From NCBI RefSeq assembly GCF_943181435.1, contig NZ_OW969598.1, positions 1,240,001 to 1,304,000 on the forward strand: a stretch of 64,000 bases of DNA, read 5' to 3'. This document shows, one piece after another, positions 1 to 64,000 of this stretch. Positions within the stretch are counted from its first letter, which is position 1. Each line of letters starts with the position of its first letter. This DNA is from Neisseria sp. Marseille-Q6792 (lineage in GTDB: Bacteria; Pseudomonadota; Gammaproteobacteria; Burkholderiales; Neisseriaceae). Both the position numbers and the translations under genes were made by a program. A model generated the notes under the pieces. It saw nothing but the letters and a program-made list of their open reading frames with translations, had not been told where the DNA came from and did no database searches.

Positions 1-174
1 GCAAATTCGGCATATTTCCATATATCCCGGAAAACGGGCGGCATACGCCTTTCCTTCCTTAATATATTGCGTCCCGTCAAAGGGTGCATTGCTTTTCTTA
101 ACAAACCCCTCTGACGGCCAAGTGAAAGGGGCTTTTTTGATGTCGTCATCAAAATTAATATTTTCTTCTGCCAT
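1..174 (-). CDS. Partial hypothetical protein, cut by window edge
   Basis: An open frame on the minus strand starts with ATG at 174 and runs off the left edge, giving at least 58 codons with no stop. The peptide begins MAEENINFDDDIKK and is acidic at first, then aromatic-rich. I do not recognise the family. The frame also stays open upstream of this ATG and there is no clear Shine-Dalgarno, so the start is uncertain. It lies downstream of tRNA-Arg on the same strand, a common place for islands to insert, so it may belong to accessory DNA continuing outside the window. Confidence 0.4.
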   Translation of the reverse strand, partial: MAEENINFDDDIKKAPFTWPSEGFVKKSNAPFDGTQYIKEGKAYAARFPGYMEICRIC

Positions 175-243
175 ATCATCCGCATTAAAAAATGCGCCCC
201 AAAAACACCCCCGTTTCCCGGCAAAAAAGTTCCCGTACAACGC

Positions 244-272
244 AAAAAGCCTTTCATTTTATCGAAAGGCTT
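244..272 (-). terminator. Rho-independent terminator after tRNA-Arg
   Basis: A 9-bp stem (248-256 with 264-272) is followed on the minus strand by a run of T (244-248). It lies about 70 nt beyond the tRNA-Arg 3' end and would end that transcript. Confidence 0.7.
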
Positions 273-344
273 GTTTTACTTTGGTTTGCTATCGCCGATT
301 ATTACGCATTGCATCGGTTTGAAACCCCGTTTTTAGGGCTTCTG

Positions 345-416
345 CCTCGCCAACAGGAATCGAACCTGTATTTTACGCTTAGGAGGCATACGTTCTATCC
401 GTTGAACTATGGCGAG
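345..416 (-). tRNA. tRNA-Arg (anticodon CCT)
   Basis: The minus strand folds into a full cloverleaf. The 7-bp acceptor stem is CTCGCCA with TGGCGAG, the D stem is GTTC/GAAC, and the anticodon stem is TATGC/GCGTA around loop CTCCTAA with anticodon CCT. The T arm is ACAGG-TTCGATT-CCTGT, with discriminator G. CCA is not encoded. It reads AGG codons. A terminator follows at 244-272. Confidence 0.93.
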
Positions 417-436
417 CCAAAATGAAGATGGAGATT

Positions 437-883
437 TTAACCCTTTCCGACGACAAAAGACAAGATACCAGCCGCAATTAACGGCCCGACAGGGATACCG
501 CCCATAAATGTCACCCCGATGACCGTCCCGATTAACAGCCCTGTAATTAAAACAGGCTGCTGACCCATTAAAGGTACGCCGCGCCCGGCAATCCACGCTA
601 CAAAAATACCGATGGCGACGGCTGCCGCCATTTTAAGGTTGAGAAATCCGGCGGCAGGCGGTATCTGAATTCTGCCTGAAACCAAAGGGCTCAAAACGGA
701 CACGGTCAATATAATGATGCCGATATTCAAACCGTGTTTTTCAATCAGAGGAACAAACTGCACCAATGCCGTCTGCTGCATCAGCAGCAATATGGTTGCC
801 GAGACGGTAATCGAATTGTTTTGGCTGATTACCCCCAAAAAAATCATCGCAACCAGAAACAGGGAAACAAAACTGACATTCAT
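437..883 (-). CDS. UPF0756 (DUF441) inner-membrane protein
   Basis: This 148-residue protein is almost wholly hydrophobic, with about four membrane segments. The glycine/proline-rich C-terminal part ([18 protein letters not shown]) is typical of the UPF0756/DUF441 family, whose function is unknown. It starts four bases after the ispB stop and is probably cotranscribed with it. The family is conserved and usually about 150 residues, so the gene looks complete. Confidence 0.85.
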
Positions 884-887
884 CGCC

Positions 888-1862
888 TCAAGACACCCTG
901 ACCAAAGATTCCTTCGCCAGCTGAATCATGGCATCCTTCACTTCACTGTCGGGCAAAGCATCCAAGGCGGCAACGGCACAATCGACTGCTTTGCGCGCCT
1001 CGCCTATCGAATATGCCAAAGCATCCGAACGAACGACATAATCGTGGATTTTCTCAAAATAGCTGCGATCTGCATTTTCTAAAACAGTACGCACATCATT
1101 TGCCACCTGTTCGGAACCTTGCCTCATCAAATAAATCAAAGGCAGGGTCGGTTTCCCCTCCGCCAAGTCGTCGCCGACGTTTTTGCCGGTTTCTTCGGTT
1201 TCCCCCGAATAATCCAGCACATCGTCAATAATTTGGAATGCCGTACCGACGTACATACCGTAGTCTTTCAAGGCCTGTTCGTGTTCGGGGGAAGCCTTGC
1301 CCAAAATTGCGCCGACTTGAGCGGCAGCTTCAAACAGTTTGGCTGTTTTGTATTGGATGACTTGGATATATTGTTCTTCGGTAATGTCCGTATTGCCGAT
1401 GTTCATCAGCTGCATGACTTCGCCCTCGGCAATGATGTTGGTTGCATCCGCCATCACTTCCAAAACGCGCATACTGCCCGAGGCAACCATCAGTTGAAAG
1501 GCGCGCGTGTATAAAAAGTCGCCAACCAACACTGCCGCCGCATTGCCGAACAGATTGTTTGCCGTTGCCCGCCCACGGCGCAAATCGCTTTCATCGACGA
1601 CATCGTCGTGCAGGAGGGTGGAAGTGTGGATAAACTCGACCATCGCCGCCAGCGAATACAGTTTCTCGTCATCATAACCGACCGCCTTACCCGCCAAAAT
1701 CGTCATAATCGGACGCAGACGTTTGCCGCCCGCGCTGATGATATATGTACCGATTTGCGAAATCAGTGCGACATCGGATTGCACCGCACGGTTGATGACT
1801 TCATTGACTTTGGCAAGGTCTTCAGGCAGATGTCGCTGGAAATAGGGCAGATTCTCGAGCAT
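888..1862 (-). CDS. ispB: Octaprenyl diphosphate synthase
   Basis: This 324-residue trans-prenyltransferase makes the C40 side chain of ubiquinone-8 by adding isopentenyl diphosphate units to an allylic primer. The first aspartate-rich motif is in [15 protein letters not shown] (about residues 82-96) and the second is in [12 protein letters not shown] (about 211-222). The GGKRLRP motif near residue 47 binds IPP. Length is normal. Dxs at 27.8 kb makes the isoprenoid precursor and UbiM at 3.0 kb acts on the ubiquinone ring, so three steps towards respiratory quinone lie in this window. Confidence 0.95.
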
Positions 1863-2000
1863 GGCAGACTCTCAGGTTTACGTTTCCGTCAAACGGCAGA
1901 TACCGCTTGAAAGCTGATTCAAATAGCGGGCAATTATATCAGCAAAGCCATCAGGGTACATCTTTTCAGACGGCATATGGTTATCCGAACCGCGCAAACT

Positions 2001-2029
2001 TTGACAAAACAGGCAAATAACAATACAAT
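2001..2029 (+). promoter_or_regulatory. Sigma-70 promoter for rplU-rpmA
   Basis: A -35 hexamer TTGACA (2001-2006) and a -10 hexamer TACAAT (2024-2029) are exactly 17 bp apart. They lie about 57 bp upstream of the rplU ATG and match consensus at 11 of 12 positions, as expected for a ribosomal protein operon. Confidence 0.8.
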
Positions 2030-2085
2030 GCCGAATTTCGCACAATGGTGTGCGGATATTAACCATAACCCTTATGGAGTTGAGT

Positions 2086-2394
2086 ATGTACGCGGTCGTA
2101 AAAACCGGCGGCAAACAGTATAAAGTTTCCGTTGGCGAAAAATTGAAAGTAGAACAGATACCAGCCGAACTCGACAGCCAAATCGAACTGACCGAAGTTT
2201 TGATGATTGCTGACGGCGAATCTGTAAAAGTTGGCGCACCTTTTATCGAAGGTGCAAAAGTAACGGCTAAAGTAGTGGCACACGGTCGTGGCGAAAAAGT
2301 CCGCATCTTCAAAATGCGCCGCCGCAAACACTACCAAAAACGCCAAGGCCACCGCCAAAATTTCACCCAAATCGAAATCGTGGCAATCGCCTAA
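2086..2394 (+). CDS. rplU: 50S ribosomal protein L21
   Basis: This 102-residue protein begins [14 protein letters not shown], the L21 N-terminal signature, and has the basic [14 protein letters not shown] segment that contacts 23S rRNA. The ATG at 2086 is chosen over an in-frame upstream ATG because GGAG lies eight bases before it and the protein then has the family length. It forms the conserved two-gene operon with rpmA, 24 bp downstream, behind a near-consensus promoter. Confidence 0.97.
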
Positions 2395-2418
2395 CCTTAA
2401 AACTTAGGAGCATTACAA

Positions 2419-2691
2419 ATGGCAAGTAAAAAAGCAGGCGGCAGCACCCGCAACGGTCGCGATTCAGAAGCCAAACGCTTGGGCGTTAAAGCCTACGGCA
2501 ACGAGCTGATTCCCGCAGGTTCCATCATCGTACGCCAACGCGGTACCAAATTCCACGCAGGCGACAACGTAGGCATGGGCAAAGACCACACTTTGTTCGC
2601 CAAAGTTGACGGTTATGTCGAATTCAAAACCAAAGGCGCGCTGAACCGTAAAACTGTCAGCATCCGTCCTTACACCGGTTCTGAAGAATAA
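2419..2691 (+). CDS. rpmA: 50S ribosomal protein L27
   Basis: This 90-residue protein begins [16 protein letters not shown], the canonical bacterial L27 N-terminus, whose tail reaches towards the peptidyl transferase centre. It lacks the cleavable N-terminal extension found in Firmicutes. The start is preceded by TTAGGAG. It is the second gene of the rplU operon and is followed by a strong terminator and then a Correia element. Confidence 0.97.
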
Positions 2692-2706
2692 TCCAACCGA
2701 TACCTG

Positions 2707-2736
2707 AAGCCGCATCTTTTCACGATGCGGCTTTTT
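2707..2736 (+). terminator. Terminator of rplU-rpmA
   Basis: The stem AAGCCGCATC / GATGCGGCTT around a short loop is followed by T5, 16 bp after the rpmA stop. The T run merges with the left end of the following Correia element. Confidence 0.85.
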
Positions 2737-2841
2737 ATAGTGGATTAACAAAAATCAGGACAAGGCGACGAAGCCGCAGACAGTACAAATAGTACGGCAA
2801 GGCGAGGCAACGCCGTACTGGTTTAAATTTAATCCACTATA
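2736..2841. repeat. Correia repeat enclosed element, short form (106 bp)
   Basis: The element begins TATAGTGGATTAA and ends with the inverted copy TTAATCCACTATA. Inside is the usual AGGACAAGGCGACGAAGCC core, and the roughly 50-bp IHF-containing segment of the long form is missing. Such elements are miniature transposable elements in Neisseria and can carry promoters or RNase III sites. This copy lies between the rpmA terminator and ubiM. Confidence 0.95.
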
Positions 2842-3029
2842 CATACCCCACACCCGATTTGATACACATTAAGCTGAAAGTAAAAATCCGCATACACCCT
2901 CCCCTGCATATTTCTTCAACAGTGGGTTTTGATATAATCGCCTATCTGTTACAGATAGTTCAAACGGCATTCAAACCCTTACAAATGCCGTCTGAAGTCA
3001 TCGGCATCCGCCTATGCAAAGGATATTTT

Positions 3030-4214
3030 ATGAGTTTACACAGTGACATCCTCGTCGTCGGCGCAGGTCCGACGGGTTTAAGTTTTGCAGCCGAACTTGC
3101 CGGCAGCGGTTTGAAAGTTACCCTGATCGAACGCAGCCCACTGACTGTTCTGCAAAATCCTCCATATGACGGACGCGAAATCGCCCTGACCCATTTTTCC
3201 CGCGAAATCATGCAGCGTCTGGGTATGTGGGACAAAATTCCCGAAAACGAAATCTACCCTTTGCGCGATGCCAAAGTACTGAACGGACGTTCCGACTACC
3301 AGCTCCACTTTCCCCAACCGACTGAAGCGCGCGGCGAACCTGCCGACTGTTTGGGTTATTTGATTTCCAACCACAATATCCGACGCGCCGCCTACGAAGT
3401 CGTATCCCAACTCGACAACATTACCATTCTGACCGATACGGCCGTTAAAGAAGTCAAAACATCTGATAATGAAGCGCAAGTCTTTTTGGAAAACGGAGAC
3501 ATTCTGACCGCGCGTCTCCTTTTAGCAGCAGACAGCCGTTTCTCACAAACCCGCCGACAACTCGGCATTTCTTCAGATATGCACGACTACAGCCGAACCA
3601 TGTTCGTCTGCCGCATGAAACATACTCTTTCCAACCAGCATACCGCTTACGAATGCTTCCATTACGGACGCACCATCGCACTGCTGCCACTGGAAGAGCA
3701 CCTGACCAATACCGTCATTACCGTCGATACCGATAAAATCAACAGCGTTCAAAACCTTTCGCCTGAAGAATTGGCCGCAAGCGTAAAAGAACAACTCAAG
3801 GGTAGGCTTGGCGACATGGAACTGGTCAGCAGCATCCACCATTACCCCCTTGTCGGCATGATTGCCAAACGTTTCTACGGCAAACGCAGCGCGCTGATTG
3901 GCGATGCCGCCGTCGGTATGCACCCCGTTACCGCACACGGTTTCAACTTGGGTCTGTCCAGCGCAGATATTCTGGCCAAACTGATACTCGAAGCCGAACA
4001 GCGCGGTCAGGACATCGGCTCGGCTTCCTTGTTGGAAAAATACAGCAGCAAACATATGCTGCACGCCCAGCCGCTTTATCACGGAACCAATATGATGCTG
4101 AAACTGTTTACCAATGAGACCGCACCGGCAAAACTGTTGCGCGGCTTGGTATTGCGTGCCAGCAACAATTTCCCGCCGCTGAAGAAATTGATCACCAAAC
4201 AACTGACCGGTTAA
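3030..4214 (+). CDS. ubiM: FAD-dependent ubiquinone-ring hydroxylase UbiM
   Basis: This 394-residue flavoprotein monooxygenase is of the UbiH/COQ6 type. It has the N-terminal dinucleotide-binding motif GAGPTGLSFAAE (about residues 11-22), and the second FAD motif lies in ALIGDAAVGMHPVTAHGFNL (near 290). UbiM of Neisseria is known to hydroxylate the ubiquinone precursor ring, replacing UbiF/Coq7. Assignment to UbiM rather than UbiH is inferred from genus and sequence memory. The ATG at 3030 has AAAGGA upstream. It is monocistronic, with a Correia element upstream and a DUS terminator downstream. Confidence 0.85.
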   Translation: MSLHSDILVVGAGPTGLSFAAELAGSGLKVTLIERSPLTVLQNPPYDGREIALTHFSREIMQRLGMWDKIPENEIYPLRDAKVLNGRSDYQLHFPQPTEARGEPADCLGYLISNHNIRRAAYEVVSQLDNITILTDTAVKEVKTSDNEAQVFLENGDILTARLLLAADSRFSQTRRQLGISSDMHDYSRTMFVCRMKHTLSNQHTAYECFHYGRTIALLPLEEHLTNTVITVDTDKINSVQNLSPEELAASVKEQLKGRLGDMELVSSIHHYPLVGMIAKRFYGKRSALIGDAAVGMHPVTAHGFNLGLSSADILAKLILEAEQRGQDIGSASLLEKYSSKHMLHAQPLYHGTNMMLKLFTNETAPAKLLRGLVLRASNNFPPLKKLITKQLTG

Positions 4215-4224
4215 AATCATATAA

Positions 4225-4260
4225 AAAATGCCGTCTGAAACATGTTCAGACGGCATTTTA
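4225..4260 (+). terminator. Inverted-DUS terminator after ubiM
   Basis: ATGCCGTCTGAA and its inverted copy are separated by a few bases, flanked by A6 on the left and TTTTA on the right. This is the standard Neisseria arrangement in which paired uptake sequences form a terminator. Confidence 0.8.
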
Positions 4261-4380
4261 TTTGACTACCTGCTATATTGCCGTTCAAGTTCGACAGACA
4301 AATCCATTACCCTGTATAAATTGACTGATTACACAATATCATCTGACACCGACTGAAAATAAGAAATTTACAATACTTAA

Positions 4381-4413
4381 AAACAAAGCCTCCGAACAAT
4401 CGGAGGCTTTGTT
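4381..4413 (-). terminator. Terminator of rpmB-rpmG
   Basis: The stem AAAGCCTCCG (4386-4395) pairs with CGGAGGCTTT (4401-4410), with A/T runs on both sides. It lies 14 bp past the rpmG stop on the minus strand. Confidence 0.8.
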
Positions 4414-4426
4414 TGCCAAACGGAAA

Positions 4427-4582
4427 TTATTTCAGTTTAGTTTCTTTATACACTACGTGTTTGCGGGCAACTGGGTCAAATTTTTTAATTTCCAATTTGC
4501 CGGGCATAGTGCGTTTGTTTTTGGTAGTGGTATAGAAATGACCAGTACCTGCACTGGATTCCAGTTTGATTTTATCGCGCAT
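4427..4582 (-). CDS. rpmG: 50S ribosomal protein L33
   Basis: This 51-residue protein begins [17 protein letters not shown] and ends with [10 protein letters not shown], the pattern of the cysteine-free L33 type. Lacking the zinc-binding cysteines is normal for this paralogue in proteobacteria. It lies 28 bp downstream of rpmB in the conserved rpmB-rpmG operon and is followed by a strong stem-loop terminator. It is below 60 codons, so easily missed by length filters. Confidence 0.96.
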
Positions 4583-4610
4583 TGCAGTAATCCTTAACTA
4601 AGGGTTTAAA

Positions 4611-4844
4611 TTAAGCTTCACCGCGAGCACGCAAATCAGCCAATACGACATCAATGCCTACTTTGTCGATGGTACGCAGAGCGGCGTTAGAAACGCGCAG
4701 GCGAACCCAGCGGTTTTCACTTTCTACCCAAAAACGACGTGATTGCAAGTTAGGCAAAAAACGACGTTTGGTTTTGTTGTTGGCGTGTGATACGTTGTTG
4801 CCAGACATCGGGCGCTTACCGGTCACTTTGCAAACTCGTGCCAT
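4611..4844 (-). CDS. rpmB: 50S ribosomal protein L28
   Basis: This 77-residue protein begins [20 protein letters not shown], the L28 signature, and its [16 protein letters not shown] segment is well conserved. It is the first gene of the rpmBG operon. The roughly 250 bp between it and farB holds its promoter region and one DUS, and I see no other gene there. Confidence 0.97.
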
Positions 4845-5098
4845 GGTCAGTCTCCAAACTTCTAAAATAGTAAAACGTGATTTATACCACGAAAAACAGT
4901 GTTAGTTCAAGTGTTTTAGAGAAAAACGGCTGTTTTACGCGAATTATCCTGCCGATTGTTGCATTCGGGAAACGTTTGCCGATACGAAACAGACGGAATG
5001 CGATTATAGCGGATTTCACAGATGCCTGCATTCTAAATACTGTCCGAACATGTTTCCACATATGTTTTCAGACGGCATTTTAGTCGAGGCAGGGAGTA

Positions 5099-6625
5099 TT
5101 AATGCCCTCCCCCTCCATTATTGTGGAACGGCGGTTTTGCCAGCCATATGACGGGTATCATGATAATGAATAACAAGCTGCCTGCCATAAAGATTTCGTT
5201 CGAGCCGATAATGAAACCCTGCTGGGTAATGGTATTGTTGATAATACCTGCGGTTTGAATGTCGGAAACGCCGTGCTGGGACAAATGAGCGGCCGTTTCA
5301 TGCAATGTCGCGGAATAGGGCGTGATGTGTTCGGCAAAGCGTGTATGGTGCAACGCTTCACGCCGTTCCCACAGGGTACTGACGAATGATACGCCGACAC
5401 CGCCCATAAGCACGCGCAAGAAATTCGACAAGCTGCTGGCAGCGGCAATCTGCCCTCCCTTCATGTGTGACAAGGTGATGGTCGTCAGCGGCAGAAAAAA
5501 CATGGCGACACCGACACCTTGCCAAAACTGAGGCCAAATGACGTTGCCAATATCCATATCGGCATAAAAATCCGTACGCCAATAGAAAGTAAAGGCAAAG
5601 GTCAGGAAGCTGGCAGTTACGAGCAGGCGCATATCGGCCTTGTTGCCGAATCTGCCGATAATGGGTGACAGGAAAACAGGCAGGATGCCGACGGGCGCGG
5701 CGGCAAGCCCTGCCCACGTGGAGGTATAGCCCAGGTTGGTCTGCAACACTAACGGCAGCAGGGTCAGCGTCCCCATATACACCATAAAACCCAATGATGT
5801 GGCAATTACGCCAACGGTAAAATTCCGATCTTTAAACAGCGATAAATCGACAATCGGATATTTTTCTCCCAATTCCCAAACAATAAAATACGACAAGCAC
5901 ACCAGTGCGACTACGCCCAAGGTAATGATTTCTCCAGAGGCGAACCAGTCGAGTTCCTTCCCCCTGTCCAGCATCATCTGTAACGCGCCGATACCGACTA
6001 CCATCAATGTAAGCCCGACATAGTCGGTCGGCATTTTAACGGTTTCCGTTTCCCGACATTTCAAATGTTTCCATGTAATCCATGCCGATATGATACCGAT
6101 GGGGATATTAATGAAGAAAATCCAACCCCAATGCCAGTTTCCGGAAATCCAGCCGCCGAGTATCGGCCCGAGAACAGGGGCGACAACGACGGTCATTGCC
6201 CACAATGCCAGTGCCAGCGTCCGTTTTGCGGGCGGATAGGATGCCATTAACAGGCTTTGCGACAAGGGAATCAGCGGCCCGGCGATAAAGCCCTGCAAAA
6301 TGCGGAAAACAACCAGCGACTGAAGGTTGGGCGCAATGCCGCACAGCCACGATGTGACGACGAAACCGACGGCGGCGGCGGTAAACAATTTGACCTCGCC
6401 GATACGTTTTGCCAAAAATCCCGTTAACGGCACGGAAACGGCGTTTGCCACAGCAAAAGAAGTAATGACCCACGTCCCCTGAGTGGTTGCCGCACCGAGG
6501 TTGCCGGCGATAACGGGAACGGCGACATTGGCGATAGTCGTATCTAAAACTTCCATAAATACGGCAAGCCCCAAAGACAGCGTAATCCATGCCAATGCCG
6601 CACCTTTAAGCGGTGGATAATCCAT
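5099..6625 (-). CDS. farB: Fatty-acid efflux pump, MFS (EmrB/DHA2) subunit FarB
   Basis: This 508-residue transporter has about 14 membrane segments of the DHA2/EmrB type. The conserved motif C (LALWAMTVVVAPVLGPILGG, near residues 140-160) and the early LDTTIANVAVPVIAG motif mark drug/H+ antiporters. In Neisseria, FarAB with MtrE exports antibacterial long-chain fatty acids. The ATG at 6625 is preferred to one nine codons upstream because GGAG lies six bases before it, while the upstream codons are just a DUS. It is preceded by farA with a 23-bp gap. Confidence 0.93.
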   Translation of the reverse strand: MDYPPLKGAALAWITLSLGLAVFMEVLDTTIANVAVPVIAGNLGAATTQGTWVITSFAVANAVSVPLTGFLAKRIGEVKLFTAAAVGFVVTSWLCGIAPNLQSLVVFRILQGFIAGPLIPLSQSLLMASYPPAKRTLALALWAMTVVVAPVLGPILGGWISGNWHWGWIFFINIPIGIISAWITWKHLKCRETETVKMPTDYVGLTLMVVGIGALQMMLDRGKELDWFASGEIITLGVVALVCLSYFIVWELGEKYPIVDLSLFKDRNFTVGVIATSLGFMVYMGTLTLLPLVLQTNLGYTSTWAGLAAAPVGILPVFLSPIIGRFGNKADMRLLVTASFLTFAFTFYWRTDFYADMDIGNVIWPQFWQGVGVAMFFLPLTTITLSHMKGGQIAAASSLSNFLRVLMGGVGVSFVSTLWERREALHHTRFAEHITPYSATLHETAAHLSQHGVSDIQTAGIINNTITQQGFIIGSNEIFMAGSLLFIIMIPVIWLAKPPFHNNGGGGH

Positions 6626-6648
6626 TGCGTTCTCCGTTTCAGACGGCA

Positions 6649-7833
6649 TCAATGCGCGTATTGCTCAAGAATTTCGTCCACCAGTCTGTCAGCTTCCGAC
6701 CAATCCGTGCCTTCAGTTTCCGGCAACACGGCATCCGGCGTTTTTGAAATAGGCGCGCCTGCGGCGGAAGTATCCACTTTTACCGTCATCGACAAACCGA
6801 TGCGCAACGGATGCCTGTCCACATCTTCACGGTTCAATTCGATACGGACAGGGACACGCTGCACCACTTTAATCCAGTTACCCGTGGCATTTTGCGCCGG
6901 AATCAGCGAAAACGCGCTGCCCGTACCTGCCGAAAACCCTGCCACCCTGCCGCGATAAACAATTTGTTTACCGTATAAATCGGACACCAGCTCGGCAGGC
7001 TGTCCGATTTTCATATGCCGCAACTGCGTCTCTTTAAAATTGGCATCAACCCACACATCCGACAACGGCACCACCGCCATCAGCGGCGCACCGGCCGCCA
7101 CCTGCTGTCCAACCTGTACCGAACGCTTTGCCACCTGACCGTCCACCGGCGCGCGGATTTGCGTCCGCTGAAGGTTCAACCACGCATCTTTCAACCTGCT
7201 GACTGCCGTCTGAACCGCCGGCTGTTCGCGCAAAGCGACCTGACCACCCAAAGCCGCACGCGCCGAAGATTCTTCCGCCAAAGCCGCCTTAACTGCCGCC
7301 TGAGCCTGAGACACTGCCGCACGGGCATGTGCCAGCTCTTCGGCGGACACGGCTCCTGATTCCGCTAAAGCAGACCGGCGGCGTAAATCATCCTGCGCAC
7401 GTGCCAAATCCGCTCGGCGCAAAGCAACCTGCGCCCCCGCCTGAGAAGTGGCGGCATTTTGCTGGCGGTTTTGCCGCACCGCCTGAATCAGCTCGTTTTT
7501 CGCCCGTTCATACGCCAACACATAATTGCCGTCGTCCAATACGGCCAACACATCGCCTTTCTTCACAACATCCGTATCATCATGCAACACCTTCCGCACC
7601 ATACCGCCCGTTTGCGGCGTAATCTGAACCACGCGTCCGACAACATAAGCGTCTTCCGTTTCCTCTTCGTGCTGCCACCATAAAAAAAACGCCGACCCGG
7701 CGGCTACGGCGGCAAGCGCGAACAGCAGCGTCAATGCCGTCAGGCGGCGTTTGCGTTTGGCTTGCGTGTTTTGAAGTTTTGTTTCGTCCGTGTGCGTATC
7801 CATAAGATTGGGTTCCGAATTTCCTGATTTCAT
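6649..7833 (-). CDS. farA: Fatty-acid efflux pump, periplasmic adaptor FarA
   Basis: This 394-residue membrane fusion protein has one N-terminal membrane anchor (about residues 31-50, LTALTLLFALAAVAAGSAFF). A lipoyl/barrel domain follows, interrupted by a long alanine-rich coiled-coil hairpin (about 115-225), as in EmrA. It links FarB to an outer-membrane channel. A possible internal start at residue 11 would shorten the tail. The promoter region upstream contains a full-length Correia element, which could alter regulation by FarR or IHF. Confidence 0.93.
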   Translation of the reverse strand: MKSGNSEPNLMDTHTDETKLQNTQAKRKRRLTALTLLFALAAVAAGSAFFLWWQHEEETEDAYVVGRVVQITPQTGGMVRKVLHDDTDVVKKGDVLAVLDDGNYVLAYERAKNELIQAVRQNRQQNAATSQAGAQVALRRADLARAQDDLRRRSALAESGAVSAEELAHARAAVSQAQAAVKAALAEESSARAALGGQVALREQPAVQTAVSRLKDAWLNLQRTQIRAPVDGQVAKRSVQVGQQVAAGAPLMAVVPLSDVWVDANFKETQLRHMKIGQPAELVSDLYGKQIVYRGRVAGFSAGTGSAFSLIPAQNATGNWIKVVQRVPVRIELNREDVDRHPLRIGLSMTVKVDTSAAGAPISKTPDAVLPETEGTDWSEADRLVDEILEQYAH

Positions 7834-7961
7834 ATAAACAATGTTCTTTCAATAGGAGGCAGATTCTATATCCGCGCAATAACGCAATCAAGTCAGTATT
7901 TTAGATGCAATATTCAAAAAACAACGCTTCAGGCGGCAAAACTGAAAATATATTTCGTTTA

Positions 7962-8117
7962 TATAGTGGATTAACAAAAATCAGGACAAGGCGACGAAGC
8001 CGCAGACAGTACAAATAGTACGGAACCGATTCACTTGGTGCTTGAGCACCTTAGAGAATCGTTCTCTTTGAGCTAAGGCGAGGCAACGCCGTACTGGTTT
8101 AAAGTTAATCCACTATA
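7962..8117. repeat. Correia repeat enclosed element, long form (156 bp)
   Basis: TATAGTGGATTAA and its inverted copy bound an element that includes the extra central block GAACCGATTCACTTGGTGCT and GAGAATCGTTCTCTTTGAGC, which contains the IHF site of long CREEs. It lies in the divergent gap between farA and queF, about 130 bp from the farA start. Confidence 0.95.
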
Positions 8118-8199
8118 TATGACACGGAAAACGCCGCCGTCCAAACCATGCCGTCTGAAGAAAACTACACAAATACCGCCACTTATATTACAATCGCCG

Positions 8200-8241
8200 C
8201 CCGTGGTTCGAAAACCTCCCACATTAAAAAACTAAGGAAAC
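8200..8241 (+). promoter_or_regulatory. preQ1-I riboswitch upstream of queF
   Basis: P1 stem GTGG (8203-8206) pairs with CCAC (8219-8222) around loop TTCGAAAACCTC. It is followed by the hallmark A-rich 3' tail ATTAAAAAACTAAGGA (8223-8238), which folds back to form the class I preQ1 pseudoknot. The tail runs into the Shine-Dalgarno AAGGA, six bases before the queF ATG, so translational control is expected. The two downstream genes (queF, yhhQ) both belong to queuosine metabolism, which supports the ligand. Confidence 0.88.
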
Positions 8242-8244
8242 CCT

Positions 8245-8718
8245 ATGTCCCGCAACAACGAAGAGCTGCAAGGCATCTCGCTTTTGGGCAATCAAAAAAC
8301 CCAATATCCGATCGGCTACGCGCCTGAAATTCTCGAAGCATTCGACAACAAACATCCCGACAACGACTATTTCGTCAAATTCGTCTGCCCCGAATTCACC
8401 AGCCTCTGCCCCATGACCGGGCAGCCCGACTTCGCCACCATCTACATCCGCTACATTCCGCACATCAAAATGGTGGAAAGCAAATCCCTGAAACTCTACC
8501 TCTTCAGCTTCCGCAACCACGGCGATTTTCATGAAGACTGCGTCAACATCATCATGAAAGACCTCATTGCCCTGATGGATCCGAAATACATCGAAGTATT
8601 CGGCGAGTTCACACCGCGCGGCGGCATCGCCATTCATCCTTTCGCCAATTACGGCAAAGCAGGCACCGAGTTCGAAACATTGGCGCGTAAACGCCTGTTT
8701 GAGCACGACGCACAATAA
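8245..8718 (+). CDS. queF: NADPH-dependent 7-cyano-7-deazaguanine (preQ0) reductase
   Basis: This 157-residue type I QueF reduces preQ0 to preQ1 for queuosine tRNA modification. The catalytic cysteine lies in [14 protein letters not shown] (near residue 55), and the NADPH/substrate motif [15 protein letters not shown] follows (about 78-92), with FHEDCVN after it. Length suits the short single-domain form. It sits directly under a preQ1-I riboswitch and is followed 74 bp later by the transporter gene yhhQ. Confidence 0.95.
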
Positions 8719-8792
8719 ACCATCCTTCCCATATTTCAGACGGCATTCCTTCGATACGATATGCCGTCTGAACGCCTTTCCGAAAGATTTTT

Positions 8793-9479
8793 ATGTACGC
8801 ATTTACTGCCGCACAGCAACAGAAGGCACTCTTCTGGCTGGTGCTTTTCCATATCCTCATCATCGCCGCCAGCAACTATCTGGTGCAGTTCCCCTTCCAA
8901 ATTTTCGGCATCCACACCACCTGGGGTGCGTTTTCCTTCCCCTTCATCTTCCTCGCCACCGACCTGACCGTCCGCATTTTCGGTTCGCACTTGGCACGGC
9001 GGATTATCTTTTGGGTGATGTTCCCCGCCCTTTTGCTTTCCTACGTCTTTTCCGTTTTGTTCCACAACGGCAGTTGGACAGGCTTGGGCGCGCTGTCCGA
9101 GTTCAATACCTTTGTCGGACGCATCGCCTTAGCCAGCTTTGCCGCCTACGCGCTCGGACAAATCCTTGATATTTTTGTGTTCAACAAATTACGCCGTCTG
9201 AAAGCGTGGTGGATTGCCCCGACCGCATCAACCGTCATCGGCAATGCACTGGACACGTTAGTGTTTTTTGCCGTTGCCTTTTACGCCAGCAGCGATGAAT
9301 TTATGGCGGCAAACTGGCAGGGCATCGCTTTTGTCGATTACCTGTTCAAACTCACCATCTGTACCCTATTCTTCCTGCCTGCCTACGGTATCCTGCTCAA
9401 CATCCTGACTGCAAAACTGACCACCCTGCAGACAGAAGAAATACCAAACCGCCCACCCACGCCCCTGCAAAATTCCTGA
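8793..9479 (+). CDS. yhhQ: Queuosine precursor transporter (YhhQ/DUF165 family)
   Basis: This 228-residue membrane protein has about six hydrophobic segments. It carries the DUF165/YhhQ pattern: ASNYLVQFPFQIFG, then FPFIFLATDLTVRIFG, then STVIGNALDTLVFFAVAFY. YhhQ imports preQ0/preQ1. The C-terminal 25 residues are polar and extend beyond the last membrane helix. The Shine-Dalgarno is weak (CCGAAAG). Its position after queF and the preQ1 riboswitch fits the function. Confidence 0.9.
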   Translation: MYAFTAAQQQKALFWLVLFHILIIAASNYLVQFPFQIFGIHTTWGAFSFPFIFLATDLTVRIFGSHLARRIIFWVMFPALLLSYVFSVLFHNGSWTGLGALSEFNTFVGRIALASFAAYALGQILDIFVFNKLRRLKAWWIAPTASTVIGNALDTLVFFAVAFYASSDEFMAANWQGIAFVDYLFKLTICTLFFLPAYGILLNILTAKLTTLQTEEIPNRPPTPLQNS

Positions 9480-9993
9480 TTCCAAGTTCTAAGAAATCGG
9501 AAGGCCGTCTGAAATCGACAACAGGAAAAACTTATATTTTAGAACATTGCAAAATCCGTATGACATGTCGCCTTTGAACAGATTAGGCTTTCGATATATT
9601 GTCGACAAACAATTGTTTCAAAAACATCATTCAGTAAAGAAGACTGCTGCCGGTGATACAGTTGGATATTTGCCGATTAAAAGCGTTTTACGTTATACGA
9701 AAAGTCAAACCGCCATAACTTCCCGCCGTTTGTATTGACATATCAATGAGATTGCAGTGTGTTCAAAACGCATTCAGCATACTTTATCTGCAACCCAAAC
9801 CCTTTTGTACATGGGATACCCAATCCAAATTCTTATTGGTAAAGTAGGAAAATTTGTTCTCGGCCAACTAATATCTAAATGGCTTAAAGAAATCTACAAA
9901 AACTTCGCCACTCGTGCTTGTACTAACACAGCAATTTCTCGTTGGCGTTCCCCTGTTACAATTGCACTAATGCAAGTGTAACAATCTCCACAC

Positions 9994-10025
9994 CCCGCAT
10001 CATTTGCATGATGCGGGATATTTTT
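9994..10025 (+). terminator. Strong stem-loop terminator in island remnant
   Basis: CCCGCATCAT (9994-10003) pairs perfectly with ATGATGCGGG (10008-10017) around loop TTGC, followed by ATATTTTT. It separates the upstream short open frame (stop near 9981) from the small membrane protein gene at 10037. Confidence 0.8.
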
Positions 10026-10036
10026 AAGGAAATCTT

Positions 10037-10201
10037 ATGGAGTTTTTTTTAGCGGTTTGGCATTCAATATTTGATTTCATAACTGGTCTATTTATATTTA
10101 AACCATGGGAAGAAGATACAGCAGAAAATAAAATAAAAAGTTTAGCTTTACTTTTCTTTCTGACAATTTGTGGCTTTATTTTTTATATTTTAGTCTTTTA
10201 A
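10037..10201 (+). CDS. Small membrane protein (54 aa), unknown
   Basis: The frame ATG 10037 to TAA 10199-10201 encodes MEFFLAVWHSIFDFITG and so on. There are two hydrophobic segments separated by a charged patch PWEEDTAENKIKS. A good Shine-Dalgarno AAGGAAA lies about seven bases upstream, directly after a terminator, so it is set up like an independent small gene. The base composition is far more AT-rich than the neighbours. I do not recognise the family; a phage-type small membrane protein is one possibility. Confidence 0.5.
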   Translation: MEFFLAVWHSIFDFITGLFIFKPWEEDTAENKIKSLALLFFLTICGFIFYILVF

Positions 10202-10349
10202 AGCCATGTTCTCTAACGCGCTCAAAAGTACGTTCTCTATCTCGGTCATGCCCAGTTCTCCCTATCAGATACAAGCCCTTGCCGTCATTCAGCTTAAACG
10301 GTTTTTCGGCGGGTTTGGCGTTTTTGATTTGACGATCGTTCAGCGGCAT
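10176..10349 (-). pseudogene. 5' remnant of a P4-type (DUF4102) integrase
   Basis: From ATG 10349 on the minus strand the peptide MPLNDRQIKNAKPAEKPFKL plus NDGKGLYL matches the start of P4-family tyrosine integrases (the arm-binding domain). Homology ends at codon 28, near 10266. The remaining frame to the stop at 10176 is unrelated sequence that overlaps another truncated start (MTEIENVLLSALENMALKD, with GGGAG upstream). All catalytic residues are missing, so this is a relic. The neighbouring tRNA-Leu(GAG) is the kind of site such integrases use. Confidence 0.8.
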
Positions 10350-10353
10350 AGCT

Positions 10354-10401
10354 GGGGTATGTTTTCGGGGGTATTTTTAGATCCCCCCGAAAACATACCC
10401 C
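10354..10401. repeat. 18-bp-arm perfect hairpin upstream of integrase remnant
   Basis: GGGGTATGTTTTCGGGGG (10354-10371) is repeated as its perfect inverse at 10384-10401 around a 12-base spacer. It lies five bases upstream of the relic integrase ATG. Similar G/C hairpins precede many P4-type integrase genes, where they probably act in regulation or excision. Confidence 0.75.
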
Positions 10402-10533
10402 CTAATTTTGGTTGCCTCAATTAATATGAATTAGACGGAGTTGGACAGTCAGAAAGAGGATGATAGGATAGTAACCAGTCTGAAAGCCTTGTATTTATTA
10501 GGCTTGGTTAACGGTATTAGACGGGATTAAACG

Positions 10534-10566
10534 AAAAAAACGCCTAGAATTTCTAAGCGTTTTTGT
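10534..10566 (-). terminator. Terminator after tRNA-Leu
   Basis: The imperfect 9-bp stem ACGCCTAGA / TCTAAGCGT has A7 on the left and T5 on the right. On the minus strand it lies just past the tRNA-Leu 3' end and would end the tpiA-secG-tRNA transcript. Confidence 0.75.
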
Positions 10567-10570
10567 GTGT

Positions 10571-10656
10571 TGGTGCCGACAGCGAGATTTGAACTCGCAC
10601 AGCCTACGGCCACTACCCCCTCAAGATAGCGTGTCTACCAATTTCACCATGTCGGC
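10571..10656 (-). tRNA. tRNA-Leu (anticodon GAG)
   Basis: This 86-nt class II tRNA on the minus strand has acceptor stem GCCGACA with TGTCGGC, discriminator A and encoded CCA. The anticodon stem CTATC/GGTAG surrounds loop TTGAGGG with anticodon GAG. A variable arm is present. The T arm is GCGAG-TTCAAAT-CTCGC. It lies 18 bp downstream of secG on the same strand and marks the edge of the integrase-bearing remnant. Confidence 0.95.
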
Positions 10657-10673
10657 ATTTGAATTACTTTTAT

Positions 10674-11033
10674 TTACTGCTGCCGAGGAACAGGTGCAGC
10701 AGGTTCGGTATTGTTTTTAACAGGAACTGCCGGTTTGGGAGCCTGTTGCGTTTGTTGTACGTTGCTGAAGTCCAAACCATGTTTTGTCGTGTGGGTGTGA
10801 ATATACACCATAGCCATGCAGGTTGCAAAGAAAAAAGTTGCTGCGATAGCTGTTGAACGACTGAGGAAGTTGGCATTGCCAGCAGAGCCGAATACGCCTT
10901 GCGCGCTGCCGCTGCCTGACCCGAAGGTGGCACCCGCATCCGCCCCTTTACCGTGCTGCAGCAATACTAACACGATGACGGCCAAGGCGGAAATAATATT
11001 AATAATCCAGATAAGGGTTTTAAAAGCTTCCAT
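10674..11033 (-). CDS. secG: Protein translocase subunit SecG
   Basis: This 119-residue membrane protein has two membrane helices (about residues 4-24 and 62-82). They flank the conserved cytoplasmic loop QHGKGADAGATFGSGSGSAQ. SecG associates with SecYE and assists preprotein translocation. The proline/alanine/glutamine-rich C-terminal tail is typical of beta-proteobacterial SecG. It follows tpiA by six bases, the tpiA-secG-tRNA-Leu order common in proteobacteria. Confidence 0.95.
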   Translation of the reverse strand: MEAFKTLIWIINIISALAVIVLVLLQHGKGADAGATFGSGSGSAQGVFGSAGNANFLSRSTAIAATFFFATCMAMVYIHTHTTKHGLDFSNVQQTQQAPKPAVPVKNNTEPAAPVPRQQ

Positions 11034-11039
11034 ATTTTT

Positions 11040-11813
11040 CTACGAGGCTTGTGCTGCGTTGATAATGGCGGCAAATGAATCATATGATAATGACGCGCCG
11101 CCAACCAATGCGCCGTCTACATGAGATACTGCAAAGATGTCGGCTGCGTTATCCGCTTTCACACTTCCGCCGTAAAGAGCGCGGATTTTAACATCGCTTC
11201 CGCACAAAGACAAGATTTCTTTGTAGATGAATGCATGCATGTCGGCAATTTGTTCTACGGTGGCGACTTTGCCGGTACCGATTGCCCATACCGGTTCGTA
11301 GGCAACGGCGATGTTTTTGGTGTTCAAACCTTGCAGGATGGAAAGCTGGTGGGCGATGACTTCGTGTTCTTTACCGGCTTCGCGTTCTTCCAAGCTTTCG
11401 CCGACGCATAAAAGGGGAATAAGTCCGGCGTTAAGGACGTTTTCCATTTTGCGGCGTTGGATTTCGTTTTTCTCGCCAAAATAAAGGCTGCGTTCGGAGT
11501 GTCCGATAAGGACGATGTCGGTGCCGATATCGGCGAGCATTTCTGCGGACACTTCGCCGGTATATGCGCCATTGCCGGGGAAGCGGCTGACATCTTGGGC
11601 GCAAGTAAGGATACGGTTATTGAGGACAATCTGCATGGCGTTGTGCAGTTGCAGCAGGTAAACGGTCGGTGCTGCGAGCCCGATCAGGACGCGTTCGGCG
11701 GTGGGCATGATGCGGAAGCGGTGCATGAGTGCATTGTTGTTTTGGAGTCGGCCGTTCATTTTCCAGTTGCCGATGACCCATTTCTGATCCCACATTCCGA
11801 TTTCGTGATACAT
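11040..11813 (-). CDS. tpiA: Triosephosphate isomerase
   Basis: This 257-residue TIM barrel interconverts dihydroxyacetone phosphate and glyceraldehyde 3-phosphate. It has the active-site lysine in GNWKMNG (near residue 17), the histidine in IGHSERS (about 101) and the catalytic glutamate in [12 protein letters not shown] (about 171). GGGAG lies seven to eight bases before the ATG at 11813. A second in-frame ATG six codons later would give the usual 251 residues, so the start is not certain. FbaA at 25.6 kb works in the same pathway. Confidence 0.95.
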
Positions 11814-12019
11814 CTTGTCTGCTCCCTGCTGTTTGACCGTGTGTATGCGAAGTTGACGTGCAGTTTAGTGGATATGCGGTGGCTTAGCAATAACGGGAGC
11901 AGATATGAATGATTTATTTCGTTTCCGGTTTGTGTAATGCCGTCTGAAGATTGGCGATGTGCTTATTGAGGTTTTATAATGTATGTCATGAGTAAAACAG
12001 GTACTTGACGGAGCATAAA

Positions 12020-12676
12020 ATGGATTTTGATAAAGCGCGCTTCAACATGGTCGAGCAGCAGGTTAGGCCTTGGGATGTATTGGATTTTGATGTGTTGGAC
12101 GCATTGGAGGAGATTCCGCGCGAACTTTTCGTCAATGAGGCCTTGCAGGGTTTGGCGTATGCGGATATGGAACTGCCGCTTGCCAACGGGCATAAGATGC
12201 TGGAGCCGAAAGTCGTGGCGCGGCTGGCGCAGGGCTTGAAGCTGACGAAAAACGATACGGTTTTGGAAATCGGTACGGGCTCGGGCTATGCGACCGCGCT
12301 TTTGGCAAAATTGGCGGGCAAAGTGGTTTCGGACGACATCGATGCCGAACAGCAAAACCGCGCCAAAGCGGTGTTGGACGGCTTGGGTTTGGACAATATC
12401 GATTATGTGCAAAACAACGGGTTGACCGAACCTTCCGCAGGAGCACCGTTTGATGCGGTTTATGTCGGCGGTGCAGTCAATATGGTGCCTGATGTGTTGA
12501 AACAACAGTTGAAAGATGGCGGACGCATGGTGGTTATCGTAGGACGCAAGCCTGTTCAGCGCGCGCTTTTGATTACGCGTCAAGGCGATACGTTTGAAGA
12601 GAAGGCACTGTTCGATACTTTGGTGGCCAATTTGACCGATAAGGATGCCGATCCGTTTGGCGGTTTCGATTTTTAA
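12020..12676 (+). CDS. Protein-L-isoaspartate O-methyltransferase family protein
   Basis: This 218-residue SAM-dependent methyltransferase is of the PCMT family. It has the motif I glycine loop VLEIGTGSGYATALLAKLAG (about residues 79-98) and motif II-type FDAVYVGGAVNMVPDVL. Members repair isoaspartyl residues, but many beta-proteobacterial versions have unproven activity. The ATG at 12020 has GGAG nine bases upstream. It is followed by an inverted-DUS terminator. Confidence 0.85.
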   Translation: MDFDKARFNMVEQQVRPWDVLDFDVLDALEEIPRELFVNEALQGLAYADMELPLANGHKMLEPKVVARLAQGLKLTKNDTVLEIGTGSGYATALLAKLAGKVVSDDIDAEQQNRAKAVLDGLGLDNIDYVQNNGLTEPSAGAPFDAVYVGGAVNMVPDVLKQQLKDGGRMVVIVGRKPVQRALLITRQGDTFEEKALFDTLVANLTDKDADPFGGFDF

Positions 12677-12690
12677 GATGTTGACAGGTC

Positions 12691-12730
12691 ATGCCGTCTG
12701 AAAGCGGGTTTGGGGCTTCAGACGGCATTT
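12691..12730 (+). terminator. Inverted-DUS terminator with long T run
   Basis: ATGCCGTCTGAA at 12691 pairs with its inverted copy ending near 12727, followed by TTTTGC. The next 20 bases contain T8 then G7 and lead into the start of the rhodanese gene. Confidence 0.75.
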
Positions 12731-12756
12731 TGCTTGGTTTTTTTTGGGGGGGTGCG

Positions 12757-13083
12757 ATGGATATTGTGCAACTTGGGCCGGCGGAATTGAAGGCGTGGAT
12801 GGACGAAGGACGGATGTTTTGTTTGTTGGACGTGCGTACGGATGAAGAAGCGGCGATTTGTTCGCTGCCCGATGCGGTACATATCCCGATGAATCTGATT
12901 CCGCTGCGGCAGAACGAGCTGCCGGACGACGGCGTGCCGCTTGTGGTGTATTGCCATCACGGTATCCGCAGCCTGCATACAGCGATGTATTTGGCCGATG
13001 CTGGGTTTGAAAACCTGTACAACCTTCAGGGCGGCATCGATGCATGGGCAATGCAGGTGGACAGCAAAATGATGCGGTATTGA
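12757..13083 (+). CDS. Rhodanese-domain protein
   Basis: This 108-residue single rhodanese domain has the active-site loop VVYCHHGIRSLHTA, with the catalytic cysteine near residue 66, and the LDVRTDEE and YNLQGGIDAW motifs. It may transfer sulfane sulfur to acceptors such as cyanide or protein thiols. The Shine-Dalgarno is not a normal AGGAG: the ATG follows T8-G7-TGCG, so the G7 run seems to serve as the ribosome site. Its closeness to the phosphorothioation island is interesting but is not evidence of a shared role. Confidence 0.9.
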   Translation: MDIVQLGPAELKAWMDEGRMFCLLDVRTDEEAAICSLPDAVHIPMNLIPLRQNELPDDGVPLVVYCHHGIRSLHTAMYLADAGFENLYNLQGGIDAWAMQVDSKMMRY

Positions 13084-13106
13084 ATCCGTTTTATAAATAA
13101 AAGGCC

Positions 13107-13188
13107 GAGACCTTTGCAAAATTCCCCAAAATCCCCTAAATTCCCACCAAGACATTTAGGGGATTTTGGGGAATTTTGCAAAGGTCTC
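13107..13188. repeat. 82-bp perfect palindromic MITE-like element
   Basis: Two perfect 35-bp inverted arms (13107-13141 and 13154-13188) begin GAGACCTTTGCAAAATTC and flank the 12-base centre TCCCACCAAGAC. The ends resemble termini of IS5-type insertion sequences of Neisseria (IS1106-like; from memory). No coding capacity. A truncated copy in the same orientation lies at 18777-18837, so the two copies bracket the phosphorothioation island. Confidence 0.85.
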
Positions 13189-13191
13189 CAT

Positions 13192-13380
13192 CTACCATTC
13201 AATTAACAATTCGTCAGAAAATTTAATCTGCTCTGTTCTCAAACTACCTGAAGCATATAAAAGACACAGGCTGTACAGCAAAATAAATTTGTGCGGTGAC
13301 TGCTTTTGCGCATAAGTAAAATTGGTATGCAGCCATCGAAATTGTTCTGCATATTTCAACAAGACCGGTAAATCCGTCAT
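13192..13380 (-). CDS. Small hypothetical protein coupled to the HTH regulator
   Basis: This 62-residue protein begins MTDLPVLLKYAEQFRWLHTN and contains a hydrophobic stretch FILLYSLCLLYASG. Its ATG overlaps the TGA of the upstream HTH gene in an ATGA arrangement, implying translational coupling. The stop lies only four bases from the palindromic element, so the C-terminus may have been cut or replaced when that element inserted. I do not recognise the family; its pairing with an Xre-like regulator leaves a toxin-antitoxin-like or co-regulator role possible but unproven. Confidence 0.5.
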   Translation of the reverse strand: MTDLPVLLKYAEQFRWLHTNFTYAQKQSPHKFILLYSLCLLYASGSLRTEQIKFSDELLIEW

Positions 13381-13628
13381 ACCGAGCCCTCCTGCAAACC
13401 CCGAACTACCTCAGACGTATCCCAATCCAAAGCCCGACAGTATTCGATAAATTCAAATATATCCAGCCGCCTGTCCCCGGTTTCCACCTTTCCCACGAAC
13501 GAATGCACCACATTCATACGTTCCGCCAATGCGCGCTGCGACAACCCCAAATCCAATCTTCTGCGGATAAGGAGTTGTCGCAAATAGGTGTGTTCGGCAG
13601 AGTGTACCGACAAACGAATATTTCCCAT
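13377..13628 (-). CDS. Xre/Cro-type HTH transcriptional regulator
   Basis: This 83-residue helix-turn-helix protein contains LGLSQRALAERMNVVHSFVGKVETGDRRLD, a classic Xre fold (about residues 26-55). The ATG at 13628 (MGNIRL) is chosen over a TTG seven codons upstream, because the upstream codons overlap a probable operator. It is divergent from dndC with a 67-bp gap that holds an inverted repeat, so it is likely a repressor of itself and of the dnd genes. Confidence 0.8.
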   Translation of the reverse strand: MGNIRLSVHSAEHTYLRQLLIRRRLDLGLSQRALAERMNVVHSFVGKVETGDRRLDIFEFIEYCRALDWDTSEVVRGLQEGSV

Positions 13629-13637
13629 GCGCTCCGA

Positions 13638-13674
13638 TTTTAGGTACAATCACGCACGCACCTGTTTTAGGTGC
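13638..13674. promoter_or_regulatory. Probable operator between the HTH gene and dndC
   Basis: GCACCT-GTTTT-AGGTGC (13658-13674) is a perfect 6-bp inverted repeat. A related half-site TTTTAGGTACAA lies at 13638-13649. They sit between the HTH gene start and the dndC ATG at 13696, where a dimeric Xre regulator would bind to control both directions. Confidence 0.55.
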
Positions 13675-13695
13675 AAATAAGAAATATGTATAAAA

Positions 13696-14828
13696 ATGAC
13701 CGTAATACCCATACACCCTGCCAACCCGTTCGATGCTATACGCCAAAACATCGCTGAAGAATATTTGAGCGAAACACAGCACTACCCTTGGATTGTTACC
13801 TTTTCAGGCGGCAAGGACAGCACCCTTGTCGCCCATTTAGTATTTGACATGCTACTTTCGCTGCCGCCGATGCTGCGGACGCGGCAGGTGTTCTTCGTAT
13901 CCAACGACACGCTGGTGGAAAGCCCGTTGGTGGTGAAACACATGCGCCAATCTTTGGCAGAAATTCTGCGTGCCGCCGAAATTTTCAGGCTGCCCGTCAG
14001 CGGTGAAATCACCGTGCCGAAATTGCAGGACACGTTTTGGACGTTACTCATCGGCAAAGGCTACCCCACGCCCAACCGCTCAATGCGCTGGTGTACCGAC
14101 CGCCTGAAAATCCAACCAACCAGCGGCTACATTCTGCAAAAAGTAAACGAAAACGGCAAAGCCATCATCGTGCTGGGCGTGCGCAAAGACGAATCTGCCA
14201 CCCGCAAGGCAAGTATCGAAAGCCACCAAAACTTGGAAAACAGCAATCTGACCCCGCACAGTGATCTGAAAAACGCGTTGGTGTACCGACCGATTGCCGA
14301 TTTGAGTACCGACGACATGTGGCCAACGACCCGCCCTGGGGAGGCACACACAGCGATTTAATCAAGCTCTACCGCGAAGCTGCCGGCGGCGAATGCCCGA
14401 TTGTGCTGTCGCAGGAAGAAGCCCCCGGTTGCGGCACCAACTCTAGCCGTTTCGGCTGTTGGACGTGTACGGTGGTCAATAAAGATAGAAGCCTGCAAGG
14501 ATTTGTGGACGCGGGGAAAACTGAATTTGCACCGTTAATTGAATACCGCAACTGGTTAGTGGATATCCGTAACAAACCCGAATACCGCCAGGCCGAACGG
14601 CGCAACGGAAAACTCACGTTCAAAGGCGGCAAACACATCCCCGGCCCGTTCACCATAACGGCGCGGCAGGAAATGCTGGTAAAACTGCTGGAAGTGCAAG
14701 CTGCTTTCGGCGAAGAACTGATTTCGCAGGACGAAATCGACCTAATTAAACAGATTTGGACGGAAGATCTAATTAACACTTATTCAAGGAATAAAAATGA
14801 AGACGGAAACACGGGAACAGGTGGCTGA
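13696..14828 (+). pseudogene. dndC: DndC, DNA phosphorothioation PAPS-reductase-like protein (frameshifted)
   Basis: DndC is an Fe-S ATP pyrophosphatase-like enzyme that activates DNA for sulfur insertion. The first frame (13696-14361) has the PP-loop TFSGGKDSTLVAHLV (near residue 35) and RWCTDRLK. The second (from about 14319, stop 14828) carries NDPPWGGTHSDL and the cysteine cluster PGCGTNSSRFGCWTC. Homology switches frame at about 14322, right after STDDMW. The loss is 1 mod 3 bases; missing residues before NDPPWGG suggest about 10 bp lost between two TGG copies. With the indel the product would end early without its Fe-S region. Confidence 0.82.
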
Positions 14829-15015
14829 TTTGCTGTTGTGGAGTGATGAAAATGCCCGAAACCTGATGAAGAAAATTGCTGCTGAGCATGGTGTATCGCC
14901 CGATGCCCTAGCTGATTTGGCAGCATGGGAGCGCGAGCAACAGGAACGGATCCGCAAACGCGGCATGACTGAAGCATTCGATGAAGTTTTTGAAAACAAG
15001 AAATATTGGGGTTGA
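14797..15015 (+). CDS. Small Dnd-associated protein (72 aa)
   Basis: This 72-residue charged helical protein begins MKTETREQVADLLLWSDENA and contains WEREQQERIRKRGMTEAFDEVFE. It overlaps the end of dndC by 32 bp and ends two bases before the dndD ATG, so it is clearly part of the operon. AAGGAATAAA upstream gives a reasonable Shine-Dalgarno. Small proteins are found between dndC and dndD in several genomes, but no activity can be read from the sequence. Confidence 0.75.
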   Translation: MKTETREQVADLLLWSDENARNLMKKIAAEHGVSPDALADLAAWEREQQERIRKRGMTEAFDEVFENKKYWG

Positions 15016-15017
15016 AT

Positions 15018-17063
15018 ATGTGGATACATTCAATCAGACTGCTTAATTTCAAATCCTACAAAGAAGCGGCCTTTTCCTTTCCCGAACCGAAAAACGGGCA
15101 AAACATTGTTTTAATCGGCGCGATGAACGGGCACGGTAAAACCACTTTGTTGGAAGCAGTTTACCTTTGCTTATATGACACGGATGCGGTCAGTCATTTG
15201 CAGCGGGCAGGCTTGAATAGCAAAGATATCAATTATCCAAATTTTCTGCAGGCTGCGTTGCATCACAAAGCCGCGCCGCAATACGGCCGATACCGCATCG
15301 AGCTGGAAATTGAAATCCGCCAACGGCGGCAAGGTAAGATTTACGGCCTGAAAATCCGCCGGAAATGGCATTTCAATGAGAAAAGGCAGTTTGAACGCGA
15401 AAGCACCGAAACGCGGGCAGACGTGTTGGTTGACGACCGCTACCTGCCCGTCGATTTAGCCGAATTGGACAAATATCTCAACACTTACGCCCTGCCGTTC
15501 GATTATGCGCCGTTTTTCTTTTTTGACGGCGAAAAAATCGTGCAGGCTGCCGAACGCAGCGGCACGGGCATGTGGCTCAACACTGCCCTGAAAGGCCTGC
15601 TGGGAGTAACCCTGCTGACACGGCTTGCGGCTAGTCTTGGCGATTACCGCAAACGCTGCATTTCCGAAAATGCAGGTCAAAAAATGCAGGAAGATTTGGA
15701 AAGAGCCGAAAACGCGTTGGCATCTGCTCAAGCCCAATACGATGTGTTTCGTGAGGAGTGGGAAAAAATGCAACAGGAATGGGCTCATTGGGATTCGGAA
15801 AGAAGCAGGCTGCAACAGCAGCTAGGTGGTGGTAGCGACATTCGGACTTCGCAGGATTTGCTGATGCAGCGTGAACGGCTGGAAAAGGAAATGGACGACT
15901 TCAATGCGAAGATCAAAGCGGCGGTTAAAGCCATGCCTTTGGCCTTCCTGCCGTCAGACGGCTTAAACGTGCTAAAAGGCAAACTCGAACGTGAAGCAAA
16001 CCGCCTGCACCACGAAGCCGGCAGGGAACAGATTGCGGGACGGGTAAACGATTTTTGGAGTGCGTTTGTCGGCAGCGGCAAAGTCAAAGAAGTATTGGGG
16101 CGTTCGGCTTGCGCCATTTTGGAAGACCCGCTGATGAAGGAAGCTGTGGCCGAATGCTGGAACGAATTGTTCTACCCGCTGCCTGAAAATTGCGCCGAAA
16201 CTATCGAACACAACTATCTCTCGAAAAACGCCCATGCTGAAATCCAAAACGAAATCAGCCGCCTACAGGGTATGCCGCAAGGCAGGATAGGCAGCCTGCT
16301 GGCCGATATCGAACAGCGGCGGAGCGAACAAAAACAAGTCTTGGAAGAATTGGAGCTGCTAAAAGGCAGTAACAAAGACGAACTGGTGGAACAGCTCAAA
16401 CAGGCGAACAAGCAGGCCGATATACTGAAAGAACGTTCGGGCAGCCTGAAAAGCAACGTGTTGCAAAAAGAGAAAGAATGCCAGCGCAGGAAGGATGAAG
16501 TCAGCAAACTGCAAGACAAAATCAGCGACAGCAACCCGCTGATGGTGAAGTCACGCCGTGCGGGGCAGGTGGAAAAAGTCATTGCCGCATTGACCGATGC
16601 GCTGACGCGGCAGAAGGCGGACGAAATCGGTGAAACCGCTACCCGCATCAACCGCGCCATTTCGCATGATAATCGCATCCACAAAATCAGCATCGAAGCA
16701 GACGGCAGGATGGGTTTGTACGGCAGCAGCGGCAGGGAAGCGCAGGTCGATTTGTCGGCCGGACAAATGCAGATCCTAATTATGTCGCTGGTGTCGGCAT
16801 TGGCGGAAGTTACCCGCTATCCCGCCCCCTTCGTTATCGATACCCCGCTGGCACGTTTGGACGAAGGTCACCGCGAAGGTTTATTCAGACATTGGAGTGG
16901 GCTGGAACAGCAAGTGATTTTGCTGTCGCAGGACACCGAAATCACTCCCGAAGTGTACCGCCGTCTCGACCCGCATATCGGCCGCACATATCTGGTGGAA
17001 GCCGAATCGCTGGACAGCGCAGGCGCATGTTCGCGCGTAACCGCTGATGTTTATTTCGAATAA
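15018..17063 (+). CDS. dndD: DndD, SMC-like ATPase of the phosphorothioation system
   Basis: This 681-residue protein has SMC/RecN/Rad50-type architecture. An N-terminal Walker A lies in GAMNGHGKTTLLEA (about residues 35-48), and FFFFDGEKI (near 165) is characteristic of DndD. Long coiled coils follow (about 215-300 and 410-520), then the ABC signature DLSAGQMQILIM (about 578) and Walker B FVIDTPLARLDEGHR (about 606). It belongs to the DNA sulfur-incorporation complex with DndC and DndE. GGGG upstream supports ATG 15018, four codons inside the longer frame. It is the only large dnd gene here that is intact. Confidence 0.92.
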   Translation: MWIHSIRLLNFKSYKEAAFSFPEPKNGQNIVLIGAMNGHGKTTLLEAVYLCLYDTDAVSHLQRAGLNSKDINYPNFLQAALHHKAAPQYGRYRIELEIEIRQRRQGKIYGLKIRRKWHFNEKRQFERESTETRADVLVDDRYLPVDLAELDKYLNTYALPFDYAPFFFFDGEKIVQAAERSGTGMWLNTALKGLLGVTLLTRLAASLGDYRKRCISENAGQKMQEDLERAENALASAQAQYDVFREEWEKMQQEWAHWDSERSRLQQQLGGGSDIRTSQDLLMQRERLEKEMDDFNAKIKAAVKAMPLAFLPSDGLNVLKGKLEREANRLHHEAGREQIAGRVNDFWSAFVGSGKVKEVLGRSACAILEDPLMKEAVAECWNELFYPLPENCAETIEHNYLSKNAHAEIQNEISRLQGMPQGRIGSLLADIEQRRSEQKQVLEELELLKGSNKDELVEQLKQANKQADILKERSGSLKSNVLQKEKECQRRKDEVSKLQDKISDSNPLMVKSRRAGQVEKVIAALTDALTRQKADEIGETATRINRAISHDNRIHKISIEADGRMGLYGSSGREAQVDLSAGQMQILIMSLVSALAEVTRYPAPFVIDTPLARLDEGHREGLFRHWSGLEQQVILLSQDTEITPEVYRRLDPHIGRTYLVEAESLDSAGACSRVTADVYFE

Positions 17064-17078
17064 TGAAAGGAACAACAC

Positions 17079-18664
17079 ATGTATCTGCTGCCAGACAACC
17101 GCCAGTGGGACTCCGACTATTTCCATACCTTGATTAGCGACAAACACATTATTTCCAGCAGTGAAGCTAAAGTCATACGCGAAAAACTCACCCATGCGAG
17201 TGCGCTACCGCATCTGGACAACAACTACGACTGGGCGACACTCTGTATAGGCTATTGCTTTGCCAAAGGATGGGCGCAACAGCCGGAAAAATTGACCGCT
17301 GCCCCCGATACCAAAGGCATCGATATCCCGTCTTTCCAAACCTGCTTTCAAGACCATTGCGGCTGTGGCTCGCCCTACTGAGCGAGACCCTGTTCCACAT
17401 CAGGCAGGGTAAACCGGCGGGAAAAGATGATTTGTATAAACTGATTGCCGACCTGTGGCATACCGGCGCGCTTGGTTTGCATGCGTTTTGGGAACGTTGC
17501 AGACAATTCAAACCTGATGACGATTTGGCGCAACGGCAGGCCTTTTTGAACGAATTGGCCGAATTGGCAGTTAAAAACAGCAGAGGACGGCAAAGCATGG
17601 GGAAAAATTCTTTTTCAGACAGCCTTCACGCGGAAAATACCGAGACACCCGATGCAGCATGCATCAAACTCAAAACCGCACTGGACAAAACAGTCGGCAA
17701 AGGCGGTACGATACAGCCCGAATACGGCGGCGTGCGCTATGACTGCTTGCGCGTACAGTTTGACCGCTATGTGGATTTGGAAAAATACCACAGCCAAATT
17801 TGCTCCGAATTGGGCATCGGCGATAACGAAATGCGCTGCGGGCGCATATGCGGTGAAGCCAACACTTGGCACATCAATATCCTGCGTCCGCAAGATACTT
17901 GGCGGCAATATGGACAAGATGAGTTTCAGACGGCCTTGCAGCAATACCGCGCATCGGCACGGCAATTCAGATTGCCAGTGTGTATCGGTTTGGACGAACG
18001 CGGCGAACCCGTGTTTCAAGATTTTGCCACCGCGCCGCATGTGATGGTAGGTGGGGAAACAGGGTCTGGGAAATCAGTACTAATTCGCTCAATGCTGGCT
18101 TCCCTGTTCGAACTCGCTCCTCAGAATGAAACGGAAATCGTCGTGTGTTATTGCAAAGTTTCTGCGGATTTCGCCGTCTTCAAAGACCGTCCGAATTTAT
18201 GGCAGGGGCGCATAGTCAGCGATGCGGAAGAAGCTGCTGAAATATTGTCGTCTTTTGCTGACGAGATGGATAAACGATACCGCCTGATGGACGAATACGG
18301 TGCGAAGGATATTGCAGAAGTCCCACAGCACGCCCGTCCAAAATATGTTGTTATCGTGATTGACGAACTGGCCGACCTTATCGATGTCAGCAGTGAAGCG
18401 GAAGGGCATTTGGTACGGCTGGCACAAAAAGCACGCTCCGCAGGAATGTATCTGTTATTGGCAACGCAACGCCCCGATGCGAAAACACTCAGCGGCCGCC
18501 TACGTGACAACCTGCCAACCAAAATCGCGTTGAAAATAGGCAAACGCCAGTCTTCCGAGATTATCTTGGGTGAGCGCGGTGCCGAAAACCTGACGGACAA
18601 AGGCGATCATTTGGTCAAATGGAACAATGGAGTGGCGCAGTTTTTGCACGGGTATAATGTATAA
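17079..18664 (+). pseudogene. DndE-FtsK/HerA-type fusion protein (frameshifted)
   Basis: The first frame (17079-17381) gives a DndE-like domain, with SSSEAKVIREKLTHAS and YDWATLCIGYCFAKGW. The next frame, open to 18664, continues LWLALLSETLFHIRQGKP, then after a linker an FtsK/SpoIIIE motor with Walker A GGETGSGKSVLIRSML, Walker B YVVIVIDELADLID and LLLATQRPDAKTLSG. Frames switch near 17358 in a CATTGCGGCTGTGG context, consistent with loss of one G. Restored length would be about 528 residues. DndE proteins are usually about 110 residues, so a fused motor is unusual. It overlaps no neighbour and starts 15 bp after dndD. Confidence 0.78.
17925..17936 (-). other. AG-DUS dialect uptake sequence inside dndE-ftsK
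   Basis: TTCAGACGGCCT is the reverse complement of AGGCCGTCTGAA, the AG dialect of the Neisseria uptake sequence. A second copy, on the plus strand, lies just past the gene at 18695-18706. I found no ATGCCGTCTGAA within the dnd genes. Confidence 0.8.
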
Positions 18665-18710
18665 TTTGTTCAACCATCCTTTGCATAGTCTAACAGGCCG
18701 TCTGAAAACT

Positions 18711-18770
18711 TTGAACTGCACCCCAAAAGTTGGACATCCCCCCAACTCACAAGGTGCAGTTTTTTTATGA
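18711..18770 (+). terminator. Nested stem-loop terminator / IS3-like end fragment after the dnd genes
   Basis: AACTGCACC (18714-18722) pairs with GGTGCAGTT (18753-18761), enclosing a second pair AGTTGG/CCAACT, and is followed by T7. The motif TGCACCCCAAAAGTTGGAC resembles left ends of IS3/IS150-type elements, and ATGACCAAATGA after it could be the start of a lost transposase. It would terminate the dnd operon in either case. Confidence 0.6.
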
Positions 18771-18776
18771 CCAAAT

Positions 18777-18837
18777 GAGACCTTTGCAAAATTCCCCAAA
18801 ATCCCCTAAATTCCCACCAAGACATTTAGGGGATTTT
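18777..18837. repeat. Truncated copy of the palindromic MITE-like element
   Basis: The sequence repeats the left 35-bp arm, the 12-base centre and the first 14 bases of the right arm of the element at 13107-13188, then stops abruptly. The next bases belong to the AraC-family remnant. It has the same orientation as the left copy. Confidence 0.85.
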
Positions 18838-18838
18838 C

Positions 18839-19066
18839 CATGAGCACCTTCTTCCGGCAAACCGCGCAAGCCATAATCGCCAAACCGGCGAAACCGTCGC
18901 TGGAGGCCTGCGCCGCCTGTGGCTGGAACACGCGCTCGCCTTCATCGAATCCGGCAGCACCGTCCAAGCCGCCATGCACTTTTGCGGCTACCGCCACGCG
19001 GGACGGCTCAATGAAGCGTTCAGGCGGCATTACGGATTTTTGCCTTCGGATGCGAAGAAGTGCTGA
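18839..19066 (+). pseudogene. 3' remnant of an AraC-family regulator (mpeR-like)
   Basis: An open stretch ending in TGA at 19064-19066 encodes the C-terminal HTH of an AraC-type regulator: GGLRRLWLEHALAFIESG, STVQAAMHFCGYRHAGRLNE and AFRRHYGFLPSDAKKC. There is no start codon and the upstream two-thirds are missing, replaced by the truncated palindromic element. MpeR, an AraC regulator of pathogenic Neisseria, is remembered as lying next to this prolyl oligopeptidase gene, so identity with mpeR is likely but inferred. The fragment cannot make a functional regulator. Confidence 0.75.
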
Positions 19067-19108
19067 TGGGGCCGGCGGCATAGATATTTTGATTTGAAAC
19101 AACCATTA

Positions 19109-19150
19109 AAAAAGGTCGTCTGAAAAAGCAGTTTCAGACGACCTTTTTTC
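19109..19150. terminator. Bidirectional terminator formed by inverted AG-mucDUS
   Basis: AGGTCGTCTGAA (19113-19124) and its inverse TTCAGACGACCT (19133-19144) are flanked by A6 and T6. The AGGTCGTCTGAA dialect is the uptake sequence of the N. mucosa group rather than the ATG form used elsewhere in this window. It separates the convergent AraC remnant and the prolyl oligopeptidase gene. Confidence 0.8.
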
Positions 19151-19179
19151 ATTCGCGGCAGCAGTGCCGCTACCCGCCC

Positions 19180-21195
19180 TTACCCCAAAAATTCTTTGAG
19201 AAACAATAAGACACACGCCATTTCGTCGGAGGATTCGCGTTGCGTGCCGTTGCCGGTATGGCCTCCGCCGTCGGGCGAGTAGAGCCAAGATTGCGGCGAG
19301 GTTTCGCGCAGTTTGGCGTAGAACTTGAGCGCGTGGGCGGGATGGACGCGGTCGTCGCTGAGGCTGGTGGTAATGAGCACAGGCGGATAATCGATGCCGT
19401 CTGAAAGATTGTGATACGGCGACAATTCGCCCAGCCAACGTTTGCAGACTTCGTATTTTTGCGGATTGCCGTATTCGTCCGTCCAGCTTGAACCGGCGGA
19501 CAGCAGCGGATAACGGATCATGTCGGTCAGCGGTACTTCGCACACCAGCGCGCCTATGCTTTGCGGTTCGCGCACGAAGGCGGCGGCGGTAATCAGGCCG
19601 CCGTTGCTGCCGCCCTGCAAACCGATGTGCTCGGGCGAACTCATGCCGCGTTCAGACAAATCGCGCACGACTGCCAATAAATCATCAACGCTTTTGTGTT
19701 TGCTGATGCCCTGCGCCGCCTGATGCCAGCGCGGGCCGAACTCGCCGCCGCCGCGTATGTTCGCCAATACAAAGGCGTTGCCCTCTTCCAACCAGTATTT
19801 GCCGATGCTGCCCAGATAATGCGGCAGCTCGGGCACACCGAAACCGCCGTAGGCATAAACCAAGGTCGGCGTATCGGGCGCGGCGTTTTTGCCGACATGG
19901 AAATAAGGGATGCGCTCGCCGTCGGACGAAACCGCCCAAAACTGCCGCACTTCGATGCCGTCTGAAACAAACTGCTGCGGCTGACGGCGCATGACGGTCA
20001 GTTCCATCACGTTCAAATCCAACGCGAACAGCGTCAGCGGCGTGGTGAAATCGCTGGTGGCAAGGTAAACCACGTCGCCGCCCCACGGCTGGTCGGTCAT
20101 TTCCAACGCACCCGAAGGTAGGCGCGGCAACTCGGCTTCCTGCCATTTGCCGTCGGCAAAACGCCACGCTTTCAGACGGCCTTGTACGTTTTCCAGCAGG
20201 CTCGCCACCACAAAACGCTTGGTCGTTTCCACGCTTTCCAATGCCTGCGTTTCATCGGGTGCAAACAAAAGCTGCGCCACGCCTAATTCGCCGCGGTTTA
20301 ATTTTACTGCCACCAATGCGCCGCTCGGATAGCTTTGGTTCGCGCGGTGCCAGTCTTTGCGCAATGTCAGCAAAAGATGTCCCGCCAGATAGCCGACCAC
20401 ATCGCAATCGTTGGGCAGGTTTAACGGTTTCGCCTCGCCTTCGGCTGAGACCTGCAAATAGGTTTTGGTGTAAAAACCGTCAGACGCTTCAATCAAATCA
20501 ATCGGCGAACCCTGCGGATCGAGGTAACGCCACGCGTTCACCATCATCCCGTCTTCGCCGATTTGGTACACCGGCAGGCTTTCCTCGAAACTTTTGCCGC
20601 GTTCCACCAGCCACACTTCGCGCGGATAGCCCGATTCGGTCAACTGCCGTTCGTCCCAAGCAGGACACACCCACACGCTGTTTTCATCGCGCCACGACAC
20701 ATGGTTTTTGCCTGCCGGAAAGTGAAAACCGCCTTCTACCAATTCCCCTGCTTCCAAATCCACTTCCAGCGTATAAGCCGTATCGCCGCCCGATTTACTC
20801 AGTGTTAACAACGCGCGGTTGGGCTGTTCCACCAAGTGCGACACGCCGCCTAGATATACATCGTCGCCAAGCAATTCGTCGAAATCCGCCACCGAAAACA
20901 GGATTTTCCACTCGGGATAGCCGGAACGATACGTCGCTGCGGTACACACGCGGTACACGCCCTTCGGATATTCTGCGTCCTGATGGAAATGGTACATCCG
21001 CGCGCGGTGTTCCTGACAAAACGGAATTTGCCGCGTGTCCTGCAATTGCGCCAAAATGCCGTCGGACAATGCGCGCGCTTTATCGTTGTCCAAAAAGCGC
21101 GCACGCGTTTCAGCATTCGCTTCAGCAGCAAAGTTTTGCGTTTCGGGAAATTCGAGATTTTCGAAATGGAGATAGGGGTCGGGGTAGGATTTCAT
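19180..21195 (-). CDS. Prolyl oligopeptidase family serine peptidase (S9A)
   Basis: This 671-residue protein has a beta-propeller region (about 70-400) and a C-terminal alpha/beta hydrolase domain. The nucleophile lies in LQGGSNGGLITAAAF, the aspartate in TTSLSDDRVHPAHALKF and the histidine in DGGGHTGNG. S9A peptidases cut peptides after proline and are usually cytoplasmic or periplasmic; no signal peptide is seen. The ATG at 21195 is preferred over a TTG just before it. The gene shows ordinary GC content and is intact. Confidence 0.92.
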   Translation of the reverse strand: MKSYPDPYLHFENLEFPETQNFAAEANAETRARFLDNDKARALSDGILAQLQDTRQIPFCQEHRARMYHFHQDAEYPKGVYRVCTAATYRSGYPEWKILFSVADFDELLGDDVYLGGVSHLVEQPNRALLTLSKSGGDTAYTLEVDLEAGELVEGGFHFPAGKNHVSWRDENSVWVCPAWDERQLTESGYPREVWLVERGKSFEESLPVYQIGEDGMMVNAWRYLDPQGSPIDLIEASDGFYTKTYLQVSAEGEAKPLNLPNDCDVVGYLAGHLLLTLRKDWHRANQSYPSGALVAVKLNRGELGVAQLLFAPDETQALESVETTKRFVVASLLENVQGRLKAWRFADGKWQEAELPRLPSGALEMTDQPWGGDVVYLATSDFTTPLTLFALDLNVMELTVMRRQPQQFVSDGIEVRQFWAVSSDGERIPYFHVGKNAAPDTPTLVYAYGGFGVPELPHYLGSIGKYWLEEGNAFVLANIRGGGEFGPRWHQAAQGISKHKSVDDLLAVVRDLSERGMSSPEHIGLQGGSNGGLITAAAFVREPQSIGALVCEVPLTDMIRYPLLSAGSSWTDEYGNPQKYEVCKRWLGELSPYHNLSDGIDYPPVLITTSLSDDRVHPAHALKFYAKLRETSPQSWLYSPDGGGHTGNGTQRESSDEMACVLLFLKEFLG

Positions 21196-21389
21196 CAATA
21201 TGCCGTCTGAACAGTAGAAGGCGGATTATATCGGAAATTCAGGCAGATGATGACGAAGGCAGTTCAGGATGGGAGGAGGTCTTGTTTGCCCGATAGGCGG
21301 CAGGTTTGACAATGTCTGTTTTTGATTCCCACCCTGCAAAGATTTAAACGACATGCCGTCTGAAGCAGCGTTCAAACGGCATGGCGTTT

Positions 21390-21824
21390 TTATAAGAGCG
21401 TGAGGTAGAAAAGCTGCATGATAAGGACAATAAAGGCAAATAGGGCTGCAATAGTCCAGTTGAACCCTTCCTGACGGGCGGACGCGGCGGGTGGTACGGC
21501 AACCTGCGGTGCGGCAGCAGGGGCGGCGGCAGGTGCAGGCGGCGTATCGTGCAGGGTTGTACCGCCGTTGAGGATATCGGCGATTTCGTCGCGGGAAATC
21601 TGTTTCTTGCCAATGGCGTGCGTGCCGATGCGGTGAACGAGTTTGACATCCGAAACAGCCTCGGGCAAATCGTTGAATATAGGTTCTTTCGTGCTTGCCA
21701 AATGGTCTTTGGCTTTAAACATCCCTTCGCATTTTTGGCAGACGACGAAGCCTTGGGCGACATTGAGCTGGGTTTCTTTGACCCAGAGACGGGTTTTGCA
21801 GTGGGGGCAGAAACAGGCGGGCAT
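21390..21824 (-). CDS. Zinc-ribbon membrane protein (MJ0042-type)
   Basis: This 144-residue protein begins with two CxxC pairs, CFCPHCKTRLWV and CQKCEGMF, forming a small zinc ribbon (residues 4-35). A charged middle and a proline/alanine-rich linker (about 95-118) follow, and one C-terminal membrane helix (FNWTIAALFAFIVLIMQLFY). The zinc ribbon resembles the MJ0042 domain at the start of beta-proteobacterial membrane proteins of unknown function. Adjacent to pyrE on the same strand. Confidence 0.75.
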   Translation of the reverse strand: MPACFCPHCKTRLWVKETQLNVAQGFVVCQKCEGMFKAKDHLASTKEPIFNDLPEAVSDVKLVHRIGTHAIGKKQISRDEIADILNGGTTLHDTPPAPAAAPAAAPQVAVPPAASARQEGFNWTIAALFAFIVLIMQLFYLTLL

Positions 21825-21897
21825 AGTATTTCCTCGTGTATGTCAGGTTTGATGCCGTCTGAGACGTAAGGTGGTTCAGACGGCATATGCTTTGTTT

Positions 21898-22539
21898 TTA
21901 TTCTACGCCGTACTGCCGACGGTAGGCTCGGACGGGTTCGAGGAACTGTCCGAATTCGGGGTTGTTTTGCAACAGGATAAACAAATCGTTCAGGCTGGCG
22001 ATGGGGGCGACGGGCAGACCGTATTGTTTTTCCACTTCCTGAACCGCGCTCAATTCGCCGGTGCCTTTTTCCATGCGGTCGAGCGCGATGGCGACACCGG
22101 CGGGGGTTGCACCCTCCGCTTCAATCAGTTTGATTGATTCGCGTACGGATGTGCCAGCGGAAATCACGTCGTCGATAATCAGCACGCGCCCTTTAAGCGG
22201 CGCACCGACCAACACGCCGCCTTCGCCGTGGTCTTTAGCTTCTTTGCGGTTGTAGGCAAATGGGACGTTCACGCCTTTTTCCGCCAGCATCATTGCAGTT
22301 GCCGCCGCCAAAATAATGCCTTTGTAGGCGGGGCCGAACAGCATATCGAATTGGATGCCGCTTTCAATGATGGATTGTGCATAGAATTTTGCCAGTTGCA
22401 GCGTGGACAAGCCGTCGTTAAAGAGGCCGGCATTGAAGAAGTAAGGCGACTGCCGTCCTGCCTTGGTGGTAAATTCGCCGAATTTTAAGACGTTTTGGGC
22501 GAGGGAGAATTTAAGGAAATCTTGGCGGAAATCGGTCAT
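21898..22539 (-). CDS. pyrE: Orotate phosphoribosyltransferase
   Basis: This 213-residue enzyme joins orotate and PRPP to give OMP in pyrimidine synthesis. It has the PRPP-binding motif VLIIDDVISAGTSVRE (about residues 118-133), the flexible loop with AYNRKEAKDHGEGG and the N-terminal GRQSPYFFNAG. Length is normal for proteobacterial PyrE. Translation starts at ATG 22539. Confidence 0.96.
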   Translation of the reverse strand: MTDFRQDFLKFSLAQNVLKFGEFTTKAGRQSPYFFNAGLFNDGLSTLQLAKFYAQSIIESGIQFDMLFGPAYKGIILAAATAMMLAEKGVNVPFAYNRKEAKDHGEGGVLVGAPLKGRVLIIDDVISAGTSVRESIKLIEAEGATPAGVAIALDRMEKGTGELSAVQEVEKQYGLPVAPIASLNDLFILLQNNPEFGQFLEPVRAYRRQYGVE

Positions 22540-22600
22540 TTTTTGCTTTCTGTCAGGTATTGCGATGCAGTTGTGATTCTACCGCCCCGTGCGGCCTGCT

Positions 22601-23341
22601 TCAACTGCCGCCTGCCTGCAAGGCGTGTTTCAACTGTTTCAACACCTGCCAGTTTCGGGCTTTAAGTTCGGGTTGGCGTAAAAGTCGGGCGGGATGGTCG
22701 ATGATGAAGAAGGGACGGCTGTCGCACAAAGTTTCAATCATCGTTTGCCGTTCAGGCTGGACAAAAGCCTGCCCGAGGAAAAGGACGGCCGGGGCGCGGC
22801 AGCCGTCGAGTTCCCTGGCGATTTGACCCAGCGCATTCGCGATGGCCTGTTCAGACGGCATCGGGCTGCCGACGGCGGCGGTTTTCACCCAGCTGGTCTT
22901 GTGTACATAAGCGGCATCCAGTCCTACGGCTTTGAGTATGTTGTCAAGCAGGACACCCGCTTTGCCGTGGAACAGCTGCCCGTAAACCATATCCTCGGTC
23001 GGCGGGCACAGGCTGACGACGGCAAGTTTGGTTATGCCCGAAGTGGCGGGAACGGGGGCGATGCCGTCTGAAACGCCGGGCAGAGGCGTTTCGGTTTCAG
23101 GCGCGGGTTTGCGCGTATGTACGGCGGTTGTTTCCAACACTTTCATGGTTTTGAGCCGTGCCTGACCGGTATGCTGTTCGGACGGACGCTGCGGAATGCT
23201 GAGGACGGTTTGCTTTTGCGGGCGGATTTGTGTCGGGCTTCCCGGCAATGTTGCTGACGGCAGAACGACGGCTCCCCGTTTCAACCACATCGGACCCAAA
23301 CCCAAGGCTTCGTGCAGGTGGAGGTAGCGCGCGCTTAACAT
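22601..23341 (-). CDS. Uracil-DNA glycosylase superfamily protein, divergent family 4-like
   Basis: This 246-residue protein keeps the family 4 layout in its second half: TEDMVYGQLFHGKAGVLLDNIL (two segments), VGLDAAYVHKTSWVK, FLGQAFVQ and DHPARLLRQPELK. It lacks the four cysteines that bind Fe-S in canonical family 4 enzymes, and GEAPG is replaced by SLCPP. The first 100 residues are low-complexity. It overlaps the rimI stop by seven bases (ATGTTAA), so it is translationally coupled in a tsaB-rimI-UDG operon. Glycosylase activity is uncertain. Confidence 0.75.
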   Translation of the reverse strand: MLSARYLHLHEALGLGPMWLKRGAVVLPSATLPGSPTQIRPQKQTVLSIPQRPSEQHTGQARLKTMKVLETTAVHTRKPAPETETPLPGVSDGIAPVPATSGITKLAVVSLCPPTEDMVYGQLFHGKAGVLLDNILKAVGLDAAYVHKTSWVKTAAVGSPMPSEQAIANALGQIARELDGCRAPAVLFLGQAFVQPERQTMIETLCDSRPFFIIDHPARLLRQPELKARNWQVLKQLKHALQAGGS

Positions 23342-23775
23342 ATTTTCTCCATTAAGACGGCATCTTCGGTTTTACCGTCGGCTGTACGGTAATAGTTTTT
23401 CCGCCTGCCCGCAATGCTGAAGCCGTGCGCCGCGTACAGTGCCTGTGCGGCGGTGTTGCCCGCGCGGACTTCGAGCAGCAGGCGTTGCGTGCCTTCGGGC
23501 AGGTTGGCGAACCAGTATTCGAGTAGGGCGGACGCAACACCCCGGCGGCGGTATGCAGGAGCGGTGGCAATCAGGTGCAGTTCGGATTCGTCGGGCAGGT
23601 TCTGCCAAACGATAAAGGCGGCCAACCTGCCGTCTTTTTCCGCAAGGAAAACCTGTTCGGACGGCGAAACCAGTGCGGACTCAAATTGGCGTTGCGTCCA
23701 TGCGGACGGGTTGCAGACGGCATCGAGTGCGGCCAGCTCCTCGCAATCGGCATAAACGGCACGGCGGATGTTCAC
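23335..23775 (-). CDS. rimI: Ribosomal-protein-alanine N-acetyltransferase RimI
   Basis: This 146-residue GNAT acetyltransferase has the acetyl-CoA loop ATAPAYRRRGVASALLEYW (about residues 70-88), followed by LLLEVRAGNTAAQALYAAHGF, a RimI signature. RimI acetylates the N-terminal alanine of S18. The start is GTG at 23775, overlapping the tsaB TGA by four bases (GTGA). A longer upstream frame is only a shadow of tsaB. Cotranscribed with tsaB and the UDG-like gene. Confidence 0.9.
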   Translation of the reverse strand: MNIRRAVYADCEELAALDAVCNPSAWTQRQFESALVSPSEQVFLAEKDGRLAAFIVWQNLPDESELHLIATAPAYRRRGVASALLEYWFANLPEGTQRLLLEVRAGNTAAQALYAAHGFSIAGRRKNYYRTADGKTEDAVLMEKIC

Positions 23776-24449
23776 GGACGCGCCCTCCGTTCCGCCTGTT
23801 CTTTGGCAGTCAGGGCGATTTTGTTGCGGACGTAGAGCAGCTCGGCGTGTGCCGCAGCGACGGCGGGAAAACCGCCATCCGCCGCCAGATTGAGGAAGTC
23901 GGCAGCGGTCGGCATATCGGGTTTGCCTGAGAAGGGCGGACGGTTTTCCAGCGCGAACGCATTGCCGATGCCGTCTGAAAAGGCGCATCCTTCCGGCAGC
24001 CGGATGTCTGCCGCCCGACCGACCTGATAATCGCTCAAACGGCGGCAGTTCAGCGTATCGAACCATGCATAAAACACTTCGCCCATACGTGCGTCCGTAG
24101 CGGCAAGGATGCAGCTTTGCGGCGGCGGCAGCGAGGCAGCGGCATCGAGCGAGGGTACGCCGATTAAAGGAGTATCAAACGGCGTTGCCAAACCTTGCGC
24201 CACGCCGATGCCGATACGCAGTCCCGTAAACGCGCCAGGGCCTTTCGCATAAACAATCGCCCCCAAATCGGCGGTGGTAATGCCTGCATCGTGAAACAAC
24301 GTGCGGATTTCCGGCAGAATCAGTTCGGACTGGCGGCTGCCGGCCTCCTGATGGAACAGGCGGGTTTCGCCGTCGGCGCGCAGCGCGAGCGACAAATAGG
24401 AAGTTCCGGTATCGACGGCGAGGACGGGGCGGTTGAAATCGGCTTGCAT
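23772..24449 (-). CDS. tsaB: tRNA threonylcarbamoyladenosine biosynthesis protein TsaB
   Basis: This 225-residue protein with an ASKHA-type fold begins with LAVDTGTSYLSLAL and carries YAKGPGAFTGLRIGIGVAQGLA (about residues 68-89), the TsaB signature. TsaB partners TsaD and TsaE in making t6A37 of ANN-reading tRNAs. It heads the tsaB-rimI-UDG operon with overlapping stops and starts. An internal DUS codes for MPSE-like residues on the opposite strand. Confidence 0.93.
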   Translation of the reverse strand: MQADFNRPVLAVDTGTSYLSLALRADGETRLFHQEAGSRQSELILPEIRTLFHDAGITTADLGAIVYAKGPGAFTGLRIGIGVAQGLATPFDTPLIGVPSLDAAASLPPPQSCILAATDARMGEVFYAWFDTLNCRRLSDYQVGRAADIRLPEGCAFSDGIGNAFALENRPPFSGKPDMPTAADFLNLAADGGFPAVAAAHAELLYVRNKIALTAKEQAERRARP

Positions 24450-24534
24450 GGTGTGGTTCTCGTTGGTTCAGACGGCATTATATAGTGAAATCGGCTTGCC
24501 TGCCGTGCCGTCGTGTCCTAGGGCGGTATGGCGC

Positions 24535-24582
24535 AAAAATGCCGTCCGAACGGTAAATTATCGTGTTCGGACGGCATTTTTC
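24535..24582. terminator. Terminator built from a variant DUS pair
   Basis: AAAAATGCCGTCCGAACG and its inverse CGTTCGGACGGCATTTTT (with a one-base offset in the stem) form a hairpin after fhbp. The CCGTCCGAA form differs by one base from the standard DUS. Confidence 0.75.
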
Positions 24583-24587
24583 AAATG

Positions 24588-25427
24588 CTACTGTTTGCCG
24601 GCGATGCCGATTTCGTGAACCTTTTCCCCTATCTTCACGGTTGCCGAGCCGGCGATTTCTTGGGCGCGGTCGCCGAAAAGGGCGAGGTGGTAAGTGCCTT
24701 TTTCTTCGCTGCCGTAGCGCGTGTCGCCCAAAATGACGGCGTGTGATTTTTCATCTGCTTTGAGTTCGGCGGAGGCCAGATCGACATTGAGTTCGGGCGT
24801 TTTCAGGTGTTCGATTCTGCCGTAACCCTGTTTGTTGGTAAAATCGATGGTGTAGTGCAGCCTGCCGTTCGGGTCGTCGGAGCTGAATGCTTTGCCGTGA
24901 TACTCGGCTTTGCCGCCGGGCAGTTGGTTGAAGGCGGTATGTTCTCCGCCCAAACCGCTGACAAGGAAGGAGCGTTGGTTTATCAGGCTGTCGATTTTGT
25001 CGGGGTTGTTGATTTTTTCAATCTGTAGGGCAACGACGGCGGAGTGGTTCTGTTTGTATATTTGAAATTCGCCGCTTGCCAGCGTGATGGTTTGTCCGTC
25101 CACTTCGATTTTTTGCACGAAGTCGAAGCGGCTGATTTTGTCGTTCTTCAGTTTGCCCGTGTTGAGGCTGTTGTCTTTGTCGCCGGCTTTGAAAGTTTTT
25201 TCCGCACCTTGTGCCGACAGGGTCAGTGTTCCGTTTTGGGGAATGGAGTCTTCCAATGTCAGGGATTTCAAACCTTTGTCTTTATGGTCGAGCGGTGCGG
25301 TTAGTGCATCGGCAAGCCCCGCGCCGATGTCGGCGGCGACACCTCCGCTTCCGCCCCCTCCGCTGCTGCAGGCGGTCAGAATCAGGGCGGCGGTCAAAGA
25401 AAGGCAACAGAAGGTAGTTCGGTTCAC
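24588..25427 (-). CDS. fhbp: Factor H binding protein, variant 3 / subfamily A type
   Basis: This 279-residue surface lipoprotein binds human complement factor H and is a vaccine antigen. The signal peptide ends with lipobox LTAC, then [18 protein letters not shown]. The [20 protein letters not shown] and [20 protein letters not shown] segments and the C-terminus [15 protein letters not shown] are of the variant 3 type (from memory). The start is GTG at 25427, eight bases or so after AGGAGC; a longer frame lacks a ribosome site. The lipobox is intact, unlike the gonococcal homologue. Confidence 0.95.
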
Positions 25428-25506
25428 AGGTTTGCTCCTAGTCATACGCAGAATAGATAATATATAAACATTTTGGTTATGGTATCTTTTTTTGCATACT
25501 GCATCA

Positions 25507-25520
25507 ATGAGGCAGGTCAA
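25507..25520 (-). promoter_or_regulatory. FNR-like box upstream of fhbp
   Basis: On the minus strand, TTGACCTGCCTCAT resembles the FNR site TTGATnnnnATCAA (two imperfect half-sites with a four-base spacer). It lies about 80 bp upstream of the GTG. Oxygen-dependent control of fhbp by FNR is known in meningococci; the exact site here is my reading. Confidence 0.55.
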
Positions 25521-25532
25521 AGAAGCAAAAAT

Positions 25533-25573
25533 CAAATGCCGTCCGAACGGCGGTTCAGACGGCATTTTGTTTA
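25533..25573. terminator. Inverted-DUS terminator between fbaA and fhbp
   Basis: AAATGCCGTCCGAACGGCGG and GTTCAGACGGCATTTTGTTT form an imperfect hairpin. It lies immediately after the fbaA stop on the minus strand and separates it from fhbp. Confidence 0.7.
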
Positions 25574-25584
25574 CAAGCAACCTG

Positions 25585-26649
25585 TTATTTGACGATTTGG
25601 TTCAATTCGCCCTTGGCATAACGGCTTGCCATTTTTTCCAAGGAAACCGGTTTGATTTTGCCTGCCTGACCTTCGCAGCCGAACGCAAGATAACGGTCGA
25701 GGCAGATTTGTTTCATCGCTTCAATGGTTTTGCTCAGGTATTTGCGCGGGTCAAAGTCGGACGGGTTTTCGGCAAGGTAGCGGCGTACCGCGCCGGTGGA
25801 AGCAAGGCGCAAATCGGTATCGATGTTGACTTTGCGCACGCCGTGTTTGATGCCTTCGACGATTTCTTCAACCGGCACGCCGTAGGTTTCGCCGATATTG
25901 CCGCCATATTCGTTGATGACTTTCAGCCATTCTTGCGGAACGGAGCTGGAGCCGTGCATCACGATGTGTGTATTGGGCAGGGCTTGGTGGATTTCTTTGA
26001 TGCGGTCAATACGCAATACGTCGCCTGTGGGCGGACGGGTGAATTTGTACGCGCCGTGGCTGGTACCGACGGCGATGGCGAGTGCATCCACGCCGGTATC
26101 TTTAACGAAACGTACGGCATCTTCAACGCTGGTCAGCATTTGGTCGTGTGAGAGTTTTCCTGCCGCACCCACGCCGTCTTCTTCGCCTGCTTCGCCGGTT
26201 TCGAGGTTGCCCAATACGCCGATTTCGCCTTCAACGGATACGCCGCAAGCGTGGGAGAAATTAACGACGGTACGTGTGGCGTTGACGTTGTATTCATAAG
26301 AAGAAGGGGTTTTGCCGTCTTCCATCAGCGAGCCGTCCATCATCACGGACGAGAAGCCCAGTTGGATGGAGCGTTGGCACACGTCGGGCGATGCGCCGTG
26401 GTCTTGGTGCATCACGACGGGGATGTGCGGAAATTCTTCGACAGCCGCCAAAATCAGGTGGCGTAAAAACGGCGCACCCGCATATTTGCGCGCACCGGCA
26501 CTCGCCTGTACGATGACGGGGGCGTCGACTTGGTCTGCAGCCTCCATGATGGCGCGCATCTGTTCGAGGTTGTTGACGTTGAACGCCGGCAGGCCGTAGC
26601 TGTTTTCAGCAGCATGATCAAGCAGTTGGCGCATGGATACGAGTGCCAT
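25585..26649 (-). CDS. fbaA: Fructose-bisphosphate aldolase, class II
   Basis: This 354-residue zinc aldolase cleaves fructose 1,6-bisphosphate. Metal and substrate motifs include [20 protein letters not shown] (about residues 76-95), [20 protein letters not shown] and [14 protein letters not shown]. The ATG at 26649 ([17 protein letters not shown]) has AAGGAGAC upstream and fits the family; 25 further upstream codons are not conserved. Surface display as a moonlighting adhesin has been reported for meningococcal FBA, but nothing in the sequence shows export. Confidence 0.95.
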
Positions 26650-26832
26650 TTGTGTCTCCTTGGGCAATAGGTAAATAAGGCGGATTATAATGTTTTTTAC
26701 GGCAAAAAACCATAAACGGCTCATTGATTTTATATTAACGATGCCAGTATGCAGGTTTGTCGGGTTTTGACGTTTCGGGATTCGGATATTCCGATTTATG
26801 ATAATGTTTCTAATGTTATTTTAGGTGTGGGA

Positions 26833-27750
26833 ATGGGTTTGGACGGACTTGCGGCATACTTGGACGCTTATTTGGAAAATATCGCGCGCGAGGGTAAATC
26901 GGAGCATACGGTTGCCGCATACCGGCGCGATTTGGAAGAACTGTTTGCGCTGTTGGCACAAATGCCGTCTGAAGCTGAAGGCGGCGTGCCGCAGGACTTG
27001 TCGCGGCGCGATTTTACGGCGGTGTTGCGGCGGCTGTCGCAGCGCGGTTTGAATGCGCGGACGCTGGCTCGCAAGCTTTCGTCTTGGCGGCAGTATTGCG
27101 TTTGGCTGGTAAAGCGCGGCCTGATGCACGCCGACCCGACTGCCGATATCAAACCACCGAAACAGCCGGAACGTATCCCGAAAGCACTGCCTCAGGAATG
27201 TTTGAACCAGATGCTCGACCTGCCTGTAGATGACGGCGACGCATTGGCGTTGCGCGACCACGCACTGTTCGAACTGATGTACGGCAGCGGTTTGCGCCTG
27301 AGCGAGATACACGGCCTGGATACAGGCGATGTGTGGTTGGACGAAGGCTGGGTGCGCGTAACCGGCAAAGGAAGAAAACAACGTCAGGTCCCGCTGACCG
27401 GCAAAAGCGTAGAAGCTTTAAAAAACTATTTGCCGCTGCGTCAGACGGCATCGGATGGCAAAGCCCTGTTTACCGGCAGGAACGGCACGCGCCTGAGCCA
27501 ACGCCAAATACAAAAACGCCTCAAATCATGGGCGGCGCAAAACGGCGACGGCAGGCACATTTCTCCGCACATGATGAGGCACAGCTACGCCAGCCATCTG
27601 TTGCAGTCCTCGCGCGACATCAGGGCGGTACAGGAGCTGCTCGGACACAGCAGCCTTTCAACCACGCAGATTTACACCAAACTCGATTTCGACCACATCG
27701 CCCGCCTGTATGACGAAGCTCATCCGCGCGCCAAACGGCAGGAAAAATAA
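26833..27750 (+). CDS. xerC: Tyrosine recombinase XerC
   Basis: This 305-residue site-specific recombinase, with XerD, resolves chromosome dimers at dif. The catalytic set is visible: R in [15 protein letters not shown] in [11 protein letters not shown], HxxR in [14 protein letters not shown] in [13 protein letters not shown] and the tyrosine in TQIYTKLDF. The C-terminal [10 protein letters not shown] is XerC-like rather than XerD-like. The ATG at 26833 follows a GTGTGGGA ribosome site. A DUS within the gene encodes MPSEAEGG in a loop of the N-terminal domain. Confidence 0.93.
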
Positions 27751-27832
27751 TCCTGGACAAAATCAGCCGTCAGCCCCGCGTGCTTGATATATAATTAGCC
27801 GTTGCACTCGGACGATATAAAAAAGACACATC

Positions 27833-29746
27833 ATGAACCCAAGCCCCCTACTCGACCTGATTGACAGCCCGCAAGATTTGCGCCGCCTGGATAAAAAACA
27901 GTTGCCCCAAGTCGCCGCCGAGTTGCGAGAGTTTCTGCTGGAATCCGTCGGTCAAACCGGCGGTCATTTCGCCAGCAATCTGGGGGCGGTCGAGCTGACC
28001 ATCGCCCTGCACTATGTTTACAACACGCCCGAAGATAAATTGGTTTGGGATGTCGGGCATCAAAGTTATCCGCACAAAATCCTCACCGGCCGCAAAAACC
28101 AAATGCACACGATGCGCCAATACGGCGGCTTGGCGGGTTTTCCGAAACGTTGCGAGTCGGAATACGACGCGTTCGGCGTGGGGCATTCGTCCACCTCGAT
28201 CGGCGCGGCGTTGGGTATGGCGGCGGCGGACAAACTCTTGGGCAGCGACCGCCGCAGCGTCGCCATCATCGGTGACGGCGCGATGACGGCGGGTCAGGCG
28301 TTTGAAGCCTTGAACTGCGCGGGCGACATGGACGTGAACCTGCTGGTCATCCTTAACGACAACGAAATGTCGATTTCCCCCAACGTCGGCGCGCTGCCGA
28401 AATACCTTGCCAGCAACGTCGTGCGCGATATGCGCGGCCTGTTGAGCACCGTCAAAGCGCAAACGGGCAAGGTATTAGACAAAATACCCGGCGCGATGGA
28501 GCTTGCCCAAAAAGTCGAACACAAAATCAAAACCCTTGCCGAAGAAGCCGAACACGCCAAACAGTCGCTGTCTTTGTTTGAAAACTTCGGCTTCCGCTAC
28601 ACCGGCCCCGTGGACGGTCATAACGTCGAACATCTGGTTGACGTATTGAAAGACTTGCGCAGCCGCAAAGGCCCGCAACTGCTGCACGTCATCACCAAAA
28701 AAGGCAACGGCTACAAACTCGCCGAAAACGACCCCGTCAAATACCACGCCGTTGCCAACCTGCCCAAAGACAGTACTGCGGAAACCCCTATGCCGTCTGA
28801 AAACAAACCCGCAGCCAAACCTACCTATACGCAAGTGTTCGGCAAATGGCTGTGCGACCAGGCGGCGGCAGATTCCCGATTGGCGGCGATTACCCCCGCC
28901 ATGCGCGAGGGCAGCGGACTGGTGGAGTTTGAACAACGATTCCCCGACCGCTATTTCGATGTCGGCATCGCCGAGCAGCACGCCGTTACCTTTGCCGGCG
29001 GTTTGGCTTGCGAAGGGATGAAGCCCGTCGTGGCGATTTATTCCACCTTTTTACAACGTGCCTACGACCAACTAGTGCACGACATCGCCCTGCAAAACCT
29101 GCCCGTTTTGTTTGCCGTCGACCGTGCGGGCATCGTCGGCGCGGACGGCCCGACCCATGCCGGTTTGTACGATTTGAGCTTCTTGCGCTGCGTGCCGAAC
29201 ATGATTGTTGCCGCGCCGAGCGATGAAAACGAATGCCGCCTGCTGCTTTCGACCTGCTATCAGGCAGACGCGCCCGCTGCCGTCCGCTATCCGCGCGGCA
29301 CGGGTACGGGAGTGCCGATTTCAGACGGCATGGAAACCGTGGAAATCGGCAAGGGCATTATCCGCCACGAAGGCGAGAAAACCGCCTTCATCGCCTTTGG
29401 CAGCATGGTCGCCCCCGCATTGGCGGTTGCCGAAAAACTGAACGCCACCGTCGCCGATATGCGCTTCGTCAAACCGATAGACGAGGAACTCATCGTCCGC
29501 CTCGCCCAAAGCCACGATTACATCGTTACCGCCGAAGAAAACGCCGAACAAGGCGGCGCAGGCAGCGCGGTGCTGGAAGTATTGGCGAAACACGGCATCT
29601 GCAAACCCGTCTTGCTTTTGGGCGTTGCCGATACCGTAACCGAACACGGCGACCCGAAAAAACTTTTGGACGATTTGGGCTTGAGTGCCGAAGCGGTTGA
29701 ACGCCGCGTGCGTGCATGGCTGCCGGACAGATATGCGGCAAACTAA
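27833..29746 (+). CDS. dxs: 1-deoxy-D-xylulose-5-phosphate synthase
   Basis: This 637-residue thiamine-diphosphate enzyme condenses pyruvate and glyceraldehyde 3-phosphate, the first step of the MEP isoprenoid pathway. Motifs include [15 protein letters not shown], the ThDP motif [15 protein letters not shown]...NDNEMSIS (about residues 145-182) and the transketolase domain glutamate in [22 protein letters not shown]-encoded insert [11 protein letters not shown] sits between the two domains, near residue 320. It supplies precursors for ispB products. Confidence 0.97.
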
Positions 29747-29860
29747 GCCACCCGTTATCGGCAGGTGAAACCCTTGCGTTTTTTTACCGACGGTTTCTAC
29801 GCCTACTTGTTCGTCCTAACAGTAGGAAACATGATTGTCCGGCCGGATATCATGCAAGAC

Positions 29861-29903
29861 AAAATGCCGTCTGAAACCATGACGCGGTTTCAGACGGCAT
29901 TGT
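29861..29903. terminator. Inverted-DUS terminator between dxs and the convergent gene
   Basis: ATGCCGTCTGAAACC pairs with GGTTTCAGACGGCAT around a short loop. It lies between the convergent dxs and the minus-strand mutase-like gene, where it would serve both. Confidence 0.75.
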
Positions 29904-29923
29904 TGCGGTTTTGTTCGGCAAGC

Positions 29924-30892
29924 TTACCAGATTCCGTCAAAGTTCCTCGTACCGCGCCAGAATTTCCACCTGTCCGCGGCGGTAAACGTCAGCGTGCCGC
30001 CGTTTAATCCGTCTGTGGAGATATCCAGCCGTTTGATTTTGCCGGTGCGGACGGCTTCGTAAAGCGGTGCGAACCAGCGTTCTTCCCACTGCTGTAAAAC
30101 CGATGCATACCGCTCCCTGTCTCCCGTCAGTCCGGACAGGCGCAAATCGTCCATAAACAGGATATGGTGCGTATCGGGCAGGTGCGCCGCCGTTTCTGCA
30201 TAAGCTCGGAAGCTGTCGGGCAATGATCGGCGGTTCGGATGAAAACGGCTCCAAACCGTATCGGCAAAAACCGTGCCGCCCTGCCCGCCACCGTTCAGAC
30301 CGTCCCAAAGCCACAGCCCGTTCAACTCGGGCAGCCCGCGTTTCCTGCGGTCATGATTGACGGGATGCGCGGCCAGCCACATTTGGATTTCGGTTTGGAC
30401 GCGCAACCACGTTACCGCATCTTCTCCGTCCGGCTGATCGTCCGCACCCAACAATCCGCCCAAATCTAAAACAGGCTTCGCGCCCCAGCGGTATGGCCGT
30501 TGCATGGAAATCAGCCATAATTCGGGCAGGATGGGCGTAAAATGCCAAGAAATGTCGCGGTAAAATTCAGACAGGTCAAAACAAAGGCGTTCGGCCTCGC
30601 CTTTTCCGATGTCCAAATATTCCGCCGTCAGTACATTTGCCTGATGCATCCCCATCTTTTGCCAGACGGGAGAGGCAAGCGCAACGGCTTCAGACGGCAT
30701 ATTCAGGTCTTTCGCCGCATTTTCCGCCAACTCCCCGCACCACAAATAACGTGCGTAAAATGACGATGGTGCGCAGCGTTGCCGGTGCAGCGTGCCGTAT
30801 CTCAGCATAGTATTGAATGCCGACAGGTTCAACGGAATACGGGCTTCGTCTTCATCCAAATTAAGCGAAGGGATGGCGAGTGTGAGTTTCAT
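29924..30892 (-). CDS. Phosphoglycerate-mutase-like / RpfE-type conserved protein
   Basis: This 322-residue protein has an N-terminal MKLTLAIPSLNLDED and a C-terminal pattern FMDDLRLSGLTGDRERYASV, WEERWFAPLYEAV and TFTAADRWKFWRG. These resemble beta/gamma-proteobacterial proteins annotated as cofactor-independent phosphoglycerate mutase-related or RpfE-type; I recall the pattern, not a proven function. No signal peptide. The ATG at 30892 is chosen because upstream codons are in the divergent promoter region, though the ribosome site is weak. Confidence 0.65.
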   Translation of the reverse strand: MKLTLAIPSLNLDEDEARIPLNLSAFNTMLRYGTLHRQRCAPSSFYARYLWCGELAENAAKDLNMPSEAVALASPVWQKMGMHQANVLTAEYLDIGKGEAERLCFDLSEFYRDISWHFTPILPELWLISMQRPYRWGAKPVLDLGGLLGADDQPDGEDAVTWLRVQTEIQMWLAAHPVNHDRRKRGLPELNGLWLWDGLNGGGQGGTVFADTVWSRFHPNRRSLPDSFRAYAETAAHLPDTHHILFMDDLRLSGLTGDRERYASVLQQWEERWFAPLYEAVRTGKIKRLDISTDGLNGGTLTFTAADRWKFWRGTRNFDGIW

Positions 30893-30971
30893 TGTTGAAA
30901 TGTTTTCAAAAGACAGTTTTAGACGCAACATTATAGAGGATTCGGCACAAACGCCGTAGAAAAGGAGCAAC

Positions 30972-32264
30972 ATGGCAATCTTTCCGCTTTCGGAAAAGCA
31001 TCGGAAATACGCGCTTCGTACGCTTGCCGTTACGATTATTTTGGTGTCGGCGGCATACATTGCTTCGACAGAGAGGACGGAACGCGTCAGACCGCAGCGC
31101 GTGGAACAAAAACTGCCACCGCTGTCTTGGGGCGGCAGCGGCGTTCAGACGGCATATTGGGTGCAGGAGGCGGTGCAGCCGGGCGACTCGCTCGGAGACG
31201 TGCTGGCGCGTTTGGGCATCGCTCGGGACGATATCGTCCAGATAACGGAAAAATATGGCGGCGAAGCCGATATGCGGCATTTGCGGGCCGACCAGTCGGT
31301 TCATGTTTTGGTCGGCAGCGACGGCAGTGCGCGCGAAGTGCAGTTTTTTACCGATGAGGAGGGCGAACGCAATTTTGTCGCTCTGGAGAAAAAAGGCGGC
31401 ACATGGCGGCGATCAGGTTCCGAAGCGGACATGAAAGTATTACCCACGCTGCGTTCGGTCGTAGTCAAAACCTCGGCACGCGGCGCATTGGCGCGGGCGG
31501 AAGTACCTGTCGAAATCCGCGAATCCTTGAGCGGGATTTTTGCCGGCCGTTTCAACCTTGCAGATCTTCAGGAAGGAGATATCGTGCGCCTGCTCTACGA
31601 CAGCCTGTATTTTCACGGTCAACAAATGGCGACCGGCGATATTTTGGCGGCGGAAGTTGTCAAAGGCGGCACAAGCTACCAAGCGTTTTATTACCGTTCC
31701 GGCAGCAAAGGTTCGGAAGGCGGCAACTATTACGATCAAGACGGCACAGTCGTACAACAGAAAACAGGGTTCAACATCGAACCGCTGGTTTACACCCGTA
31801 TTTCTTCGCCATTCGGCTACCGTATGCACCCTACCCTGCACACGTGGAGGCTGCACACCGGCATCGATTACGCCGCACCTCCTGGAACGCCGGTCAAGGC
31901 TTCCGCCGACGGCATCATCACATTTAAAGGCTGGAAAGGAGGTTACGGCAACGCGGTCATGATACAGCACGCCAACGGTGTAGAAACGCTGTATGCACAT
32001 TTAAGCGCGTTCTCACAGGCACAAGGCAATGTGCGCAGCGGAGAAGTAATCGGCTTCGTGGGCTCGACAGGGCGTTCGACCGGCCCCCACCTGCATTATG
32101 AGGCACGTATCAACGGACAACCCGTCAACCCCGCCTCGGTCGCATTGCCGACACCCGAATTAACGCAGGCAGACAAAGCAAAGTTTGCCAGACAGAAACA
32201 GAAAGCTGACGCGCTGCTGGCATCAATACGCGGCATACCGGTTGCCGTGTCGCAAACGGATTAA
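30972..32264 (+). CDS. mpg: M23 family peptidoglycan metallopeptidase (Mpg/NMB0315-type)
   Basis: This 430-residue envelope protein has an N-terminal membrane anchor (LAVTIILVSAAYIAS, about 17-31) and a LysM-like/opacity domain (AVQPGDSLGDVLARLGI). A C-terminal lysostaphin-type domain carries zinc ligands in FGYRMHP...HTGIDYAAPPGTPV (about 285-315) and HLHYE (about 375). It is very like the meningococcal/gonococcal M23 enzyme that trims peptide cross-links and affects piliation. Divergent from the mutase-like gene with an 80-bp gap. Confidence 0.88.
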   Translation: MAIFPLSEKHRKYALRTLAVTIILVSAAYIASTERTERVRPQRVEQKLPPLSWGGSGVQTAYWVQEAVQPGDSLGDVLARLGIARDDIVQITEKYGGEADMRHLRADQSVHVLVGSDGSAREVQFFTDEEGERNFVALEKKGGTWRRSGSEADMKVLPTLRSVVVKTSARGALARAEVPVEIRESLSGIFAGRFNLADLQEGDIVRLLYDSLYFHGQQMATGDILAAEVVKGGTSYQAFYYRSGSKGSEGGNYYDQDGTVVQQKTGFNIEPLVYTRISSPFGYRMHPTLHTWRLHTGIDYAAPPGTPVKASADGIITFKGWKGGYGNAVMIQHANGVETLYAHLSAFSQAQGNVRSGEVIGFVGSTGRSTGPHLHYEARINGQPVNPASVALPTPELTQADKAKFARQKQKADALLASIRGIPVAVSQTD

Positions 32265-32367
32265 CCTGAAATTTACGGTTTCTCAATATTTATCCATACC
32301 GTAAAAACAACGCTCGATAACCGTGTAATAAGAATGTGAAGCATACGGAACGGTACTGTTTAAAATT

Positions 32368-32407
32368 AAATGCCGTCTGTAATCCATTCGGATTCAGACG
32401 GCATTTT
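32368..32407. terminator. Inverted-DUS terminator between mpg and the M48 gene
   Basis: AAATGCCGTCTG and CAGACGGCATTT pair around a central ATCCATTCGGAT stem. It serves the convergent mpg and M48 peptidase genes. Confidence 0.75.
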
Positions 32408-32440
32408 GGAACAACGGCTCAAATTCTCGACTCCCTTCCC

Positions 32441-33312
32441 TTAACGCCGACGGTTTTTATTAACGCGCCCCTTATTTCTGACACTTTGCTCATAAACCGG
32501 CATAACGGTCGGTAACAACCGTTTTAGATTTTCTATACGGGCATTGTTTGTCGGATGAGTAGAGGTAATAGCAGAAATAAAGCCGTTTTGGTCGTTTTCC
32601 TGATTCATTTTTTCCCAAACCCTGACAGCGGCCGCCGGATGATAGCCTGCCTGCGCCATCAACATCATTCCCCCCTCATCGGCTTCTTCTTCCAAGCTGC
32701 GGCTATAAGGCAAGGTAATGCCGTACGTCCCCAAAATATCCATACCCAATCCGACCAATTCCGGATTAGTGTCCGGTTTTTTGTCTAATATAATCTGCGT
32801 GCCTATCTGCGCCGCCATATTAGTCAAGATTTTCTGCCCGACCTTATTTTTACCGTGTTCATGCAGGGCGTGCGTCATTTCATGCCCCATAATGGCGGCA
32901 ATTTCGCCATCGGTCAGCTTAAGTTTATCGACTATCCCCGTATAAAACGCCATTTTCCCGCCGGGCATTGCCCACGCGTTCAGCTCATCGTTTTTGAAAA
33001 CCGTCATTTTCCAGTCAAACTTATGGCCGGTATTATTTGCCGCATCGGCATAAGGCAACATACGTCGAAATACTGCCTGCACCCTACGGGCTGTTTTGGA
33101 TGTAGTATCGACATTGCCGGCAGACTTGTTCAACTCAACCGTTTTCATATAATCTTCGGCAGCCGCAGCATTCATTGTGGCGGAATCCTGACCGTAAACA
33201 TCAGCAACGACCGTACAAGCCCCCAATACCGAGATTACTGCCGACAGGCAGAGTATCTGTTTAAAGGAAGGAAGGAAGGAAGGAAGGAAGGAAGGAAGGA
33301 AGGAAATTTCAT
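32441..33312 (-). CDS. Phase-variable M48 metallopeptidase lipoprotein (predicted OFF)
   Basis: The body of this gene encodes a zinc peptidase with the M48 motif GHEMTHALHEHG, the third ligand region SRSLEEEADEGG and STHPTNNARIENL. A lipoprotein signal (LSAVISVLGAC) precedes it. The natural ATG at 33312, 11 bases after AAGGAG, is followed within four codons by ten AAGG units (TTCC in the coding strand). With ten units the ATG is out of frame with the body; 8 or 11 would be in frame. No other good in-frame start exists, so the gene is read as phase OFF. BepA/LoiP-like outer-membrane quality control is a possible role. Confidence 0.85.
33264..33303. repeat. (AAGG)10 tetranucleotide phase-variation tract
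   Basis: Ten perfect AAGG units lie within the start of the M48 peptidase gene, four codons after its ATG. Slipped-strand changes by one unit shift the frame. This is a typical Neisseria phase-variation tract. Confidence 0.95.
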
Positions 33313-33415
33313 ATTTAGGTTTACTCCTTAAAAAATTAAATTTCAAAAAATGCCGTCTGAATCCAAAACGGATTTCGGACGGCATCTTAACATTGTTTAA
33401 TGTTTTTAAAAAGAT

Positions 33416-36073
<2,658 letters not shown>

Positions 36074-36311
36074 TTAGGAATTTAAAAAGAGGAATTATAA
36101 CAGGTTGCCGATGTCGGCGAATCGGCAAATTGCCGGCAGGATGCGTAAATTCGCACGCGCATCATTCCGTATGCCGTACAAATACACTGCGTTTACTGAT
36201 ACGCACGTTTTTTATGCTAATATTACAAACCAAAATCAAACGTTTAAACTCCCTGTAACAAGTCTGCCAAATCAGACGGCAAACAGGTATCAAACAAAAA
36301 GGACTTTGCAC

Positions 36312-36827
36312 ATGAAAACAAAACAAATCGTTAAACTTGGCTTAGCAGTATTGGCAGCCAGCGTTCTGTCTGCCTGCGCAACCAAAAGCAACGTCAAAGC
36401 CGACGGCACGACCGACAATCCGGTCTTCCCAAAACCCTATTCCGTAACGCTCGACAACAAGCGCGGCACATTCCCGACTTATGACGAACTGGATCAGATG
36501 CGCCCCGGCCTGACCAAAGACGACATCTACAAAATCTTGGGCCGCCCGCATTACGACGAAGGCATGTACGGCGTACGCGAATGGGATTACCTGTTCCACT
36601 TCCACACCCCGGGCGTAGGTATCGATCCTGAAAACACGTCCGGAGTAGAAGGCGTTACCACCTGCCAATACAAAGTGATTTTCGATAAAGACAAATTCGC
36701 CCGCAGTTTCTACTGGAATCCGGTATTCCCGAAAGATGCCGTCTGTCCGCCGCCCGCACCCAAAGCCGAGCCTCAAGTCATCATCCGCGAAATCGTGCCG
36801 GCAAAACCCAAACGCATCCGCCAATAA
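36312..36827 (+). CDS. SmpA/OmlA (BamE-like) outer-membrane lipoprotein
   Basis: This 171-residue lipoprotein has signal and lipobox LGLAVLAASVLSAC, with cleavage before Cys22. The SmpA/OmlA-like core FPTYDELDQMRPGLTKDDIY and ILGRPHYDEGMYGVREWDYLF follows. A C-terminal basic proline-rich tail PAKPKRIRQ may bind peptidoglycan or membrane. It is likely the lipoprotein known as Mlp/NMB1898 in MC58. The ATG at 36312 has AAAGGA eight bases upstream. The next gene starts six bases after its stop. Confidence 0.85.
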   Translation: MKTKQIVKLGLAVLAASVLSACATKSNVKADGTTDNPVFPKPYSVTLDNKRGTFPTYDELDQMRPGLTKDDIYKILGRPHYDEGMYGVREWDYLFHFHTPGVGIDPENTSGVEGVTTCQYKVIFDKDKFARSFYWNPVFPKDAVCPPPAPKAEPQVIIREIVPAKPKRIRQ

Positions 36828-36833
36828 GCCGCT

Positions 36834-37277
36834 ATGCCGTTGCGCCTGCTTTTAGGGATATTGTGCTGCCTGCCGATTTTTGCCCCCGCGCACGCGCAGG
36901 GGCAGCCGGATACGGTCGGCGACTTTATCCAAAAGAAAAAAGTCATCGTAAACACATCCAAAGCGGAACTCTGTTTTGCCGATGACCATCAGTGCCATCC
37001 TGTCCTTATCGGCGTTTCCACACCCAAAGGAAAGTTTGATTTGACACTGAACAGCACCGACAAACCCGGATACGGCGGCGAAGTTATCGGCTTCAAACAG
37101 GAAGGCGACTTCCTGTTTGCCCTGCACCGCGTTTGGAATCAGATACCGTCGGAAAGACGGAGCGAACGTATCGCATCTTCGGTTGTGTCCGACAGGATTA
37201 TGACCAACGGCTGCATCAACGTCAGCGACGCGGTATACGAAAAACTGCGCCATTATTTTGTATTGGAAGTAATTTAA
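36834..37277 (+). CDS. Secreted L,D-transpeptidase-like (YkuD-type) protein
   Basis: This 147-residue protein has a cleavable signal (LLLGILCCLPIFAPAHAQG) and a short domain ending ALHRVWNQIPSERRSERI then SDRIMTNGCINVSD. The latter resembles the YkuD catalytic motif with an earlier H and a GC(I)N core, but the usual SHGC histidine is Asn here (TNGC). A second cysteine pair (LCFADDHQCHP) is present. It is probably periplasmic. It is six bases downstream of the lipoprotein gene, probably cotranscribed. Enzyme activity is inferred only. Confidence 0.65.
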   Translation: MPLRLLLGILCCLPIFAPAHAQGQPDTVGDFIQKKKVIVNTSKAELCFADDHQCHPVLIGVSTPKGKFDLTLNSTDKPGYGGEVIGFKQEGDFLFALHRVWNQIPSERRSERIASSVVSDRIMTNGCINVSDAVYEKLRHYFVLEVI

Positions 37278-37282
37278 ACAGA

Positions 37283-37314
37283 CGGATACCGTATATAGCG
37301 GTATCCGTTTTCAC
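37283..37314 (+). terminator. Terminator before ppk
   Basis: CGGATACCG (37283-37291) pairs with CGGTATCCG (37299-37307), followed by TTTTC. It ends the lipoprotein/YkuD-like unit. Confidence 0.8.
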
Positions 37315-37442
37315 ATCATGCCCCAAATCCTGATAAAAGCCATGCATATGCCGTCTGAAAAACGTTAAAAACACCTTCAAGATTTCAGGGGCATTACCTG
37401 CCTTTTCCAACAGAACAATCAGACAGCACCTAGGAGAACCTT

Positions 37443-39500
37443 ATGCACGAACAAAACCGCATCCTCTGCCGAGAACTGAGCCTGCTGGAATTCAACCGCC
37501 GTGTTTTGGCGCAGGCAGAAGACAAAAACGTCCCCCTGCTGGAACGTCTGCGTTTCCTGTGCATCGTTTCATCCAACCTCGATGAATTCTTCGAAGTCCG
37601 CATGGCTTGGCTTAAAAGGGAGGACAAACTGCATCCCCGGCGCAAGCTGGACAACGGCAAAATGCCGTCTGAAACCATTGCGGACGTTACTAAGGCAGCA
37701 CGTTCGCTGATTCGGCACCAATACGACCTGTTTAACAACGTCCTTCAACCGGAACTGGCACAAGAAGGCATCTTTTTTTACCGCCGCCGAAATTGGACAG
37801 ACACACAGAAAAAATGGATTGAAGACTATTTTGACCGTGAGTTGTTGCCGATTCTGACCCCCATCGGACTCGACCCCTCCCACCCCTTCCCACGCCCGCT
37901 GAACAAATCGCTGAACTTTGCCGTAGAACTCGACGGCACAGACGCATTCGGCAGACCCTCGGGTATGGCGATTGTCCAGGCACCGCGCATCCTGCCGCGC
38001 GTCGTCCCCCTGCCTGCCGAACTATGCGAAGGCGGCAGCGGCTTCGTCTTTCTCTCCTCCATCCTGCACGCCCACGTCGGCAAACTCTTTCCCGGCATGA
38101 CGGTCAAAGGCTGCCACCAATTCCGCCTCACCCGCGACAGCGACCTGACCGTCGATGAAGAAGACCTCAAAAACCTCCGGGCCGCCATCCAAAACGAACT
38201 GCACGATCGGGAATACGGAGACGGCGTACGCCTTGAAGTCGCCGACACCTGCCCCGCCTACATCCACGACTTCCTGCTGTCGCAATTCAGACTGACCGCT
38301 GCCGAACTTTACCAAGTCAAAGGTCCGGTCAACCTCGTACGCCTCAACGCCGTTCCCGATTTGGTTGACCGTCCTGATTTAAAATTTCCGCCCCATACAC
38401 AAGGCAGGTTGAAAGCCTTGGGTAAAAACGGCTCGATATTCAAACTGATACGCCGCGCACCCATCCTTCTGCACCATCCGTACCAGTCCTTCGATCCCGT
38501 CGTCCACATGATACGCGAAGCCGCCGCAGACCCCGCCGTCCTTGCCGTCAAAATGACCATCTACCGCACCGGCAGCAATTCCGAACTCGTACGCGCCTTG
38601 ATGAAGGCCGCGTTGGCAGGCAAACAGGTTACCGTCGTGGTCGAACTGATGGCGCGTTTTGATGAGGCCAACAACGTCAACTGGGCGCAACAGCTTGAAA
38701 ATGCAGGTGCACACGTCGTTTACGGCGTATTCGGCTATAAAGTTCATGCCAAAATGGCACTGGTCATCCGCCGCGAGGACGGCGCGCTCAAACGTTATGC
38801 CCACCTCGGTACCGGCAACTACCACCAAGGCACATCGCGCATCTACACCGACTTCGGCATCATTACCGACGACGACCAAATTACCGCCGACGTAAACACT
38901 TTGTTTATGGAAATCACAGGTTTGGGCAAACCCGGCCGTCTGAACAAGCTCTATCAGAGCCCCTTTACCCTGCACAAAATGGTCATCAACCGCATCAGGC
39001 AGGAAACCGCACACGCCAAAGCAGGCAAGCCGGCACGGATTACTGCCAAGATGAATTCGCTTATCGAACCGAGCGTGATTGATGCGCTGTACCAAGCCAG
39101 CGCGGCAGGCGTGCAAGTCGACTTGATTGTGCGCGGCATGTGCACCCTGCGTCCCGGTGTAAAAGGATTGTCCGAAAACATCCGCGTCCGCTCCATCGTC
39201 GGCAGACAGCTCGAACACTCACGGATTTACTGCTTCCACAACAACGGCGCGGAAGATACGTTCATTTCCAGCGCAGACTGGATGGGGCGCAACTTCTTCC
39301 GCCGCATTGAAGTAGCAACGCCCGTTACCACGCTGACCCTCAAAAAGCGCGTTATACATGAAGGACTGACCATGGCACTGGACGACAACACCCATGCATG
39401 GCTGATGCAGCCGGACGGCGGCTATATCCGCGTCGCGCCCGCCGAAGGCGAATCCGAAGTCGACCTGCAAAACGATTTGTGGGATTTGCTCGGAGGCTGA
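37443..39500 (+). CDS. ppk: Polyphosphate kinase 1
   Basis: This 685-residue enzyme polymerises the gamma-phosphate of ATP into polyphosphate. It has the N-terminal RELSLLEFNRRVLAQAED motif and the two phospholipase D-like catalytic domains. Conserved histidines lie in GYKVHAKMALVIRR (about residue 430, the phosphorylated His) and in LEHSRIYCFHNNG (about 590). The TGNYHQGTSRIYTDFG motif is PPK1-specific. Polyphosphate coats meningococci and aids complement resistance. AGGAGAACC precedes the ATG. Confidence 0.97.
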   Translation: MHEQNRILCRELSLLEFNRRVLAQAEDKNVPLLERLRFLCIVSSNLDEFFEVRMAWLKREDKLHPRRKLDNGKMPSETIADVTKAARSLIRHQYDLFNNVLQPELAQEGIFFYRRRNWTDTQKKWIEDYFDRELLPILTPIGLDPSHPFPRPLNKSLNFAVELDGTDAFGRPSGMAIVQAPRILPRVVPLPAELCEGGSGFVFLSSILHAHVGKLFPGMTVKGCHQFRLTRDSDLTVDEEDLKNLRAAIQNELHDREYGDGVRLEVADTCPAYIHDFLLSQFRLTAAELYQVKGPVNLVRLNAVPDLVDRPDLKFPPHTQGRLKALGKNGSIFKLIRRAPILLHHPYQSFDPVVHMIREAAADPAVLAVKMTIYRTGSNSELVRALMKAALAGKQVTVVVELMARFDEANNVNWAQQLENAGAHVVYGVFGYKVHAKMALVIRREDGALKRYAHLGTGNYHQGTSRIYTDFGIITDDDQITADVNTLFMEITGLGKPGRLNKLYQSPFTLHKMVINRIRQETAHAKAGKPARITAKMNSLIEPSVIDALYQASAAGVQVDLIVRGMCTLRPGVKGLSENIRVRSIVGRQLEHSRIYCFHNNGAEDTFISSADWMGRNFFRRIEVATPVTTLTLKKRVIHEGLTMALDDNTHAWLMQPDGGYIRVAPAEGESEVDLQNDLWDLLGG

Positions 39501-39527
39501 CCGTCCTACCAAACCCATGCTCCGTCA

Positions 39528-39561
39528 AAATGCCGTCTGAAACAGGATTTCAGACGGCATC
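39528..39561. terminator. Inverted-DUS terminator after ppk
   Basis: AAAATGCCGTCTGAAAC and TTTCAGACGGCAT form a hairpin 30 bp after the ppk stop. A second terminator follows before the convergent dnaN. Confidence 0.7.
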
Positions 39562-39640
39562 CGTTTTACCGGCCAATCCACCTTGTCACGGCAAACCATA
39601 CCGGATACCGTATGTGCCGATATACGCCGAATATGGGAAA

Positions 39641-39672
39641 CCCCGAAACCGTCTCCTCTGTTTCGGGGTTAT
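39641..39672. terminator. Terminator after dnaN
   Basis: CCCCGAAAC pairs with GTTTCGGGG around CGTCTCCTCT, with A3 on the left and TTATTCTTT on the right. It lies just beyond the dnaN stop and can act from either side. Confidence 0.75.
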
Positions 39673-39703
39673 TCTTTCCACACGCACACTTGCGGTCAAC
39701 CAA

Positions 39704-40807
39704 TCAGATACGCATCGGCATCACGATATATTTGAAATTCGGATTGTTCGGTACGGTAAACAAGGTCGAACGGTTGGTATCGCCGAAAGCAAGCTGCACA
39801 TCGTCGGAATGAATATTTCGCAACACATCCATCAGATAACCGATATTGAAACCGACCTCAAGTCCGCCGCCCTGATAGGCGATTTCGATTTCTTCGCGCG
39901 CTTCTTCCTGCTCGTTGTTACTGCACACGACGCTCAACAGGCCGGGTTGCAGGAACAATCGCGCGCCACGGAATTTTTCGTTGGCAAGAATGGACACACG
40001 TTCCAGCGCGCCCAAAAGTTCGGCACGGGACAAAACGAAAATCTTGTCGTTATCCAAAGGAATCACGCGGTTGAAATCAGGGAATTTGCCGTCAATGACC
40101 TTGCTGACGATGGTTGTGCCGTTGCAACGGAAGCGAACCTGCTTGTCCAAGAGTTCTACCTGAATCGGATCGGACGGATTATTCAACAGTTTGAAAAGCT
40201 CCAAAACCGTTTTGCGCGGCAAAATCACTTCGGCGCGCGGCAAATCCGCATCAATGGCGCAAGCCGAATAAGCAAGCCGGTGTCCGTCTGTCGCCACAAG
40301 GCGCAATTGCCCGCCTTCAACCTGCATCAGCAAACCGTTGAGATAATAGCGGATGTCCTGCACCGCCATACTGTATTGAACCTGTGAAAGCATGGACTTG
40401 AAGGCTTCCTGTTCCAACTCGAAAACGGCACTGACATCCTTGCCGATATTCATTTGCGGAAAATCTTCGGCAGGCAGGGTTTGCAGGGCAAAACGGGACT
40501 TGCCCGCCTTCAACGTCAGACGGTTGTCGTCCCAATCCAACGAAACCAATGCACCTACCGGCAGTGCCCGTAAAATATCCTGAAATTTCTTGGCATTGGT
40601 GGTGATGCGGAAGTCGCCCGCACCGCTCTCGGGACCTGCAGTGTCGATTTGGATTTCCAAATCGGTTGCCAAGAGTTTGGTCTGACCACCTTTGCCCTCA
40701 ATCAGGACATTGGACAGGATGGGCAGGGTGTGGCGGCGTTCGACAATGCCGGTAACAGCTTGCAACGGCTTGAGCAGGCTGTCGCGCTCAGCTTGTAAAA
40801 TCAACAT
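39704..40807 (-). CDS. dnaN: DNA polymerase III beta subunit (sliding clamp)
   Basis: This 367-residue protein has the three repeated clamp domains and begins MLILQAERDSLLKPLQAVTGIVERR. The C-terminal MPMRI is a normal clamp end. It encircles DNA and tethers polymerase III. AAGGAGCGAAC gives a good ribosome site. It is normally cotranscribed with dnaA, but here a 157-bp Correia element sits between them, ending 24 bp upstream of the dnaN ATG. Confidence 0.97.
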   Translation of the reverse strand: MLILQAERDSLLKPLQAVTGIVERRHTLPILSNVLIEGKGGQTKLLATDLEIQIDTAGPESGAGDFRITTNAKKFQDILRALPVGALVSLDWDDNRLTLKAGKSRFALQTLPAEDFPQMNIGKDVSAVFELEQEAFKSMLSQVQYSMAVQDIRYYLNGLLMQVEGGQLRLVATDGHRLAYSACAIDADLPRAEVILPRKTVLELFKLLNNPSDPIQVELLDKQVRFRCNGTTIVSKVIDGKFPDFNRVIPLDNDKIFVLSRAELLGALERVSILANEKFRGARLFLQPGLLSVVCSNNEQEEAREEIEIAYQGGGLEVGFNIGYLMDVLRNIHSDDVQLAFGDTNRSTLFTVPNNPNFKYIVMPMRI

Positions 40808-40830
40808 GTTCGCTCCTTTAAATCAGTTTG

Positions 40831-40987
40831 TATAGTGGATTAAATTTAAATCAGGACAAGGCGACGAAGCCGCAGACAGTACAGATAGTACGGAACCGAT
40901 TCACTTGGTGCTTGAGCACCTTAGAGAATCGTTCTCTTTGAGCTAAGGCGAGGCAACGCCGTACTGGTTTAAAGTTAATCCGCTATA
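40831..40987. repeat. Correia repeat enclosed element, long form (157 bp), between dnaA and dnaN
   Basis: TATAGTGGATTAAATTTAAA at the left end (40831) and TTAATCCGCTATA at the right end frame a long CREE. It has the central block with GAACCGATTCACTTGGTGCT and GAGAATCGTTCTC that holds the IHF site. The right terminal repeat has one substitution. Confidence 0.95.
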
Positions 40988-41041
40988 TCTTTACCCTTCG
41001 GACGGCATGGGCAATATCATGCCGTCTGAAAACGTTTTCCA

Positions 41042-42589
41042 TCAGTTTTGAATCAGAATCAGCAGCTTTTCATAATCCTGAGCCAATTCCGGATCTTCCT
41101 CGCGCAGTTTCGACACGGCTCTGATGCCGTGCATAACGGTCGTATGGTCGCGCCCGCCAAACGAATCGCCGATAGACGGCAGGCTCAATGTGGTCAGCTC
41201 TTTGGTCAGGCTCATCGCCACCTGGCGCGGACGGGCAATGTTTCGTGTCCGTTTCTTACCGAGCACATCGCTGATTTTGATACGGTAATATTTGGCAACG
41301 GCATCAATAATGATATCGGCGGTAATGACCTTATGCTTCTCGGCAATAATATCCTGCAAAGCCGTACGTGCCAAATCGATATCGATAACCGGCCGATTCA
41401 TAAAGCGGCTGCTCGCACTGACACGGTTGAACGCACCTTCCAATTCGCGCACATTGGAACGGATCAGGTTGGCAATAAACAATGCCGCCTCGTCTTCAAT
41501 GCTGATACCCGCCGCCTCTGCCTTTTTCTGCAAAATGGCGATGCGCATTTCCAATTCGGGCGGTTCGAGTTCCAAAGTCAAACCCCAAGAGAAACGCGAT
41601 TTGAGCCGGTCGTCCATGCCTTCGATTTTCGCAGGCAACACATCGCAAGTGAGGATGAGCTGTTTTTTCTCGTTGTGGAAATGATTGTACAGATAGAAGA
41701 ATTCCTCCATCGTACGGTCTTTGCCTTTGATGAACTGGATGTCGTCGATAATCAGCAAGTCGTATTGCTTGTATTGCTGCTTGAATACGTCATAGGTATT
41801 GTTACGAACCGCCTTCATAAAGCTGCGGATATAGTCGTCCGAATGCATATAGCGCACTTTCGCATCGGGGCGGTTTTTCAACAGCTCGTTACCCACGGCC
41901 TGAACCAAGTGGGTTTTACCCAAACCCGTACTGCCATAGAGGAAAAACGGGTTATAACTCTGTCCCGGACTTTCCGCTATCGCCTGCGCGGCGGCAGCTG
42001 CAAGGCGGTTGCCCTTACCTTCGACCAACGTATCAAACGTGTAATCCGAAGACAGGTTGGTTTGTTCGTAACGCGCCTCTTCCGCATCACGCTGCGCATC
42101 CGTCCGCGCTTTCGCAAGCACCTCCGACTCCGGTCGGGAAGCAGGTTCGGCAGTATGGCGCGGCTCATGCAGGAGGTTTTTCATACGTTCCGCCACAATA
42201 TCCTCCGCCGTTTTCGCCTGTACGGATTTAGCAGGCCCTTCAGACGGCATTTCATCCGACAACTCCGCCTGCACCGGCAATTCATCCCGCACCTCGTGCA
42301 CGGGCGGTTTTTCTACAACCTCGACATCCGCCATCTCATAGCGTATACCTTCGCCGGGTTTGAATATGAATGCGGCACGGTTAGGCACCAATTCCTGCAT
42401 CACCGCCTCGATTTTCCCGGCAAACTGGCTCTTAAGCATATTGCAGGCAAACTGGTTCTTGCCGTACACCACCCACACTTCCCCTTCTTCACCGACCGTA
42501 AGGGGCGCAATCCATTGCGCAAACTGCCCGTGAGGCAATATATCGTGAAGACGGCGGAGGCACAGCGGCCAAAACTCTGCTAGTGTCAT
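41042..42589 (-). CDS. dnaA: Chromosomal replication initiator DnaA
   Basis: This 515-residue AAA+ protein has an N-terminal domain I, then a long acidic/variable domain II that contains DUS-encoded residues (DEMPSEGPAKS, near 115-125). Walker A is FFLYGSTGLGKTHLVQAVGN (about 215), Walker B LLIIDDIQFIKG, and the C-terminal signature GDSFGGRDHTTVMHGIRAV binds DnaA boxes. Domain II is proline/alanine/glutamate-rich and poorly conserved. Divergent from rpmH. Confidence 0.97.
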   Translation of the reverse strand: MTLAEFWPLCLRRLHDILPHGQFAQWIAPLTVGEEGEVWVVYGKNQFACNMLKSQFAGKIEAVMQELVPNRAAFIFKPGEGIRYEMADVEVVEKPPVHEVRDELPVQAELSDEMPSEGPAKSVQAKTAEDIVAERMKNLLHEPRHTAEPASRPESEVLAKARTDAQRDAEEARYEQTNLSSDYTFDTLVEGKGNRLAAAAAQAIAESPGQSYNPFFLYGSTGLGKTHLVQAVGNELLKNRPDAKVRYMHSDDYIRSFMKAVRNNTYDVFKQQYKQYDLLIIDDIQFIKGKDRTMEEFFYLYNHFHNEKKQLILTCDVLPAKIEGMDDRLKSRFSWGLTLELEPPELEMRIAILQKKAEAAGISIEDEAALFIANLIRSNVRELEGAFNRVSASSRFMNRPVIDIDLARTALQDIIAEKHKVITADIIIDAVAKYYRIKISDVLGKKRTRNIARPRQVAMSLTKELTTLSLPSIGDSFGGRDHTTVMHGIRAVSKLREEDPELAQDYEKLLILIQN

Positions 42590-42811
42590 AGATTAAGCTC
42601 GAATCGGTAAAAATGAAATCGAAAACAAAGAAAATATAATATTTTCAAAAAGAAAACAAATCTGTTGAACACGCATCGGTTCAAAATGCAGCGAACCGAT
42701 TATACCGACTCGCCGATATTTTATCCACAACCCGTGCAAAAATTTATCCACAGAAAGGCGGCAGAAATCCGCAGGTAATCGGGCAATCCTCCGGCAAAGT
42801 TTCTATATTGA
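42590..42811. other. Putative replication-origin region with DnaA boxes
   Basis: The dnaA-rpmH gap contains two perfect DnaA boxes TTATCCACA in the same orientation, at 42721-42729 and 42744-42752, 23 bp apart. An AT-rich stretch (about 42605-42665) lies on the dnaA side and could be an unwinding element. The dnaN-dnaA / rpmH-rnpA-yidD-yidC gene order is the classic bacterial origin cluster. Only two perfect boxes are seen, so this may be oriC or dnaA autoregulation. Confidence 0.6.
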
Positions 42812-42840
42812 TTGACAAAAGCAGCAAATTAGAGTGTAAT
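42812..42840 (+). promoter_or_regulatory. Promoter of rpmH-rnpA
   Basis: TTGACA (42812-42817) and TGTAAT (42835-42840) are 17 bp apart, 41 bp upstream of the rpmH ATG. Confidence 0.75.
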
Positions 42841-42881
42841 TCACGGTTTAATTATCTACCCATTCTATTTTAGGAAACATC

Positions 42882-43016
42882 ATGAAACGCACTTATCAAC
42901 CTTCCGTTACCAAACGCAAACGCACCCACGGCTTCCTGGTGCGCTCCAAAACACGCGGCGGCCGCGCAGTATTGGCCGCACGCCGCGCCAAAGGCCGCAA
43001 ACGCCTGGCGGTATAA
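42882..43016 (+). CDS. rpmH: 50S ribosomal protein L34
   Basis: This 44-residue very basic protein, [20 protein letters not shown] and onward to KGRKRLAV, is the canonical L34. TAGGAAACATC upstream gives the ribosome site. It heads the rpmH-rnpA-yidD-yidC cluster and ends two bases before rnpA starts. Confidence 0.98.
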
Positions 43017-43018
43017 TT

Positions 43019-43384
43019 TTGGACTACCGCTTCGGAAAGCAGTACCGCTTGTTAAAAACGGATGATTTTTCATCCGTTTTTGCATTCAGGAAACGCCGCA
43101 GCCGAGACCTTCTGCAAGTCTCCCGTTCAGACGGCAACGGACTGGGGCACCCCCGCCTCGGGCTGGTCGTCGGTAAAAAAACAGCCAAACGGGCCAACGA
43201 ACGGAATTACATGAAACGCGTTATCCGCGACTGGTTCAGATTAAATAAAAACAAGCTGCCGCCGCAAGATTTCGTTGTCCGCGCCCATCGGAAATTCGGC
43301 AGGGACGCTGCGGCACAGGCACGGGAAGAACTGGCGCAGCTCATGCTGGGCGGTTCGGATCCAAACTGCAAAAAACAGGCATAA
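43019..43384 (+). CDS. rnpA: Ribonuclease P protein component
   Basis: This 121-residue basic protein has the RNase P protein signature [18 protein letters not shown] (about residues 57-74), which helps M1 RNA process tRNA 5' ends. The start is a TTG at 43019, two bases after rpmH; no ATG is available before residue 65, so a non-ATG start and coupling to rpmH are inferred. Confidence 0.93.
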
Positions 43385-43433
43385 ATCGGGCGATACGGCA
43401 TGCGCCGGCGGGTTTACACATAAGGCATCCTCC

Positions 43434-43655
43434 ATGAACTTTCTGTTATCCAAACTGCTGCTGGTTCTGATAAGGTTCTACCAATACTGCATCAGCCCGC
43501 TGATTCCGCCCCGCTGCCGCTATACGCCGACCTGTTCGCAATATGCCGTCGAAGCCGTCAAAAAATATGGCGCATTCAAAGGCGGCCTGCTTGCGGCAAA
43601 ACGCATCGCCCGATGCCACCCCCTCGGCGGACACGGACACGACCCCGTTCCCTGA
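43434..43655 (+). CDS. yidD: Membrane protein insertion efficiency factor YidD
   Basis: This 73-residue protein, [20 protein letters not shown] then [20 protein letters not shown] and [24 protein letters not shown], has the conserved YidD cysteine motif. It assists the Sec/YidC insertion route. The ATG at 43434 is 49 bp after rnpA, and a longer frame upstream is not conserved. It lies before yidC as in most bacteria. Confidence 0.95.
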
Positions 43656-43821
43656 CCCGATATTCAAACTGCACGCTTTTCTTTTATTTCCCATCGGTTT
43701 CTATATAATGCCGTCTGAAACTTCGGGCAGGCGGCACGACCGCCGGGTATAAAGCCTGCCGTTATTCCCCGTCTATCGGAATCCGCAACCTGCGGCATTT
43801 CCGACCATTCAGGAAACTCTT

Positions 43822-45459
43822 ATGGATTTTAAAAGACTCACGGCGTTTTTCGCCATCGCACTGGTGATTATGATCGGATGGGAAAAGATGTTCCCCACTC
43901 CGAAGCCCGTCCCCGCTCCCCAACAGGCAGCACAACAACAGGCCGTAACTGCTTCCGCCGAAGCCGCGCTCGCCCCCGCAACGCCGATTACCGTAACGAC
44001 CGACACGGTTCAAGCCGTCATTGATGAAAAAAGCGGCGACCTGCGTCGGCTGACCCTGCTCAAATACAAAGCAAACGGCAACGAAAACAAACCCTTCTCC
44101 CTGTTTGACGACAGCAAAGAATACACCTACGTTGCCCAATCCGAGCTTTTGGACGCACAAGGCAACAACATCCTGAAAGGCGTCAACTTTACCGCCGCCC
44201 AAAAACAATACAGCCTCAACGGCGACAAAGTCGAAGTCCGCCTGAGCGCGCCCGAAACCAACGGACTGAAAATCGACAAAGTCTATACTTTCACCAAAGA
44301 CAGCTACCTCGTCAACGTCCGTTTCGACATTACCAACACCAGTGGCAAACCCGCCAACCTGAGCGCGGACTACCGCATCGTACGCGACCACAGCCAACCG
44401 GAAGGCCAAGGCTACTTCACACGCTCCTACCTCGGCCCCGTCGTGTACACTCCTGAAGACAAATTCCAAAAAGTCAGCTTCTCCGACTTGGACGACGATG
44501 CCAAATCAGGCAAAAACGAAGCCGAATACGCCCGCAAAACCCAAACCGGCTGGCTCGGCATGATTGAACACCACTTTATGTCCGCTTGGATTTTGCAGCC
44601 TAAAGGCGGACAAAGCGTTTGCGCCGCTGGCGACTGCCGTATCGACATCAAACGCCGCAACGACAACCTGTACAGCACCAGCGTCAGCGTGCCTTTAGCC
44701 GCTATCCAAAACGGCGCAAAAGCCGAAACTGCCATCAATCTGTATGCCGGCCCGCAGACCACATCCGTCATCGCAAACATCGCCGACAACCTGCAACTGG
44801 CAAAAGACTACGGCAAAGTACACTGGTTCGCATCGCCGCTCTTCTGGCTCCTGAACCAACTGCACAACATTATTGGCAACTGGGGCTGGGCAATCGTCGT
44901 TTTGACCATCATTGTCAAAGCCGTACTGTATCCATTGACCAACGCCTCTTACCGCTCTATGGCAAAAATGCGTGCCGCCGCACCTAAATTGCAAGCCATC
45001 AAAGAGAAATACGGCGACGACCGCATGGCGCAACAGCAAGCAATGATGCAGCTTTACAAAGACGAAAAAATCAACCCGCTGGGCGGCTGTCTGCCTATGT
45101 TGTTGCAAATCCCCGTATTCATCGGCTTGTACTGGGCGTTGTTCGCCTCCGTAGAATTGCGTCAGGCACCTTGGCTGGGCTGGATTACCGACCTTAGCCG
45201 CTCCGACCCCTACTACATCCTGCCCATCATTATGGCGGTAACCATGTTTGCCCAAACATTCCTCAATCCGCCGCCGACCGACCCGATGCAGGCAAAAATG
45301 ATGAAAATCATGCCTTTGGTTTTCTCCGTTATGTTCTTCTTCTTCCCTGCCGGTTTGGTTTTGTACTGGGTGGTCAACAACCTCTTAACCATCACCCAGC
45401 AGTGGCACATCAACCGCAGCATCGAAAAACAACGCGCCCAAGGCGAAGTTGTTTCCTAG
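43822..45459 (+). CDS. yidC: Membrane protein insertase YidC
   Basis: This 545-residue insertase has an N-terminal membrane anchor (LTAFFAIALVIMIGWEKMF), then a large periplasmic beta domain (about 60-330). The five-helix insertase core follows with the positively charged hairpin YPLTNASYRSMAKMRAAAPK and NPLGGCLPMLLQIPVFIGLY. It inserts and folds inner-membrane proteins with or without Sec. Ends with an inverted-DUS terminator. Confidence 0.97.
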   Translation: MDFKRLTAFFAIALVIMIGWEKMFPTPKPVPAPQQAAQQQAVTASAEAALAPATPITVTTDTVQAVIDEKSGDLRRLTLLKYKANGNENKPFSLFDDSKEYTYVAQSELLDAQGNNILKGVNFTAAQKQYSLNGDKVEVRLSAPETNGLKIDKVYTFTKDSYLVNVRFDITNTSGKPANLSADYRIVRDHSQPEGQGYFTRSYLGPVVYTPEDKFQKVSFSDLDDDAKSGKNEAEYARKTQTGWLGMIEHHFMSAWILQPKGGQSVCAAGDCRIDIKRRNDNLYSTSVSVPLAAIQNGAKAETAINLYAGPQTTSVIANIADNLQLAKDYGKVHWFASPLFWLLNQLHNIIGNWGWAIVVLTIIVKAVLYPLTNASYRSMAKMRAAAPKLQAIKEKYGDDRMAQQQAMMQLYKDEKINPLGGCLPMLLQIPVFIGLYWALFASVELRQAPWLGWITDLSRSDPYYILPIIMAVTMFAQTFLNPPPTDPMQAKMMKIMPLVFSVMFFFFPAGLVLYWVVNNLLTITQQWHINRSIEKQRAQGEVVS

Positions 45460-45472
45460 ATGCCGCAGCATG

Positions 45473-45512
45473 AAAAATGCCGTCTGAAACCTGTTCAGAC
45501 GGCATTTTTATT
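45473..45512. terminator. Inverted-DUS terminator after yidC
   Basis: AAAAATGCCGTCTGAAAC and GTTCAGACGGCATTTTTA form the standard paired-DUS hairpin between convergent yidC and the methylase gene. Confidence 0.8.
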
Positions 45513-45539
45513 GTTTACCCCCTATCGGGGCGGAAATCT

Positions 45540-46253
45540 TCAACCCGCATACATCACAAAAATCGTCGGGCGTTTTTTCAAGTTCGGCATTTCTTTTCTT
45601 TTTCGCCACTGCGCAACCGTCTGGCTGATGATTTCCTGTGTCGGCAAGGTCAAGTCCGTAGCCACGCACAAGCGCGTTTCAGGATACAGGTTTTCCACCG
45701 CATCGGCAAGCAGCGCATCATTGCGGTAAGGCGTTTCGATAAAAATCTGCGTCTCGCCGCACTGGCGCGAACGTTGCTCCAAAGCCTTCAAACTCTGAAT
45801 CCGCTCATTTTTTTCAGACGGCAGATAACCCTTAAACGCAAAGTTCTGCCCATTCGCACCCGAAGCCATCAGTGCCAGCAGCAGACTGGAAGGCCCAACC
45901 AGCGGACGCACTTCAAAACCGTGCTTATGCGCCAATGCCACCAAATTCGCACCCGGATCAGCCACAGCCGGGCAACCCGCCTCGCTGACGATGCCCATAC
46001 TGCGCCCTTCCTGCAAAGGTTTCAGCAATTCCGGCAAAGTCTTCAAATCCGTGTGTTCATTCAACGTTTGCAGATTCAGCTCGCGGATAGGCGTAGTCAC
46101 GCCCAAATGTTTCAAATGCGCACGCGCCGTTTTTTCCGCTTCCACGACAAAATCCGTCAGCCCGACAACCACCTGTTGTTCATGCGGCAACAGGCACGGT
46201 GTGTCAGGCGTACCCAAAGGCGTAGGAATCAAATACAAAACAGGAGACATCAT
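45540..46253 (-). CDS. SAM-dependent tetrapyrrole-methylase-fold methyltransferase (RsmI-related)
   Basis: This 237-residue protein is related to the RsmI family. The core LYLIPTPLGTPDTPCLLP and the region GIVSEAGCPAVADPGANLVA with VRPLVGPSSLLLALMASG match the methylase fold, while the first P-loop differs from classic RsmI. It may be a paralogue rather than the 16S C1402 2'-O-methylase. The ATG at 46253 follows a GAGGG site; a start four codons earlier is possible. Downstream of maf on the same strand. Confidence 0.75.
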   Translation of the reverse strand: MMSPVLYLIPTPLGTPDTPCLLPHEQQVVVGLTDFVVEAEKTARAHLKHLGVTTPIRELNLQTLNEHTDLKTLPELLKPLQEGRSMGIVSEAGCPAVADPGANLVALAHKHGFEVRPLVGPSSLLLALMASGANGQNFAFKGYLPSEKNERIQSLKALEQRSRQCGETQIFIETPYRNDALLADAVENLYPETRLCVATDLTLPTQEIISQTVAQWRKRKEMPNLKKRPTIFVMYAG

Positions 46254-46311
46254 TCCCTCATTCATCGGTTAAAAATGCCGTCTGAGCCTTTCAGACGGCA
46301 TAAACGGGCAG

Positions 46312-46902
46312 TTACAGAACCTCCACGCCCTCATTTTTCAAGAAATCGACCAGACGGAAAACCGGCAAACCGATTAAAGCATTCGGATCGGTACTCTCAA
46401 TCCTTTCAATCAGCAATGCACCCAAATCCTCACTCTTCAGCGCACACGAGCAATAAACCGCATCAGGCTCACGTTCCAAATAGCGGAGTATATGCAACTC
46501 GTCCAACTGCCTCATCACGACCACAGTCTTATCGATATGCTGCCACATCGTGCCCGTAACCGTATTTAGCAGAACGACCGCACTGTAAAACTCAATCTCC
46601 CTGCCGCTCAAATGCATCAACATCTTTTGCGCATTAGCAAGGTTCATCGGCTTGCCCCACTGCCTGCCGTCGCACCACGCCACCTGGTCCGCACCGACAA
46701 TCAACGCCTCTGGGAAACGCCCGGTCAACGACCGCGCCTTACCCTCGGCAAGGCGCAATGCCGTTTGAGGGGCAGACTCCCCCAGCATCGGCGTTTCGTC
46801 GAAATCAGGCGATACCGCCTGAAAGGCAATGCCGAGCCGCTCCATCTGTTCGCGGCGGAAAACCGAACTCGTACCCAAAATTAAAGGCAGTTCCAAACCC
46901 AT
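46312..46902 (-). CDS. Maf-family nucleoside triphosphate pyrophosphatase
   Basis: This 196-residue enzyme is like YceF/Maf, a house-cleaning pyrophosphatase for modified NTPs. It has LILGTSSVFRREQMERLG at the N-terminus, SPDFDETPM, and VGADQVAW with the catalytic aspartate. The ATG at 46902 is chosen because a perfect AAGGAGG lies five bases upstream; 30 upstream codons are discarded. Divergent from yceD-rpmF, as in many proteobacteria. Confidence 0.9.
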   Translation of the reverse strand: MGLELPLILGTSSVFRREQMERLGIAFQAVSPDFDETPMLGESAPQTALRLAEGKARSLTGRFPEALIVGADQVAWCDGRQWGKPMNLANAQKMLMHLSGREIEFYSAVVLLNTVTGTMWQHIDKTVVVMRQLDELHILRYLEREPDAVYCSCALKSEDLGALLIERIESTDPNALIGLPVFRLVDFLKNEGVEVL

Positions 46903-47011
46903 CCCATCCTCCTTACCGTTGAAAACACGCCCGAAGGGGCGGTAAAATCCAGCCATGCGCCGAAACTCGGATACCCGCCTCCGGTGCGTCATAACATTTT
47001 TCTTAAAAATA

Positions 47012-47040
47012 TTGACGTTAGAACATCTAAATTATATCAT
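47012..47040 (+). promoter_or_regulatory. Promoter of yceD-rpmF
   Basis: TTGACG (47012-47017) and TATCAT (47035-47040) are 17 bp apart, about ten bases upstream of the yceD ATG, so the leader would be very short. Confidence 0.6.
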
Positions 47041-47049
47041 ACCCCGTTT

Positions 47050-47553
47050 ATGTCAGACCCTAATTTGATTGACCCAGAAGTTTTCGCCGCCGAAGGGCAG
47101 AACCTGCAAGGCAGCTTCCTGCTCGAAGAATTGGATGAACGCGTCAGTTCGCACGATTATCCGGCCGACAAACAGACACGCGTGTCGTTTACGCTGCAAG
47201 GCGGCCGCGACCGGTTGCAACGCCTGTTTCTCGACTTGAACGTCAAAGCCGATATGCCCCTGGTTTGCCAGCGTTGCATTACGCCCGTACCGTTTCTGCT
47301 CGACGAAACCAGCCGTATCGTCCTGTTTGCCGATGAAGGGGATTTGGACGAAGCCATGCTTGCCGATGAAGAATTGGAAGGCATGCTGCTCGAAAAAGAG
47401 CTTGACGTACAAACCTTGGTCGAAGACCAAATCCTGATGTCGCTCCCCTTCTCCCCTCGACACGAAGACTGCGGCGACAATGGGACACTGGAAGAAGTCA
47501 ATCGGGACAAACCCAACCCCTTTGCTGTTTTAGCAGGTTTGAAAAGCAGTTAA
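47050..47553 (+). CDS. yceD: YceD/DUF177 family protein
   Basis: This 167-residue protein carries LPLVCQRCITPVPFLLDETS-like CxxC residues (about 79-82) and the C-terminal DxxLPFSPRHEDC pattern of DUF177. The family is cotranscribed with rpmF across bacteria and is linked to 23S rRNA maturation or L32. The ATG at 47050 follows a weak ribosome site close to the inferred promoter. rpmF starts 33 bp downstream. Confidence 0.9.
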   Translation: MSDPNLIDPEVFAAEGQNLQGSFLLEELDERVSSHDYPADKQTRVSFTLQGGRDRLQRLFLDLNVKADMPLVCQRCITPVPFLLDETSRIVLFADEGDLDEAMLADEELEGMLLEKELDVQTLVEDQILMSLPFSPRHEDCGDNGTLEEVNRDKPNPFAVLAGLKSS

Positions 47554-47586
47554 TTAGGACACAGTTTATTTATCTAGGAGCTTGAA

Positions 47587-47766
47587 ATGGCCGTTCAACA
47601 AAACAAAAAATCCCCTTCCAAACGCGGTATGCACCGTTCTCACGACGCACTGACCGCGCCCGCACTGTCTGTCGACAGCACAACCGGCGAAGTACACCGC
47701 CCGCACCACATCTCCCCCAACGGTATGTACCGCGGCCGCAAAGTGGTCAAAGCCAAAGGCGAATAA
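47587..47766 (+). CDS. rpmF: 50S ribosomal protein L32
   Basis: This 59-residue protein begins [20 protein letters not shown] and ends [11 protein letters not shown], the canonical L32 form without zinc cysteines. TAGGAGC lies upstream. It belongs to the yceD-rpmF-plsX-fab cluster, though a phosphoribosyltransferase gene follows before plsX. Confidence 0.98.
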
Positions 47767-47784
47767 TCCCTATTCGACTGACTG

Positions 47785-47825
47785 AAAAAGCCAGAACATT
47801 GCCATGCAATTACTGGCTTTTTTTG
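47785..47825 (+). terminator. Terminator after rpmF
   Basis: AAAAAGCCAG pairs with CTGGCTTTTT around a 20-base loop, followed by T7. It would partly uncouple rpmF from the genes downstream. Confidence 0.75.
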
Positions 47826-47939
47826 TATTGGATGCAACATCCGTACAAACTTTCGCCATAGGTCAATATACAGGGACAAAGCGTTCCGTATAATATCCCG
47901 TATTTTGAAAACATATCCGAAAGCACCAAGGAAATTCCG

Positions 47940-48467
47940 ATGAAACAGAAAATCTGGTACACCTACGATGACATCCACCGCGTCATCAAAGCATTGGCAG
48001 AAAAAATCCGGAACGCCGGCGTCAAATACGATGCCATGATCGCCATCGGCGGCGGCGGCTTTATTCCGGCACGTATGCTGCGCTGTTTTCTGGAAATTCC
48101 GATTTATGCCGTAACCACCGCCTATTACGACAGCGACAACGAAGGACAAGTTACCGAAGAAGTCAAAAAAGTCCAATGGCTAGACCCCGTCCCCGAAGCC
48201 TTACGGGGTAAAAACGTCCTTGTTGTCGACGAAGTGGACGACAGCCGCGTTACCATGGAATTTTGCCTGACAGAGCTGCTCAAAGAAGACTTCGGCACCA
48301 TCGGCGTCGCCGTACTGCACGAAAAAATCAAAGCCAAAGCAGGTAAAATCCCCGAAGGCATTCCCTATTTCAGCGGCATCACCGTAGACGACTGGTGGAT
48401 TAACTATCCATGGGATGCACTCGATATCGACGAACACAACCGTCTTGCCGAAAGCAGCCGAAGCTGA
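47940..48467 (+). CDS. Purine phosphoribosyltransferase family protein
   Basis: This 175-residue type I phosphoribosyltransferase has the PRPP-binding loop NVLVVDEVDDSRVTMEFCL (about residues 92-110) and the N-terminal AIGGGGFIPARMLRCFL region. It may salvage xanthine, guanine or hypoxanthine; the exact substrate cannot be read. The gene interrupts the usual rpmF-plsX adjacency. The Shine-Dalgarno CAAGGAAA precedes the ATG at 47940. Confidence 0.85.
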   Translation: MKQKIWYTYDDIHRVIKALAEKIRNAGVKYDAMIAIGGGGFIPARMLRCFLEIPIYAVTTAYYDSDNEGQVTEEVKKVQWLDPVPEALRGKNVLVVDEVDDSRVTMEFCLTELLKEDFGTIGVAVLHEKIKAKAGKIPEGIPYFSGITVDDWWINYPWDALDIDEHNRLAESSRS

Positions 48468-48556
48468 CCCTTTCAGACGGCATATTTTCCGAACCGATGC
48501 CGTCTGAAGCCCGCACAATCCCTGCCGCAGACCGAAAACCTACCGGAGAAACCCCT

Positions 48557-49612
48557 ATGATTACATTGGCCGTAGATGCCATGGGCGGCGACCAAGGACT
48601 TGCCGTTACCGTACCCGGCGCAACCGCATTCCTCCAAGCACATCCCGATGTCCGCCTGATTATGACCGGCGACGAAGCACAGCTCCGCCAAGCCCTGAAC
48701 GCGGCAGGCGCGCCGATGGAACTTATTGACATCTGCCATACCACCCAAGTCGTCGGCATGGACGAAGCACCGCAATCCGCCCTGAAAAACAAAAAAGACT
48801 CCTCCATGCGCGTTGCCATCAACCAAGTTAAAGAAGACAAAGCCCAAGCCGCCGTATCCGCAGGCAACACGGGCGCGCTCATGGCGACCGCGCGCTTCGT
48901 CCTCAAAACCATACCCGGCATCGAACGCCCCGCCATCGCCAAATTTCTCCCGTCCGACACCGACCATGTTACCCTTGCACTCGACCTCGGCGCGAACGTC
49001 GACTGCACCCCCGAACAGCTCGCCCAATTTGCCGTTATCGGCAGCGAACTCGTCCATGCACTCCATCCTCAAAAAGGACAGCCGCGCGTCGGGCTGGTCA
49101 ACGTCGGCACAGAAGACATCAAAGGTACGGATACCGTCAAACAAACCTACAAACTGCTGCAAAACAGCAAACTCAACTTTATCGGCAACATCGAAAGCAA
49201 CAGCATCCTCTACGGCGAAGCAGATGTCGTCGTCGCCGACGGCTTTGTCGGCAACGTCATGCTCAAAACCATCGAAGGCGCAGTCAAATTCATGAGCGGA
49301 GCCATCCGCCGCGAATTCCAAAGCAACCTGTTCAACAAACTTGCCGCCGTTGCCGCCCTACCCGCCCTCAAAGGGTTGAAAAACAAACTCGACCCGCGCA
49401 AATTCAACGGGGCCATCCTGCTCGGGCTGCGCGGCATCGTGATTAAAAGCCACGGAGGCACAGACGAAACCGGTTTCCGCTATGCCCTCGAAGAAGCTTA
49501 CCATGAAGCCAAGTCTGCCAGCCTTTCCAAAATCGAACAAGGCGTAGCCGAACAGCTCGCCGCACTCGAAGCTGCCAAAGCCGTCCAAAACGAAATCGCC
49601 GACGACTTGTAA
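48557..49612 (+). CDS. plsX: Phosphate acyltransferase PlsX
   Basis: This 351-residue enzyme makes acyl-phosphate from acyl-ACP at the start of phospholipid synthesis. It has the N-terminal ITLAVDAMGGDQGLAVTV motif and the VADGFVGNVMLKTIEG region with GAILLGLRGIVIKSHGG. The ATG at 48557 has GGAGAAACC upstream; 49 in-frame upstream codons pass through a DUS pair and are discarded. The next gene of the pathway, fabH, lies 1.5 kb away, behind an AT-rich cassette. Confidence 0.96.
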   Translation: MITLAVDAMGGDQGLAVTVPGATAFLQAHPDVRLIMTGDEAQLRQALNAAGAPMELIDICHTTQVVGMDEAPQSALKNKKDSSMRVAINQVKEDKAQAAVSAGNTGALMATARFVLKTIPGIERPAIAKFLPSDTDHVTLALDLGANVDCTPEQLAQFAVIGSELVHALHPQKGQPRVGLVNVGTEDIKGTDTVKQTYKLLQNSKLNFIGNIESNSILYGEADVVVADGFVGNVMLKTIEGAVKFMSGAIRREFQSNLFNKLAAVAALPALKGLKNKLDPRKFNGAILLGLRGIVIKSHGGTDETGFRYALEEAYHEAKSASLSKIEQGVAEQLAALEAAKAVQNEIADDL

Positions 49613-49625
49613 AGAAATATACCCT

Positions 49626-49662
49626 ATGCCGTCTGAAAACCAACCGTTTCAGACGGCATCTG
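49626..49662. terminator. Inverted-DUS terminator after plsX
   Basis: ATGCCGTCTGAAAAC and TTTCAGACGGCATC form a hairpin just after plsX and before the AT-rich cassette. Confidence 0.7.
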
Positions 49663-49750
49663 TCCACCTTACCGGTCAAAACGCCCATCCAGTGCGAAAA
49701 ATATTCAAAACCAAGGAAGATGAAGATTTACCGGAAAATCAATAAAAATC

Positions 49751-50170
49751 ATGAATAATAATAATATTTATAAAATCAAACCGTTACAATTCCCAAAAAA
49801 TAACTGCAGATTTTATTTGGATAAGGTTTATGCTACTGAACAAGATGTGAATATTTCAGCATCCGATTGCAATAAGGAAGTGCACATTGAAATATTTATA
49901 GACTCCGTCATTCATTTCCAACTGACGGATGAATCTTATAAAGTAAAATTTTCAGAATATTTATTCCAAAATAGAGCAAAAAATCATTGGGATAAAAATC
50001 CTACTACACATTATTTTTTTGAAATAATAGATGACAGTTATATGGACTGGTTGAAAAAAGAAAGTTTTGATTTCTTTGAAAAGGAATATTACAAGGCTTA
50101 TGTCTTCTTTTTCAACGATTTTGTCATAGAAGTGATCAGCGCGGTAGAACCTGTATTTTATTCAAAATAA
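49751..50170 (+). CDS. Hypothetical protein in AT-rich cassette (139 aa)
   Basis: This acidic, aromatic-rich 139-residue protein begins MNNNNIYKIKPLQFPKNNCR and has no signal or membrane segment. The composition (many N, K, F, Y, D) and low GC contrast sharply with plsX and fabH on either side, which suggests transfer. I do not recognise the family. Its position with two other small acidic proteins, one of MafI type, makes an immunity-type role plausible but unproven. Confidence 0.65.
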   Translation: MNNNNIYKIKPLQFPKNNCRFYLDKVYATEQDVNISASDCNKEVHIEIFIDSVIHFQLTDESYKVKFSEYLFQNRAKNHWDKNPTTHYFFEIIDDSYMDWLKKESFDFFEKEYYKAYVFFFNDFVIEVISAVEPVFYSK

Positions 50171-50211
50171 CAAAAAGACCTGTCCTAAATATCGCCCGGA
50201 ATATTTGAAAA

Positions 50212-50463
50212 ATGAAGACATTAGAAAAACGGATGAAAGCTCTAGACAAACGGATTATGAAGTTCGGAAAATCCCTTGAAGGCAGGCTTGATGCCCGTCT
50301 GATTGAATCCGCATTGGATTATATTCATCATGCAGAACGTTTGCTGGCTTTTGAAATCCTGTGTACTTATGTTGAAGATTTCGATATCCGGCTGACGGAA
50401 CAAGAATCCCAAGAAATTTCTTTTATTGACAAGGAATTTAGGACAGAAAGTACGTTAGATTAG
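50212..50463 (+). CDS. MafI-like immunity protein (83 aa)
   Basis: This 83-residue helical protein has LDARLIESALDYIHHAERLL and AFEILCTYVEDFDIRLTEQE. The arrangement of NERLLAFEILC-type residues resembles MafI family immunity proteins of Neisseria, which neutralise MafB toxins. No mafA or mafB gene is near, so it would be an orphan. Composition is AT-rich. The assignment rests on pattern memory and needs a profile search. Confidence 0.6.
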   Translation: MKTLEKRMKALDKRIMKFGKSLEGRLDARLIESALDYIHHAERLLAFEILCTYVEDFDIRLTEQESQEISFIDKEFRTESTLD

Positions 50464-50489
50464 CTAATAAAATCAACGGGATGATAAAC

Positions 50490-50906
50490 ATGAAAACATC
50501 AACGGTTGTTTTTGGCGGATTTTTTATTACAGATAATGGAGAACGAATCCAAATCCCCGTTTTGGAAAATCCTGGCATTAGGGAAATCAATCACTTTTTT
50601 TCCGTATCAAATTTTGAGAAAAAAGCCGGCGTCCTTGTTTTCAGAATTATTCCTGAACCCAAATTTGGCAATACCGAATTAACTATCTATTTTGAAGAAG
50701 GATGTTATTTGCCAATGATTCAAACAATTTTAGAAGACGGGGATATTGAAGTCAAAAACCTTAAAACAGAAAATTATAGTGGAAATACAATGGAAATTTG
50801 GGGAGACTTCTACCCTATTGAGCATATCTCTAAAAATATTTCTACAATTCAAAATATAATTTCTGAATTTATGATACAAAAACAAACACCGGCACCAATA
50901 ATTTGA
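50490..50906 (+). CDS. Hypothetical protein in AT-rich cassette (138 aa)
   Basis: This 138-residue protein begins MKTSTVVFGGFFITDNGERI and is rich in beta-type segments (FRIIPEPKFGNTELTIYF). No signal or membrane helix is seen. ATG 50490 is preferred over ATG 50481 because GGGA lies eight bases before it. I do not recognise the family. It is the last of three AT-rich genes between plsX and fabH, before a DUS terminator. Confidence 0.65.
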   Translation: MKTSTVVFGGFFITDNGERIQIPVLENPGIREINHFFSVSNFEKKAGVLVFRIIPEPKFGNTELTIYFEEGCYLPMIQTILEDGDIEVKNLKTENYSGNTMEIWGDFYPIEHISKNISTIQNIISEFMIQKQTPAPII

Positions 50907-50923
50907 TGGAAACCCAACAATCA

Positions 50924-50962
50924 AAATGCCGTCTGAAGCAGGTTTGGTTTTCAGACGGCATT
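50924..50962. terminator. Inverted-DUS terminator after the AT-rich cassette
   Basis: AAAATGCCGTCTGAAGC and TTTTCAGACGGCATTTCC form a hairpin just past the third cassette gene. Confidence 0.75.
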
Positions 50963-51156
50963 TCCTTCGCTTAAAACAGCGTATCGGCAACCCCGCCCTG
51001 CCTGTCCACGGCAATCTGCATCTGAAAACCATCTGTATCCCAAACCACACCCCCCATCCCGATTTCCGTCATTTGCACCCTGCCCGTATTGGGCAATCAT
51101 CGGTTTTTCGCTTACAATAGCCGAATCTGAACCAACTCTCCAAAAAGGCCGTTCCC

Positions 51157-52119
51157 ATGCAGTATGCCAAAATTTCCGGCACGGGCAGCTATCTTCCCGC
51201 CAACCGCGTCAGCAATGACGACCTTGCCCAAAAGGTAGATACCTCTGACGAGTGGATTACCGCGCGTACGGGCATTAAGTTCCGCCATATTGCAGCCGAA
51301 AACGAGAAAACCAGCGACCTTGCAGCCGAAGCGGCGCGGCGCGCGCTGGATGCAGCCGGATTAGACAGCGGCGAAATCGATTTAATTATTGTGGCGACGG
51401 CAACGCCGGATATGCAGTTTCCTTCTACCGCCACCATCGTCCAACAAAAACTGGGGATAGGCAACGGCTGTCCCGCCTTCGACGTGCAGGCGGTGTGCGC
51501 GGGCTTTATGTACGCGCTGACTACGGCAAACGCCTACATTAAAAGCGGCATGGCGAAAAACGCGCTGGTCATCGGCGCGGAAACCTTCAGCCGCATCGTC
51601 GATTGGAACGACCGCACAACCTGCGTATTGTTCGGCGACGGCGCGGGCGCGGTGGTTTTAAGCGCGTCCGACAAACCGGGCATCATCCACGGCAAGCTGA
51701 AGGCAGACGGCAATTATCTGAAACTCTTAAACGTCCCCGGGCAAATCGCCTGCGGCAAAGTTTCCGGTTCGCCGTACATTTCGATGGACGGCCCCGGCGT
51801 GTTCAAGTTTGCCGTCAAAATGCTGTCCAAAATCGCCGATGACGTTATCGAAGAAGCCGGTTATACCGCCGCTCAAATCGACTGGATCGTGCCGCATCAG
51901 GCAAACCGCCGCATTATTGAATCGACCGCGAAACATTTGGGGCTAAGTATGGACAAAGTCATCCTGACCGTCCAAGACCACGGCAACACGTCCGCCGCCT
52001 CGATTCCGCTGGCTTTGGACGCGGGCATCAGCAACGGACAAATCAAACGCGGTCAAAACCTGCTGCTCGAAGGCATCGGCGGCGGTTTCGCGTGGGGCGC
52101 GGTATTGATGGAATATTAA
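51157..52119 (+). CDS. fabH: 3-oxoacyl-ACP synthase III
   Basis: This 320-residue enzyme starts fatty-acid synthesis by joining acetyl-CoA and malonyl-ACP. Catalytic cysteine lies in [17 protein letters not shown] (about residue 113), His in [13 protein letters not shown] (about 247) and Asn in [15 protein letters not shown] (about 277). Complete and of normal length. It belongs to the plsX-fabH-fabD-fabG group, which is scattered here by inserted genes. Confidence 0.97.
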
Positions 52120-52122
52120 CCT

Positions 52123-52158
52123 GATGCCGTCTGAAACAAGTTTTCAGACGGCATTTCC
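52123..52158. terminator. Inverted-DUS terminator after fabH
   Basis: GATGCCGTCTGAAAC and TTTTCAGACGGCATTTCC form a hairpin a few bases past the fabH stop. Confidence 0.75.
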
Positions 52159-52164
52159 CATCCT

Positions 52165-52572
52165 ATGAAGCAACTGTCTTTCCTCAAGCTGACAATATGC
52201 ACAGCCTTTTTATCCGCTGTTTTCATATTATGTCCCCTATTGGGATCGTGTTACGCCATACTGTCTTTTTACACATTTGCACTTTACGGCATAGACAAAC
52301 GGCGTGCCGTACAGGGAAAGTACCGCATTCCCGAATACTGCCTGCTGCTGCCTGCCTTGTTCGGCGGTTGGACGGGCGCATACTTGGGCAGCAGGATATT
52401 CAGGCATAAAACGGCGAAAAAGCGTTTTGTTGTGCTGTTCCGTCTGACTGTTTCAGGTAATGTCCTGGCGACCCTCATCCTGATTTATAGTGGATTAAAT
52501 TTAAACCAGTACGGCGTTGCCTCGCCTTGCCGTACTATTTGTACTGTCTGCGGCTTCGTCGCCTTGTCCTGA
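52165..52572 (+). CDS. DUF1294 membrane protein with a Correia-encoded C-terminus
   Basis: This 135-residue protein has a DUF1294 core: a hydrophobic start, YGIDKRRAVQGKYRIPE, then LFGGWTGAYLGSRIFRHKTA and one more membrane helix. From about residue 107 the sequence [20 protein letters not shown] and on to the stop is translated from the Correia element at 52486-52591. The last 29 residues and the stop codon are thus donated by the repeat, which inserted near the end of the original gene. Function of the family is unknown. Confidence 0.75.
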   Translation: MKQLSFLKLTICTAFLSAVFILCPLLGSCYAILSFYTFALYGIDKRRAVQGKYRIPEYCLLLPALFGGWTGAYLGSRIFRHKTAKKRFVVLFRLTVSGNVLATLILIYSGLNLNQYGVASPCRTICTVCGFVALS

Positions 52573-52591
52573 TTTTTGTTAATCCACTATA
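52486..52591. repeat. Correia repeat enclosed element, short form (106 bp)
   Basis: TATAGTGGATTAAATTTAAA and the inverted TTAATCCACTATA frame the element, in reverse orientation compared with those at 2.7 and 59.7 kb. It lies partly inside the DUF1294 gene and ends 74 bp before fabD. Confidence 0.95.
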
Positions 52592-52665
52592 TTATTTTGT
52601 CCCGCCTGAATTTTTCGTAAAACTCGGGCAGAATACCTGATTATCCAACCAAATAAAGGAATACC

Positions 52666-53592
52666 ATGTCTTTTGCATTCTTCTTCCCCGGACAAGGTTC
52701 TCAAAGCCTCGGCATGATGAACGGCTTTACAGGGCATGCCGTCGTCAAAAACACATTTGACGAAGCATCCGCCATATTGGGTCAAGACTTGTGGACGATG
52801 ATAAACGGCAGCGATGCCGAAATCATCGGACAAACCGTCAATACCCAACCCATCATGCTCGCCGCCGGCGTTGCCGTTTACCGCGCCTATTTGGAAGCGG
52901 GCGGCAAAACGCCTGCCGCCGTTGCCGGACACAGCCTCGGCGAATATACCGCACTTGTCGCCGCCGGCGCATTGGATTTCGCCGACGCCGTCAAACTCGT
53001 GCGCCTGCGCGCCGAATTGATGCAATCCGCCGTACCGCAAGGCGTAGGCGCAATGGCGGCAATTTTGGGTTTGGAAGATGAACAGGTCAGGCAGATTTGC
53101 GCCGAATCCGCACAGGATGAAGTGGTCGAAGCCGTCAACTTCAACTCGCCCGGACAAGTCGTGATTGCAGGCAATGCCGCTGCCGTCGAGCGCGCCATGA
53201 CCGTTGCCAAAGAAGCCGGTGCCAAACGCGCCCTGCCGCTGCCCGTGTCCGTACCTTCCCATTGCAGCCTGATGAAACCTGCCGCCGACAAACTCGCTGA
53301 GGCCCTGAAATCGGTTGTAATCAAGCAGCCGCAAATCCGCGTCATCCACAATGCCGACGTTGCCGCCTACGATGATGCCGACAAAATCAAAGACGCGCTC
53401 GTCCGCCAGCTTTACAGCCCCGTACGCTGGACGGAAACCGTCAACGCCCTCGTTTCAGACGGCATTGCCGAATCCGCCGAATGCGGCCCGGGCAAAGTGT
53501 TGGCAGGTTTGGCAAAACGCATCAACAAGGCCGCCGCGTGCAGCGCGCTGACTGATGCCGGACAGGTTGCCGCCTTTATCGAAGCGCACTGA
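52666..53592 (+). CDS. fabD: Malonyl-CoA-ACP transacylase
   Basis: This 308-residue enzyme loads malonyl groups onto ACP. The active-site serine lies in VAGHSLGEYTALVAAGAL (about residue 92) and the histidine in PVSVPSHCSLMKPAADKL (about 201). The N-terminal FFPGQGSQSLGMM is a family signature. AAAGGAATACC lies before the ATG. It is separated from fabH by the DUF1294 gene and a Correia element. Confidence 0.97.
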   Translation: MSFAFFFPGQGSQSLGMMNGFTGHAVVKNTFDEASAILGQDLWTMINGSDAEIIGQTVNTQPIMLAAGVAVYRAYLEAGGKTPAAVAGHSLGEYTALVAAGALDFADAVKLVRLRAELMQSAVPQGVGAMAAILGLEDEQVRQICAESAQDEVVEAVNFNSPGQVVIAGNAAAVERAMTVAKEAGAKRALPLPVSVPSHCSLMKPAADKLAEALKSVVIKQPQIRVIHNADVAAYDDADKIKDALVRQLYSPVRWTETVNALVSDGIAESAECGPGKVLAGLAKRINKAAACSALTDAGQVAAFIEAH

Positions 53593-53730
53593 CTTCGTTC
53601 CGCAAAAAGCAGCCTGCCCTCTTCAGGCTGCTTTTCACGTCCGAACGGCAAACAGCCGCATATTTGCGCTATAATCCATCCCTACCAAACCACCGACAGC
53701 GGCTGCCGTTGCAGTTCCCGCCCCACCGAC

Positions 53731-55596
53731 ATGATAGAAAAACTGACTTTCGGACTGTTCAAACAAGAAGACGCGCGCAGCTTTATGCGCCTGATGGCGT
53801 ACGTCCGCCCCTACAAAATCCGCATCGTTGCCGCCCTGATTGCCATTTTCGGCGTTGCCGCCACCGAAAGCTACCTCGCCGCCTTCATCGCCCCCCTGAT
53901 TAACCACGGCTTTTCCGCACCCGCAGCGCCGCCCGAGCTGTCTGCCGCCGCCGGCATCATTTCCACCCTGCAAAACTGGCGCGAACAGTTTACCTATATG
54001 GTTTGGGGGACGGAAAACAAAATCTGGACCGTCCCGCTCTTTCTCATCATCCTCGTCGTCATCCGTGGCATCTGCCGCTTTACCAGCACCTATCTGATGA
54101 CTTGGGTCTCCGTGATGACCATCAGCAAAATCCGCAAAGATATGTTTGCCAAAATGCTGACCCTTTCCTCCCGCTACCATCAGGAAACGCCGTCCGGCAC
54201 CGTACTGATGAATATGCTCAACCTGACCGAACAGTCGGTCAGTAACGCCAGCGACATCTTCACCGTCCTCACGCGCGACACGATGATTGTTACCGGCCTA
54301 ACCATCGTCCTGCTTTACCTCAACTGGCAGCTCAGCCTTATCGTCGTCCTGATGTTCCCCCTGCTCTCCCTGCTCTCGCGCTACTACCGCGACCGTCTGA
54401 AGCACGTCATTTCCGACTCGCAAAAAAGCATAGGCACGATGAACAACGTGATTGCCGAAACCCATCAGGGACACCGCGTCGTCAAGCTGTTCAACGGGCA
54501 GGCGCAGGCGGCAAACCGGTTCGACGCGATCAACCGCACCATCGTCCGCCTCAGCAAAAAAATCACGCAGGCAACGGCGGCACATTCCCCGTTCAGCGAA
54601 CTGATTGCCTCGATCGCCCTCGCCGTCGTCATCTTCATCGCCCTGTGGCAAAGCCAAAATGGCTACACCACCATCGGCGAATTTATGGCATTCATCGTCG
54701 CCATGCTGCAAATGTACGCCCCCATCAAAAGCCTTGCCAACATCAGCATCCCTATGCAGACGATGTTCCTCGCCGCCGACGGCGTATGTGCATTTCTCGA
54801 CACCCCGCCCGAACAGGACAAAGGCACGCTCGCGCCGCAGCGTGTCGAAGGGCGCATCAGCTTCCGCAACGTCGATGTCGAATACCGTTCAGACGGCATC
54901 AAAGCCCTCGACAATTTCAATCTCGACATCAGACAAGGCGAACGCGTCGCCCTGGTCGGACGTTCCGGCAGCGGCAAATCCACCGTCGTCAACCTGCTGC
55001 CCCGCTTTGTCGAACCCACCGCCGGCAACATCTGCATAGACGGTATCGACATCGCCGACATCAAACTCGACTGCCTGCGCGCCCAATTCGCTCTCGTCTC
55101 CCAAGACGTATTCCTGTTTGACGACACCCTGTTTGAAAACGTCCGATACAGCCGTCCCGACGCAGGCGAAGCCGAAGTCCTATCCGCCCTCCAAGCCGCC
55201 AACCTGCAAAGCCTGATCGACGCATCCCCGCTCGGACTGCACCAGCCCATCGGATCGAACGGCAGCAACTTATCCGGCGGACAGCGGCAACGCGTCGCCA
55301 TTGCCCGCGCCATTTTGAAAGACGCGCCGATATTATTATTGGACGAAGCCACCAGCGCATTGGACAACGAATCCGAACGCCTCGTCCAACAAGCGCTCGA
55401 ACGCCTGATGGAAAACCGCACCGGCATCATCGTCGCCCACCGCCTGACCACCATCGAAGGGGCCGACCGCATCATCGTAATGGACGACGGCAAAATCATC
55501 GAACAAGGCACACACGAACAACTGATGTCCCAAAACGGCTACTACACGATGTTACGCAATATCTCAAACAAAGATGCCGCCGTCCGGACGGCATAA
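53731..55596 (+). CDS. msbA: Lipid A / LOS flippase MsbA (ABC exporter)
   Basis: This 621-residue half-transporter has an N-terminal six-helix membrane domain (about residues 25-340) and a C-terminal ABC domain. Walker A is GRSGSGKSTVVNLLPR (about 410), the signature LSGGQRQRVAIARAIL (about 518) and Walker B ILLLDEATSALDNESE (about 541). It flips lipid A-core across the inner membrane, upstream of the LOS decorated by the lgt genes at the end of this window. It contains an in-frame DUS near 54890. Confidence 0.95.
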   Translation: MIEKLTFGLFKQEDARSFMRLMAYVRPYKIRIVAALIAIFGVAATESYLAAFIAPLINHGFSAPAAPPELSAAAGIISTLQNWREQFTYMVWGTENKIWTVPLFLIILVVIRGICRFTSTYLMTWVSVMTISKIRKDMFAKMLTLSSRYHQETPSGTVLMNMLNLTEQSVSNASDIFTVLTRDTMIVTGLTIVLLYLNWQLSLIVVLMFPLLSLLSRYYRDRLKHVISDSQKSIGTMNNVIAETHQGHRVVKLFNGQAQAANRFDAINRTIVRLSKKITQATAAHSPFSELIASIALAVVIFIALWQSQNGYTTIGEFMAFIVAMLQMYAPIKSLANISIPMQTMFLAADGVCAFLDTPPEQDKGTLAPQRVEGRISFRNVDVEYRSDGIKALDNFNLDIRQGERVALVGRSGSGKSTVVNLLPRFVEPTAGNICIDGIDIADIKLDCLRAQFALVSQDVFLFDDTLFENVRYSRPDAGEAEVLSALQAANLQSLIDASPLGLHQPIGSNGSNLSGGQRQRVAIARAILKDAPILLLDEATSALDNESERLVQQALERLMENRTGIIVAHRLTTIEGADRIIVMDDGKIIEQGTHEQLMSQNGYYTMLRNISNKDAAVRTA

Positions 55597-55599
55597 ACA

Positions 55600-55651
55600 A
55601 AATGCCGTCTGAAATGGTACAATCGCCCCGACCCCTTCAGACGGCATCATA
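55600..55651. terminator. Spaced inverted-DUS pair between msbA and guaA
   Basis: AAAATGCCGTCTGAAATG and CTTCAGACGGCATCAT are separated by about 21 bases containing TACAATCG. The hairpin could terminate msbA transcription, and the loop holds a -10-like element for guaA. Confidence 0.55.
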
Positions 55652-55695
55652 TCTGCCGACCCATCCGATTATCTTCAATCACCGTAAAACCCATT

Positions 55696-57261
55696 ATGAC
55701 CCAAGACAAAATCCTTATTCTCGACTTCGGCTCGCAAGTTACCCAGCTGATCGCCCGCCGCGTGCGCGAAGCCCACGTTTACTGCGAGCTGCATTCCTTC
55801 GATATGCCTTTGGACGAAATCAAAGCCTTCAACCCCAAAGGCATCATCCTTTCCGGCGGTCCTAATTCTGTTTACGAATCCGACTATCAAGCCGATACCG
55901 GCATCTTTGATTTGGGCATTCCGGTTTTGGGCATTTGCTACGGCATGCAGTTTATGGCGCACCACTTGGGCGGCGAAGTTACCCCGGGTAACCAACGTGA
56001 ATTTGGTTATGCGCAAGTTAAAACCATCGACAGCGAGCTGACACGCGGCATTCAAGACGATGCGCCAAACACACTCGACGTATGGATGAGCCACGGCGAC
56101 AAAGTGTCCAAACTGCCCGACGGTTTCACCGTCATCGGCGACACCCCGTCCTGCCCGATTGCCATGATGGAAAACGCCGAAAAACAATTCTACGGCATCC
56201 AGTTCCACCCCGAAGTTACCCACACCAAACAAGGCCGCGCCCTGTTGAACCGCTTTGTCTTGGACATCTGCGGCGCGCAACCGGGCTGGACGATGCCCAA
56301 CTACATCGAAGAAGCCGTTGCCAAAATCCGCGAACAGGTCGGCAGCGACGAAGTGATTTTAGGTTTGTCCGGCGGCGTGGACTCTTCCGTGGCGGCCGCG
56401 CTGATTCACCGCGCCATCGGCGACCAACTGACTTGCGTGTTCGTCGATCACGGTTTGTTGCGCCTGAACGAAGGCAAAATGGTGATGGATATGTTCGCCC
56501 GCAATTTGGGTGTGAAAGTGATACACGTCGATGCCGAAGGGCAGTTTATGGCGAAACTCGCCGGCGTTACCGATCCCGAGAAAAAACGCAAAATCATCGG
56601 TGCGGAATTTATCGAAGTATTTGATGCTGAAGAAAAAAAACTCACCAACGCCAAATGGCTGGCGCAAGGCACGATTTACCCTGACGTAATCGAATCCGCA
56701 GGCGCGAAAACCAAAAAAGCCCACGCCATCAAATCGCACCACAACGTCGGCGGCCTGCCTGAAAACATGAAGCTCAAGCTGCTTGAGCCTTTGCGCGATT
56801 TGTTCAAAGACGAAGTGCGCGAACTGGGCGTTGCCTTGGGCTTGCCGCGCGAAATGGTGTACCGCCATCCGTTCCCCGGACCCGGCTTGGGCGTGCGCAT
56901 CTTGGGCGAAGTGAAAAAAGAATACGCCGATTTGCTCCGTCAAGCAGACGATATTTTCATCCAAGAATTGCGCAATACTACCGATGAAAACGGCACGTCT
57001 TGGTACGACCTGACCAGCCAAGCCTTTGCCGTATTCCTGCCTGTGAAATCCGTCGGCGTGATGGGCGACGGACGCACTTACGATTACGTCGTAGCCTTGC
57101 GTGCCGTGATTACCAGCGACTTTATGACTGCACACTGGGCAGATCTGCCATACTCACTGCTCGGCCGCGTGTCCAACCGCATCATCAACGAAGTCAAAGG
57201 CATCAACCGCGTGGTTTACGATGTCAGCGGCAAACCGCCTGCCACCATCGAGTGGGAATAA
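55696..57261 (+). CDS. guaA: GMP synthase (glutamine-hydrolysing)
   Basis: This 521-residue bifunctional enzyme has an N-terminal class I glutamine amidotransferase domain with the nucleophile in [18 protein letters not shown] (Cys near residue 82) and FHPEVTHT. The C-terminal ATP pyrophosphatase domain has [16 protein letters not shown] (about 231) and the dimerisation part [17 protein letters not shown]. It converts XMP to GMP. Length is normal. Confidence 0.97.
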
Positions 57262-57271
57262 ACAGCAAACA

Positions 57272-57300
57272 GGACTGCACCATCCGGTGCAGTCCTTCGA
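57272..57300 (+). terminator. Terminator after guaA
   Basis: GGACTGCACC pairs with GGTGCAGTCC around ATCC, ten bases after guaA. The T run is weak (TTCGATT). Confidence 0.65.
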
Positions 57301-57322
57301 TTATCGGAAAAAAGGAAAAAAT

Positions 57323-58069
57323 ATGAGCACACAAGATTTAAGCGGCAAAATCGCTTTGGTAACAGGCGCATCGCGCGGTATCGGCGCAGCGATTGCCGAT
57401 ACGCTGGCGGCAGCCGGTGCCAAAGTCATCGGTACGGCGACTAGCGAAAGCGGGGCTGCGGCGATTAGCGAGCGGTTGGCGCAATGGAGCGGCGAAGGCC
57501 GTGCATTGGATTCTGCCGAACCCGAAACCATCGAAAACCTGATTGCCGACATCGAAAAAGCATTCGGCAAACTCGACATTCTGGTCAACAACGCCGGCAT
57601 CACCCGCGACAACCTCTTGATGCGCATGAAAGAAGAAGAGTGGGACGACATCATGCAGGTCAACCTAAAATCCGTGTTCCGTGCTTCTAAAGCCGTCTTA
57701 CGCGGTATGATGAAGCAGCGCGCCGGCCGTATCATCAACATCACATCCGTCGTCGGCGTGATGGGCAATGCCGGTCAAACCAACTATGCCGCGGCAAAAG
57801 CGGGCTTGATCGGTTTTGCCAAATCTATGGCGCGCGAAGTCGGCAGCCGCGGCATTACCGTCAACTGCGTCGCCCCCGGCTTTATCGATACCGACATGAC
57901 CCGCGCCCTGCCGGAAGAAACCCGCAAAACCTTCGAAGCGCAAACTTCGTTGGGCAAATTCGGGGAGGCACAAGATATTGCCGATGCAGTCTTGTTCTTG
58001 GCTTCCGATCAGGCAAAATATATTACCGGTCAAACGCTGCACGTCAACGGCGGCATGTTGATGCCCTGA
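57323..58069 (+). CDS. fabG: 3-oxoacyl-ACP reductase
   Basis: This 248-residue short-chain dehydrogenase reduces beta-ketoacyl-ACP with NADPH. It has the cofactor motif VTGASRGIGAAIADTL (about residues 13-28), NNAGITRDNLLMRM, and the catalytic YAAAKAGLIGFAKSMA (Tyr/Lys near 155-159). The ATG at 57323 follows AAAGGAAAAAA. It completes the fab gene set in this region. Confidence 0.97.
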   Translation: MSTQDLSGKIALVTGASRGIGAAIADTLAAAGAKVIGTATSESGAAAISERLAQWSGEGRALDSAEPETIENLIADIEKAFGKLDILVNNAGITRDNLLMRMKEEEWDDIMQVNLKSVFRASKAVLRGMMKQRAGRIINITSVVGVMGNAGQTNYAAAKAGLIGFAKSMAREVGSRGITVNCVAPGFIDTDMTRALPEETRKTFEAQTSLGKFGEAQDIADAVLFLASDQAKYITGQTLHVNGGMLMP

Positions 58070-58086
58070 CGGACAGGCTTTTAACC

Positions 58087-58117
58087 ATGCCGTCTGAAAC
58101 CTTTTCAGACGGCATTT
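58087..58117. terminator. Inverted-DUS terminator after fabG
   Basis: CATGCCGTCTGAAACC and TTTTCAGACGGCATTTGC form the standard hairpin immediately after fabG and before ychJ. Confidence 0.75.
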
Positions 58118-58132
58118 GCATTCTCAGGCAAA

Positions 58133-58618
58133 ATGAACACACACCACACCCCGCCCTGCCCCTGCGGTTCAGACACGGACTATACCAGCTGCTGCCAACC
58201 GCTTCATCTGCGCCATATCCTGCCGGCGACAGCCGAAGCCCTCATGCGTTCGCGGTACAGCGCATATGTGCTGCACCTTATCGACTACATCATCGCTACT
58301 ACCGTTCCGGCGCAACAAACATTCCTCGATGCCGCCGAACTGATGCAGTGGAGCAAAGAAACCGAATGGCTGGGTTTGAACGTCATCGCACACCGCAACT
58401 TCGGCAAACAGCACGCCCAAGTCGAATTTGAAGCCTACTTCCAAGACGGCGGAAACCGAACAGTGCATCACGAACTGTCCGGCTTCGTCAACATCGGCGG
58501 ACAATGGTATTTCATCGATCCCACCGTTCCGCATCCTGCGATGAAACAGCCCTGCATTTGCGGATCGGGCAAAAAATTCAAAGCCTGCTGCGGCAAATAT
58601 CTGCAACCTGTCGCATAA
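58133..58618 (+). CDS. YchJ/UPF0225 family SEC-C domain protein
   Basis: This 161-residue protein begins with a zinc-binding SEC-C motif PCPCGSDTDYTSCCQPLH and ends with a second one, CICGSGKKFKACCGKYL. Between them lies the YchJ middle domain LMRSRYSAYVLHLIDYIIAT. Function is unknown. The first ATG matches the family start. Confidence 0.9.
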   Translation: MNTHHTPPCPCGSDTDYTSCCQPLHLRHILPATAEALMRSRYSAYVLHLIDYIIATTVPAQQTFLDAAELMQWSKETEWLGLNVIAHRNFGKQHAQVEFEAYFQDGGNRTVHHELSGFVNIGGQWYFIDPTVPHPAMKQPCICGSGKKFKACCGKYLQPVA

Positions 58619-58650
58619 AAATGCCGTCTGAACGTTCAGACGGCATTTTC
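58619..58650. terminator. Inverted-DUS terminator after ychJ
   Basis: AAAATGCCGTCTGAACG and GTTCAGACGGCATTTTC form an almost loopless hairpin directly after the ychJ stop. Confidence 0.8.
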
Positions 58651-58656
58651 AACGCG

Positions 58657-58764
58657 CAAAAAAAACCATTCATACCAAGGGTAAGTATGAATGGTCAATA
58701 CATTGCGGGAAAACGTCTTACTTGCTGCACTGCCGAAAAGGGAGAAACGACAGCGTTAACCAGC
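58657..58764 (-). ncRNA. Candidate small RNA (or suhB 3' leader-trailer)
   Basis: On the minus strand a -10-like TACAAT (58776-58771) precedes about 108 nt. The stretch contains a TTGCTG...CAGCAA hairpin with a pyrimidine-rich loop TTTCTCCCTTTTC, and then a strong terminator ACCATTCATA...TATGAATGGT followed by T8 (about 58657-58696). No open frame is present. The C/U-rich loop could pair with ribosome-binding sites. It may equally be the 3' end of the suhB transcript. Confidence 0.45.
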
Positions 58765-58835
58765 AAAAGCATTGTACCTTTATTAATGTTAAAAAACATT
58801 AATTTTGAAAATATATTAACGAATATATCTGGAAC

Positions 58836-59630
58836 CTACTGATTTTCCCTTATCCACCTGACCCAGCGTTCAAACAAATTAGGTTCGAGTGCAGCAATAA
58901 CCGAACGTTTGAACACATGCTGTCCGCTCCAGAATTCATCGCCTTCCAATGTCGTCAGCCTGCCGCCCGCCTCCTCGAAAATCAACGCACCCGCAGCATA
59001 ATCCCACAGCTTCTGCCCGCCGTGAACATAAACATCATAACGCCCGCACGCCAGATAACACCAGTCCAGCGTGCTGCTGCCCATACTGCGTATTGTTCCA
59101 AAAGGCGCGAGCGTACTCATGCGGCTGGAAAGTTTGCCCGAACGCAGATATTTGATTTCCACGCCCGCAATCGCCTCATTGAGTTTTTTATCCACGAGGC
59201 GCAGGGGCAGACGCGTCCCGTTTAAAAACGCCCCCTGCCCGCGTTCGGCATAAAAACATTCGCCGCTGACCGGGTTGTAGATTACGCCCAACTCGGCACG
59301 CCCGTTGCGGACAAACGCCACCGATACCGCAAAATGCGGCAGCCCGTTGACAAAATTGTTCGTCCCGTCTATCGGATCGACAATCCACAGCCCCTTTTCC
59401 CCCGAATATTGTTCCCACAAAGCCGACTGTTCCTGCCGCGACATTTCCTCGCCCAACATCGGGCAATCGATTAAAAGCGGCAACGCGGCGGCAAAAGCCG
59501 TCTGCGCGGCAATGTCCGCCTCGCTCAACATCGAACCGTCTTCCTTGCGGCAAGACGGCGTATTCAAAAAACGCGGCATAATTTCGGTTTGCGCGATATG
59601 GCGCACGACTTTCTGCAAACGGTGTAACAC
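58836..59630 (-). CDS. suhB: Inositol monophosphatase family protein (SuhB-like)
   Basis: This 264-residue Mg-dependent phosphatase has the motifs GEEMSRQEQS (first metal site), WIVDPIDGTNNFVNGLPHF (about residues 83-101) and KLWDYAAGALIFEEAGG (about 209-225). In enterobacteria SuhB also aids rRNA antitermination. The start is GTG at 59630, preceded by TAGGAA. The trailer after its stop contains a candidate sRNA and terminator. Confidence 0.9.
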   Translation of the reverse strand: MLHRLQKVVRHIAQTEIMPRFLNTPSCRKEDGSMLSEADIAAQTAFAAALPLLIDCPMLGEEMSRQEQSALWEQYSGEKGLWIVDPIDGTNNFVNGLPHFAVSVAFVRNGRAELGVIYNPVSGECFYAERGQGAFLNGTRLPLRLVDKKLNEAIAGVEIKYLRSGKLSSRMSTLAPFGTIRSMGSSTLDWCYLACGRYDVYVHGGQKLWDYAAGALIFEEAGGRLTTLEGDEFWSGQHVFKRSVIAALEPNLFERWVRWIRENQ

Positions 59631-59673
59631 TTCCTACTGTCCTCATATTTTGAACTTGCGGCGCGCGAACGTA

Positions 59674-59780
59674 TATAGTGGATTAAATTTAAATCAGGAC
59701 AAGGCGACGAAGCCACAGACAGTACAAATAGTACGGCAAGGCGAGGCAACGCTGTACTGGTTTAAATTTAATCCACTATA
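59674..59780. repeat. Correia repeat enclosed element, short form (107 bp)
   Basis: TATAGTGGATTAAATTTAAA and TTTAATCCACTATA bound the element between divergent suhB and rsmE. Two substitutions in the core (GCCACAG, AACGCTG) mark it as an older copy. Its right end lies 58 bp before the rsmE ATG. Confidence 0.95.
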
Positions 59781-59838
59781 ATGTCCGTTTCCATCACGCC
59801 GCTGCGACAGATTATAACCGTCCGAACCGCCAAAAACT

Positions 59839-60564
59839 ATGCCCCGATTCCACCTGCCCGAAAACCTTTCCGTCGGACAAACCGTCGCCCTGCCCGACAA
59901 CATCGTCCGCCACCTCAACGTCCTGCGCGTCCGCCCCAACGAAAACATCACCCTCTTCGACGGCAAAGGCAAGGCACATACCGCACGGCTGACCGTTTTG
60001 GAAAAACGCCGCGCCGAAACCGAAATCCTGCACGAAGAAACCGCCGATACGGAATCCCCGCTGAACATCACGCTCATCCAATCCATATCTTCCGGCGAAC
60101 GTATGGACTTTACCCTGCAAAAAAGCGTCGAACTCGGCGTAACCGCCATACAGCCCGTCATCAGCGAACGCTGCATCGTCCGCCTCGACGGGGAACGCGC
60201 CGCCAAACGCCTCGCACGCTGGCAGGAAATCGTCATCTCCGCGTGCGAACAGAGCGGCAGAAACACCGTTCCCCCCGTACTGCCCATCATCGGCTACCGT
60301 GAAGCACTCGACAAAATGCCGTCTGAAAGCACCAAGCTGATTATGAGCATCAACCGCGCCCGCAAACTCGGCGACATCCGCCACCCGTCCGGCGCAATCG
60401 TCTTTATGGTCGGGCCCGAAGGCGGCTGGACAGAACAGGAAGAACAACAGGCATTTGATGCCGGCTTCCAAGCCGTAACATTGGGCAAACGCATCCTGCG
60501 TACCGAAACCGCCGCCCTCACCGCCCTCGCCGCGATGCAGACACTTTGGGGCGATTTCGCATAA
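59839..60564 (+). CDS. rsmE: 16S rRNA m3U1498 methyltransferase RsmE
   Basis: This 241-residue SPOUT enzyme methylates U1498 of 16S rRNA. It has the N-terminal PUA-like domain, then ISSGERMDFTLQKSVELGVT (about residues 87-106) and the knot motif MVGPEGGWTEQEEQQA (about 193-208) with LGKRILRTETAALTALA. Length is normal. A DUS encodes MPSESTK in a loop. Confidence 0.95.
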   Translation: MPRFHLPENLSVGQTVALPDNIVRHLNVLRVRPNENITLFDGKGKAHTARLTVLEKRRAETEILHEETADTESPLNITLIQSISSGERMDFTLQKSVELGVTAIQPVISERCIVRLDGERAAKRLARWQEIVISACEQSGRNTVPPVLPIIGYREALDKMPSESTKLIMSINRARKLGDIRHPSGAIVFMVGPEGGWTEQEEQQAFDAGFQAVTLGKRILRTETAALTALAAMQTLWGDFA

Positions 60565-60569
60565 ACAGA

Positions 60570-60602
60570 AATGCCGTCTGAAACCCGTTCAGACGGCATT
60601 TT
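60570..60602. terminator. Inverted-DUS terminator after rsmE
   Basis: AAATGCCGTCTGAAACCC and GTTCAGACGGCATTTTGC form a hairpin directly after rsmE. Confidence 0.8.
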
Positions 60603-60631
60603 GCAGCCGATTAAGACATAGTAGGTTCAAA

Positions 60632-61537
60632 TAAGATTTCCCGTGTCGTCATTCCCGCAACAGCGGGAATCTAGAAATTTAACGTTTCGGAAAAACAGAA
60701 ATCCCCCCACCGTCATTCCCGCGAAAGCGGGAATCTAGAAACGAAAAACTACAGGGATTTATCCGAAACAACAAACCTTCTCCGCCGTCATTCCCGCGAA
60801 AGCGGGAATCTAGAAATTTAACGTTGCGGTGATTTATCGGAAATGACTGAAACTCAACGGACTGGATTCCCGCCTGCGCGGGAATGACGAGATTTTAGGT
60901 TTCTGTTTTTGGTTTTCTGTTCTCGCGGGAATGACGGAATTTTAAGTTTTAGGAATTTGTCGGAAAAACAGAAATCCCCCCACCGTCATTCCCGCGAAAG
61001 CAGGAATCTAGAAACGAAAAACGACAGGGATTTATCCGAAACAACAAACCCTCTCCGACGTCATTCCCGCGCAGGCGGGAATCTAGAAATTTAACGTTGC
61101 GGTGATTTATCGGAAATGATTGAAACTCAACGGACTGGATTCCCACTTTCGCGGGAATGACGAAGTGGAAGTTACCCGAAACTTAAAACAAGCGAAACCG
61201 AACGGACTAGATTCCCGCCTGCGCGGGAATGACGAGATTTTAGGTTTCTGTTTTTGGTTTTCTGTCTTCGCAGAAATGATGAAATTTTAAGTTTTAGGAA
61301 TTTGTCGGAAAAACAGAAATCCCCCCACCGTCATTCCCGCGAAAGCGGGAATCTAGAAATTTAACGTTGCGGTGATTTATCGGAAATGACTGAAACTCAA
61401 CGGACTGGATTCCCGCCTGCGCGGGAATGACGAAGTGGAAGTTACCCGAAACTTAAAACAAGCGAAACCGAACGAACTAGATTCCCGCCTGCGCGGGAAT
61501 GACAGTGTATCCACTTCTAATTTTAATCCGCTATATT
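60632..61537. repeat. dRS3 / NIME repeat array
   Basis: About 870 bp without a gene holds roughly a dozen 20-bp dRS3 repeats of form ATTCCC-n8-GGGAAT (for example 60651-60670, 60715-60734, 60790-60809, 60866-60885). They are separated by longer repeated segments; one beginning GGAAAAACAGAAATCCCC recurs near 60690, 60955 and 61310. This is a Neisserial intergenic mosaic element. At its right edge TTAATCCGCTATA is a remnant Correia terminal repeat (near 61523). Such arrays are recombination hot spots and targets for filamentous prophage. Confidence 0.93.
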
Positions 61538-61546
61538 TTACACAAA

Positions 61547-62389
61547 CTATTTGAACGATATGACCCGCCTGCCGTAAACTTTCTCAAGCTCCGCCTGCCT
61601 TTGACGCTCCATTCTTTTCTTCTTTTCCCTACCGAATTTACCCAAAGCACGCTTCAAGTCAAACATCACCTTCAACGAACGGCGGTGTCTTCTTCCTTGT
61701 TCCCTATCTTTTTCCAAATCGCTACCCAACATACTGTTTTGACTGAGGAACTTGGCATAATGCAATTCTTGGGTACATAAGGCGGGACTAACCTGATAAA
61801 CAGGCATCCCCTCCTTATCAAAGAAATAAGTAAACATCATCCAATCTACCGCTTTAATCCACTCTGTCGGCAAAACGGCAAACCTTTCCAAGAAAAACCG
61901 CATCGCCTCACGCGAAATGATATAGCCAGCCGTCCCCCAATGTTCGCTCTCCAGCAAAGGAAATGACCGGTTTTCATAATTCAGGACTTTATCCGGTCTG
62001 ACAATAACTTTCGCAAACATCGTTTCCAAACGGACAATAAAGGTAGAATCCTTATCAAAACGCTCTTCCAACCAAGTATCTTCGGCAAGGAACTTTTCTG
62101 CGTCTTTGCCAAGCAGGACATCATCCTCAAATACGGCAACATAGGGCAGACCTTCATCCAGTGCCTGCTTCCACAATACGACGTGGCTCATAAAGCAGGC
62201 TTTTTCCACTCCGCTCAAATAGGGGTGCGCCGACAAACCGGGGACGAGTTCCGCCATTGCCTGTTCCAGCCTTTCAGACGGCATCAGTGCGTCGAAAAAC
62301 TGAAACGGGATGCCGTGCGCGCCGAAGGTATCGGCAATGTGCGCCCTGCGTTCTGCGGCGGAAGCTAAGCTGATAACGTGGTTTTGCAT
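61547..62389 (-). CDS. lgtE: LOS beta-1,4-galactosyltransferase LgtE
   Basis: This 280-residue GT25-family enzyme adds the first galactose to the glucose on heptose I of lipooligosaccharide. It shares its first ~80 residues almost exactly with LgtB (MQNHVISLASAAERRAHIAD), has the FEDDVLLG metal motif (about residues 88-95), and ends with the LgtE-type tail ELEKVYGRRVISFK. A DUS inside the gene encodes MPSERLEQ. It is the last gene of the lgt locus, next to the dRS3 array. Confidence 0.93.
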   Translation of the reverse strand: MQNHVISLASAAERRAHIADTFGAHGIPFQFFDALMPSERLEQAMAELVPGLSAHPYLSGVEKACFMSHVVLWKQALDEGLPYVAVFEDDVLLGKDAEKFLAEDTWLEERFDKDSTFIVRLETMFAKVIVRPDKVLNYENRSFPLLESEHWGTAGYIISREAMRFFLERFAVLPTEWIKAVDWMMFTYFFDKEGMPVYQVSPALCTQELHYAKFLSQNSMLGSDLEKDREQGRRHRRSLKVMFDLKRALGKFGREKKKRMERQRQAELEKVYGRRVISFK

Positions 62390-62430
62390 AATTTATCCTG
62401 TTTTTTGTCTGTTGGATAAAGCGGCGTTTT

Positions 62431-62526
62431 TCAACGGTTTTTCAGCAATCGGTGCAAAATGCCGAAGTATTGCCTCAAGGTAAACAGCCGCCGCATCCTG
62501 CCGTCTGCTGCAAATACGATGTCCAT
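62431..62526 (-). pseudogene. Fused lgtC-start / lgtD-end deletion scar
   Basis: A 31-codon frame with a perfect ribosome site (AAAAGGAG) reads MDIVFAAD, the start of LgtC, then continues directly GRMRRLFTLRQYFGILHRLL, matching the LgtA/LgtD C-terminus (DGKMRRLFTMRQYF in lgtA here). It ends at TGA 62433-62431. The bases after it also match the trailer of lgtA. This is the joint left when lgtC and lgtD were deleted by recombination at the shared FAAD-coding sequence. Confidence 0.85.
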
Positions 62527-62537
62527 CTTTTCTCCTT

Positions 62538-63377
62538 TTATTGGAAAGGCACAATGATCTTGCCGATTAACTGTTCGCGCCTTTGCCGGCGTTTTTCCCT
62601 TTCCCTGCTGATTTTGGTCAAGGCGCGGATCAGGCGGTGTTTGAATGTGTTGGCGGGGGAATCGCGCCTTTGCTGTTTGCGGTTCAGGAGGCGGTCGTGT
62701 TCAATCAGGCTGCCCAATGCGCTGTTTTGGTCGTGAAACTTGGCATAATGCAGCTCTTGGGCGCACAAGGCGGGATTGAGCTGGCAAACCGGCACTCCTT
62801 CCCTGTCGAAAAAATCGCTGAACATCATCAGATCGACGGGGTGCAGCCCTTCGGGCGGCAGGGCGGCAAACCTGTCCAAGAAAAACCGCATCGCTTTTCG
62901 GGAAATGATATAGCCCGCCGTCCCCCAGTGTTCGCTTTCCAACAGCGGAAAGGCGCGCCCGCAGTAGTCCGCCACGCCGGAGGGCGAGGTCAGGACGTGC
63001 ATAAACATCGTTTCCAAGCGGACGATAAAGGCGGAATCGGGGTCAAAGCGTTCTTGCAGCCAAGCGTCTTCGGCAAGGAATTTCTCCGCGCCTTCGCCGA
63101 GTAAAACGTCGTCCTCAAATACGGCGATATACGGCAGACCTTCGTCCAATGCCTGCTTCCACAATACGGCGTGGCTCATAAAGCAGGCTTTTTCCACTCC
63201 GCTCAAATAGGGGTGCGCCGACAAACCGGGGACGAGTTCCGCCATTGCCTGTTCCAGCCTTTCAGACGGCATCAGTGCGTCGAAAAACTGAAACGGAATG
63301 TCGTGCCTGCCGAAGGTATCGGCAATATGCGCCCTGCGTTCTGCGGCGGAAGCCAAGCTGATAACGTGGTTTTGCAT
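62538..63377 (-). CDS. lgtB: LOS beta-1,4-galactosyltransferase LgtB
   Basis: This 279-residue GT25 enzyme adds the terminal galactose to GlcNAc, completing lacto-N-neotetraose. It has FEDDVLLGEGAEKF, SEHWGTAGYIISRKAM, and a basic C-terminus KREQ-type with REKRRQRREQLIGK. It shares long blocks with LgtE but has its own middle (MHVLTSPSGVADYCGRA). Starts three bases after lgtA; a DUS encodes MPSERLEQ. Confidence 0.95.
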   Translation of the reverse strand: MQNHVISLASAAERRAHIADTFGRHDIPFQFFDALMPSERLEQAMAELVPGLSAHPYLSGVEKACFMSHAVLWKQALDEGLPYIAVFEDDVLLGEGAEKFLAEDAWLQERFDPDSAFIVRLETMFMHVLTSPSGVADYCGRAFPLLESEHWGTAGYIISRKAMRFFLDRFAALPPEGLHPVDLMMFSDFFDREGVPVCQLNPALCAQELHYAKFHDQNSALGSLIEHDRLLNRKQQRRDSPANTFKHRLIRALTKISREREKRRQRREQLIGKIIVPFQ

Positions 63378-63380
63378 GAT

Positions 63381-64000
63381 TTATCCTGTTTTTTTGTCTG
63401 CCGGATCTGGCCGCGCCTGCCAGCGGTTTTTAATCAGTCGGCGTAAAATGCTGAAGTATTGCCTCATGGTAAACAGCCGCCTCATCTTGCCGTCTGCCGC
63501 AAAATCCAGCCACGCGCCGGCGGGCGGCGTGTCCGTCCGTTTGAAACATTGATACAAGAAATGGCGTACCCGCTCAAAATCATCTTCTGGCAAATCCTTC
63601 TCCAGCAATTCGTACGCCACTGCTTTTGTTTGGCGGTATTCAAGGCTGTCAAACCTGGTTTTAAAACCCATAGACTGCAAAAAATCGTTTCTGGCGGTTT
63701 TTTGGATGCCTTGCGCGATTTCGTGTTGGCGGATGCTGTATTTGGATGAAACCTGATTGGCGTGAAGGCGGTATTTGACCAAGGCTTCGGGATAATAAGC
63801 CAGCCTGCCCAATTTGCTGACATCGTACCAAAATTGGTAATCTTCCGCCCAATCCCGCTCGGTGTTGTAACGCAAACCGCCGTCAATGACGCTGCGCCTC
63901 ATAATCATGGTGTTGTTGTGTATAGGGTTGCCGAAAGGAAAAACGGCGACAATGTCTTCATGCCGGGTCGGTTTGTCCCAAATTGCACCGTGCCTGTGGT
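63381..64000 (-). CDS. lgtA: LOS beta-1,3-N-acetylglucosaminyltransferase LgtA (3' part)
   Basis: The last ~205 codons of a GT2-family enzyme, which transfers GlcNAc to the lactose of LOS, run off the right edge of the window with an open frame. Recognisable are HEDIVAVFPFGNPIHNNTMI, MRRSVIDGGLRYNTERDWAE and DYQFWYDVSKLGRLAYYP. The phase-variable poly-G tract of lgtA would lie further upstream, outside the window, so its ON/OFF state cannot be judged. It heads the lgtA-lgtB-lgtE set. Confidence 0.93.
   Translation of the reverse strand, partial: HRHGAIWDKPTRHEDIVAVFPFGNPIHNNTMIMRRSVIDGGLRYNTERDWAEDYQFWYDVSKLGRLAYYPEALVKYRLHANQVSSKYSIRQHEIAQGIQKTARNDFLQSMGFKTRFDSLEYRQTKAVAYELLEKDLPEDDFERVRHFLYQCFKRTDTPPAGAWLDFAADGKMRRLFTMRQYFSILRRLIKNRWQARPDPADKKTG

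Follow-up and report, generated by a model that had tools for sequence, protein, structure and literature searches.

Does Neisseria sp. Marseille-Q6792 hold a working DNA sulfur-marking (Dnd) system or one that was recently lost, and what kind of system is it? The question is raised by positions 13192-18664 of the window (i.e., the whole 64,000-nucleotide stretch of DNA that was analyzed), which form a compact Dnd cassette with a divergent HTH gene, dndC, a 72-aa gene, dndD and dndE-ftsK. With good confidence, we assign this island to a compact and self-contained type of Dnd cassette found in the Neisseriaceae, here inactivated recently. The features are presented in Table 1. Nineteen related loci were surveyed, of which 13 look intact, five are broken and one is of undecided state.

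Table 1. Features of the Dnd island and its borders, in window coordinates.
Feature	Position	Strand	Evidence or remark
Perfect palindromic repeat, 82 nt (35-nt arms, 12-nt loop)	13107..13188	.	Left island end
Small ORF, 62 aa, function unassigned	13192..13380	-	Downstream of HTH gene
HTH gene, divergent	13377..13649	-	Pfam HTH_3 3.6e-7; PADLOC Control_protein 1.7e-6
Two tandem operator-like boxes, 27 nt apart	13638..13678	.	Between HTH gene and dndC
dndC 5' piece, PP-loop half	13696..14361	+	TIGR03183 positions 4-194
dndC 3' piece, cysteine-rich half	14319..14828	+	Native frame from 14322; TIGR03183 positions 200-364
Counterpart of the cassette exchanged in relatives	14769..17659	+	End of dndC, tail gene, dndD, DndE domain
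Sp-DndD gene, 72 aa	14797..15015	+	PF20306 Sp-DndD E 4e-15
dndD, intact ABC ATPase, 681 aa	15018..17063	+	TIGR03185
dndE-ftsK 5' piece	17079..17381	+	First ~92 native residues of DndE domain, then frame lost
dndE-ftsK 3' piece, remaining DndE domain and FtsK motor	17360..18664	+	PF01580 9e-32
61-nt copy of left repeat	18777..18837	.	Right island end
~186 nt, 3' end of AraC-type regulator gene	18881..19066	-	Comparison with other species

Genes and borders of the island

The gene order described in the initial annotation is confirmed by open reading frames and profile matches, which recover each named gene at its place, and dndD, described there as long and intact, is indeed full length. The left repeat is kept in N. 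bergeri (locus L054, 8904-8985). The counterpart of the small ORF in the related islands G015 and G038 is part of a 178-aa ORF, and neither the window ORF nor that of G038 has a Pfam match. Beyond the right end, the AraC-type regulator gene adjoins iron-uptake-type genes at the same site in other species, and the right edge of the window holds two lgtB/E-like genes that may correspond to those of the meningococcal LOS locus.

By its profile matches the HTH gene resembles control proteins of restriction-modification systems, and it is present in 14 of the 19 related loci. Among 13 aligned islands, the window included, both operator-like boxes are exact in eight, one letter is changed in one box in four, and G035 has a single box. 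The first box may overlap the start of the HTH gene, depending on the start codon chosen.

The DndC sulfurtransferase family model TIGR03183 matches both pieces of dndC, though the gene is broken in the window, and the whole N. bergeri protein scores 368 bits against a cut-off of 290.4. The sequence motifs seen in DndC of intact islands we take to be a PP-loop and a cysteine cluster. One intact DndC named by NCBI is that of N. meningitidis (P0141). A PDB sequence search with DndC returned four weak matches, none a sulfurtransferase. When full-length DndC was searched against plasmids (tblastn), 2337 records were matched, 31 of them over 80% of the query; among the 25 plasmid matches listed, one (E. 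coli) holds a full-length-like DndC. As for DndD, the ABC ATPase model TIGR03185 gives 246.9 bits against a cut-off of 245.85, and the window protein is 96% identical to that of G015 and 94% to that of N. bergeri. Its top PADLOC model is PbeC (381 bits), with DndD at 282 bits and the DndD models ranked third and fourth.

The label DndE-FtsK holds by structure and homologs, but not by sequence profile: no DndE profile of Pfam or NCBIfam matched either the window pieces or four whole orthologs. In a Foldseek search of PDB structures, by contrast, ranks 1-7 were all DndE chains, with a probability of 0.99-1.00 and a TM-score on the target of 0.67-0.74, at Foldseek E-values of only 0.02-0.16; E. 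coli B7A is named in the title of the PDB DndE entry matched. Homologs of ~500 aa carry both PF08870 (DndE) and PF01580 (FtsK), and the ortholog model of the motor matches FtsK structures (E 1e-25 for the top PDB entry). When the DndE-domain alignment was searched against PDB sequences, two weak calcineurin B-like matches appeared (E 0.28 and 0.42); they were rejected in favor of the structural assignment to DndE.

The 72-aa protein, assigned to the Sp-DndD family, is most likely the C-terminal tail of DndC, detached into a gene of its own. Its profile-profile comparison with the DndC C-terminus gave P 4e-6, as against 0.18-0.56 for five column-shuffled controls. In the reverse check, in which DndC proteins from other bacteria were searched with the tail-protein profile, only 5 of 13 matched within an E threshold of 0.05, the best at 0.0037. 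Next to dndC in other bacteria, L058 was the only locus with a separate tail-like ORF (E 2e-4), and in L068 a tail-like ORF stands alone; the case for a split DndC as a general feature outside the present group is thin. Reading the Sp-DndD family as a detached DndC tail would give it a concrete, testable role. Neither this likeness nor the swapping of cassettes in relatives appears in the initial annotation.

Two frameshifts and their age

In 13 relatives dndC is whole, with both pieces in one frame and ORFs of 349-400 aa. Between fixed anchor codons, the dndC lesion site spans 5 nt in the window against 18 nt in G015 and N. bergeri, a net loss of 13 nt. The corresponding site in dndE-ftsK spans 5 nt against 6 nt in the same two orthologs, whose intact genes each form one 528-aa ORF; the net deficit is 1 nt. 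A comparison with orthologous Neisseria islands had been advised in the initial annotation, which placed frame switches at about 14322 in dndC and 17358 in dndE-ftsK, each with a loss of 1 mod 3 bases; the intact orthologs fix both lesion sizes and agree with both claims. The dndC 5' piece keeps ~207 native residues before its frame is lost, and the break falls between the PP-loop and cysteine-rich halves. In dndE-ftsK, the break severs the FtsK motor from the opening 92 residues of the DndE domain. The core genes of a functional system are hence not all unbroken, as dndC and dndE-ftsK are both frameshifted relative to intact orthologs. The sulfur-marking cluster was very probably switched off by two recent deletions; the earlier proposal that modification was probably lost is supported by both breaks and by the domains they part.

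The window sequence shows no homopolymer or other simple repeat at either lesion, hence slipped-strand phase variation is unlikely and was rejected as their cause. Sequencing or assembly errors in a strain whose system works are an improbable explanation as well. The 1-nt loss in dndE-ftsK matches the size of such errors and could alone be one, and the intact dndD and fresh traces of selection would suit a working system; sequencing errors, however, do not usually remove 13 nt, and homopolymers are absent from both sites. Moreover, the prolyl-oligopeptidase-like gene, the single neighboring gene compared, is unbroken: 2012 of 2019 nt align with G001 at 93%, and one open frame of 672 aa is present in both. 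No 221-aa protein was found among the 120 clusters listed, which, being 90%-identity clusters, make a weak test of lesion sharing.

Between the window and N. bergeri, dN/dS is 0.067 and 0.039 for the dndC pieces, 0.162 for the tail gene, 0.087 for dndD, 0.144 and 0.136 for the dndE-ftsK pieces, and 0.201 for the HTH gene. Between two intact relatives, the values are 0.074 for dndC, 0.249 for the tail gene, 0.062 for dndD, 0.164 for dndE-ftsK and 0.276 for the HTH gene. Given that the operon values in the window (0.04-0.16) are like those between intact relatives, the inactivation appears recent, and the recent decay suggested earlier is borne out by ratios about as low in the pieces.

Low dN/dS in both halves would also be expected if the pieces cooperate, i.e., if the system is naturally split, with DndC as two polypeptides and an internal start that yields the FtsK motor by itself. 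The 3' pieces are still long open frames (14319-14828 and 17255-18664), and the family already appears to encode the DndC tail separately. Yet recent loss predicts low dN/dS equally well, a break at these places occurs in none of the 13 intact-looking loci, and either product would miss part of the DndE domain. We consider a split system very improbable, and recent inactivation is retained as the explanation.

Exchange of segments among related islands

The N. bergeri island lies at the same chromosomal site as the window island. The islands of G015 and G038 also share a site, and they are 99% (HTH), 98% (dndC) and 100% (FtsK domain) identical; between these conserved parts, identity is 46% for the tail, 38% for dndD and 44% for the DndE part. 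At the DNA level, identity is 98-100% across most of dndC, save for a patch at 89-91%, falls to ~45-70% over 2.9 kb, and then recovers from 92% to 98-100% in ftsK. One border of the exchange lies just beyond a disordered linker. Between the window and G038 (blastn), similarity ends at 14768 and restarts at 17660, save for one short dndD piece at 73%, and these borders resemble those between G015 and G038. The G038-type segment recurs in G032 and G322 (dndD 86-93% among the three), where it adjoins other dndC and FtsK variants. The islands are mosaics: relatives have exchanged the tail-dndD-DndE segment as one module and the FtsK motor as another.

Fast divergence of a hypervariable segment, with no exchange, would be the other way to account for the difference between G015 and G038. 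For the dndD genes of six islands sharing a dndC clade, the AU test leaves a single clade unrejected (p 0.232), as this alternative would have it. A single clade is rejected, however, for the FtsK domain (p 0.0006; G018, whose gene is broken, was left out of this tree), the DNA identity drops sharply at two borders while the adjoining dndC and ftsK stay at 98-100%, and the same alternative segment stands beside other dndC/FtsK variants in G032 and G322. Divergence alone is hence hardly credible.

The likely outcome of the exchange would be a changed target sequence with sulfur chemistry unchanged. We lean slightly towards Neisseriaceae Dnd islands being plug-compatible, with three exchangeable modules, namely a constant HTH-DndC base, a reader (i.e., detached DndC tail, DndD and DndE domain) and an FtsK motor, where the detached tail would let one DndC serve unrelated readers. 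If true, a single recombination would re-target genome-wide sulfur marking, and G015 and G038 would mark different DNA motifs despite their near-same DndC and same site. Restriction-modification systems exchange target-recognition domains and specificity subunits. By analogy, the islands may likewise keep a constant catalytic part and swap the recognition part at a border near a domain linker; the exchanged unit differs in that it spans several genes (end of dndC, tail, DndD and DndE domain), and its recognition role is putative.

Relation to known systems and significance

Canonical DndABCDE systems, exemplified in the accessible part of PMC12707154 by S. lividans and S. enterica Cerro87, resemble the island in having DndC, DndD and DndE homologs in one operon and the DndE fold. 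Unlike them, the island has no adjoining dndA or dndB recognized by eye, its putative DndC tail is a separate gene, its DndE and FtsK motor form one protein, and a control-type HTH gene with twin boxes lies upstream. According to the sections seen of Rakesh, Aravind and Krishnan 2024 (PMC10853773), the DndD-DndE core pair is predicted to co-evolve and to set target specificity, a prediction with which the exchanged tail-dndD-DndE segment would fit. The same text describes a small protein in some DndD/CxC-DndE core systems, as is found here, but that protein is described as mostly disordered and is part of CxC systems, whereas the island's resembles a DndC fragment. It also describes HerA/FtsK as captured by DndH, whose HerA/FtsK ATPase domain likens the DndFGH/PbeABCD modules to the island, as does the PbeC model topping the PADLOC matches of the island's DndD. 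Unlike in those modules, DndF, DndG, DndH and PbeA-like genes were unrecognized by eye at the 12 islands surveyed. In the portion seen of the main text of PMC10853773, "DndE-FtsK", "DndE fused" and Neisseria are absent. Judged by titles and abstract openings, none of the papers found in the literature search deals with a dnd locus of Neisseria; by these and the same portion of PMC10853773, none describes a DndE-FtsK fusion or a segment swap.

No desulfurase, dndA, dndB, DndFGH or PbeA-like gene was recognized by eye beside the 12 islands, nor any restriction nuclease gene within ~4 kb of them (ORFs of at least 80 aa, by eye rather than by domain search). The missing desulfurase, DndB and DndFGH would suit a cassette that makes no phosphorothioate, in which the DndD-DndE core drives another modification or the FtsK motor serves a nuclease-free blocking system; other chemistry is argued for some DndD-DndE cores, chiefly those without DndC, in the part seen of PMC10853773. 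Intact islands, however, hold a close DndC (as the N. bergeri score attests) with both PP-loop and cysteine cluster. In a paper on human-microbiome phosphorothioates, as far as its text was accessible, a table includes strains of Neisseria in its "oral system" part (PMC7464106). Such a cassette is thus an unlikely reading, and sulfur marking remains preferred.

In an intact cassette, the HTH control protein would bind the twin boxes upstream of dndC and time expression, and DndC would draw sulfur from a housekeeping cysteine desulfurase. The DndC tail, here a separate small protein, would tie DndC to DndD-DndE; the DndE domain, with DndD, would read the target, and the FtsK motor fused to DndE would carry the reader along DNA. 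In the window genome, the PP-loop half of DndC is severed from the cysteine-rich one and the DndE domain from its motor; given both cuts, phosphorothioate is not expected to form unless a second working copy exists elsewhere in the genome.

Besides the copy in the window, five of the 19 related loci are broken, which suggests gain and loss like that of restriction-modification genes. The means by which Dnd systems select their target sequence are unsettled, and tests of clade-specific sites of DndD/CxC-DndE pairs are called for in the part seen of Rakesh et al. 2024 (PMC10853773). The G015 and G038 islands offer a ready-made natural test, in which differing motifs would map specificity to the tail-DndD-DndE segment.

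Island layout and the two lesions

The cassette spans about 5.5 kb between two flanking genes named by eye; feature coordinates are presented in the table below. A small divergent HTH gene is followed by dndC, a gene for a 72-aa protein, dndD, and lastly a gene whose product includes an FtsK motor. NCBIfam and Pfam searches assigned both dndC pieces to DndC, the 72-aa protein to Sp-DndD (PF20306), the 681-aa protein to DndD and the last product to FtsK_SpoIIIE. With PADLOC, the top model for DndD is PbeC (381 bits), the DndD model scoring lower (282 bits), and the HTH protein scores 1.7e-6 against restriction-modification control proteins. In 12 of 13 aligned islands, the gap between the HTH gene and dndC holds a pair of TTTTAGGT-type boxes spaced 27 nt apart (both exact in 8, one letter off in one box in 4); the island of genome G035 has a single box only. 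This suggests control-protein regulation, part of the box likeness being due to shared descent of the islands.

Lesion sizes were measured between fixed anchors against the intact orthologues of N. bergeri, which has the island at the same site, and of the relative G015. In these, the dndC halves lie in a single ORF (389 and 381 aa, respectively) and dndE-ftsK is a single 528-aa ORF. The window shows a net loss of 13 nt in dndC and of 1 nt in dndE-ftsK, which bears out the initial annotation's claim that each lesion removes 1 mod 3 bases, and the comparison with these unbroken genes confirms both frameshifts. No homopolymer is present at either lesion site. In dndC, the PP-loop half is severed from the cysteine-rich half; in dndE-ftsK, the DndE domain is cut after about 92 residues and the motor is left in a separate open frame.

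Between the window and N. bergeri, dN/dS (Nei-Gojobori) is 0.067 and 0.039 for the dndC pieces, 0.162 for the 72-aa gene, 0.087 for dndD, 0.144 and 0.136 for the dndE-ftsK pieces and 0.201 for the HTH gene; against G015, it ranges from 0.041 to 0.221. Between the intact N. bergeri and G015 islands, it is 0.074 for dndC, 0.249 for the 72-aa gene, 0.062 for dndD, 0.164 for dndE-ftsK and 0.276 for the HTH gene. The window's genes thus show no visible relaxation of constraint, which supports the earlier proposal of recent decay.

A DndD relative is found in 15 of 46 genomes of the genus and a DndC relative in 17 of 83 genomes of the family, and a 381-aa DndC listed under N. meningitidis in the protein database (P0141) is intact. 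Among 19 related loci, 13 look intact (N. bergeri G006, G015, G005, G002, G035, G017, G039, G044, G029, G038, G322, Stenoxybacter and a Bacteroidota MAG), G032 is split over contigs, and the other five carry breaks or truncations: in dndE-ftsK for G018, in dndC for G034, in all of dndC, dndD and dndE-ftsK for G009, in dndD for G333, while G022 is without dndC and broken elsewhere too; several of these loci come from draft genomes, where errors are possible. Loss of the Dnd cassette recurs among these loci.

Chromosomal site

The N. bergeri island lies at the same place as the window's (9255 alignment columns at 92%), and both flanking repeats are conserved there. The palindrome's 21-nt end has no further match within the window. 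The whole window contains 72 uptake sequences, two of them within the island. Where the window has the island, G001 and G040 have only about 60-65 nt, G010 has genes for a DUF389 protein and an IS1595-type transposase, and G021 has TonB-dependent receptor, periplasmic binding protein and AraC-type genes by Pfam; the ORFs of G016 (stretch L052) resemble those of G021 in length and start, Pfam having been run on G021 only. Of the AraC-type gene present here in G021, the window retains about 186 nt of the 3' end. Given these differing contents across species, cassettes seem to displace one another at this site. The nearest known concept is that of neisserial minimal mobile elements.

Features of the window and of related stretches
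Feature	Sequence	Position	Details
Rhodanese-like gene	window	12691-13083	left flank
Perfect palindrome	window	13107-13188	82 nt, left of island
First border	window	14768	against G038; likewise against G322
Second border	window	17660	against G038
Direct copy of palindrome	window	18777-18837	61 nt, right of island
Remnant of AraC gene 3' end	window	18881-19066	about 186 nt
Prolyl-oligopeptidase-like gene	window	19180-21198	right flank
Low-GC stretch	window	50001-51000	GC 35% (neighbours 46% and 56%); 139- and 141-aa ORFs in and adjoining it
Two adjacent glycosyltransferase-like ORFs	window	61547-63908	280 and 279 aa, identical over their first 23 residues; an incomplete third gene at the window edge; presumably similar to the lgt lipooligosaccharide locus
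TonB-dependent receptor to AraC-type genes	L053 (G021)	2821-8629	at the island site
Borders against G038	G015 stretch, reversed	7621 and 10512	blastn
DndC-tail-like protein	L068 (G295)	1510-1692	60 aa, E 5e-7

The 72-aa protein and the DndE domain

DndC here stops at position 364 of the 447-position profile, and positions 388-446 of that model have a weak match in the 72-aa protein of the window (E 0.046) and of N. bergeri (E 0.07); for the counterpart in a Bacteroidota MAG, the match covers positions 390-444 (E 0.0096). Profile-profile comparison of 15 such proteins with 13 DndC of other bacteria aligned 52 C-terminal columns (probability 87%, P 4e-6), against P 0.18 to 0.56 for five column-shuffled controls; plain hmmsearch with the 72-aa protein profile reached 5 of the 13 (E 0.0037-0.028). 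The gene also overlaps the dndC end. The simplest reading is that the 72-aa protein is a detached DndC tail. The similar protein of L068 has no recognised DndC beside it in 3.2 kb; a DndC-type tail may therefore serve other systems as well.

No DndE profile of Pfam or NCBIfam matched dndE-ftsK, either in the window pieces or in four whole orthologues; database homologues of about 500 aa carry PF08870 DndE together with PF01580 FtsK. Two AlphaFold2 models, one of the full-length N. bergeri protein (alignment of 48 rows, mean pLDDT 89.8, pTM 0.63) and one of residues 1-170 (7 rows, mean pLDDT 86.1), together show a mostly helical N-terminal domain that a disordered linker (170-188) joins to an FtsK-like remainder. 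In structure searches, the full-length model hits FtsK motors (1e-25), and with the model of residues 1-170, DndE takes ranks 1-7 (probability 0.99-1.00, E 0.02-0.16).

Mosaic islands

G015 and G038 carry the island at the same place with the same neighbours. Their proteins are 99% (HTH), 98% (DndC) and 100% (FtsK domain) identical, against 46% for the tail, 38% for DndD, 44% for the DndE part and 57% for the stretch that follows. At the DNA level, identity is 98-100% across most of dndC (a single patch has 89-91%), about 45-70% from near the dndC end, and climbs via 92% to 98-100% in ftsK, the second border falling near residue 193 of DndE-FtsK, just beyond the disordered linker. Similar borders separate the window from G038. 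The alternative segment (tail gene, dndD and DndE domain of the G038 type) is also found in G032, whose dndD is 86% identical to that of G038, and in G322, which belongs to another genus (dndD 90%). The G322 dndC is 93-96% identical to the window piece, G015 and G038, and its FtsK domain only 46-47%, against 61% to G029. In a second case of module exchange, G035 and G039 (L029 and L031) share 94% in dndC and 87% in dndD, and only 50% in FtsK.

Trees were built from 17 rows (16 for FtsK, G018 being left out). The window, N. bergeri, G015, G038, G032 and G322 form one dndC clade (100/100). For dndD, the first three group together (100/100) and the last three form a separate group (100/100) on a long branch; for FtsK, the G322 domain is placed elsewhere. 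The AU test rejected a single FtsK clade of the six (p 0.0006) and did not reject a single dndD clade (p 0.232). The main evidence for module exchange remains the sharp DNA borders.

The window's cassette is broken, and the question of its target sequence is moot there. Rakesh et al. (2024, PMC10853773) propose that DndD and DndE co-evolve as a target-reading core. That prediction has a natural counterpart in the swap of DndD and DndE, together with the DndC tail, between DndC and FtsK parts that are nearly identical, and we infer that the target sequence would alter along with the swapped segment.
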